DNA of 32,013 bases from Rhodoferax sp. (GTDB taxonomy: Bacteria > Pseudomonadota > Gammaproteobacteria > Burkholderiales > Burkholderiaceae_C), in NCBI RefSeq assembly GCF_018063565.1, contig NZ_JAGPBB010000047.1:1-32013 (forward strand), written 5' to 3'. Below the pieces are notes generated by a model, which was given only the letters and a program-made list of their open reading frames with translations, ran no database searches and was not told the origin of the DNA. Numbering within the stretch: the stretch's first letter is position 1; every line of letters starts with the position of its first letter. Both the position numbers and the translations under genes were made by a program. Below are positions 1 through 32,013 of this stretch, piece after piece.

Positions 1-72
1 GAGCATTTCCTTGGTGAGTTGCGGCAGGGCCGCTTTGCCGCTCGCCGCGGCTGTCTTGTCATTGCGAGGCAT
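1..72 (-). CDS. N-terminal fragment of an unidentified leftward gene (runs off the window)
   Basis: An ATG (CAT at 70-72 on the given strand) is preceded on the minus strand by a strong AGGAG ribosome-binding site five bases upstream. The reading frame stays open to the window edge. The visible 24 residues begin MPRNDKTAAASGKAAL and continue into a more hydrophilic stretch. There is no signal peptide or recognisable domain. The lysine/alanine-rich start suggests a cytoplasmic protein. It diverges from the olsB-like operon, so the 180-base gap between them holds both promoters. I do not recognise the family from so short a fragment. Confidence 0.6.
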   Translation of the reverse strand, partial: MPRNDKTAAASGKAALPQLTKEML

Positions 73-136
73 GAAAACTCCTTTGGTGGATTGTTATGCC
101 TTGCACACAAAATTTCTGACAGGCTCCGTGGGCACT

Positions 137-154
137 GTGAAGCTGTGATGACAG
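137..154 (-). promoter_or_regulatory. Possible Pho box for the leftward gene at the window start
   Basis: Read on the minus strand this is CTGTCAT-CACA-GCTTCAC: one perfect PhoB half-site, a four-base spacer and a weak second half ending TTCAC, with 11-base periodicity. No good -10 hexamer lies 10 bases further on; the nearest candidate, CATAAC at 93-98, is too far away. The site is a weak candidate despite the perfect first half. Confidence 0.3.
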
Positions 155-164
155 GTCTTTTTGT

Positions 165-204
165 GTGTCACCAAAATGCCATCAAAACGCCATTGAGGCG
201 TCAT
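165..204 (+). promoter_or_regulatory. Tandem Pho box: four half-sites at 11-base spacing
   Basis: Four heptamers start at 165, 176, 187 and 198: GTGTCAC, ATGCCAT, ACGCCAT and GCGTCAT. Each is separated by four bases (CAAA, CAAA, TGAG). All fit the PhoB half-site pattern around CTGTCAT, and the exact 11-base period matches one helical turn per PhoB monomer. The array ends 46 bases before the olsB-like ATG. A weak -10 candidate, CATAAG, lies at 218-223. This is the longest such array in the window. Confidence 0.6.
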
Positions 205-250
205 CTTGGCGAGCCAACATAAGACACCCAATGAAAAAAAGGAGTCAGAA

Positions 251-1099
251 ATGAGAGAGTTGCCCAATCCAACGTTTGCACTTTCCCCCTTGGCTTTGCC
301 CAGGAGCTTGCTTCACCGATCCGCTGAATTTCATCAAGACACCCGGCCGGCAGCAACCTTACCGCTGGAGCGTGGTCCTCTGGTGGTGTCGTGGGCTCGG
401 CATCAGGATGAAGTCCGGGCGGTTCAACGCCTGAGGTATCGCGTATTTGCCAATGAGATGGGTGCTCGACTGAGTACCAGTCTGCCAGGTCACGACATTG
501 ACCTCTTTGACAATTATTGTGAACACCTGATGGTTTGTGATCAGGTCACTTCTGAAGTTGTGGGCACCTACCGACTCCTGACCCCTGTGCAGGCGGGTCG
601 CGTCGGCAGCACCTACAGCGACCTGGAGTTTGATTTGACCCGTTTGCGCGGCCTGCGCGAGCGAATGGTTGAACTGGGCCGCAGTTGTGTACACCCCGAC
701 TACCGAACTGGCGGCGTGATCATGGCACTTTGGGGTGCGCTGGCCGAATTTATGGTGCGAAACAAACTCGACACCATGATTGGCTGCGCCAGCATTCCGA
801 TGTTGCACAACGGTATTGCCAGCGGCGACGTCGCAGCGAGTATCTGGAGGCAGCTCAAGATGACCCATCTGGCACCCATCGAGCACCAGGTCCGGCCACG
901 TCTGCCTTTACCAGTTGAGCAACTGGATGGCAATCTGAATGTGGAACCTCCAGCGCTGATCAAGGGTTACCTGCGTTTGGGTGCCAAGATCCTTGGCGCA
1001 CCGGCCTGGGACCCCGACTTCAATACCGCAGACCTGCCCATGTTGATGCGCATCAACGATTTGCCAGCGCGTTACCGCAAGCACTTTCTCGGGGCATGA
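251..1099 (+). CDS. olsB: OlsB-like GNAT N-acyltransferase (putative L-ornithine N-alpha-acyltransferase)
   Basis: The predicted 282-residue cytoplasmic protein matches the OlsB/hemolysin-like branch of the GNAT superfamily. OlsB moves a 3-hydroxyacyl chain from acyl carrier protein to the alpha-amino group of ornithine, the first step of ornithine-lipid synthesis. Family landmarks seen are the LRYRVFANE segment near residue 60, the EHLMVCD and VVGTYRLL strands, and the ELGRSCVHPDYR acyl-carrier segment in mid-protein followed by IGCASIPM. I chose the ATG at 251 because AAAGGAG lies just upstream; an upstream in-frame ATG at 206 lacks a site and overlaps the end of the Pho box array. Its stop overlaps the next start by four bases (ATGA), so the two genes are probably translationally coupled. 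No OlsA O-acyltransferase is in the window. Another acyl-acceptor substrate is possible. Confidence 0.75.
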   Translation: MRELPNPTFALSPLALPRSLLHRSAEFHQDTRPAATLPLERGPLVVSWARHQDEVRAVQRLRYRVFANEMGARLSTSLPGHDIDLFDNYCEHLMVCDQVTSEVVGTYRLLTPVQAGRVGSTYSDLEFDLTRLRGLRERMVELGRSCVHPDYRTGGVIMALWGALAEFMVRNKLDTMIGCASIPMLHNGIASGDVAASIWRQLKMTHLAPIEHQVRPRLPLPVEQLDGNLNVEPPALIKGYLRLGAKILGAPAWDPDFNTADLPMLMRINDLPARYRKHFLGA

Positions 1100-1962
1100 T
1101 GCGAGCCAGTTTTAACGCGTTAGGGGCCATGAGCAGCGACGGGGAGCAGGTCGATGGTGATGACATCGATGTCACAGCAACCGTCCACCATCGGGCCATT
1201 TTTATCTCAGATCTGCACCTGGGCACGCCTGGTTTTCAGGCGGGTGCGTTGCTGGATTTCATCAAGCACCACCCGAGTGACTACCTTTACCTGGTCGGGG
1301 ATATTGTGGATGGCTGGCAGTTGCGCAGGCGATGGTTCTGGCCTGAACTGCACAACGATGTGGTGCAGAAGTTGTTGCGCCGGGCACGCAAGGGTTGTCG
1401 CATCATCTATATCCCGGGCAATCATGACGAGTTTGCACGGCGTTACTTTGGCCATCAGTTTGGTGGCATTGAGGTGGTGGACGATGCCGTTCACTTGACG
1501 GCCGACGGACGAAGCTTGTGGGTTACGCATGGGGATCGTTTCGACGGCGTGATCCGGGTCGCCAAATGGCTGGCCTACCTTGGCGACAACCTGTATGAAC
1601 TGACACTCAGACTGAATCGCCACCTGAACCATTGGCGCGCACGACTCGGGCTGTCGTACTGGTCACTTTCCGCGTATCTCAAACACAAGGTCAAAAAAGC
1701 GGTGATGTATGTCACTGACTTTGAAGAGGCGGTCGCCAATGAGGCACAGCGTCGTGGACACGATGGTGTGGTCTGTGGCCATATTCATCGTGCAGAGATT
1801 CGCACCATCAACGGAATTCTCTACTGCAACGATGGTGACTGGGTTGAAAGCTGTACCGCGCTGGTTGAGTCAGTCAGTGGCAAGCTTGAACTGGTGTACT
1901 GGCCCACCCCAGCTGTTGCGCAGCAGGTTAACAAACCTGTTTCGGTCGCAGTTATCACATAA
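1096..1962 (+). CDS. plcP: Calcineurin-like metallophosphoesterase, PlcP/LpxH-like (probable phospholipase C of lipid remodelling)
   Basis: A 288-residue cytoplasmic phosphoesterase with the full dinuclear-metal motif set: D39-x-H41 (SDLHLG), G68-D-x-x-D72, G-N109-H110-D111, a THGD motif near residue 147 and CGHIH near 231. Segments such as DNDVV-QKLLRRARKG-like helices, LSYWSLSAYLK and DGDWVESCTALVE are typical of PlcP-type proteins, usually annotated as UDP-2,3-diacylglucosamine diphosphatases. In rhizobia and marine bacteria PlcP is phosphate-repressed and cleaves membrane phospholipids to diacylglycerol. Co-translation with an OlsB-like enzyme and the upstream tandem Pho box favour that role over lipid A synthesis by LpxH. 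The agt glycosyltransferase that often accompanies plcP is not here. Two adjacent ATGs (1096, 1099) are possible starts. Confidence 0.8.
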   Translation: MMRASFNALGAMSSDGEQVDGDDIDVTATVHHRAIFISDLHLGTPGFQAGALLDFIKHHPSDYLYLVGDIVDGWQLRRRWFWPELHNDVVQKLLRRARKGCRIIYIPGNHDEFARRYFGHQFGGIEVVDDAVHLTADGRSLWVTHGDRFDGVIRVAKWLAYLGDNLYELTLRLNRHLNHWRARLGLSYWSLSAYLKHKVKKAVMYVTDFEEAVANEAQRRGHDGVVCGHIHRAEIRTINGILYCNDGDWVESCTALVESVSGKLELVYWPTPAVAQQVNKPVSVAVIT

Positions 1963-2018
1963 AAAGTGGCTCAAGCGCAATGCCTGTCTATATTGATAGA
2001 TATATTAAATATAGCAAA

Positions 2019-2480
2019 TTAGAGCACTTCGGGTGATTGGACTGTCACCACGACGGTTTGGGACAACTCCTCACGCTGGCGGCTCCGTAACCACCAGACC
2101 GCGCCCTTCTTCACCGAGCATTCACTGGCGTTTAATCCGATCAGGTGGGCAATGGTCTGCCCCAGCGTCGGTTGATGCCCGACCAGAAGCACGGTGCCTT
2201 TGGCATCCGGCCACTGTACCAACTCAAGAAGCTGGGCAACCGACGCACCAGGTGCCAATTCCTGGCGAATTTTGAACTTGCGGCCGAAGGCATTGGCGGT
2301 TTGCTCACATCGCAGAGCCGGGCTGACAAAAATGCGGGTGTTGTCAGGCAGCTGGCGGTCCAGCCAGGCGGCCATACGTGTCGCCTGCTTCTCACCGCGA
2401 CCGGTCAACGGTCTGGCCAGATCATTACATTCCTGTGTCCACTCTTGTGCTTCGGCATGACGCCACATCACCAGGTCCAT
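2019..2480 (-). CDS. sixA: SixA-like phosphohistidine phosphatase
   Basis: A 153-residue protein of the histidine phosphatase (phosphoglycerate mutase-like) superfamily, close to the length of E. coli SixA. The catalytic RHAEA motif is at residues 7-11 (nucleophile H8). A second conserved segment, LLVGHQPTLGQ, supplies the later catalytic histidine, and FVSPALRCEQTA supplies the phosphate-pocket arginine. SixA removes phosphate from histidine phosphotransfer proteins. The gene is convergent with plcP, with an AT-rich gap containing weak palindromes. The ribosome-binding site is poor (AGG eleven bases upstream). I see no Pho box upstream, so it may be outside the island's regulation. Confidence 0.85.
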   Translation of the reverse strand: MDLVMWRHAEAQEWTQECNDLARPLTGRGEKQATRMAAWLDRQLPDNTRIFVSPALRCEQTANAFGRKFKIRQELAPGASVAQLLELVQWPDAKGTVLLVGHQPTLGQTIAHLIGLNASECSVKKGAVWWLRSRQREELSQTVVVTVQSPEVL

Positions 2481-2673
2481 GTCGGTTGCCTATTCTGTTA
2501 ATTTGCAGCCATCTACAGCTTGTTTGGCGTTGGTGGCACCACGACGCAACCACTGGCGCTTTTCTTGACCGGGGTGATCGCCCGGACACCAACATGGGCA
2601 CCATCTTAAGGCGAACAGGTGACAGTTTTAAGACAGACCTGACTGCGCCACCTGCGGTGGGATCAGGCCGGAA
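2481..2673. other. Non-coding stretch between the zinc-ribbon gene and sixA
   Basis: No convincing gene is seen here; the open frames have poor composition and no ribosome-binding sites. A leftward promoter for sixA must lie near 2500-2560, but I cannot pick convincing -35/-10 hexamers. Confidence 0.4.
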
Positions 2674-2892
2674 TCAGGTCGTTTTGGGCTTGCATTCGAA
2701 ACAGAAAAACATCAACGCCGTGGGGTACTTTCTGAACGATCCATTGCTGCGCAATCGATGGTTCCCACACTTGATACAACTCATAGTGTGGCCCGACCCT
2801 CCGATGCTCTGATAGGGAGAGCCACTTTCCTTGGTCAGGTAGCGCAGACCACTGGAAGAAATCTGGGTTGTTTCAAATATTCTTTGCATCAT
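2674..2892 (-). CDS. Small zinc-ribbon protein of unknown function
   Basis: A 72-residue protein with two CxxC pairs: CIKCG near residue 39 and CFEC near residue 65. The spacing and the residues between them are typical of a zinc ribbon. The first half (SSSGLRYLTKESG, SIGGSGHTMSC) looks conserved rather than random, and I have the impression of similar small hypothetical proteins in Comamonadaceae. GGA sits five bases before the first ATG. It is divergent from glgC, with about 126 bases between. Function is unknown; nucleic-acid binding or a rubredoxin-like role are only guesses. Confidence 0.55.
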   Translation of the reverse strand: MMQRIFETTQISSSGLRYLTKESGSPYQSIGGSGHTMSCIKCGNHRLRSNGSFRKYPTALMFFCFECKPKTT

Positions 2893-2960
2893 TCATGTCC
2901 ATAAAACCCGACAGGCTAGTTGCTTCATGTGACTCGAATGTGTCAGTGTCGCCTCGACGA

Positions 2961-2978
2961 GTGTCATCGCAAGGTCAC
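2961..2978 (+). promoter_or_regulatory. Candidate Pho box and promoter of glgC
   Basis: GTGTCAT-CGCA-AGGTCAC: the first half matches the PhoB half-site in 6 of 7 positions and the second in 4 of 7, with an 11-base period. Exactly 10 bases downstream is TAAAAC (2989-2994), a 4-of-6 match to the -10 consensus. The same 10-base spacing is seen at the cpdB, phoD, phoX1 and phoX2 sites. The glgC ATG follows 24 bases after the -10. Confidence 0.45.
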
Positions 2979-3018
2979 ATGGTGGACGTAAAACCGAGTC
3001 AAAGAAGGGTTTGTACAC

Positions 3019-4326
3019 ATGACAACTGCTCAGGATCCAGATGCCCCCAGACGGACTTCCTCAGATCGTCGTTTTGTCAGTCAGCTGACGCGCAACACCT
3101 TTGCGATGGTGCTCGAAGGTGAGCGAGCCAGCAGCCTGCATGAATTGACCGACTGGCGATCCAAGCCTGCAGTTGCGTTTGGCGGCAAATTCCGCATCAT
3201 TGACTTTGCCTTGTCCAATTGTGTTAACTCGGGTGTGCGTCGTGTTGGTGTCGCCACTCAGTACCGGGCACAGAGTCTGATCCGCCACCTGCAACTGGGT
3301 TGGAGCTTTCTGGATGGCAGATTGGGCGAGTTCATTGAGATCATGCCGGCGCAGCAGCAGGTACACGAGTCGCAGTGGTACAAGGGCAGTGCCGACGCGG
3401 TCTACCAGAACCTGCGTGAAATTCGCCGGGCCGCACCGGCCTATGTACTGGTGCTTTCGGGGGACCACATCTACCGCATGGACTATGGCCGCCTGCTTGC
3501 CGAGCATGTCGAGCGGCAAGCGGATGTGACCATGGCGTGTATCAGGGTGCCTGCATCAGAGGCAGCACGTCATGGTGCCGTCAGGGTGGACGAACACCAG
3601 CGCGTCCTTTCGTTTGACCCCTGCAAAGGTGATGCAGCTGCATCACCTGCAGACGCGATAACGGCCCTGGTGGGCATGGGTATTTACGTTTTTGATGCGG
3701 CCTTTCTGTATGAGCAGCTGTTGCGTGACGCGCAGGACCCCAACTCCGGTCACGACCTGCGACGCGATGTTTTGCCCTACTGCGCCCGGCACCATCGTCT
3801 ATACGTTCAGGATTTTGAGGACAGCCGCGTTGGAGATCTGGACAAACCCGCCTACTGGCGTGATGTCAACACCATTGACGCCTATTGGGCGGCCAACATG
3901 GATTTGGTGCAGGTCACGCCACATCTGAACCTGTATGACAACGAGTGGCCGATCTGGACCTGGCAGCCGCAGAGCCCACCTGCCAAGTTTGTTCACGATG
4001 ACCCCCACAGATGTGGCGTTGCATTGGACTCGATGGTCGCGGGGGGCTGCATCGTGAGTGGCGCCACGGTTCGCCGTTCAATGCTGTTTGCGGATGTTCG
4101 TCTTCACAGCAACTCCTTGATCGAGGACTCGATGATTCTGGCCAATGTCCAGATCGGCATGGGCTGCACGCTCAAGAGGTGCATCATTGACAAGAACTGC
4201 AATATTCCTGACGGCACCATGATTGGGCTCGACCCAGTCGAAGATGCGCGTCGCTTTCATGTCACGCAAGGCGGGGTGACCCTGGTGACACGGGTGATGC
4301 TGGGCCAAGAGTTGAGCCTGCTGTAA
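3019..4326 (+). CDS. glgC: GlgC-like glucose-1-phosphate adenylyltransferase homologue with degenerate catalytic motifs
   Basis: The 435-residue protein is full length and collinear with bacterial ADP-glucose pyrophosphorylase, with nucleotidyltransferase and left-handed beta-helix domains. Conserved parts include KPAVAFGGKFRIIDFALSNC (49-68), WYKGSADAVYQN (120-131), SGDHIYRMDY (147-156, holding the D142 equivalent), YWRDV and PPAKFV. Two key motifs are altered. The Gly-rich loop, GGRGTR in E. coli, reads GERASS (34-39), replacing two glycines and catalytic R32. The glucose-1-phosphate motif FVEKP reads FDPCK (199-203), losing E194/K195. The activator lysine K39 is W46. It may be catalytically poor, a regulatory subunit as with GlgD, or altered in substrate. 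AAGGG lies about 10 bases before the ATG. It converges on the hydrolase gene with seven bases between. Confidence 0.8.
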   Translation: MTTAQDPDAPRRTSSDRRFVSQLTRNTFAMVLEGERASSLHELTDWRSKPAVAFGGKFRIIDFALSNCVNSGVRRVGVATQYRAQSLIRHLQLGWSFLDGRLGEFIEIMPAQQQVHESQWYKGSADAVYQNLREIRRAAPAYVLVLSGDHIYRMDYGRLLAEHVERQADVTMACIRVPASEAARHGAVRVDEHQRVLSFDPCKGDAAASPADAITALVGMGIYVFDAAFLYEQLLRDAQDPNSGHDLRRDVLPYCARHHRLYVQDFEDSRVGDLDKPAYWRDVNTIDAYWAANMDLVQVTPHLNLYDNEWPIWTWQPQSPPAKFVHDDPHRCGVALDSMVAGGCIVSGATVRRSMLFADVRLHSNSLIEDSMILANVQIGMGCTLKRCIIDKNCNIPDGTMIGLDPVEDARRFHVTQGGVTLVTRVMLGQELSLL

Positions 4327-4333
4327 AAGTGCA

Positions 4334-5290
4334 TCAGACGGTAGACACGGTCAGCAGCCATTGGCCCAATGCTTCAAACATGGCCTGCCTGGGAGCTGCA
4401 CCTGACAGCGTCAGATCATGAATGCCGTCAGGAACCGCTTTGACGCAAACGTGATTGCCCAGGCCGGGCGCCAGCCGGTGAATGTCTGCGACATTCAGCA
4501 CGGTGTCGCTGCGCATGGCCATCGGGTTAAATTGTTTTGGCCAAGTGCTTTGTTCGGCATGTAGCACCAAGACAGGGCAGGGGATAGCCAAGCCTTTGGC
4601 CACCTCGGTGTGCGCCAGATAAATGGCACGCAACCATCCCGCGTAGATCGGAAAGCCAGCAATCGGTTTCCATTCTCTGTTGTAGTCCCACTGGCCATGG
4701 TGTTCACGGTGAAGGCTTTGCCCATAGATTTCCGAGAGTTCGGGCAGTCGCAGGTGTGGCAGCCATCTCCCGATTGCCGCCAAGATGAGGACCAGAAAAC
4801 GCTTCTGCCAGGTTGGCAGGTTCAAATCCAGAAAAGGGCTGTTCAAAAAGACCGCGTTGATCATTGACCGATTTTTTCCGCGGTGGGCATACAGCGCTGC
4901 CACCAGTCCACCGGTCGAGTGGCCGTTGATCAGCAACCAGTCCATCAGCTCGTATTTGCCCAATACAGCAATGGCTGCATCAACATCCTGCAAGTACTCA
5001 TCAATGTCCGTGGTGAAATTGGGGTGCTGGTGAGGGCGCATGGCACGGCCATGGCGGCGTAAGTCCAAGGCGTAAAAATTCAATCCAGCCGCGTTGTAAA
5101 AGTCAGCCAGGTGCACCTGAAAAAAGTAATCCACGTAACCGTGAATGTACAGAACCGCCCGGCTTGACGCACTGGCACAGCGCCTGCGCACCAATACCGT
5201 GTCAACCAGTCCCTCCGGCGCACCCAGTCCTGACAGGGTTGACTGCTCAAAATTGGGTAGCAGATCGGGTGTCCAGGGTGTTTGGTCCAT
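4334..5290 (-). CDS. Alpha/beta hydrolase (serine aminopeptidase S33 / monoacylglycerol lipase-like)
   Basis: The 318-residue protein has an alpha/beta-hydrolase fold. It has an oxyanion-region YIHGYVDYF segment, a LDLRRHGRA strand, the nucleophile elbow GHSTGG (serine near residue 123), an acid in the VLVLHAE strand region and a catalytic histidine in DGIHDL near the C-terminus. It belongs to the lysophospholipase/monoacylglycerol-lipase-like group (Hydrolase_4) and has no signal peptide. In a phosphate-starvation setting it could handle lysophospholipids or monoacylglycerols, but that is inference. The region before the ATG is C-rich on the coding strand and has no Shine-Dalgarno sequence, so initiation may be weak or leaderless. 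It is divergent from the membrane gene at 5457. Confidence 0.8.
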   Translation of the reverse strand: MDQTPWTPDLLPNFEQSTLSGLGAPEGLVDTVLVRRRCASASSRAVLYIHGYVDYFFQVHLADFYNAAGLNFYALDLRRHGRAMRPHQHPNFTTDIDEYLQDVDAAIAVLGKYELMDWLLINGHSTGGLVAALYAHRGKNRSMINAVFLNSPFLDLNLPTWQKRFLVLILAAIGRWLPHLRLPELSEIYGQSLHREHHGQWDYNREWKPIAGFPIYAGWLRAIYLAHTEVAKGLAIPCPVLVLHAEQSTWPKQFNPMAMRSDTVLNVADIHRLAPGLGNHVCVKAVPDGIHDLTLSGAAPRQAMFEALGQWLLTVSTV

Positions 5291-5368
5291 CAGGGGGGTA
5301 GGTATCTTGCGGGATCGTCATGGTATCAAGGCGTGAGGCACCGCTCGTCACGTCACTGACACCTGACG

Positions 5369-5386
5369 AAGTCACCAAATTGACAC
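5369..5386 (+). promoter_or_regulatory. Candidate Pho box upstream of the membrane-protein gene
   Basis: AAGTCAC-CAAA-TTGACAC has an 11-base period; each half matches the PhoB half-site in 4 of 7 positions. Ten bases downstream is TAAATT (5397-5402), a 4-of-6 -10 match. The second half, TTGACAC, also serves as a good sigma-70 -35 hexamer and is identical to the second half of the phoX2 site. The flanks (5347-5390) are crowded with GTCAC/GTGAC words in both orientations, so the exact register and direction are uncertain. Confidence 0.35.
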
Positions 5387-5456
5387 GTGTCCCGCCTAAA
5401 TTCACGGCACCGGCAAGTCGCCGGTTTGTTAACCACGCCCAACCCGGAGTCTATTC

Positions 5457-6068
5457 ATGCAGGAATTTATCGCGAAAGTCCGAACTTTGCAGTGGGACGA
5501 CCACCGTTACTACCACCAGTGCCGCATCAACCAGACGTTGCATCTGATCAGTGCCATCAGTTTTCTGGTCTCCTATGTATTGCTGTTTGTCAACCCGGCA
5601 GCAGCCGGTCTGGTCGGCTGGCTGGTCGGTATGGTGACCCGCCAATCGGGGCACATTTTCTTTGAGCCAAGGGGTTACGACGAAATCAATCAGGCCACCG
5701 ACGAATACAAGGAGTCGATCAAGGCCGGTTACAACATGCGTCGTAAAGCGGTTCTGTTGATGGTCTGGGTGTCCATGCCGCTGCTACTGGCGCTGGAGCC
5801 CAGCCTGTTTGGCCTGATTGAACCGGCGCACGGTTTTACTGAGTATGCCCATGATGTCGGGCTGGTGTGGTTGGCACTGGGTGCGACGGGTGTATTGCTT
5901 CGCACGGTACACCTTTTCTTCTTGCGTGGACCAAGCTGGGGCCTGGCCTGGGCCACCAAGATTTTGCTGGACCCCTTTCACAACGTTGCCTGCTACTGGG
6001 AATCCCCTTTGGCGTTGATGCGGGGTCAGCGCTATGACCCCATCGAAGCGTCACAACGCTCACACTAA
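5457..6068 (+). CDS. Conserved integral membrane protein with histidine motifs (Mpo1/DUF962-like?)
   Basis: A 203-residue protein with four likely membrane spans: about residues 28-47, 48-64, 97-121 and 134-155. Conserved-looking histidine motifs lie near the membrane: HRYYHQCRIN at 16-25, LHL, GHIFFEPRGYDE, HLFFLR and DPFHN. This pattern of His residues around short hydrophobic segments recalls Mpo1/DUF962 fatty-acid dioxygenases and membrane di-iron hydroxylases, but I cannot confirm membership by eye. GGAG lies about ten bases before the ATG. With OlsB and PlcP nearby it could modify lipids, for example hydroxylating acyl chains. That is inference from context only. Confidence 0.6.
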   Translation: MQEFIAKVRTLQWDDHRYYHQCRINQTLHLISAISFLVSYVLLFVNPAAAGLVGWLVGMVTRQSGHIFFEPRGYDEINQATDEYKESIKAGYNMRRKAVLLMVWVSMPLLLALEPSLFGLIEPAHGFTEYAHDVGLVWLALGATGVLLRTVHLFFLRGPSWGLAWATKILLDPFHNVACYWESPLALMRGQRYDPIEASQRSH

Positions 6069-6075
6069 AACGGGT

Positions 6076-6109
6076 TGGCAACCGGAGCCAATGTTCGGCG
6101 CGGTTGCCA
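6076..6109 (+). other. Hairpin after the membrane-protein gene
   Basis: TGGCAACCG at 6076-6084 and CGGTTGCCA at 6101-6109 form a perfect nine-base inverted repeat with a 16-base loop, eight bases past the stop. There is no U-tract, so this may be a transcript-stabilising or Rho-dependent structure, not a clear intrinsic terminator. Confidence 0.4.
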
Positions 6110-6140
6110 CGCACTCAGTCCGCAGGTTGACATCGCTGCG

Positions 6141-6158
6141 ATGACATGCCGCTGCCAT
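6141..6158 (+). promoter_or_regulatory. Candidate Pho box of the phytase-like lipoprotein gene
   Basis: ATGACAT-GCCG-CTGCCAT: halves match the PhoB half-site in 5 of 7 and 6 of 7 positions with an 11-base period. Possible -10 hexamers are CATCAT (6168-6173, 9 bases away) and CATACT (6171-6176, 12 bases away). The site lies 66 bases before the preferred start. Confidence 0.5.
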
Positions 6159-6224
6159 GCGGTTTTTCATCATACTGAAACATACGGTCGCAACACTCCA
6201 CCCCTTTAACCCGTGGAGATGACC

Positions 6225-8549
6225 TTGAAGAAAAGCCTGATTTCGATCGCCGTGAGTGTGCTGCTTGGCAGCAGTCTGATTGGCTGTGGTGGCAGCGACG
6301 ATGATGTGGTGGTGCCAGAAGTCTCGCAGCCCAACCCGGGCAAGTTCTTCAATCGGGTGTCGACCTTTGCAGTGTGCAACCAGGTCGGTGCCTCGTGTGA
6401 GTCGGCTGACACCACCGCCGCAGAAATTGTGGCGGCCAGCACCGACGGCATGACGCTGATTTACAGCAACAGCCCCAAGGGTGAAGTCGGTTTTGTTGAC
6501 ATCTCCGATGTCAAGAATCCCAAGGGACTTGGTGCGCTGGCCATGGGTGGCGAGCCCACTTCGGTTACGGTGCTGGGCACACAGGCGCTGGTGGCGGTTA
6601 ACACGCGTACCGACTTTGTCACCGTCTCGGGCAAGCTGGTGGTGGTGGAAATTGCCACGCGCAAGGCAGTAGCCAGCATCACGCTGCCCGGCCAGCCTGA
6701 TTCGGTGGCAGTCAGCAAGGATGGCAAGTACATTGCGGTGGTGATCGAAAACGAGCGTGACGAGGCTGTCAACAAAGGCGCCCTGCCGCAATTGCCCGCC
6801 GGCAGCCTGGTGATTGTCGACGTGGCAGGGGCACCGAGCACCTGGAAAACCCGTATTGTCAGCCTGACGGGACTGGAAGGCATGCTGTACCCCACCGACC
6901 CTGAGCCGGAATATGTGGACATCAACGAGGCCAACGTGGCAGCGGTCACGTTACAAGAGAACAACCATGTTGCGCTGGTGGACCTCGCCACCGGAAAGGT
7001 CACCAAGCACTTCAGCGCCGGCAGCGTGAACCTGACGCAGGTTGATACCGTCGATCAGAAGCCGCATTTGATCGAGTTGACCCAATCGCAGGTGGGCCGC
7101 CTGCGTGAGCCCGATGGTGTAACCTGGATCTCCAAGACCCAGTTTGTCACCGCCAACGAGGGTGATCTGAACGGCGGCAGCCGCAGTTTCACCGTGTTCA
7201 ACACCGACGGCAGCGTGGCCTACGAGGCTGGCAACTCGGTCGAGCACTTGATGGCCCGCATTGGCCACACCAACGACAAACGCTCCGATGCCAAAGGCAA
7301 TGAGCCGGAAAACGCCGAGTTTGGCCGCTTTGACGGCACCGACTACCTGTTTGTGGCCTCCGAGCGCTCCAGCGCGTTGGTGGTCTATGACCTGAGCAAA
7401 GCCAATGCACCCGCCTACAAACAGGTGCTCCCGGCTGGTTTGGCCCCCGAGGGCGTGCTGGCGATTCCGTCTCGCAACCTGCTGATTGCCGCCAGTGAAT
7501 CAGACGACCGCTCCATCCTCAGCCGCTCATCGCTGAGCATCTACCAGTACCAGACCGCTGCCGCTGCTTACCCGACCATTCAGTCGGTAAACCGGGCTGA
7601 TGGCACACCGATTCCGTGGGCCGCGTTGTCTGGTCTGGCAGCGGCTGCCACTGGCTCGCTGGTCTATGCGGTGGATGACAGCTTCTTTGGTGCCAACCGG
7701 GTGTTCGAGATCGACACCGCAAGCGCCCCCGCCAAGTTGCAAAAAGAAATCCGCATCACCGACCCCAACGGCCAGATTGCCGCGCTCGCAGCCAAGCTGC
7801 CCGATACGGCCAGTGCCGACGCGTTTGACGATACCGACTTGAAAGCCATGGTTAATGCCGACGGCAGCGTCAACCTCGACCCTGAGGGCATTTCGGTGGC
7901 CAGCTCGGGCGGTTTTTGGGTGGCATCCGAGGGCAGTGGCACGGTGGGTGATGCCGCCTACCCGGTCAAGACGGCCAACCTGATCTTCAAGCTCGGTGCC
8001 AGCGGTGTCATCGAGGACATCGTTCAACTGCCCGCAGAGGTCAATGGCAAACAAGTGCGCTTTGGTTTTGAAGGGGTGGCTGAAGCCGACGGTAAATTGG
8101 TCGTGGCGTTCCAGCGCGCCTGGAAGGGTGAGACCAAGCCGCGCATCGGCGTGTATGACCTGGTGGCCAAAACCTGGCAATTCATGTTCTACCCGCTCGA
8201 TGCCGTCAGCTCACCCAACGGCGGCTGGGTGGGTTTGTCAGACATCACGGCGCTGGGCAGCGGCAAATTCATGCTGGTCGAGCGCGACAACCAGGGCGGG
8301 CCAGACGCGCGCATCAAGCGCCTGTACAGCATCGACCTGACCGGAGTGGCCGACGGTGCCACACTGGCCAAGACGCTGATGCGTGATTTGCTCAGTGACC
8401 TGAAGGCCCCAGGCGGCTCGGTGCCCGAGAAAATTGAAGGGGCAGCCCGCCTGGCCAATGGCAATGTGCTGATCGTCAACGACAACGATGGGGTCGATGA
8501 CAACAGTGGCGAGGTGCAGCTGCTCAATCTGGGCAAACTGGCCAACTGA
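6225..8549 (+). CDS. Esterase-like activity of phytase family lipoprotein (two-part beta-propeller)
   Basis: About 774 residues. A lipoprotein signal peptide (KKSLISIAV... ending LIGC) is followed by GGS. Residues about 30-430 resemble a propeller of the choice-of-anchor-I type, with repeats such as PDSVAVSKDGKYIAV and an FVTANEGD motif. Residues about 450-770 match the phytase-like/esterase-like family PF13449 (DPEGISV, FWVASEGSG, FGFEGVAE). A role in hydrolysing phosphoesters outside the inner membrane is inferred from family and context. For the start, GGAG at 6215-6218 is six bases from TTG 6225, abuts ATG 6219 with no spacing, and follows GTG 6213, so TTG 6225 is preferred. All three give a working lipoprotein signal. 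Confidence 0.8.
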   Translation: MKKSLISIAVSVLLGSSLIGCGGSDDDVVVPEVSQPNPGKFFNRVSTFAVCNQVGASCESADTTAAEIVAASTDGMTLIYSNSPKGEVGFVDISDVKNPKGLGALAMGGEPTSVTVLGTQALVAVNTRTDFVTVSGKLVVVEIATRKAVASITLPGQPDSVAVSKDGKYIAVVIENERDEAVNKGALPQLPAGSLVIVDVAGAPSTWKTRIVSLTGLEGMLYPTDPEPEYVDINEANVAAVTLQENNHVALVDLATGKVTKHFSAGSVNLTQVDTVDQKPHLIELTQSQVGRLREPDGVTWISKTQFVTANEGDLNGGSRSFTVFNTDGSVAYEAGNSVEHLMARIGHTNDKRSDAKGNEPENAEFGRFDGTDYLFVASERSSALVVYDLSKANAPAYKQVLPAGLAPEGVLAIPSRNLLIAASESDDRSILSRSSLSIYQYQTAAAAYPTIQSVNRADGTPIPWAALSGLAAAATGSLVYAVDDSFFGANRVFEIDTASAPAKLQKEIRITDPNGQIAALAAKLPDTASADAFDDTDLKAMVNADGSVNLDPEGISVASSGGFWVASEGSGTVGDAAYPVKTANLIFKLGASGVIEDIVQLPAEVNGKQVRFGFEGVAEADGKLVVAFQRAWKGETKPRIGVYDLVAKTWQFMFYPLDAVSSPNGGWVGLSDITALGSGKFMLVERDNQGGPDARIKRLYSIDLTGVADGATLAKTLMRDLLSDLKAPGGSVPEKIEGAARLANGNVLIVNDNDGVDDNSGEVQLLNLGKLAN

Positions 8550-8793
8550 CCTTGGACAGGCGCAAGGCGCACGGCACAGTGCTGATCATTGCGCTTGTTC
8601 AATCCCGGTCATCACTTTATGAGCTACTTTATCCGTAGCTAGTGGCATTTATTCTGTATGGGCTGCAGGTCATTTCTTTATAAATATGCTGAGGTGGCGC
8701 GAGCAGACCCTGGGTTGAGCTAACAGTGAAGCATGGGCTAAAGGCTCGTTTGGCTTTGTTTGGATTGCCTTGCAAGTGGTTCATAAAATCTGC
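8550..8793. repeat. Non-coding stretch with an AT-rich palindromic intergenic repeat
   Basis: No gene is seen between the phytase-like gene and cpdB. AGCTAC (8622-8627) and GTAGCT (8635-8640) form a small hairpin inside an AT-rich stretch at about 8610-8695. Its wording (GAGCTACTTTAT, TAGCTAGTGGCATTTATTCTGTA, GGTCATTT) resembles degenerate copies of intergenic repeats common in Comamonadaceae, as I recall them. The repeat family cannot be proved from one copy. Confidence 0.35.
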
Positions 8794-8827
8794 GCTTCAC
8801 CTGACTGTCACATTGGCCTCGTACATT
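8794..8827 (+). promoter_or_regulatory. Pho box and -10 of cpdB
   Basis: GCTTCAC-CTGA-CTGTCAC at 8794-8811 has TCAC words exactly 11 bases apart; the second half matches the PhoB half-site in 6 of 7 positions. Ten bases later is TACATT (8822-8827), a 4-of-6 -10 match. The layout is nearly the same as the phoD promoter: TTCAC, four bases, CTGTCACAT, then TACA at the same distance. Confidence 0.6.
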
Positions 8828-8856
8828 GCGCTGGCCCTTTACTATCAGGAGTTCTT

Positions 8857-10911
8857 GTGGTTCCCTTTGCCAAATTCAGATTTCCACCCCGGTCGCTCAT
8901 GACGAGTTCTCTTACCGCCGCATTCATTGCCAGCCTGGCTGCCTGCGGTGGATCAGACGGTGATGCCGCGCTGCCCGAATCAGCCACCGCCCAGTTGGCG
9001 GTTTTGGAGACCTCCGACCTGCACGCCACCGTGGTCAGCTACGACTACTTCAAGCTGGCCGAAGACAAAAGTGTGGGCCTGGAGCGCACCGCCACGCTGA
9101 TCAAGCAGGCCCGCGTTGACTTTCCCAACAACCTGTTGATCGACAACGGCGACACCATTCAGGGCAGCGCCTTGGCCGACTACCAGGCACTGGTCAGCCC
9201 GCTGGCCTGCAGCCAGAAGCTGGCCACCTACAAGGCCATGGATACCATTGGCTTTGATGCTGGCACGCTGGGCAACCACGAGTTCAATTACGGCCTGCCT
9301 TTCCTGTCGCAAGTGACCGGCACCAAGTTCAATGTCGATGGCATGGCCGCTGTGACCAGTCAACCCACCTGCACCGGCCCGGCTTTCCCGCTCGTGCTGG
9401 CCAACGTCAGCAGCAAAAAAGACGGAGCGCCGCTGTACAAGCCCTACACCATCATCAGCAAGAAGGTCAGCGCCAAAGACAAGGACGGCAAAACCATTGA
9501 GAGCACCGTCAAGGTGGCGATCATCGGCTTTGCGCCCCCGCCCATTCTGCTGTGGGACAAGCGCTGGCTTGATGGCAAGGTCGATGTGCAGGGCGTGGTC
9601 GAGGCCGCCACCAAATATGTGCCCATGGCGCGTGCCGAAGGGGCCGACATTGTGATTGCCGCCTCACACGGCGGCTGGGACACCAGTGCCTACACCGCAA
9701 CCATGGAAAACGCCAACTACCACCTGGCCAAAGTGGCTGGCATTGATGGCATTTTGATGGGCCATTCACACGCCGAATTTCCCAACGCAGCCTGCACCAC
9801 GGCCGCCTGCAGCGCCACCGGTGTAGACAAGGTGAAGGGCACCTTCCACGGCGTGCCCGCTGTCATGCCCAGTTACTGGGGCAAGGCCATCGGCGTGATC
9901 AACTACAACCTGGTGGTGAAAAACGGCAAGTGGGCCATCGACACCAGCAAAACCGCCGTCAGCGTGCGCAAGGCCTTGCTCGATGCCGCGGCCAAAACCT
10001 ATGTGGCAGTGGACCCAACCATTGCAGCGGCGATCAAGACCGAGCATGAGGCCGCCATTGCCTACGTGAAAACACCCATCGGCCAGTCAGACTTTGCGCT
10101 GTCCAGCTACTTTGCCGACATTGGTGATGTGACTGCCATCCAGGTGGTCAACGCCGCACAGGCCGACTATGTGGCCAGGTATGTGGCTGCCAACATGCCG
10201 CAGTACAAAGACCTGCCCGTGCTGTCGGTCAGCGCGCCGTTCAAGAGCGGTTTTGCCGGTGGCACCGATTTCACCGACGTGAAGCAGGGCGCGATTGCCA
10301 TCAACAACGCTGCTGATCTGTACCTGTACCCCAACACGGTGTACGCGGTGAAGGTCACGGGCGCTGGCATCAAGACCTGGCTGGAAAAGGCTGCCGAACG
10401 GTTCAACCAGATCGACTCCACCCTGACCACGGCGCAGGCGCTGGTGTCCACCTTCCCCGGCTACAACTTTGACATGTTCACCTCGGCCGACGTGAGCTAT
10501 GAAATTGATGTGACGCAAGCCAAGGGTAGCCGCATCAAAAACCTGAACTACAAGGGGGCACCCATCAGCACCACGGCCGAGTTCATCATTGCCACCAACA
10601 ACTACCGCGCCACCAGCGGCACGCAGTTTGGCCTGACTGCTGCCAACACCATTTACGCATCGCCCGATGCCAACCGTGACGTGCTGATTGACTACATCAA
10701 AGCCCGCAAGAACCTGACGCTTGCCACCGATGGTTCGGCACGCAGCTGGCGTTTTACCAAGGTCACGACGGCCGGCCCGGTCACCTTCACCTCGGGCAGC
10801 GGCAAATTGGCAGTGGCGCAGACCGCCGGGTTCAGCAACATCAGCGTCGTCAGCGCGGATGATGGCAGTGGCAAAGGGCAGGGCGTGTACGCCATCGATC
10901 TGTCCAAATAG
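8857..10911 (+). CDS. cpdB: CpdB-like 2',3'-cyclic-nucleotide 2'-phosphodiesterase/3'-nucleotidase, lipoprotein
   Basis: The predicted 684-residue two-domain enzyme would release nucleosides and phosphate from cyclic and 3'-nucleotides outside the inner membrane. The N-terminal metallophosphoesterase domain shows ETSDLHATVVSYDYF, IDNGDTIQGS, GNHEFNYG, SHGGWD and GHSH. The C-terminal 5'-nucleotidase domain includes LYLYPNTVYAVKVTG and the YNFDMFTSADVSYEID substrate-pocket region. I chose GTG 8857 because AGGAG lies five bases upstream. It also gives a proper signal peptide with positively charged residues (KFRFPPRS) before the hydrophobic core and a LAAC lipobox; a start at ATG 8899 would lack the charged region. 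It is monocistronic, with a terminator after the stop and a Pho-type promoter before it. E. coli CpdB is soluble and periplasmic, so lipidation is a variation. Confidence 0.88.
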   Translation: MVPFAKFRFPPRSLMTSSLTAAFIASLAACGGSDGDAALPESATAQLAVLETSDLHATVVSYDYFKLAEDKSVGLERTATLIKQARVDFPNNLLIDNGDTIQGSALADYQALVSPLACSQKLATYKAMDTIGFDAGTLGNHEFNYGLPFLSQVTGTKFNVDGMAAVTSQPTCTGPAFPLVLANVSSKKDGAPLYKPYTIISKKVSAKDKDGKTIESTVKVAIIGFAPPPILLWDKRWLDGKVDVQGVVEAATKYVPMARAEGADIVIAASHGGWDTSAYTATMENANYHLAKVAGIDGILMGHSHAEFPNAACTTAACSATGVDKVKGTFHGVPAVMPSYWGKAIGVINYNLVVKNGKWAIDTSKTAVSVRKALLDAAAKTYVAVDPTIAAAIKTEHEAAIAYVKTPIGQSDFALSSYFADIGDVTAIQVVNAAQADYVARYVAANMPQYKDLPVLSVSAPFKSGFAGGTDFTDVKQGAIAINNAADLYLYPNTVYAVKVTGAGIKTWLEKAAERFNQIDSTLTTAQALVSTFPGYNFDMFTSADVSYEIDVTQAKGSRIKNLNYKGAPISTTAEFIIATNNYRATSGTQFGLTAANTIYASPDANRDVLIDYIKARKNLTLATDGSARSWRFTKVTTAGPVTFTSGSGKLAVAQTAGFSNISVVSADDGSGKGQGVYAIDLSK

Positions 10912-10930
10912 ACCGGTTTGATCAAAAAAG

Positions 10931-10966
10931 AGGCCCGACTGCCGACCGGCAGCGCGGGCCTTCTTC
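10931..10966 (+). terminator. Rho-independent terminator after cpdB
   Basis: A GC-rich stem pairs AGGCCCG with CGGGCCT, with an inner CTGCCG/CGGCAG arm and a three-base ACC loop. It is followed by TTCTTCC and preceded by a run of six A, so it may also act from the opposite side. Confidence 0.7.
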
Positions 10967-11269
10967 CCGTTGGGTGATCGGAAGGTGGTTTGCCCTGCAG
11001 TGGCCTATGAAGTGCGATGTGGGTTGCCAGGTCGACTCCCCGACCTCAGTTAACGCAAATAGGCCAGATTGGTGGTCTGGTCAGGTCTAACAGCGATCTA
11101 AAGTTGATAGCAGTAAAATGTTACTGATATTGCGCTAGAACCTAATTTTGCTTCTAAATGTCCTGCAGGATCAAGTTTCGGTTGCCTGATCAATATCTGC
11201 ATGGCATGGTCGGGTCAGTGCAATCGCCTGGGGAACTCTGGCCATCGCCTCTAACCCATGGGTGCGATG
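10967..11269. repeat. Non-coding stretch between convergent cpdB and ushA-like genes
   Basis: No gene is seen. An AT-rich block at about 11095-11160 (GTTGATAGCAG, ATTGCGCTAGAACC, TAATTTTGCTTC) resembles, from memory, an intergenic repeat family widespread in Comamonadaceae. The ten-base word ATTGCGCTAG recurs inside the ugpB signal-peptide region near 30580. Confidence 0.35.
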
Positions 11270-13135
11270 TCAGGGCAGGGTGACACCCGCCGTGGTGACG
11301 ACCTTCTGATTCGAGTACTCGCTTCGGGCGGGACGTGTTATTGATCCTTTGGCCAGAACATAGTCCACAAAACTTTGCGTGTACAGCAAGTAGGTGTTGA
11401 CGTAACGTCCACTCGAATACACCGTACCCAGCGCGGTGTAGCCATCTTTGCCGCTGGCAATGAAGTCGTTGGTTACCAGCACGTAGGTCTTCAAGGGGTC
11501 AATGGCACTCCAGGCACCCGTGGTTTTGTTGCGGACTTGCACTTGGGTCAGTCGCTGGCCCTTTGATTTGCTCATGTCGACGTCCCAGCGCAGTCCGGCG
11601 GCATAGGGATATGAACCCGTGCCCCCCGACGGATTGGCGACAAAATTGTTCACCCCGTCCTCAATGGCGGCAAGAACCTCGGTGCCGGTCATCTCAAGTT
11701 CGACCAGCACGTTGGTGAACGGCAGCAAGGTGAAAGCGTTATTCATGTTCAAGCTGCCGGCAGCCAGCGGCACCCGCAAGCCGCCCGCGTTTTGCAAGGA
11801 AAAGTCAGCCCGCTTGGCGGCAAACAGGAACGCTTCTGCCACCACCTGCGCGATGTCGCTGCCTTTGGCCAGCGTATTGGCAGCCTCGCAACCGGCCACA
11901 CCCGCACTGCGGTTGGTGCTTTCACCAGGCACACGGACCAGACACAAGGCTTCGCTCGCTGCACCGATGGGCTTGGCTTTTTCTGCGCTTACCTGGTCTG
12001 AATAGGTTTTGAGGGCGCTCAGCGCCGCGGCATCAGGCGTCAGCACTTTGACCGCTGGCTGGCTGGCAGCCAGTTTGGCTACCAGAGTGGTACGGTCAGC
12101 CTCGGCCAGGGTTTGCCAGGCACCAGCGGCGTCCTTGCGTTTGAAGCTGTCGCCTATCAGCAGTGTGGATTGCCCGGTGCAACTCGCCACTGCACCGGCC
12201 TCGTTGAACTTGACGTTCATCAGGCCGGTGGCTTTGGCGTACTCCCAGGCCTGGCCGATACAGACGGTCTCACCGGATTTGTTTTTGGTGACCGTCGGAT
12301 AGCTGCCTGAACCGCTCAGGCCAAGTGGGCTCACGTTACCCAGCAAGGTGTGTGAGTCGCCTCCAATGATCACGTCCACGTCGGTCAGCTTGGCTGCCAG
12401 CGCCTTGTCAGCCTCATAGCCCTGGTGGGTAATGGCCACAATGTGCCGCACACCCAGTGCCTTGAGTTCGTCAATGGTTTTCTGTGCCGATGTGGCCTCA
12501 TCACTGAAGACGGTGGTGTCGAGTGGCCGAGAGGAATTGACGGTTTTGCCCGCCACTGTGATGCCGATCAGGCCCACCTTCACGCCATCCACCTCCTGGA
12601 TCAGGTAAGGTTTCAACACGTTGCCCGCCAGCGGTGTGCCTGCCTTGGGTGTAATGTTGCTTGAAATCACTGGTGTTTTACACGTCGATTTGCCAAGTTC
12701 GTCAATAAAACCCTTGAATACTGCATCGCTGTCGTCAAACTCATGGTTACCTGGCGCAAAAGCGTCAAAACAGACCGTGTTCATCATCATGGCATCCGCT
12801 GCACCCTTAAAAAAGGTGTAGTACAGCGTGCCGGTAAGAGCGTCACCGGCGTGAATTTTCAGCAGGTTTTTCTGGCTGGCCAGCGACTTGAACATGGCGG
12901 TCTGGCGGGCAAAACCACCCAGCTCAACTTGCGTCGCCACGCCATCGAGCGTGAGTTCGGTGTTGGCAAAGGCATCGAGCTGTGAATGGTGGTCGTTGAT
13001 GTGGGCGACATTGAGTTCCAGCGGCTTGAACGTCGGTGCGTCATCGTCACCGCCACCACATGCGCTCAGCAGCACACCAACAGAGATTAGGAAACAGGCG
13101 CTCTTCGCGGCACGGGAGATGACGTTGAGTTTCAT
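11270..13135 (-). CDS. UshA/5'-nucleotidase-family metallophosphatase, lipoprotein
   Basis: The 621-residue protein starts with a lipoprotein signal peptide (lipobox LSAC) followed by GGGDDD. The metallophosphoesterase domain shows HINDHHSQLD, IHAGDALTG, GNHEFDDSD, THQGYEAD and GGDSHTLLG. The C-terminal 5'-nucleotidase domain includes FSLQNAGGLRVPL, FTLLPFTNVLVELEMTG and LVTNDFIASGKDGYT. It should hydrolyse nucleoside 5'-phosphates or nucleotide sugars outside the inner membrane. Together with CpdB it would let the cell strip phosphate from RNA breakdown products. No Shine-Dalgarno sequence is visible before the ATG. A weak Pho-like repeat lies about 50 bases upstream, shared with the divergent phoD regulatory region. 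Confidence 0.85.
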   Translation of the reverse strand: MKLNVISRAAKSACFLISVGVLLSACGGGDDDAPTFKPLELNVAHINDHHSQLDAFANTELTLDGVATQVELGGFARQTAMFKSLASQKNLLKIHAGDALTGTLYYTFFKGAADAMMMNTVCFDAFAPGNHEFDDSDAVFKGFIDELGKSTCKTPVISSNITPKAGTPLAGNVLKPYLIQEVDGVKVGLIGITVAGKTVNSSRPLDTTVFSDEATSAQKTIDELKALGVRHIVAITHQGYEADKALAAKLTDVDVIIGGDSHTLLGNVSPLGLSGSGSYPTVTKNKSGETVCIGQAWEYAKATGLMNVKFNEAGAVASCTGQSTLLIGDSFKRKDAAGAWQTLAEADRTTLVAKLAASQPAVKVLTPDAAALSALKTYSDQVSAEKAKPIGAASEALCLVRVPGESTNRSAGVAGCEAANTLAKGSDIAQVVAEAFLFAAKRADFSLQNAGGLRVPLAAGSLNMNNAFTLLPFTNVLVELEMTGTEVLAAIEDGVNNFVANPSGGTGSYPYAAGLRWDVDMSKSKGQRLTQVQVRNKTTGAWSAIDPLKTYVLVTNDFIASGKDGYTALGTVYSSGRYVNTYLLYTQSFVDYVLAKGSITRPARSEYSNQKVVTTAGVTLP

Positions 13136-13185
13136 AGTGGTGAATTGAACGAGTTAAAAACAGCCGCTGACGCTAATTCGGCCAT

Positions 13186-13203
13186 ATGACGCCCGTGTGT
13201 CAC
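13186..13203 (-). promoter_or_regulatory. Weak Pho-like repeat upstream of the ushA-like gene
   Basis: On the minus strand this reads GTGACAC-ACGG-GCGTCAT, matching the PhoB half-site in 4 of 7 and 5 of 7 positions with 11-base spacing. No good -10 is found at the usual distance. It sits 25 bases from the phoD box, so PhoB bound there could affect both genes. Confidence 0.3.
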
Positions 13204-13228
13204 AAGTGCCCTGCAAGGTGTATTGCCG

Positions 13229-13262
13229 GTTTCACGCCGCTGTCACATGCAGCGTCTACAAC
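13229..13262 (+). promoter_or_regulatory. Pho box and -10 of phoD
   Basis: GTTTCAC-GCCG-CTGTCAC at 13229-13246 has TCAC words 11 bases apart; the second half matches in 6 of 7 positions. TACAAC (13257-13262) follows after exactly 10 bases, a 4-of-6 -10 match. The phoD ATG lies 33 bases beyond it. Confidence 0.6.
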
Positions 13263-13295
13263 CAGACTCCTCACTTCACTTTTCAGGAATCTGGC

Positions 13296-14996
13296 ATGCA
13301 GACCCCTTCCCGTCGCAACTTTGTCATTCAACTGGCGGCATTGACCGCTGCGACCAGCACTGGCATGGTGCTGTCTGGCTGCGGCGGCGCGGACGACCCT
13401 GACCCACCTCGTTTTGACTATGGAGTGGCCAGTGGCGACCCGTTGGCTGACCGGGTAATTTTGTGGACCCATGCGCAGTTTGCGGGCTTGTCCGACGATG
13501 TTGCGTTGACCTGGGAGGTCGCAAGTGATGCGGCATTTGCCTCGCTGATAGTGTCTGGCAACGCCCGTGCCACTGCGGCGGCGGGTCACACCGTTAAAGT
13601 CGACGCCAGCGGTCTGAGTGCCGGTAAGGACTATTGCTTCCGCTTCCGCTGGGACCAGCATAGCTCACCGGTCGGTAAAACCCGCACCTTGCCTGCGGCT
13701 GGTGCGACCAGTTTGGCGCTGGCGGTGCTGACGTGCTCCAACTATCCGGCGGGTTACTTTCACGTCTATGCCGAGGCAGCCAAGTCGGCAGCCAAATACG
13801 CCGTGCATCTGGGCGACTTTATCTATGAATACGCGGCCGATGGCTATGCCAGTGCCGATGCTGCTGCGCTGGGCCGGGTCTCGCAACCGGCCACAGAATG
13901 TATCAAACTTGACGATTACCGCAAGCGCTACGCCCAGTACCGCTCGGACCCTGATAGCAAGACTTTCCATGCCACGATGCCGGTGATCGCTGTCTGGGAT
14001 GACCATGAGGCTGCCAACGACAGTTTTGACAACGGGGCTGAAAACCACACCGAGGGCTCGGAGGGTCGCTTTACCGATCGTCGTGCCGCCGCCGTGCAAG
14101 CTTGGCATGAATGGCTGCCCGTGCGCGCACCAGATCCCAAAGATCTGCTCAAGATCTACCGCAGTTTTGATTTTGGCGGTCTGGTGGCCATGCACATGCT
14201 GGAAACACGGCTGATTGGTCGCGACAAACAAATCACATTCACCGATCTGCTCAATCCGGCGACTGCCGGTGCCGCCATGGCAACATTGGCCTCACCCACG
14301 CGCAGCATGATGGGTGCTGAACAACTGGCATGGCTGCAGGGACAGTTGGCTGCTTCAAAAGCAACTTGGCAAGTGTTGGGGCAGCAGGTATTGATGGCAC
14401 GAATGGAGTTCCCGGTGAGTGTGCTGACCGCCCTCAATCCGGACAACGCCGGGGCCGATGCGGTGGCAGCCGGCCAAAAGGCGATCAATGATTACCTGAC
14501 CGCCAAAGCGACTGCGGCTCAAGCGCCAGCCTTGCTAACAGAGACCCAGAAAGCCTTGCTGAACCCTGCCATTAACCCACAACTTGGTTACAACCTGGAT
14601 GCGTGGGATGGTTACCCTGTAGAGCGCGAAATTGTGCTGGGTACAGCCAAACAGTTAGGCAAGAAACTGGTGGTGTTGGCGGGAGACACCCACAACGCCT
14701 GGGCAAGCCAGCTCACGTTGGTGAACGGTACGGTCGTAGGCTACGAGTTTGCGACCACAAGTGTGAGTTCTCCGGGCTTTGAAGAATATCTGCCAACACT
14801 GACGCCGGACCAGTCCAAGGCGATTTTCTTGGGGGTTGTGGACGACTTGAAATATGCCGACACCTATCGAAGGGGCTTCATGCTGATGCAGTTCACTGCA
14901 TCCGAAGCCAAGGGTACTTGGCATTTCGTCAGTACCGTCAAGTCGCGCAGCTACACCGTGGATGCCAGCGCAACGCTTGCTTACTCGCCGTCATAG
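13296..14996 (+). CDS. phoD: PhoD-family alkaline phosphatase/phosphodiesterase, Tat-exported lipoprotein
   Basis: The predicted protein is 566 residues. Its N-terminus has a twin-arginine motif (SRRNF, residues 5-9), a hydrophobic segment and an LSGC lipobox with Cys29, so it should be folded before export and then lipid-anchored. A fibronectin-like PhoD N-terminal domain (FDYGVASGDPLADRVILWT) precedes the metallophosphatase domain. That domain shows VLTCSNYPAGYF, VHLGDFIYEY, VWDDHEAAND and the late GDTHNAW motif. PhoD enzymes use Ca and Fe to cleave phosphomonoesters and diesters, including lipid headgroups and teichoic acids. ATG 13296 is chosen because AGGA lies eight bases upstream and the signal peptide begins there. 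Its stop codon overlaps the phoX1 Pho box. Confidence 0.9.
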   Translation: MQTPSRRNFVIQLAALTAATSTGMVLSGCGGADDPDPPRFDYGVASGDPLADRVILWTHAQFAGLSDDVALTWEVASDAAFASLIVSGNARATAAAGHTVKVDASGLSAGKDYCFRFRWDQHSSPVGKTRTLPAAGATSLALAVLTCSNYPAGYFHVYAEAAKSAAKYAVHLGDFIYEYAADGYASADAAALGRVSQPATECIKLDDYRKRYAQYRSDPDSKTFHATMPVIAVWDDHEAANDSFDNGAENHTEGSEGRFTDRRAAAVQAWHEWLPVRAPDPKDLLKIYRSFDFGGLVAMHMLETRLIGRDKQITFTDLLNPATAGAAMATLASPTRSMMGAEQLAWLQGQLAASKATWQVLGQQVLMARMEFPVSVLTALNPDNAGADAVAAGQKAINDYLTAKATAAQAPALLTETQKALLNPAINPQLGYNLDAWDGYPVEREIVLGTAKQLGKKLVVLAGDTHNAWASQLTLVNGTVVGYEFATTSVSSPGFEEYLPTLTPDQSKAIFLGVVDDLKYADTYRRGFMLMQFTASEAKGTWHFVSTVKSRSYTVDASATLAYSPS

Positions 14997-15021
14997 GGTT
15001 GTCACGCGAGCCAGCCATCAT
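14988..15021 (+). promoter_or_regulatory. Pho box and -10 of phoX1, overlapping the phoD stop codon
   Basis: CCGTCAT-AGGG-TTGTCAC at 14988-15005: halves match the PhoB half-site in 6 of 7 and 5 of 7 positions with 11-base spacing. CATCAT (15016-15021) follows after exactly 10 bases, a 4-of-6 -10 match. The first half-site lies within the last phoD codons and its stop, so phoX1 can be switched on separately from phoD. Confidence 0.55.
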
Positions 15022-15059
15022 CCCGACATTGTTATTTTTCAACTTCAGGAGCCATTTTC

Positions 15060-16973
15060 ATGAAAACCACGCCTTTGATTGTCCTTAAATTGTCAGCCTT
15101 GAGCATTGCTGTCGGCATGACGCTCGCCGCTTGCGGCGGCAATGACGACCCGGCAAGCTTGACTTCGGTCGAGTTTACCGATACGCCAGTGCCCAGCAGC
15201 GATGCGGATATGTTGAAGACACAATCGTCGTCCAAGGCGATTTTTAAGTACTCGGATGGCACCAGCAAAGAATATCCACTGAGCTACACCAGCCTGTTCA
15301 AGAACACCGATGCAATCAGCACGGTGGGCAGCACCAAGTACGCCGCAGCGCAACTGTTTGACGTCAATATGAGTCCCATCATTGACCCCAACGGCGACCC
15401 GGTGGTGGCAGAAACGGCCGACTCCAACAGCCTGTTGAAGGTGGGCAGCAAACTGTTCCTGGTCAATCATTGGGAGTACGACAACATTCTGGCCAATGGC
15501 CAACAAGCTTACAAGGTGGCCAACTGGTACAGCCGCATGCCCATGAGCATGAGTCTGTCAGAGATTTCCCAGGGCAGTGACGGCAAGCTCAGTGTCAAAA
15601 GTCAAAAACCAGTGGACTTCTCCAGCGTGAACGGCGGCTGGATCTTCTGCTTTGGTTCACAAACGCCCTGGAACACTCACCTCGGGGGCGAAGAGGACTA
15701 TGACCTTTACTATGTGCCCGGTGAAAAGGCCTACACCACCACGACGGCCGGACTGAAGGCCATGACCGAGGTGTATTTCAAGAACACCAAAACGGCCAAT
15801 CCTTACCACTATGGTTACGCCACCGAAGTGGCGGTCAAGGAAGATGGGACCTACGGCGTCACCAAGCACTATGAAATGGGTCGCGGAACCTGGGAAATGG
15901 CCATCTACGCCAAGGACGGCAAGACCGCCTTTTTTGGTGACGATGGCTCTTATTCCGGCATGTTCATGTTTGTGGGTAACAAGGCCAACGACCCCAAGGC
16001 CGGCGGCAGCATTTATGCGGCCAAATGGACCCAAACCTCGGCAGACGGTAGCAATGCCGACACGACGGCCAACATCACATGGATCAAACTCGGCAGTGCC
16101 ACATACGACGAAGTCAAGGCGCTGGTTGACAGCGGTCTAACGATTGGCGACATTTTCGAAACCTCGCTGACCGCCAAAGACGGCTTTGTGCCTACCCGCG
16201 CTGGCTCGGCCGAGACCATCTGGCTCAAACTCAAGCCCGGCATGGAAAAGGCAGCGGCATACCTCGAAACACGTCGCTACGCTGCCTACTTGGGTGCAAC
16301 CACCGAATTCACCAAAGGCGAGGGTGTGGCCATCAACCACGCTGACAAGAAGATGTACTACGCTTTGAGCTATATCCAGGGCTCGATGCTCGCAAATGAC
16401 GGCGGGCCGGTCGACCATATCAAGGTTAAAGGCAACAATGCTGGTGCCACGATGACATTTGACATGGCAAGTGCCGTCAAAGACACAGCCGGTGGCGCTA
16501 TTGCCTCCGACTACGTGCCGACCAAAGGCCACATCGAAGACAAGCTGCTGGGTCGTCCGATCACCGCAGACGCCAAAGGCAACACTGCCGATCCGGCCTA
16601 TACCGCCAACACCGACAACGTGTTCTTCTCGGAGAAGCTGCGTACCCTGTTCATTGGTGAAGACTCTGGCACACACGTCAACAACTTTGTCTGGGCCTAC
16701 AACGTTGATACCAAAAAGCTCAGCCGGGTTTTGAGCGTTGCTGCCGGGGCCGAGTCCACCGGCCTGCAAGTCGCGGAGGATATGAACGGTTATGCCTACA
16801 TCATGAGCAATAACCAGCATCAAGGCGACTGGCTGAGCAGCCAGCCGGCGGCACTGACCACAAGTCTGAAAGCCAAGGCGCAAGAGCTGTATGGCGCAAA
16901 CAAATATGGCACCCTGAACTATTACCTGCAAGCCGATGTGGGTTACATCGGTGGCATGCCAGCGGTCAGGTAA
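15060..16973 (+). CDS. PhoX-family (DUF839) lipoprotein, copy 1
   Basis: A 637-residue protein with a Sec-type lipoprotein signal (lipobox LAAC, Cys25). The body is PhoX-like: CFGSQTPWNTHLGGEEDYD (197-215) corresponds to the PhoX TPWGTxLxCEE signature, with later VFFSEKLRTLFIGEDSGTH, FVWAYNVDT and GLQVAEDMNGYAYI segments. The cysteine before the EE pair, an iron ligand in Pseudomonas PhoX as I recall, is G210 here. A cysteine conserved with copy 2 sits at 197. There is no twin-arginine motif, unlike classical PhoX. Phosphatase activity is therefore plausible but unproven. AGGAG lies nine bases before the ATG. A hairpin region separates it from the diheme cytochrome gene downstream, and copy 2 lies at 21331-23223 on the other strand. 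Confidence 0.8.
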   Translation: MKTTPLIVLKLSALSIAVGMTLAACGGNDDPASLTSVEFTDTPVPSSDADMLKTQSSSKAIFKYSDGTSKEYPLSYTSLFKNTDAISTVGSTKYAAAQLFDVNMSPIIDPNGDPVVAETADSNSLLKVGSKLFLVNHWEYDNILANGQQAYKVANWYSRMPMSMSLSEISQGSDGKLSVKSQKPVDFSSVNGGWIFCFGSQTPWNTHLGGEEDYDLYYVPGEKAYTTTTAGLKAMTEVYFKNTKTANPYHYGYATEVAVKEDGTYGVTKHYEMGRGTWEMAIYAKDGKTAFFGDDGSYSGMFMFVGNKANDPKAGGSIYAAKWTQTSADGSNADTTANITWIKLGSATYDEVKALVDSGLTIGDIFETSLTAKDGFVPTRAGSAETIWLKLKPGMEKAAAYLETRRYAAYLGATTEFTKGEGVAINHADKKMYYALSYIQGSMLANDGGPVDHIKVKGNNAGATMTFDMASAVKDTAGGAIASDYVPTKGHIEDKLLGRPITADAKGNTADPAYTANTDNVFFSEKLRTLFIGEDSGTHVNNFVWAYNVDTKKLSRVLSVAAGAESTGLQVAEDMNGYAYIMSNNQHQGDWLSSQPAALTTSLKAKAQELYGANKYGTLNYYLQADVGYIGGMPAVR

Positions 16974-16979
16974 AAAACC

Positions 16980-17007
16980 GTGCGGCAAGAGCCGCACTTT
17001 CTTGTTT
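16980..17007 (+). terminator. Intrinsic terminator-like hairpin after phoX1
   Basis: GTGCGGC (16980-16986) and GCCGCAC (16991-16997) form a perfect seven-base GC stem with an AAGA loop. It is followed by TTTCTTGTTT and lies six bases past the stop. Confidence 0.7.
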
Positions 17008-17010
17008 CCA

Positions 17011-17098
17011 GGGTGGCTGCTCGGGCCACCCTGTGCTGTGAAAGCCGTCTCGCCAACAAAAAGGCGGGTCGACTTTCACAGGGTCTTGGTGACCCGCC
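17011..17098 (+). promoter_or_regulatory. Leader of cyt1 with overlapping alternative hairpins
   Basis: Three further inverted repeats lie between the phoX1 terminator and cyt1. They are GGGTGGC/GCCACCC (17011-17017, 17025-17031); a 19-base imperfect pair beginning CTGTGAAAG (17036-17054 with 17063-17081); and GGCGGGTC/GACCCGCC (17063-17070 with 17091-17098). The second and third share 17063-17070, so only one can form at a time, as in attenuator-like leaders. No Pho box is seen here, so cyt1 probably depends on read-through from phoX1. Confidence 0.5.
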
Positions 17099-17114
17099 CT
17101 GATCGTTCGAAAAC

Positions 17115-19151
17115 ATGAATCACATTTTCAGTTCCTGGCTGCTTCCCGCGGGCACCATGGTGTGCAGCCTGCCCTTCTTTTTTGTCGCTTGTGGCGGCGG
17201 CAGTGGTGGCACAGCGAGTGCGCCTGTTGTACCCGCTGCGGTGGCCAATGTCGCACTGATCGGCGACACCATCGACCGGGGTACCTTCGCCAACCCGCAC
17301 GCACATATCCCGGCACAGTGTTACATCGAAACCAGCCACGGTGCACAAAATGCCTGTTTGTTCTGCCACACCGATGGGGTTTCAGATCTGAAGCTGGGCA
17401 ATAACAATCCGATGGCCGGCGGCAACCCGAATGTTGGCAACCTGCAGGCAAGTTATGCGTTTGGCGTGTTGCGTTACCCCTACGTGGTCAATTCAAGCAT
17501 CATGCCCTGGGTCAACACCTTGCAACCCGGGATATTGCGCGCGGCTGTTGAAGCAGCGGGCCATAAGCCTGGCACTTGGGACATGCAAAGTTATATTCGC
17601 CAGGACAACTGGCGCGCGGCGTTTGCCCAGCGCCCGGGCTCGGTGAAGGATTGGGATACAAAAGTCAACTCACCCTGGCGCTTGTTCCCGGCTTTGTCCC
17701 CAGACGATCTGCCGGCCAAAACGGATGGTTTTTTGCGCAGCACGGTGGAGCAGCGTGGCTACTTTAACGACGGGCTGGGCTGGAATACGGGCTGGCGTTC
17801 GGTCAACTTCATGCCCTACGGCATCTTTACGCCCCTGGCCGGCAGCGTCTCTGGCATTTACATCCGTTTGCCTGACACCTTTATGAAGAACTCGGCTGGT
17901 GAGTTTGACCTGGGCGCCTACAAGGCCAACCTGGACCGGGTGGAGCGCAACATTCAGGACCGACTGACCGGTGAAACCCGTTACAGCGGTGCGGCATCAT
18001 CGGTGCAGATTGTCCGGGGTCAATACCCGATCGGAACAGAGTTCGCCCATCCTCTGCACTATGTGGACGTTGCTGCTGACGGGCAAAACAGCAGCGTCAG
18101 TTCGTACCCCGGCAGTCGTGCGCGGAGGGTGAAAGAGATTCGCTGGATGGTCAAATCCCAGGACTGGTACCCTGATGAATTTGGCATGTCTCTCAAGGAC
18201 GAAGGCGCGCCGGTTTACGCCAGCCGCGACCAGGGCTGGATAGAAAACGGAGTGGGATGGATTTTGGGCGGCTGGATAGAGAACGCCAACGGCGACTTGC
18301 GGCCACAAACGCCCTCAGAACTGACCCAGTGTGTCGGTTGCCACTCGGGCAATGTGCGTCAGTCGGACGTGGGTCAACATGCCACCTACACCTCAGGGGT
18401 GGGCAACACCATCGATTCCACCTGGGCCATGGGACGCAAGTTCGCCGGCGACGCGGGCTGGCAAGAGATGAATTACCTGGGTTACCGGGCCAACCTGCAG
18501 GCAGGTGAGGCTGCAACCCCAGGAGATCTGACGGTGGCAGAACCGGTCAATCGCCAGCTCAACAGGGGCGAATTCCGTGTTTTCCTGGACTATGTGGTGG
18601 GTGCATCGCTGTATGGCGACATGCCCGATACGGTGGAGGGGTATTTGGCCAGCCAAATAACCCGCGCCCGGGGGTACGAAGCTGACTGGCCGGAACTGAA
18701 ATCTGCCGTGGCGCAGCATGATGCGGCTGGGATAAAAGCCGTGCAGGCGCAGCGGCTGAGTTTGATGCGAGCATTTACCGCACGCGGCGCGCATCTGAAT
18801 GAGGCTGGCACGATTCGGCCCGAGCTGTTTTTGCCGACTCGCCTCAATGCACTGGCCGGTGCATCGCGCTATCGTCAGGTGGTGGTCACGCAACGCTACG
18901 ACTATGGCAAGGACGTGTTCCCCGAGACGCCGTTCACACTGCGCTACTTTCGCACAGCGGATGTTACCTACACCCACCAGGACGGCTCAGCTTACAAGCT
19001 GGGCGAAGTCATCACTGATCGACCCATCAACAACACCGTGGGTGACTTTGCGTATGGCATGGGCACCGAGCCAACACTGATCGATGAGGCTTTGCCGTTT
19101 TTGCAGGGGGGCACTTTTTTGCGCAACTATGTACCATTGCTCAAACCCTAG
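17115..19151 (+). CDS. Diheme c-type cytochrome lipoprotein of unknown function, copy 1
   Basis: A 678-residue protein with a lipoprotein signal (lipobox FVAC, Cys26). Two heme-c attachment motifs are present: CLFCH at 81-85, inside a conserved IPAQCYIETSHGAQNAC segment, and CVGCH near 406-410. More than 300 residues separate them. That middle region has highly conserved stretches shared with copy 2, such as FMPYGIFTPL, SVSGIYIRLP, TEFAHPLHYVDVAADG and RVKEIRWM. The architecture fits no cytochrome peroxidase or thiosulfate enzyme I know. It is linked to the PhoX-family gene upstream, as in the inverted copy. No Shine-Dalgarno sequence is seen before the ATG; a second in-frame ATG at 17157 is possible. 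It converges with copy 2, leaving 31 bases. Confidence 0.75.
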   Translation: MNHIFSSWLLPAGTMVCSLPFFFVACGGGSGGTASAPVVPAAVANVALIGDTIDRGTFANPHAHIPAQCYIETSHGAQNACLFCHTDGVSDLKLGNNNPMAGGNPNVGNLQASYAFGVLRYPYVVNSSIMPWVNTLQPGILRAAVEAAGHKPGTWDMQSYIRQDNWRAAFAQRPGSVKDWDTKVNSPWRLFPALSPDDLPAKTDGFLRSTVEQRGYFNDGLGWNTGWRSVNFMPYGIFTPLAGSVSGIYIRLPDTFMKNSAGEFDLGAYKANLDRVERNIQDRLTGETRYSGAASSVQIVRGQYPIGTEFAHPLHYVDVAADGQNSSVSSYPGSRARRVKEIRWMVKSQDWYPDEFGMSLKDEGAPVYASRDQGWIENGVGWILGGWIENANGDLRPQTPSELTQCVGCHSGNVRQSDVGQHATYTSGVGNTIDSTWAMGRKFAGDAGWQEMNYLGYRANLQAGEAATPGDLTVAEPVNRQLNRGEFRVFLDYVVGASLYGDMPDTVEGYLASQITRARGYEADWPELKSAVAQHDAAGIKAVQAQRLSLMRAFTARGAHLNEAGTIRPELFLPTRLNALAGASRYRQVVVTQRYDYGKDVFPETPFTLRYFRTADVTYTHQDGSAYKLGEVITDRPINNTVGDFAYGMGTEPTLIDEALPFLQGGTFLRNYVPLLKP

Positions 19152-19182
19152 GCTCTGGCTTGGTGGCGCCTTGCACGGCTTT

Positions 19183-21222
19183 TCATTTGTTCTCAAACCT
19201 TAGTGGCGTGCTTAACAGCGGCACATACCTGGGGTTGTAGGTGCCACCCTGTGCAAAGTCGCTTTTCTCGTCGATCAGAGTAGGCACGTTGCCCACCAAA
19301 TAAATGTCAGCCGCCGGGTTGCTGCGGTGCACCGAGCGGTCGGTGATGACTTCGCCTTGGTGATAGGTTTGCCCGTCCAGGTGTGTAAAGGAGTTCAGGC
19401 TGTCGCGCAGGTAGGTGAAGTTGACCGGAGTCGTGGGAAACACGTCCTTGCCCAGGTGATATCGCTGGCTCACCACCACCTGACGGTAGCGCGATGCTCC
19501 GGCCAGTGCATCAGTCATTGGCGGGTACAACAGGGCACCGCGCACCCGGCCATGCGCATTCAGATGCTCGCCACGCGCCGTCAGGTCGCGCATCAGGCGC
19601 TGGCGCAGCGTTTGCGACTCGGTAAACGCTTGTGGGCTGCGGGTATTGATGGTGGGCCAATCCGCTGAGTAGCCGCGCTGCGTGCGGATGGTTTGCGCCA
19701 GATACCGCTCAATGGCAGCCGGCATGTCACCATACAGACTGGCACCCACCACGTTGTCCAGAAAGTAACGCAATTCGCCCTTGCCTTCGCCCCGATTGAA
19801 TGGGTCGCCCATTTTGGCCTGCCCTGGGGTGGCCTGAGCGCTGGTATTGGCAACAGCCTGATAGCCGAGATAGTCCATCTCTCTCCAGCCAGCTGAACCT
19901 GGCCACTTGCGGGCCATGGCCCAAGTGCTGTCCACCGTGTTTCCAGTCCCCGAGGTGAAGCTTGGGGACTGTTCCGTGCGCACGACGCCACTGTGGCAGC
20001 CAATACACTGGGTTAACTCCTGCGGGGTTTGTGGGCGCAAGCTGCCGAGTGCGTCTTCAATATAGCCTGCCAGGTACCAGCCGACCCCGTTGTCTACCCA
20101 GCCCTGGGTGGCATGGCCATAGACGGGCAAACCTTCTTCTTTCTCACCGGGGCGGAAGTCTGCATGGTGAAAGTCCTTCCATTTCATCATGTAGCGAATT
20201 TCCTTCACGCGCTGCGCGCGGGTGCCCGGAAATCGGCTGATGTCGGGGCGGCTACCGTCAGCAGCCACGTCGACATAGTGAAGTGGGTGGGCAAATTCGG
20301 TGCCGACCGGATATTCACCACGGCGTAGCGGTACCTTGTGAGCTTGGCCAGTGAACCGTTGCCCGTCTGCCGGGGTCAAGCGGTCCTGAATAGCGCGCTC
20401 CAGCAGGTCCAAGTTGCGCTGGTACACCCCCAGGTTGAACTGCCCGCTGGCATCACGCATAAAGGCTTGCGGCAGGCGAATGTAAATGCCCGAGACACTG
20501 CCGGTCATGGGCGTGAAGATGCCGTAAGGCATGAAATTGACCGCTCGCCAGCCGGTCAGCCAACCGGCATCGTCCTTGAAATAACCGCGCGAGGCCTGCG
20601 GGCTGCGCACAAAGCCGTCAGCCTGCGCGGGCAGGTCAGCCGGAGCCAGGCCGGGAAACAATCGCATCGGATGGTTGACCGCACTGTCCCAGTCTTTGGC
20701 GCTGCCCGGGCGCTGGGAAAAAGCGGCGCTCCAGTTGTCCTGGCGCACATAGCTGGCCACCTCGGAGGCTCCCCAAGCATGTGGGTCTTGCCCCAGCGCC
20801 CGCACGGCGGCCAACAGTTTTTCTGGCTTCAGGGTGTTTTCCCAGGGGTTGACCACTGAGAGTGGCTCAAAGGGCCGGTGCGGCGCAAAGCTGTATTCAA
20901 GTTGCAGATTGCCCAGGCGGGGCTCAGCCCCCGCCTGTGGCAGGTTGTTGCCCAGGCCCAGCTCGTAAACGCCGTTGGTGTGGCAGAACTGGCAGGCGTT
21001 TTGCGCACCGTGCGAGGTTTCGATGTAGCACTGCGCCGGAATGTGCGAATACGGATTGTCGAATTGCGCCGGATTGAAAAAGTCGCCCACCAAAGCGTGC
21101 GCCGAGCCGCCTGTGTTGCCTTTGGCACCTGGCAAGGCAGTCACGCATGCGGTTAGCACCACTGCTGCGCTGGCGACACCCAGAATTGGCCAGACCAGCG
21201 GCTTACTGTTTGATTGTTTCAC
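19183..21222 (-). CDS. Diheme c-type cytochrome lipoprotein of unknown function, copy 2
   Basis: The 679-residue paralogue of the gene at 17115-19151 is roughly half identical by eye along its length. It has a lipoprotein signal with lipobox LTAC (Cys26). Heme motifs are CQFCH at 77-81 and CIGCH near residue 405, at matching positions. The start is a GTG (21220-21222) with AGAGGA about seven bases upstream. It lies downstream of phoX copy 2 in the same direction, separated by a terminator hairpin. The shared QCYIETSHGAQNAC and TEFAHPLHYVDVAADG blocks mark a distinct family. Heme maturation requires Sec export, consistent with the signal peptide. The electron partner and substrate are unknown. 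Confidence 0.75.
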   Translation of the reverse strand: MKQSNSKPLVWPILGVASAAVVLTACVTALPGAKGNTGGSAHALVGDFFNPAQFDNPYSHIPAQCYIETSHGAQNACQFCHTNGVYELGLGNNLPQAGAEPRLGNLQLEYSFAPHRPFEPLSVVNPWENTLKPEKLLAAVRALGQDPHAWGASEVASYVRQDNWSAAFSQRPGSAKDWDSAVNHPMRLFPGLAPADLPAQADGFVRSPQASRGYFKDDAGWLTGWRAVNFMPYGIFTPMTGSVSGIYIRLPQAFMRDASGQFNLGVYQRNLDLLERAIQDRLTPADGQRFTGQAHKVPLRRGEYPVGTEFAHPLHYVDVAADGSRPDISRFPGTRAQRVKEIRYMMKWKDFHHADFRPGEKEEGLPVYGHATQGWVDNGVGWYLAGYIEDALGSLRPQTPQELTQCIGCHSGVVRTEQSPSFTSGTGNTVDSTWAMARKWPGSAGWREMDYLGYQAVANTSAQATPGQAKMGDPFNRGEGKGELRYFLDNVVGASLYGDMPAAIERYLAQTIRTQRGYSADWPTINTRSPQAFTESQTLRQRLMRDLTARGEHLNAHGRVRGALLYPPMTDALAGASRYRQVVVSQRYHLGKDVFPTTPVNFTYLRDSLNSFTHLDGQTYHQGEVITDRSVHRSNPAADIYLVGNVPTLIDEKSDFAQGGTYNPRYVPLLSTPLRFENK

Positions 21223-21274
21223 CGTCTTATCCTCTTGCTTGAATACTTCAAATTAAGGAGCTCCCTCCCCATAT

Positions 21275-21310
21275 AGAAAAAGGGCTAGCCTCTGAAAAGA
21301 CTAGCCCTTT
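21275..21310 (-). terminator. Rho-independent terminator after phoX2
   Basis: On the minus strand AAAGGGCTAG pairs with CTAGCCCTTT (10-base stem, 12-base loop; 21279-21288 with 21301-21310). It is followed by a T-rich run, and begins about 20 bases past the phoX2 stop. It lies between phoX2 and cyt2, mirroring the hairpin between phoX1 and cyt1. Confidence 0.75.
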
Positions 21311-21330
21311 GGGCTGGTAGCTGTTAACGC

Positions 21331-23223
21331 TTAGCGTATGGCAGGCATGCCACCCAGGTAACCCACCGGCGCGTTGAACTTGTCAATCTTGGCCGACAGC
21401 GCCGCCTTCAGGTCGGCCGGCACTGATGACGGCAGGTCACCCCAATGCTGGTTGTTGGCCATGATGTAGGCGTGACCGTTCAGGTTGTCCAGCACCTGCA
21501 GACCCGTGTTTTCAGCACCTGCGGCTGAGCTCAGGATGCGGGTGAGTTTTTTGGTGTCAACGTTGTAGGCCCACAGGTAATTGTTGACGTGCTCCCCCGA
21601 GTCTTCGCCAATGAACAGCGTGCGCATCTTTTCCGAGAAAAACACGTTGTCGGTGTTGGCAACTTTGCCCTCAGCGGCGGTGTTGCCCTTGGCATCCGGC
21701 GCTTTGAGCGGCTCACCCAGCAATGCGGACTCCACATACATGTTCACCGCCACATAGTTAGACGAAATGGCCGCGCCCTTGGCGTCCATCTGGCCGCCCT
21801 TCATGTCCAGGCTATAGGTCGCGCCAGCGCTGTTTTTGGCCAGGCGAATGTGATCAACCGGCTCGCCGGTCATGCTGGTCATGCTGTCGCGAATGGACGA
21901 AATGGCCATGTACAGGCGCTTGTCTTTGTCGTTGACGGCCACGCCTTCCATTTTGGTGAACTCGGTGGTGGCACCCATCAAGGCGGCCATGCGGCGGGTT
22001 TCGAGGAAGGCAGCCGCCTTTTCCTGGCCTGGGTTAACTTTCAGGCACTCGTCAGCGGTGGAGCCGCTGCGCACCCGGGTGTAACCGGCTTCGCAGGCGC
22101 CGTTTTTGGGTTGCACAGCCGAGAAAATCTTGTAGAAAGTACTGCTGTCAGCCAGCGCCTTGATCTCGGTGCTGTTGCCGTGGCCCAGCTTGACCCACTT
22201 GAGGTTGGCGCGGCCACCGTCTTTGTCAGAGGTTTGCTCCCACTTGGCGGCGTAGATGGTGCCAGCGTCGAGCTTGCCCGGCTGGTCGGCAACAAACATG
22301 GCCATCAGACCGTGGGTTCCGTCGTCACCAAAGTACACCGTTTTGCTGTCGGGCATGATCTTGCCCATTTCCCAAGTGCCACGGCCCATGGCGTAGTGCT
22401 TGGTGACCTGGGTGCTGCCATCGGGCTTGACCGCCACTTCGTTCAAATAGCCGTAGTGGTAGCGGTTAGCCAGCTTTTCGCCCTTGAAATACAGGTCGGT
22501 CATGGCTTGCAGACCGGCGGAGGTCTTGGTGTGATCCTTGGTCAGCGGGTTGAACTGCAGGTCGTAATCTTCTTCAGACCCCAGATGGGTGTTCCAGGGG
22601 GTTTGTGAGCCAAAGCACGGAATCCACAAGCCGCCCACGGCAGAAAAATCGATCGGGCGCTGTTTGAGCAGACTCATCTGGCCAGAGTCATTCTGCTTGA
22701 GCTCAGACAACAGCATGCCCATGGGCGCGCGGGCATGCCAGTCTTTCACCTTGGTACCCACCGAGCCATCCGACAACAACCAGTCGTATTCAAGGTGCGT
22801 CACCATGAACAGCTTGTCGCCCACTTGCAGCAGGCTATTGGCATCAGGGGTCTCGGCCACCAGAGGTTTGCCCTTGGGGTCCATCAGGGGTTCCATCTTG
22901 TAGTTGTAGAGCTGACCGGCCGGGTGCATCTTGCCGCCGACTTCGCTGGTGGCATCTTTCAACGAGAACAAGGTGTTGTAGCTCAAGGGATACGTCTTGA
23001 CGCTGCCGTCCACGTAAGTCACCTTGACCGACGAGTCTGTGTAGGTCTTGCTCATTTTGTCGATTTCGGTCGCCACAGGCGCAGCGGTTTCGGTGAAATC
23101 AACACGCTTCACGGCAGCCGTACCGGCACCGCCGCCGGTGGCACAGCCACCCAACATCAGCGCGGTGGCAGTCGCCGCGGCGCTCAAGGAAAAATAAGCT
23201 TGACGAGAGAAAAACATAAACAC
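21331..23223 (-). CDS. PhoX-family (DUF839) lipoprotein, copy 2
   Basis: The 630-residue paralogue of the protein at 15060-16973. The signal peptide ends in LGGC (Cys27) followed by ATGGG. The PhoX-type signature reads CFGSQTPWNTHLGSEEDYD (203-221); the position before EE, cysteine in classical PhoX, is S216. Later matches include VFFSEKMRTLFIGEDSGEH, YLWAYNVDTKKLTRIL and NTGLQVLDNLNGHAYI. It has no twin-arginine motif. The ATG has an excellent AGGAG five bases upstream and a Pho-type promoter with a near-consensus -10. With the cyt2 gene after it, this forms the mirror image of the phoX1-cyt1 pair. Enzyme activity is inferred from family only. Confidence 0.8.
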   Translation of the reverse strand: MFMFFSRQAYFSLSAAATATALMLGGCATGGGAGTAAVKRVDFTETAAPVATEIDKMSKTYTDSSVKVTYVDGSVKTYPLSYNTLFSLKDATSEVGGKMHPAGQLYNYKMEPLMDPKGKPLVAETPDANSLLQVGDKLFMVTHLEYDWLLSDGSVGTKVKDWHARAPMGMLLSELKQNDSGQMSLLKQRPIDFSAVGGLWIPCFGSQTPWNTHLGSEEDYDLQFNPLTKDHTKTSAGLQAMTDLYFKGEKLANRYHYGYLNEVAVKPDGSTQVTKHYAMGRGTWEMGKIMPDSKTVYFGDDGTHGLMAMFVADQPGKLDAGTIYAAKWEQTSDKDGGRANLKWVKLGHGNSTEIKALADSSTFYKIFSAVQPKNGACEAGYTRVRSGSTADECLKVNPGQEKAAAFLETRRMAALMGATTEFTKMEGVAVNDKDKRLYMAISSIRDSMTSMTGEPVDHIRLAKNSAGATYSLDMKGGQMDAKGAAISSNYVAVNMYVESALLGEPLKAPDAKGNTAAEGKVANTDNVFFSEKMRTLFIGEDSGEHVNNYLWAYNVDTKKLTRILSSAAGAENTGLQVLDNLNGHAYIMANNQHWGDLPSSVPADLKAALSAKIDKFNAPVGYLGGMPAIR

Positions 23224-23243
23224 TCCTGAGGATAGAACGGCGC

Positions 23244-23277
23244 ATTATTTCGTTGTCATGTGTCAATTTTTTGACAA
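23244..23277 (-). promoter_or_regulatory. Pho box and -10 of phoX2
   Basis: On the minus strand this reads TTGTCAA-AAAA-TTGACAC (23277-23260), with 11-base spacing and the AAAA spacer typical of strong Pho boxes. AATAAT (23249-23244) follows after exactly 10 bases, a 5-of-6 -10 match. The core is also an inverted repeat, TGTCAA-AAA-TTGACA. The phoX2 ATG follows about 20 bases after the -10. Confidence 0.6.
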
Positions 23278-23384
23278 TGGCGCGTCTGCCATCCGGCCGA
23301 ACTCATCATCGCCCATGGTCCATTGGCTGTTTGTCCCGCGACAGCGCCATTGCCCACAGTGGCATGAAACCGGAGCCTGCGTTG

Positions 23385-24272
23385 TCAGGTCAATTCCAGA
23401 AGCAGTGGCTGGTGGTCAGAGGCACGACTGTCTGCGTTGACGCTCAGAGTTGACCTGCGCGCTGCCAAGGCGTCGCTGATCCAGACATAGTCACAGGTGA
23501 TCGGCTGTGGACCGTACAGTCGGTCGTAGAGCCGGAATGTGGGTGCATGCGGCATCAAGTTGTGACACACCCTCCACGCATCGTGCCAACGATAGGATCC
23601 ATTCTCAATAGCAGCAACCACATGTTCCGATTGCGCTGTAGCCCAAAAAGGCTCCTGAATCGCAGCGTACTCCGGGGCACCTGGCTCGAAATTGAAGTCA
23701 CCGCATAGCAGGGCCTGCGTGGTGTGTGGAACGCACCTAAAAGGCGTGGTTTCATTCTCGGGTTTCGGTGGCTGCAATGCCAAGGTGCATGCCTGTGCCT
23801 GCAGTTCGCGCAAGGCACATGTTTGCGCCATGCGTTGCCCGGCTGAGTAATACTCCAGATGCGTCGTCATCACCCGCAATGTGCCCAGCACAGGGTCAAC
23901 AATGGTGACGCTGCTGCACATCCGCGCCATGCTGGGTACGGACGGGTCAGCCGGCCATGGCAAGGGGTAATGTTGCACGTTGACCACAGGCAGTCGGGTC
24001 GCGATCAGGTTGCCAAAACGCTGTCGCTGCCCTCGAGTGCCAAATCCGTCCACCGCAGCGCCGAAAAACACCTGATAGCCTGGCAACAGGGCTTGTAACT
24101 GCGCGGGCTGGTCACCAGGTTCGCCTGGCAGGCCGTCAAATCCCTGCGAGATCTCCTGCAGGCACAGGACGTCAAAATCGGCCATGGCGCGCGCTTCGAC
24201 CACGATGCGCTCGGGGCTGACGACGCCGTCGGTGCCACAGCACCATTGGGTATTCCAGGTGATCAGTTTCAT
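23385..24272 (-). CDS. Endonuclease/exonuclease/phosphatase (EEP) family protein
   Basis: A 295-residue cytoplasmic protein with the EEP fold (PF03372). The metal-binding N-terminus is LITWNTQW, with LCLQEIS near residue 36, MTTHLEYY, CGDFNFEP and the C-terminal SDHQPLLLEL motif. These enzymes cleave phosphodiesters or phosphomonoesters in nucleic acids, inositides or lipids. Its ATG overlaps by four bases the TGA of a truncated ugpE copy, and the same junction exists as a remnant after the intact ugpE at 27558. It was therefore the last gene of the ugp operon, where other bacteria place the glycerophosphodiesterase ugpQ. That context suggests a phosphodiester substrate, but this is inference. 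It is now cut off from the ugp promoter by about 3 kb. Confidence 0.85.
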   Translation of the reverse strand: MKLITWNTQWCCGTDGVVSPERIVVEARAMADFDVLCLQEISQGFDGLPGEPGDQPAQLQALLPGYQVFFGAAVDGFGTRGQRQRFGNLIATRLPVVNVQHYPLPWPADPSVPSMARMCSSVTIVDPVLGTLRVMTTHLEYYSAGQRMAQTCALRELQAQACTLALQPPKPENETTPFRCVPHTTQALLCGDFNFEPGAPEYAAIQEPFWATAQSEHVVAAIENGSYRWHDAWRVCHNLMPHAPTFRLYDRLYGPQPITCDYVWISDALAARRSTLSVNADSRASDHQPLLLELT

Positions 24273-24687
24273 TTGATGCCGGCTCGCATAAAGCTTTCAA
24301 CAAACTGGCGCTGAAACAGCAGGAACGCCAGCAACAGAGGCGCACCGCTCATCAGCATGGCAGCGGTGATGATGATGGACCAGTCGATGCCCTGGTCGGT
24401 GGCAGAAAAAACCTGCAAGCCCACCGCGAGCGGGCGCGCCTGTTGGCCGTTGGTCACGATCAGCCGTCACCGGACATTATTCCAGTTAAAGCTTAGGGGT
24501 CAAGCAAGAATAGCCTGGACAAAGGAGTCGTGATGGCAAGTGCAAGGCGCGGCGCAAGCCGCGCGGTGTAGCAGGCTACACAAGCGGTTTGCAACAACGC
24601 ATTGCGCTTGTCAGCACGGTCGAACTGTTCAAGTTATTCTTGCTTTGCCCCTCACCGACATCAGCGCAAATGCGGTACAGCTTGACC
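24269..24687 (-). pseudogene. Truncated, disrupted ugpE copy (ABC permease C-terminus)
   Basis: The last 62 codons (24269-24457) encode the C-terminal end of a sugar/glycerol-3-phosphate ABC permease. About five in six residues match the intact ugpE at 27558-28403 (QQARPL, DQGIDWSI, APLLLAFLLFQRQFV, FMRAGIK). Further upstream an in-frame TGA (24467-24469 on the given strand as TCA) replaces a tryptophan codon. Then a 158-base inverted-repeat element interrupts the frame, and homology (AFALMSV) resumes at 24652 before fading near 24687. There is one extra isoleucine codon relative to the intact copy. The N-terminal four fifths are missing. It is a decayed fragment with no expected function. 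Confidence 0.85.
24495..24652. mobile_element. MITE-like 158-base element with 18-base terminal inverted repeats
   Basis: The ends AGGGGTCAAGCAAGAATA (24495-24512) and TATTCTTGCTTTGCCCCT (24635-24652) are inverted repeats with two mismatches. Comparison with the intact ugpE shows an insertion: AAAGCT before and TCACCGACA after are contiguous in the intact gene, with at most a 1-2 base target duplication (CT or T). The interior has no gene but strong hairpins: GCGCGGC-GCAA-GCCGCGC (24547-24564), GTGTAGC-AG-GCTACAC (24566-24581), and CAAGCG/CGCTTG (24581-24586, 24605-24610). No transposase gene is in the window. Confidence 0.7.
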
Positions 24688-24806
24688 GGAGCTGGGACCT
24701 GATTGTCTGCCGCGCTGAAAGCCAAAACGGTGCAAATGGCGGCCCTCGCAGGCGGGAAACAGTCCAAAAGCGAGCTGAAGTTGACTGAATTGGCCCAACG
24801 CGGCAA

Positions 24807-24815
24807 TGCTATAAA
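24807..24815 (+). promoter_or_regulatory. Extended -10 promoter of the M1 aminopeptidase gene
   Basis: TGC followed by TATAAA (24810-24815) forms an extended -10 element 33 bases before the ATG. No good -35 lies at 17 bases; TTGGCC at 24790 is 14 bases away. There is no Pho-like repeat. Confidence 0.4.
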
Positions 24816-24848
24816 CGCCGACTTGAGAACACAACAAGGAGGACGCCT

Positions 24849-27506
24849 ATGGGCTACAAGAACTTCTGCCGACCGCGCGCATTGTCCGTTTGCCTTTGGC
24901 TGGCGGGTGTTGTCGCACTGTTGCCTGTTGCGCTGCCGATCGCCGCTGCAGCACCTAGCGCGCAGCACCAGATTACCACCCAGTTGCCCACAGGCGTCGT
25001 GCCGCAGCATTACCGGCTGCAGCTCTCACCCAACGCGGCCGAGCTGCGGTTTTCGGCGCAGTTGGAAATCGACCTGAAGGTGCAGCGCGCGACCCGCAGC
25101 ATCACACTGCACGCGCTCGATCTGGCGTTCTCGCGCGTGGCGAGTCCGGGCTCGGGGGTGGCGCAGGTCACGCTCGACCCGGCTGCGCAGACCGCCACCT
25201 TCCGGTTTGAGCAGCCTCTCGCACCTGGGCGACACACGCTCACGCTGGACTACACCGGCAAGATTTACAAGCAGGCCGCGGGCTTGTTTGCTTTGGACTA
25301 TGAAAGCGGGGGGGGCACGCGCCGCGCACTTTTCACCCAGTTTGAGGCGGCTGATGCGCGCCGCGTGATCCCGTCATGGGATGAACCGGCGTTCAAAGCC
25401 ACCTTTGATGTCAGCCTGACCGTGCCCAGCGGTCAGACCGCGGTCAGCAACATGCCTGTGGCTGCCACCACACCGGCGGGTGAGGGCCTGCAGACAGTTC
25501 GGTTTTTGACCTCGCCCAAGATGTCGACCTATTTGCTCTCGCTCAACGTCGGTGATTTTGAGCGCAAGGCCGAACGGCAGGGCGCTACCGAGCTGGCGGT
25601 GGTGACGCGCGCCGGCGAGCTGGCCAAGGCCGACTTTGCGCTGGAGGCGGCGCGCCAGTCGCTGGATTGGTACAACGATTATTTTGGTTTGCCCTACCCC
25701 TTGCCCAAGCTCGACCACCTCGCTGCACCGGGCCAGAGTCAGTTTTTTGGCGCGATGGAAAACTGGGGTTCGATTTTTTACTTTGAGTACGCGATGCTGC
25801 TCGACCCGAGTTTCTCGACCCAGCGCGACCGCCAGGGGGTGTTTACCACGGTAGCGCACGAGACCGCGCACCAGTGGTTTGGCAACCTGGTGACTATGGC
25901 CTGGTGGGACGACTTGTGGCTCAACGAGGGATTTGCCTCGTGGTTGGCGGGGCGTGCGGCAGAAAAGTTTCACCCCGAGTGGCAGGCAGAACTTGGCGCG
26001 GTCGAGGCGCGCAACTGGGCCATGCGCCAAGACGCGCTGGCCACGAGCCACGCCGTGGTGCAAAAGGTGGCCACGGTCGAGCAAATGTCGCAGGCGTTTG
26101 ACGGCATCACCTACAGCAAGGGTGAGGCTGTGATCCGCATGCTTGAGGCCACACTGGGCGAGACCGCCTGGCGCGCCGGGGTGCGCGCCTATATGCGGCA
26201 GCACGCCTATGGCAACGCCACCTCACACGACCTGTGGCGTGCGCTGGAGGTGGCAGCGAAGCAGCCGGTGCGCCGTATGGCGCGCGACTTCACCGAGCAA
26301 CCGGGGGTGCCGCTGATCACCCTCAAAGCCGCAAGCTGCCGCAATGGCCGCACTCAGGTTGACCTGGTGCAAGGCGAATTTGCGCCCGACCGACCCACCA
26401 AGACGGCGCGGCGCTGGCAGGTGCCGGTGACGCTGCAGTTGGCTGGCGGCGCAGAAACGGTCAAAACGCTGGTGCGTCAGGGGCGTGCCCGGGTCAGCTT
26501 GCCTGGCTGCGGCACGGTGGTGCTCAACGCCGGGCAGAACGGTTACTTTCGCAGTGCCTACGGCGCGGAATCGATGACGGCGCTGAGCACTGCATTTGGT
26601 CGACTGCCTGCGGTCGACCAACTCGGCACCCTGCACGACACCTGGGCGCTGGGGCTGGGCGGGGGCATGGCCCCCACTGACGCACTGCGCCTGCTGGCCG
26701 CGCTGCCGGTTGACGCCGACCCGCAGGTGTGGTCGGCCGCACTCAACATTGCCGGCGAGGTCGACCGTCTGTACCTCGGCATGGCGGCCGAGCAAGCCCA
26801 GTGGCGAGCGCGCATGATCGCGCTGTTGCAACCGTTGTTGCAGCGCTTGGGTTGGTTGCCGAAGGCCGGTGAGACCGACCCCACGGCCAATCTGCGTAAC
26901 GACCTGATAGGCACGCTGGGTGACTTTGGTGATGCTCAAGTGGTTGAAGGTGCACGCGAGCGGCTTGCCGCCGAGACCAGCAACCCCGCCGCAATACCGG
27001 CCACATTGCGGCGCACCGTGCTGGGGGTGGTGGCGCGCCATGCCGATGCCACCACCTGGGAGAGTTTGCGCGCCCGCGCCAACGCTGAGAAAAATGCCAT
27101 GGTGCGCGACGAGTTGTTTGAGCTGCTGGGTGCGCCGCAAGACACGGCGCTGGCACAACGTGCGCTGGAGCTTGCGCTGACCGCCGAGCCTGGTGAAACC
27201 ACCAGCCCGTCGCTGCTGCGCCGTGTGGCCTGGCGCCATCCTGATCTGGCCTGGGACTTTGTGCAGCAGCATCTGCCAGCGGTTTTCGAGAAACTGCAAA
27301 CCTCTGAGCGCAGCAGCTTTGTGCCCCGGCTGGGTCAGGCCTCGGTTGACCCGGCCATGATCGACAAGATCAGCGCATATGCCCAGACGTACATTCCCCC
27401 AGATGCCCGGCGCAAGGCAGAAGAGAGCATTGGCACCATTCGTGAGCGGCTGCGTGTTCGCCAAACCCGCTTGCCACAAATCACGGCCTGGATGGCGCAG
27501 CGCTGA
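24849..27506 (+). CDS. M1-family zinc aminopeptidase, exported
   Basis: An 885-residue metallopeptidase with a signal peptide (hydrophobic core about 11-30, AAAA-type cleavage near 35). The substrate-binding GAMEN motif is at 301-305. The zinc site HETAH is at 337-341 with the third ligand E360 in WLNEGFASW, the usual HExxH-18-E spacing. An ERAP1_C-like helical domain fills about 530-880. It should trim N-terminal residues from peptides in the periplasm. An AAGGAGG site gives a strong start. It runs opposite to the ugp genes and sits between two copies of the ugpE-EEP junction, so it was inserted into that operon. It has no phosphorus link and no visible Pho box. Usage looks somewhat richer in GCG/CGC codons than its neighbours, consistent with transfer. 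Confidence 0.9.
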   Translation: MGYKNFCRPRALSVCLWLAGVVALLPVALPIAAAAPSAQHQITTQLPTGVVPQHYRLQLSPNAAELRFSAQLEIDLKVQRATRSITLHALDLAFSRVASPGSGVAQVTLDPAAQTATFRFEQPLAPGRHTLTLDYTGKIYKQAAGLFALDYESGGGTRRALFTQFEAADARRVIPSWDEPAFKATFDVSLTVPSGQTAVSNMPVAATTPAGEGLQTVRFLTSPKMSTYLLSLNVGDFERKAERQGATELAVVTRAGELAKADFALEAARQSLDWYNDYFGLPYPLPKLDHLAAPGQSQFFGAMENWGSIFYFEYAMLLDPSFSTQRDRQGVFTTVAHETAHQWFGNLVTMAWWDDLWLNEGFASWLAGRAAEKFHPEWQAELGAVEARNWAMRQDALATSHAVVQKVATVEQMSQAFDGITYSKGEAVIRMLEATLGETAWRAGVRAYMRQHAYGNATSHDLWRALEVAAKQPVRRMARDFTEQPGVPLITLKAASCRNGRTQVDLVQGEFAPDRPTKTARRWQVPVTLQLAGGAETVKTLVRQGRARVSLPGCGTVVLNAGQNGYFRSAYGAESMTALSTAFGRLPAVDQLGTLHDTWALGLGGGMAPTDALRLLAALPVDADPQVWSAALNIAGEVDRLYLGMAAEQAQWRARMIALLQPLLQRLGWLPKAGETDPTANLRNDLIGTLGDFGDAQVVEGARERLAAETSNPAAIPATLRRTVLGVVARHADATTWESLRARANAEKNAMVRDELFELLGAPQDTALAQRALELALTAEPGETTSPSLLRRVAWRHPDLAWDFVQQHLPAVFEKLQTSERSSFVPRLGQASVDPAMIDKISAYAQTYIPPDARRKAEESIGTIRERLRVRQTRLPQITAWMAQR

Positions 27507-27532
27507 GGCACCCCGGCCATACGCCTTGGCGG

Positions 27533-27561
27533 CATTGGGTGTTCCAGGTGATCAGTTTCAT
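27533..27561 (-). pseudogene. EEP gene remnant: start codon plus about nine codons
   Basis: The ATG (27559-27561) overlaps the ugpE TGA and is followed by MKLITWNTQ, identical to the start of the EEP protein at 23385-24272. The frame then runs into unrelated sequence that encodes no EEP motif. The breakpoint near 27533 marks the edge of the duplication. Confidence 0.85.
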
Positions 27562-27813
27562 TTGATGCCAGCGCGCATGAAGTTTTGGACAAATTGACGT
27601 TGAAACAGCAAGAATGCCAGCAGCAGGGGCGCTGAACTCATCAATGTGGCGGCAGTGATGATCGACCAGTCTATGCCCTGGTCCACCGCTGAAAAGATTT
27701 GTAGCCCTACCGTGAGCGGGCGCGCCTGCTGGCTGTTGGTCACAAGCAGTGGCCACAGGAAATTGTTCCAGTGAAAGCTCACCGACACCAGCGCAAACGC
27801 CGTGTAGGTTGGT
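27533..27813. repeat. Direct duplication, right copy (EEP 5' end plus ugpE 3' end)
   Basis: Homologous to 24244-24687, allowing for the 158-base insertion in the left copy. This copy belongs to the intact ugpE. The right-hand breakpoint is sharp: ATTGGGT is shared, and sequence to its left belongs to the region after the peptidase stop. Confidence 0.8.
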
Positions 27814-28403
27814 TTGGCCAGTGGCACATAAACGCGCCACAGGGTTTGCAGCGCGCTGGCACCCTCTGCCCGGGCCGCATCGTCCAGCTCTTTGGGAATG
27901 CCCATGAAGGTCTGGCGCAGCAAAAATATGGCAAATGCCGAGGCAAAGTACGGCAGGCCAATCGCCCACAGCGAGTCCACCAGGCCAAGCTGCGCCATGG
28001 TCTTGTAGTTTTCCACCACCAGAATGTCGGGCATCACCATCAGTTGCACCAGCACCAGTGCAAACATCAGGTTGCGGCCACGAAACCGGTAGCGTGCAAA
28101 AGCATAAGCCGCCAGCGTGGCCAGTACCAGTTGCGCGGCCAAAATCATGCCGACCAGCAGCGTGGTGTTGAAAAAGTAGCGCGCAAAAGGGGCTGCCGCC
28201 CAGGCACGCCTGAAGTTGTCCAGCGTCAGCGGCGCGTCCAGCGCAAAGCGGGTGGCGTATTCGGCGGGGTGAAACGCAGTCCACACCGCATAGACCAGTG
28301 GCAGCACCCACAGCAGCGCCAGCAGCCAGGCGGCCAGGGTGTCGAGCCAGCCGGACTCGTTAAACAGCAGTCGCTGGTGGGGTGGGTGAATCAGCCTGCT
28401 CAC
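27558..28403 (-). CDS. ugpE: ABC transporter permease, UgpE/MalG type
   Basis: A 281-residue inner-membrane permease of the MalFG family with about six membrane spans. The EAA loop reads ELDDAARAEGASALQTLWRVYVPLAKP near residue 185, the contact site for the ATPase. It ends in FMRAGIK. It overlaps the upstream permease gene by four bases (ATGA), showing translational coupling. With UgpC, UgpB and UgpA it would import glycerol-3-phosphate or related glycerophosphodiesters, and the phosphate-scavenging context supports that substrate. A sugar substrate cannot be excluded from permease sequence alone. Its original downstream partner, the EEP gene, has been separated from it by the insertion at 24688-27532. 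Confidence 0.85.
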   Translation of the reverse strand: MSRLIHPPHQRLLFNESGWLDTLAAWLLALLWVLPLVYAVWTAFHPAEYATRFALDAPLTLDNFRRAWAAAPFARYFFNTTLLVGMILAAQLVLATLAAYAFARYRFRGRNLMFALVLVQLMVMPDILVVENYKTMAQLGLVDSLWAIGLPYFASAFAIFLLRQTFMGIPKELDDAARAEGASALQTLWRVYVPLAKPTYTAFALVSVSFHWNNFLWPLLVTNSQQARPLTVGLQIFSAVDQGIDWSIITAATLMSSAPLLLAFLLFQRQFVQNFMRAGIK

Positions 28404-29278
28404 TGGTAATGCACCTTGCGGTCGCCTATAAAAAACTGTAGCAAGGCGATGCTCGCCAGCATCGCGACCAACACCACGGTGATGGCCGCTGCGTAGGCAG
28501 TATCCCAGAAGCTAAAGCCAACCTCGTACAGGTAAAACAGCAGCAGCGTGGAGGCATTGTCCGGCCCGCCGCGCGTCAGTACAAACAGGTGGTCCACCAT
28601 GCGAAAGCCGTTGATAAACGCGTTGACCAGCACAAACAAGGTGGTCGGCATCAGCAGCGGCCACTGCACCCGGCGAAAAAACGTCCAGCGCGAAGCCCCC
28701 TCAATGGCCGCTGCCTCGCGCAGGCTGGGGTTCAGGCTTTGCAGCGCGGCCAAGTAAAAAATCATGAAAAAACCGGCTTCCTTCCATATGGCGACTGCGG
28801 TGACAGCTCCCAAAGCCGTAGCGGGACTGCCGAGCCAGTTGTGCGACGGCAAGCCCAGCGCGCCGCTCACCTGCTCCAGCAAGCCGTATTGCGGGGTGTA
28901 GAAAAACAGCCAGATGTTGGCCACCGCAATCATCGGCAGCACGGTGGGCGTGAAGTAAGCCATGCGCAGAAACGCCCGGCCCGCCATGCGCTCGTTGATC
29001 CACAGTGCCATCAGCAACGCCAGACCGATGGACACCGGAATGGTGACACCGGCAAACCACAGGTTGTTTTTCAGCGCCTTCCAGAACACCGGGTCGGCCG
29101 CCATCAACTGATAGTTTTCCAGCCCCACCCAGACGCTGGGCCGCGCGCCTTTGGGTGTGGAATAAAAGCTGTCGATCAGCGTGGCGGCCACCGGCCAGTG
29201 GGTAAAGGCCAGCAGCAGCAACAACGCCGGCAGCAGCATCAGCCAGACATAGCCAGTACGCAGTCCGTTGGATGACAT
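28400..29278 (-). CDS. ugpA: ABC transporter permease, UgpA/MalF type
   Basis: A 292-residue inner-membrane permease with six likely spans; the first lies at about residues 10-30 (VWLMLLPALLLLLAF). The EAA loop reads LREAAAIEGASRWTFFRRVQWPLLMP near residue 190-215. Other typical segments are YFTPTVLPMIAVANIWLFFY and LVNAFINGFRMVDHLFVLTRGGP. It forms a heterodimeric pore with the UgpE-type subunit encoded next, with which it overlaps by four bases. It lies 53 bases after the binding-protein gene in a C-B-A-E order, differing from the E. coli B-A-E-C-Q order. Confidence 0.88.
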   Translation of the reverse strand: MSSNGLRTGYVWLMLLPALLLLLAFTHWPVAATLIDSFYSTPKGARPSVWVGLENYQLMAADPVFWKALKNNLWFAGVTIPVSIGLALLMALWINERMAGRAFLRMAYFTPTVLPMIAVANIWLFFYTPQYGLLEQVSGALGLPSHNWLGSPATALGAVTAVAIWKEAGFFMIFYLAALQSLNPSLREAAAIEGASRWTFFRRVQWPLLMPTTLFVLVNAFINGFRMVDHLFVLTRGGPDNASTLLLFYLYEVGFSFWDTAYAAAITVVLVAMLASIALLQFFIGDRKVHYQ

Positions 29279-29331
29279 GGTGGAACGGGCGATATCGGCC
29301 GCAGTCTGGCGAATGTGCAGCCGTACTTCGC

Positions 29332-30636
29332 TTACTTGTAAGCGCGCAGGATGCGCTCAGCCTCGGCTTGCGCATCCTTCATGGCCTGCGCTGCGGTCTT
29401 GCTGCCGGTCAGCGCTGCCTGCAAGCCATCGTTGAGCGCCTTGGTCACGCGCTGGTTGTCGTGGGTGGACAACTCGGCCACGGCCACCGGCAACTGGTCG
29501 CACGCCACCAGTGCGGCGGGAAAGCCCTGGCCATACTGCTTGAGCGCTGGCGTGTCATACGCTGCCGGCGACACCGCTACATAGCCGGTATCAATGCTCC
29601 ACTGCGCAGCGCGCTCGGGCTGCGTGACCCATTTCACAAACTCAAACGCGGCTCGCTGCTGCGCCGGGGTGGATTTTTTGAAGATGTAGAAATTGCCGCC
29701 GCCGGTGGGTGAGCCCTTGCGTGCATTGCCTGGAATCATGCCCACGCCAAAGTCAAACTTGGCGTTGGTCTTGATGTTGGTGAGGTTGCCGGTGGTGGTG
29801 AAGATGATGGCCGCCTTTTTCTCGAAAAAGTCTTTCGGGGTGGTGCCCCACTCGACCACGCCGGGCGGGTGTATGCCGGCCTTGCCCAGGTCCACCCAGT
29901 ATTGCAAGGCTTCCACCACTTTGGGGTCGTCAAACTTGACGGTGGTGCCTGTCTCGTTGGCCAGCATCGCACCGTTGGTGGTGCTCAGCGTCTGAAACAA
30001 CCAGTACGGAAAGCCGCTGGACGGAATTTGCACGCCCCAGGTGTTGACCTTGCCCGTGCTGTCTTTTTGCGTCAGTTTGGTCGCTGCGTCTTTGAGTTCG
30101 GCCCAGCTGGCGGGGGCCTTGTTGGGGTCCAGCCCGGCTTGCTTGAACAAATCCTTGTTCCAGTACATCACCACGGTGGAGCGCTGAAACGGTATGCCCC
30201 AGGTCTTGCCGCCGGTCTGGCTGTTTTGCATGAACGCCGGGTAAAAGCCTTTGAGCCAGGCCTGGTCTTGGGCGGTTTTGACAAAGTTGTCAAACGGTAC
30301 CACCGCGTCTTCATCGATCAGCGTGAACATGTCGGTGGACAGCAGCACCGAGGTGACCGGCGGCGTGCCCGACTTGTGCGCGGTGAGCGCCTTGACGATG
30401 CTTTCCTGGTAGCTGCCAGCGTAGATCGGTGTCACCTTGATGTGCGGATGCGCTTTCATGAAATCGGTGGCAAAGCCGTCAATCACCTTGGTGATGGGGC
30501 CGCCAACAGCCACCGGGTAGAAGAATTGCACTTCCACCGGGTTTTGTGCATGAATTTGGCCTGTAGCGCATGCCAGCATTGCGCTAGCAGCTATTAACTT
30601 CAGAGTCGTCAGTTGCATAAAGGTTTTTCGTTTCAT
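29332..30636 (-). CDS. ugpB: ABC transporter substrate-binding protein, UgpB-like
   Basis: A 434-residue periplasmic binding protein (SBP family 1) with a cleavable signal peptide; AHAQ is the likely cleavage site near residue 30. It aligns collinearly with E. coli UgpB: the N-terminal strand VEVQFFYPVAVGGPITKVIDG, the hinge region VVMYWNKDLFKQAGLDPNKAP, the FDFGVGMIPGNA segment, and WVTQPERAAQWSIDTGYVAV. This supports glycerol-3-phosphate or glycerophosphodiester as ligand, though ligand residues cannot be checked by eye. AAGGA lies eight or nine bases before the ATG. It is 32 bases downstream of ugpC. The codons of the signal peptide include a stretch resembling an intergenic repeat (near 30575-30605). 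Confidence 0.85.
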   Translation of the reverse strand: MKRKTFMQLTTLKLIAASAMLACATGQIHAQNPVEVQFFYPVAVGGPITKVIDGFATDFMKAHPHIKVTPIYAGSYQESIVKALTAHKSGTPPVTSVLLSTDMFTLIDEDAVVPFDNFVKTAQDQAWLKGFYPAFMQNSQTGGKTWGIPFQRSTVVMYWNKDLFKQAGLDPNKAPASWAELKDAATKLTQKDSTGKVNTWGVQIPSSGFPYWLFQTLSTTNGAMLANETGTTVKFDDPKVVEALQYWVDLGKAGIHPPGVVEWGTTPKDFFEKKAAIIFTTTGNLTNIKTNAKFDFGVGMIPGNARKGSPTGGGNFYIFKKSTPAQQRAAFEFVKWVTQPERAAQWSIDTGYVAVSPAAYDTPALKQYGQGFPAALVACDQLPVAVAELSTHDNQRVTKALNDGLQAALTGSKTAAQAMKDAQAEAERILRAYK

Positions 30637-30668
30637 GGTAAGTTTCCTTATGGTCGATGGTTGAGGTT

Positions 30669-31685
30669 TCAGGGAATTCGCAGGCCTTGGGCATCAAAGC
30701 CATGGCTGTGACCGGTGTCCCAGCGCAAGTGCACGGTGTCACCTGTGCTGGCGGGGTGCTGGCCGTCCAACCGCACCAGCAGGGTTTGGCTGCCCAATTG
30801 GCAGCGCAGCACCAGGTCGGCGCCGAGGTATTCGACGCTTTGCACCTGGGCGGCATGGCCGTCGGGGTCGATTTGAATGGCCTCGGGGCGCACGCCCAAG
30901 GTAGATGCCACCACGGGAATGGAGACCTTGCTGCCAGCGATGCAGCCGTTTTCCAGCGTCAACAGGTTCATTGGCGGCGTGCCGATAAATCGTGCGGCAA
31001 AGGTGCTGGCCGGGCGGGCATACAGCTCGCGCGGCGCGCCCACTTGTTCAATGCGGCCACGGTTGAGCAGCACCACCTGGTCAGCCATGCTCATCGCTTC
31101 GCTTTGGTCATGCGTGACATACACCACCGTCAGACCCAGCGTGCGCTGAATGTCGCGCAGCTCGCGGCGCATGTCCTGGCGCAACTGGGCATCCAGATTG
31201 GACAGCGGCTCGTCCATCAGGCAAACCTTGGCCTGGGCCACCAGCGCCCGCCCTAGCGCCACGCGTTGCTGCTGTCCGCCCGACAGCTGGCTGGGTTTGC
31301 GCTGCAGCAAGTCGCTCAAACCCAGCAAGGCAGCGGCTTCCTTGAGGCGGCGCGCGGTTTCGGCAGCCGGTGTCTTGCGTATCGACAAGCCAAAAGTGAT
31401 GTTGTCAGCCACATTCAGGTGCGGAAACAAGGCGTAGTTCTGAAATACCATGGCCACGCCACGTTGCGCTGGTGGCAGGGCCGTCACATTGCGCCCATCC
31501 ACCCACACCGTGCCGCTGCTGGCGGTGTCCAGCCCGGCAATGATGCGCAAGGTGGTGGACTTGCCGCAACCCGAGGGGCCCAGCAGCACACAAAACGTGC
31601 CTGGCTGAATGCGCAAATCCACACCCACCAACGCATGGCTGGTTCCCCAGGATTTGCAGATACCGGTCAGTTCAATGGCGGACAT
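30669..31685 (-). CDS. ugpC: ABC transporter ATP-binding protein, UgpC/MalK type
   Basis: A 338-residue ATPase with Walker A GPSGCGKSTT (36-45), Q-loop in VFQNYALFPH, signature LSGGQQQR, Walker B VCLMDEP, D-loop SNLDAQLR and H-loop VTHDQSEA. A C-terminal TOBE regulatory domain follows (about 235-338, GVRPEAIQI, VEYLGADLVL). It powers import through the UgpA/UgpE pore. It is the first gene of the leftward operon and the only one with a Pho-type promoter in front. The Shine-Dalgarno sequence is weak (GCGGA almost abutting the ATG). MalK-type ATPases are similar, so the assignment rests on the linked UgpB-like protein. Confidence 0.85.
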   Translation of the reverse strand: MSAIELTGICKSWGTSHALVGVDLRIQPGTFCVLLGPSGCGKSTTLRIIAGLDTASSGTVWVDGRNVTALPPAQRGVAMVFQNYALFPHLNVADNITFGLSIRKTPAAETARRLKEAAALLGLSDLLQRKPSQLSGGQQQRVALGRALVAQAKVCLMDEPLSNLDAQLRQDMRRELRDIQRTLGLTVVYVTHDQSEAMSMADQVVLLNRGRIEQVGAPRELYARPASTFAARFIGTPPMNLLTLENGCIAGSKVSIPVVASTLGVRPEAIQIDPDGHAAQVQSVEYLGADLVLRCQLGSQTLLVRLDGQHPASTGDTVHLRWDTGHSHGFDAQGLRIP

Positions 31686-31718
31686 TCCGCCAGCTTAGAG
31701 ACCCAATATGACGCAGCC

Positions 31719-31736
31719 GCGACAAAAACTTGACAG
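31719..31736 (-). promoter_or_regulatory. Candidate Pho box of the ugp operon
   Basis: On the minus strand CTGTCAA-GTTT-TTGTCGC: the first half matches the PhoB half-site in 6 of 7 positions and the second in 4 of 7, with 11-base spacing. TATTGG (10 bases on) or CATATT (8 bases on) could be the -10. It is 33 bases before the ugpC ATG. ugp operons are Pho-controlled in other proteobacteria. Confidence 0.5.
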
Positions 31737-31904
31737 ACTGGTTTTAGCCCTTCTGCTGTGGCAAAACCCGGGCATGACATCTTCAAATTGCACAGCGGTG
31801 CGAAGAATGTCACGTATGCGAACCCAATGTGGCGTGGATGTGGAACCTCGCATTCGCAGGAGTGACTTTGGTGCCTGGACTGATCTCGTTTAGGTTTGTA
31901 GGAT

Positions 31905-31956
31905 GCCTGCCCGCGATCACCGACCTGCGTAAATTCACGCAAGCCTGAGGGCAGGC
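31905..31956. other. Nested inverted repeat near the window end
   Basis: GCCTGCCC (31905-31912) pairs with GGGCAGGC (31949-31956), enclosing TGCGT-AAATTC-ACGCA (31926-31941). The stretch 31737-31988 otherwise shows no gene. The structure could be a 5' leader element, a small RNA or a terminator; there is no U-tract on either side. Confidence 0.35.
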
Positions 31957-31988
31957 GTCGTACAAGCCTCGAGGGAGGAAACCGCGGA

Positions 31989-32013
31989 ATGCAGCGCCGC
32001 AGCCAGATTCGGC
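31989..32013 (+). CDS. Possible start of a rightward gene (runs off the window)
   Basis: An ATG at 31989 is preceded by a GGGAGG ribosome-binding-like site about ten bases upstream. The frame (MQRRSQIR) is open to the window end. Eight codons are too few to identify or even confirm a gene. Confidence 0.25.

Follow-up and report, generated by a model that had tools for sequence, protein, structure and literature searches.

Gene Content of the Window

The window analyzed here, a 32,013-nucleotide stretch of Rhodoferax sp. contig NZ_JAGPBB010000047.1, contains two copies of a gene pair that encodes a PhoX family protein and a diheme cytochrome:

15060-16973, plus strand: phoX1, 637 aa (Pfam ID PF05787, 59.9 bits), predicted lipoprotein with a Sec signal lacking the twin Arg
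17115-19151, plus strand: cyt1, 678 aa, predicted lipoprotein diheme cytochrome
19183-21222, minus strand: cyt2, 679 aa, GTG start, predicted lipoprotein diheme cytochrome
21331-23223, minus strand: phoX2, 630 aa from the GTG, second PhoX family predicted lipoprotein (PF05787)

The true start of phoX2 is probably the ATG at 23217, two codons inside the GTG frame, because an AGGAG motif is better spaced there. A preliminary description of this DNA had placed the two pairs tail to tail, 31 bases apart, and the open frames agree (19152-19182, between the cyt1 and cyt2 stops). Its by-eye estimate that both duplicated partners are about half identical is borne out by pairwise alignments, with 331 of 613 identical residues (54%) for the PhoX proteins and 371 of 656 (57%) for the cytochromes.

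Judging by its gene content, the window is a phosphorus-scavenging island, which also includes the following genes and sites:

8770-10911, plus strand: CpdB-like 2',3'-cyclic-nucleotide phosphodiesterase (NF006938, 599 bits, above the cut-off)
11270-13135, minus strand: 5'-nucleotidase or NadN-like predicted lipoprotein (PF02872, PF00149; TIGR01530 at 386 bits, missing the cut-off of 436)
13197-14996, plus strand: phoD-like phosphodiesterase/phosphatase, directly upstream of phoX1 (PF09423, 347 bits)
14988-15005, plus strand: Pho-box-like site that overlaps the end of phoD and lies 71 bases upstream of where phoX1 starts
23261-23276, minus strand: Pho-box-like site with 2 mismatches, degenerate, upstream of phoX2
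27558-31685, minus strand: four-gene ABC importer similar to ugpEABC, glycerol-3-phosphate type (best NCBIfam matches UgpE, UgpA, UgpB, and UgpC, all under the cut-off)

PhoX Proteins and Their Export

The match of phoX2 to PF05787 scores 66.9 bits, and the curated cut-off, which both proteins exceed, is 24. The positions of C179, E193/E194, E273, D292, and E387 of the classic Pseudomonas fluorescens PhoX (3zwu) are invariant in all 47 paired PhoX proteins aligned, with the N-terminal ligands lying outside the mapped region; C179, E273, and E387 act in the Fe-Ca site. Arg385 of the classic protein is replaced by Lys. The corresponding residues of phoX1 are C197, E211/E212, E279, D295, K419 (the Lys), and E421. 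Trp278, which adjoins the Fe ligand, does not vary among the 47 core paired proteins, but 6 of the 8 distant paired proteins have His at this position, which rules it out as a signature of pairing.

The paired PhoX proteins look Sec-exported. Regular expressions find Sec/lipoprotein signals and no Tat signal in both PhoX proteins of the window, and a twin-Arg motif is seen in none of the 55 paired proteins, apart from one borderline QRRK (L017), against 8 of 20 unpaired PhoX proteins and 7 of 10 plasmid loci, all patterns that cluster by lineage, so that the counts are not independent. The same clustering applies to the membrane anchors, whose type, called by a rule based on regular expressions, is concordant between PhoX and cytochrome in 48 of 53 callable pairs (35 of 46 with an earlier, poorer classifier), with both partners predicted to be lipoproteins in 32 of 55 pairs; the “lipoprotein” call for the PhoX of locus L055 is probably wrong.

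Diheme Cytochromes

As noted in the preliminary description, each cytochrome has two CxxCH motifs in about 680 residues. These are found at residues 81 to 85 (17355-17369) and 406 to 410 (18330-18344) of cyt1 and at residues 77 to 81 and 406 to 410 of cyt2, and each protein carries a lipobox-like signal. The N-terminal heme region contains a further invariant Cys residue, Cys69.

The second heme domain shows a weak similarity to cytochrome P460 (Pfam ID PF16694). This family matches 34 of 46 cytochromes at an E value of ≤0.05 (the best being 2.9e-4, still below the Pfam cut-off), with 19.7 bits for cyt1 and 14 bits for cyt2 against a cut-off of 27, and hhalign gives a probability of 53%. In P460, a Lys residue crosslinks the heme; in a relaxed alignment, the invariant His312 falls at the position of this Lys, whereas the global alignment fails. 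None of the 46 cytochromes matches PF03150 (CCP_MauG) at an E value of ≤0.05; this cytochrome is not a MauG. PDB sequences searched with profiles of the cytochrome gave no meaningful match.

Conservation of the Gene Pair

In 46 of 49 loci, PhoX is encoded immediately upstream of the cytochrome and on the same strand. The preliminary description had held that a cytochrome found mostly without PhoX would speak against a functional pair; neighborhood analysis shows the opposite. Its view that the pair was retained over long divergence also holds, as distant relatives (26 to 30% identity) retain the gene order in 6 of the 7 other genomes from the phylum search and on 3 of 3 Pseudoalteromonas plasmids. 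The cytochrome is not seen next to PhoX in five genomes. Four of these, namely those with the three nonadjacent loci and G542, all encode a close PhoX elsewhere (4/4). The fifth, G019 (71% complete), has no PhoX match; its contig starts inside the cytochrome gene, which is cut by the contig end. Distances among PhoX proteins and among cytochromes are correlated in a mirror-tree comparison (r of 0.90, 42 pairs).

No third member of the operon is apparent: besides PhoX and the cytochrome, gene clusters reach at most 7 of 50 loci (one locus being a duplicate), and Pfam searches of 150 of the 157 near-flank proteins (the seven longest left out) show no family with more than 5 members among the best 25 of 118. 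On the evidence of gene order, the phosphatase and the cytochrome form a real conserved two-gene operon.

Close PhoX relatives that are unpaired are common: a gene of this cytochrome family is absent from the examined stretch at all 20 such loci inspected, one of which (L126) belongs to G542, with its cytochrome elsewhere in the genome. Among these relatives are Sec-exported lipoproteins that belong to a single family (f79), and no cytochrome is annotated near the Gram-positive PhoX-like protein of Priestia. Thus, the PhoX fold in general needs no such cytochrome. Heme protein genes lie near the unpaired phoX at 3 of the 20 loci, too few for a rule: a convergent CCP_MauG gene (L109), a DHOR gene (L112), and, about 3.6 kb away, a NapB gene that belongs to a nitrate reductase (L122). 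At two more loci (L114 and L115), there is a frame that contains one CxxCH motif and has no Pfam match.

The tail-to-tail paralogues had been described as mirror-image modules. The arrangement itself stands, but not an origin by local duplication. The PhoX and cytochrome trees both group pair 1 with the pair of Rhodoferax Bin2_7 as its sister, and pair 2 likewise with that of R. ferrireducens A7, which rules out a fresh local inverted duplication. No second pair is found within the examined stretch of any of the 49 loci. Thus, the window juxtaposes two old lineages, each with its nearest relatives elsewhere.

Regulation by Phosphate

The site upstream of phoX1 departs from the shorter Pho-box pattern at 1 of its 12 fixed letters and has 3 mismatches to the longer pattern; within the window, the stricter pattern is not significant. 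Across loci, a Pho box with ≤1 mismatch is found upstream of phoX in 14 of 46 regions (mean of 0.19 and maximum of 2 in shuffled sequences) and one with ≤2 mismatches in 28 of 46 (mean, 2.61; maximum, 7). These counts supersede a first one (10 and 18, respectively) on 27 regions with a lipobox-based start. Upstream of the cytochrome, there are 0 of 49 at either threshold. By these counts, the operon looks Pho-regulated, that is, switched on by phosphate starvation. Flanking genes have Pho boxes in 5 and 17 of 200 cases, with 0.5 and 6.0 in their own shuffles.

Possible Function of the Pair

The order and strand kept across bacteria, together with the apparent control by phosphate starvation, suggest that the phosphatase may work with help from the heme protein. 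Each pair would be a two-gene operon under PhoB, with the first gene encoding an exported PhoX-type alkaline phosphatase with an Fe-Ca active site and the second a dedicated diheme c-type cytochrome of the same compartment, both being either lipid-anchored or soluble. The cytochrome might serve the phosphatase by redox chemistry. Its likeliest task would be to assemble or keep the Fe(III)-oxo-Ca cofactor, or else to introduce a protein modification, and to do so outside the cytoplasm, since PhoX would leave unfolded via Sec and not prefolded for Tat. The MauG-like protein that accompanies Flavobacterium PhoX has been proposed to play this role, which would here fall to an unrelated cytochrome. 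We give a PhoB-controlled phosphatase with a colocalized diheme redox partner serving its Fe-Ca center an even chance of being the correct description, and the cytochrome is probably a maturase or keeper of that center. The preliminary description's reading of the pair is partly supported, redox coupling of the cytochrome to the PhoX metal center being the best guess. Points that count against a heme partner of this kind are the excess of Pho boxes at flanking genes over their own shuffles, the cytochrome gene of G019 with no PhoX match, the frequency of close unpaired PhoX proteins, the His in place of Trp278 in most distant paired proteins, the clustering of anchor and Tat patterns by lineage, and the below-cut-off similarity to P460.

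A more specific version, which is possible but somewhat doubtful, is that a heme protein unrelated to MauG builds or guards the Fe(III)-oxo-Ca center of Sec-exported PhoX, or else a residue in modified form, for example Trp278 or Cys197, and that the operon is ancestral to this PhoX branch, the cytochrome having been lost in the branch where Tat export of a folded enzyme arose. If so, the redox state of the heme would gate the release of phosphate at the cell surface and thereby couple the supply of phosphorus to respiration or to iron redox, and maturation of the phosphatase would be of a new class.

P460s are enzymes, and the cytochrome might accordingly be a separate phosphorus acquisition enzyme, its P460-like heme oxidizing a substrate (reduced phosphorus compound, aminophosphonate, or alcohol set free by the phosphatase), with PhoX merely sharing the operon and the location. 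The weak similarity of the second CxxCH domain to P460 (34 of 46 matches; hhalign, 53%) fits this proposal, as does the G019 cytochrome gene at its contig end, and Pho regulation would suit an oxidase of reduced phosphorus equally well. However, an enzyme that acts on its own should frequently be found in genomes without PhoX, and PhoX is adjacent or elsewhere in every genome examined except the incomplete G019; the cytochrome anchor type also tracks that of PhoX. This alternative seems unlikely.

Even less probable is that the pair is a redox enzyme in which the PhoX-like protein oxidizes a substrate and the diheme cytochrome carries electrons to the cell surface. The pairs with two predicted lipoproteins would permit this, and several hosts come, according to their records, from sulfidic caves or belong to sulfur-oxidizer genera. 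However, the window is a phosphatase island, and the flanks hold no other widely conserved gene. Because the hydrolase residues mapped in the metal site are conserved and the operon appears to be under Pho control, phosphate release is the likelier output, and the electron-releasing oxidation offered in the preliminary description is disfavored as the main activity.

Comparably improbable is the absence of any functional interplay, with two Pho regulon genes simply co-inherited behind one promoter. Both genes do look Pho-controlled, and unpaired PhoX relatives manage without the cytochrome, but the pairing is near-exclusive down to 26% identity, with a constant order, matching anchors, and no other widely conserved neighbor. 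The P460/c'-beta fold binds NO, and the weak similarity to it could indicate a gas or redox sensor that regulates the phosphatase. At 678 residues, carrying two hemes and having a second heme region that is conserved, the protein is large for a sensor, and with no other sign of signaling this reading is very unlikely.

Comparison with Known Systems

In comparison with cytochrome P460/c'-beta, the cytochromes described here have two hemes, about 680 residues, and an extra N-terminal heme region with Cys69. MauG, likewise a diheme partner, which matures methylamine dehydrogenase (PMC8812569), and the diheme cytochrome c peroxidases show no detectable sequence relation to this family. A paper on hydrazine synthase has no bearing on the pair, since the “alkaline phosphatase” in it is the reporter PhoA.

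The classic PhoX shares the PF05787 domain and C179, E273, D292, and E387 with the paired proteins, in an alignment (E value of 2.5e-9) that covers part of the length. It differs in having Arg385 and Tat export, the latter described in section 6 of PMC11098088, whereas the paired proteins have Lys, Sec signals, and a near-constant cytochrome partner gene. Psip1 of marine picocyanobacteria, very distant from the classic PhoX and reported to depend on Fe and Ca, also has Lys in place of Arg385, a likeness taken from its description in that section; it lacks D292, where phoX1 has D295, and the section mentions no heme partner.

The closest precedent is the Flavobacterium johnsoniae operon of phoX (Fjoh_2478) and a MauG-like gene (Fjoh_2477), both induced by phosphate starvation (PMC8812569, section 5; PMC8115612). 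There, too, PhoX is a predicted outer membrane lipoprotein with a cytochrome partner gene, distinct from the classic clades, which makes Tat export typical of PhoX but not defining; expressed alone in P. putida, it was inactive. This likeness is one of description, from a different phylum, and the F. johnsoniae partner belongs to PF03150 in a table of PMC8115612, whereas none of the 46 cytochromes here does. A combination of this kind was unfamiliar to the author of the preliminary description; the Flavobacterium operon (PMC8812569) precedes it, while the type of partner is a different one. A dedicated heme partner drawn from two unrelated cytochromes, MauG-like in Flavobacterium and of the present type in Proteobacteria, would couple the scavenging of phosphorus to redox state. 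The pair described here offers a second system in which the heme partner suggested for Flavobacterium PhoX is directly testable.

Gene pairs and the phosphorus island

Each pair in the window joins a phosphatase-type PhoX protein to a diheme cytochrome of about 680 residues. The open frames found agree with the preliminary description in the positions of the four genes and in the 31-base central gap. Its view of the partners as duplicated and roughly half identical also holds, with 54% identity between the PhoX copies and 57% between the cytochromes. Both PhoX proteins exceed the PF05787 cut-off in the Pfam search; no Pfam or NCBIfam model reached its cut-off for either cytochrome. The surroundings form a phosphorus-scavenging island:

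206-1962, OlsB-like acyltransferase (ornithine type) and adjoining PF12850 metallophosphoesterase
6213-8549, phytase-like protein with an attached choice-of-anchor I beta-propeller region
8770-10911, CpdB-like protein
11270-13135, 5'-nucleotidase/NadN-like protein
13197-14996, PhoD, followed by both pairs
15060-16973 (+), phoX1
17115-19151 (+), cyt1
19183-21222 (-), cyt2
21331-23223 (-), phoX2
23385-24272, Exo_endo_phos protein
24849-27506, aminopeptidase
27558-31685, Ugp-like importer

The neighbors at 206-1962 suggest that the island also serves the remodelling of membrane lipids to phosphorus-free ones; PlcP of Flavobacterium johnsoniae likewise belongs to PF12850, according to PMC8115612. 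Next to the nearest relative of pair 1 (locus L008), PhoD likewise lies immediately upstream, and a gene of the 5'-nucleotidase type is found downstream. A Comamonas odontotermitis plasmid (L155) has a downstream order comparable to that of the window: PhoX is followed by a protein of the endonuclease/exonuclease/phosphatase family and an ABC importer of four genes, with extra genes interspersed. Its PhoX is of the Tat type and occupies the place of the pair; no cytochrome is annotated on this plasmid, where the sole frame with two CXXCH motifs is a thioredoxin.

Phyletic distribution

A scan of 84,980 species, using two peptide patterns derived from two sequences and thus reaching close relatives only, found 49 cytochrome loci; many records are metagenome-assembled genomes, whose organism names may be wrong. 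In 46 of the 49, PhoX is the gene immediately upstream, in the same orientation, which bears out the proposed long-term retention of the pair when neighborhoods are checked for cytochromes mostly without PhoX. These 46 comprise 45 tabulated loci and L034, whose cytochrome frame is over-extended, and include L045, where PhoX reads as two pieces flanking a run of N; L004, a duplicate of L021 on a contig of equal length (genome G022), was left out of the counts. The other three are L014 and L022, whose stretches lack PhoX, and L035, at a contig end.

Among 398 genomes of the phylum, including that of the window, the cytochrome profile matched 7 others; a PhoX-like gene is the next one upstream in 6 of these and is absent from the cytochrome's contig in the seventh (G542). 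A close PhoX is encoded elsewhere in all four genomes concerned (those of L014, L022, and L035, and G542). A further 398 genomes from the order Burkholderiales gave no match. Of 58 relatives (34 of the same genus), three gave matches. G022 has a full-length cytochrome with PhoX upstream. In G019, the contig starts inside the cytochrome gene, leaving it partial, and this 71% complete genome has no PhoX match. Unless PhoX is missing from the assembly, this speaks against strict co-occurrence; it slightly weakens the rule that the cytochrome is always with PhoX. The G009 match (20.5 bits, first 45 residues only) is probably spurious. A cytochrome relative with 26% identity is found on three Pseudoalteromonas plasmids, with PhoX beside each. 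Judged by its distribution over the scan, the phylum, the order, the relatives, and the plasmids, the pair is therefore uncommon and patchy, yet its two genes are tightly kept together.

The reverse rule, that PhoX implies the cytochrome, does not hold. The PhoX profile matched 81 of the 398 genomes in the phylum search, mostly weakly (classic PhoX), and none of 20 close PhoX-like loci without an adjacent partner has a cytochrome-family gene on the surrounding stretch, some of these stretches being short. One of them, L126, belongs to G542, whose cytochrome is elsewhere. Other heme proteins are encoded on 3 of the 20 stretches: CCP_MauG at L109, DHOR at L112, and NapB at L122. At L109, in a genome of the order, the CCP_MauG gene is convergent to a Tat-type PhoX-like gene a few bases away (3878-5398 against 5401-7353). 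At L112, a Tat-type PhoX-like gene is followed, on its own strand, by the gene for the DHOR diheme oxidoreductase (8046-10208). A Priestia megaterium plasmid (L160) encodes an apparently Sec-exported PhoX-like protein with 43% identity to phoX1; no cytochrome is annotated near it.

Evolution of the partners

Distances in the PhoX and cytochrome trees correlate at 0.94 over 50 pairs and at 0.90 over the 42 core pairs (largest value in 1000 permutations, 0.16). The trees have 23 of 47 splits in common. The PhoX tree reproduces 20 of the 28 well-supported splits of the cytochrome tree; in the reverse direction, the figure is 18 of 30. Shared vertical descent contributes to this congruence. A PhoX tree built from 85 sequences, several nodes of which are weak (0.53 to 0.68), has six distant paired sequences outermost, followed by two more with L126, the unpaired ones, and a core paired clade holding one unpaired member, L107. 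Paired lineages thus bracket the unpaired ones. The simplest reading is an ancestral phoX-cytochrome operon whose cytochrome was lost later on.

Predicted Pho regulation

Pho boxes were sought with the pattern TGTCATNNNNNTGTCA in the 200 bases upstream of starts picked by a scoring rule; one of 47 paired phoX entries had too little upstream sequence, leaving 46.

Pho boxes upstream of each gene class (shuffle means in parentheses)
Paired phoX: 14/46, 30%, at ≤1 mismatch (0.19, maximum 2); 28/46, 61%, at ≤2 (2.61, maximum 7)
Unpaired phoX-like: 5/20 at ≤1 (0.11); 13/20 at ≤2 (1.20)
Cytochrome, preceded largely by the end of phoX: 0/49 at ≤1 (0.00); 0/49 at ≤2 (1.33)
Flanking genes, 200 random of 509: 5, 2.5%, at ≤1 (0.50); 17, 8.5%, at ≤2 (6.00)

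The flanking genes are thus also above their own shuffles, but at lower rates than paired phoX. The whole window contains 22 sites with ≤2 mismatches against 8.3 expected, a number reached in 0 of 100 shuffles; a stricter 18-base pattern gave a nonsignificant 5 against 2.4 (11 of 100 shuffles). The phoX1 site has one mismatch and the phoX2 site two. Since no Pho site precedes the cytochrome and the phoX-cytochrome gaps are ≤199 bases, the two genes are predicted to form an operon.

Sequence features of PhoX and the cytochrome

The PhoX family profile aligns over part of its length with the classic PhoX of P. fluorescens (PDB 3zwu; E = 2.5e-9). C179, E193/E194, E273, D292, and E387 of 3zwu correspond to C197, E211/E212, E279, D295, and E421 of phoX1, positions invariant in 47/47 paired, 20/20 unpaired, and 8/8 distant paired proteins. 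Yong et al. (2014) is reportedly the source for the roles of C179, E273, and E387. The position of R385 is occupied by Lys (Lys419) in 47/47, 19/20, and 8/8, respectively. For R385 and E387, the mapping depends on a second stretch of alignment that is weak and on a multiple alignment that includes classic PhoX. In this Lys, the paired PhoX resembles Psip1 of marine picocyanobacteria, an active phosphatase with the same Arg-to-Lys change (PMC11098088). Residue 278 of phoX1, beside the Fe ligand, is Trp in all 47 core paired proteins, His or Arg in 18 of the 20 unpaired ones, and His in 6 of the 8 distant paired ones.

Export signals were scored on N termini by regular expression or rule. The twin-Arg motif is found in none of 55 paired PhoX proteins, apart from a borderline QRRK in L017, in 8 of the 20 unpaired ones (the L108 frame as earlier called also starts with one), and in 7 of 10 plasmid loci (PhoX frames of L151 and L152 not captured; none in L160). 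Both partners are scored as lipoproteins in 32 of 55 pairs and neither in 16, with 5 discordant and 2 uncallable; the effective number behind this concordance is small, as the soluble pairs cluster by eye in about three groups on the trees.

Across 18 aligned cytochromes, down to 26% identity, C69, C81XXCH85, H312, K340, K347, and C406XXCH410 are invariant. At E ≤ 0.05, Pfam P460 is matched by 34 of 46 members (best, 2.9e-4; the only one tabulated lies below the cut-off) and CCP_MauG by none; 12 match the cbb3-type model and 4 the class I cytochrome c model, all weakly. Comparison of the cytochrome profile with seven P460 sequences gave E = 1.3e-4 and a probability of 53%. The Lys of P460 crosslinks the heme, and a relaxed comparison places H312 at this position with very low confidence; a forced global alignment fails.

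Comparison with known systems

Taken together, the sequences show a near-exclusive, probably colocalized, and putatively Pho-regulated phosphatase-cytochrome operon. The best-supported role for the cytochrome, with about an even chance of being right, would be the redox-based maturation or upkeep of PhoX. A literature search, with subscription journals mostly outside it, found no paper dealing with this family of cytochromes or with a PhoX-cytochrome operon in Proteobacteria. The closest precedent comes from Flavobacterium, all genomes of which, according to PMC8812569, carry phoX and a MauG-like gene in one operon. Its partner, Fjoh_2477, belongs to PF03150, whereas the cytochromes described here have no CCP_MauG match among 46 members. 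By itself, Flavobacterium phoX was inactive in P. putida in that study; its authors put this down either to incomplete expression or localization or to the need for a cofactor. Both Fjoh_2478 and Fjoh_2477 are strongly induced on Pi depletion, as stated in PMC8115612.
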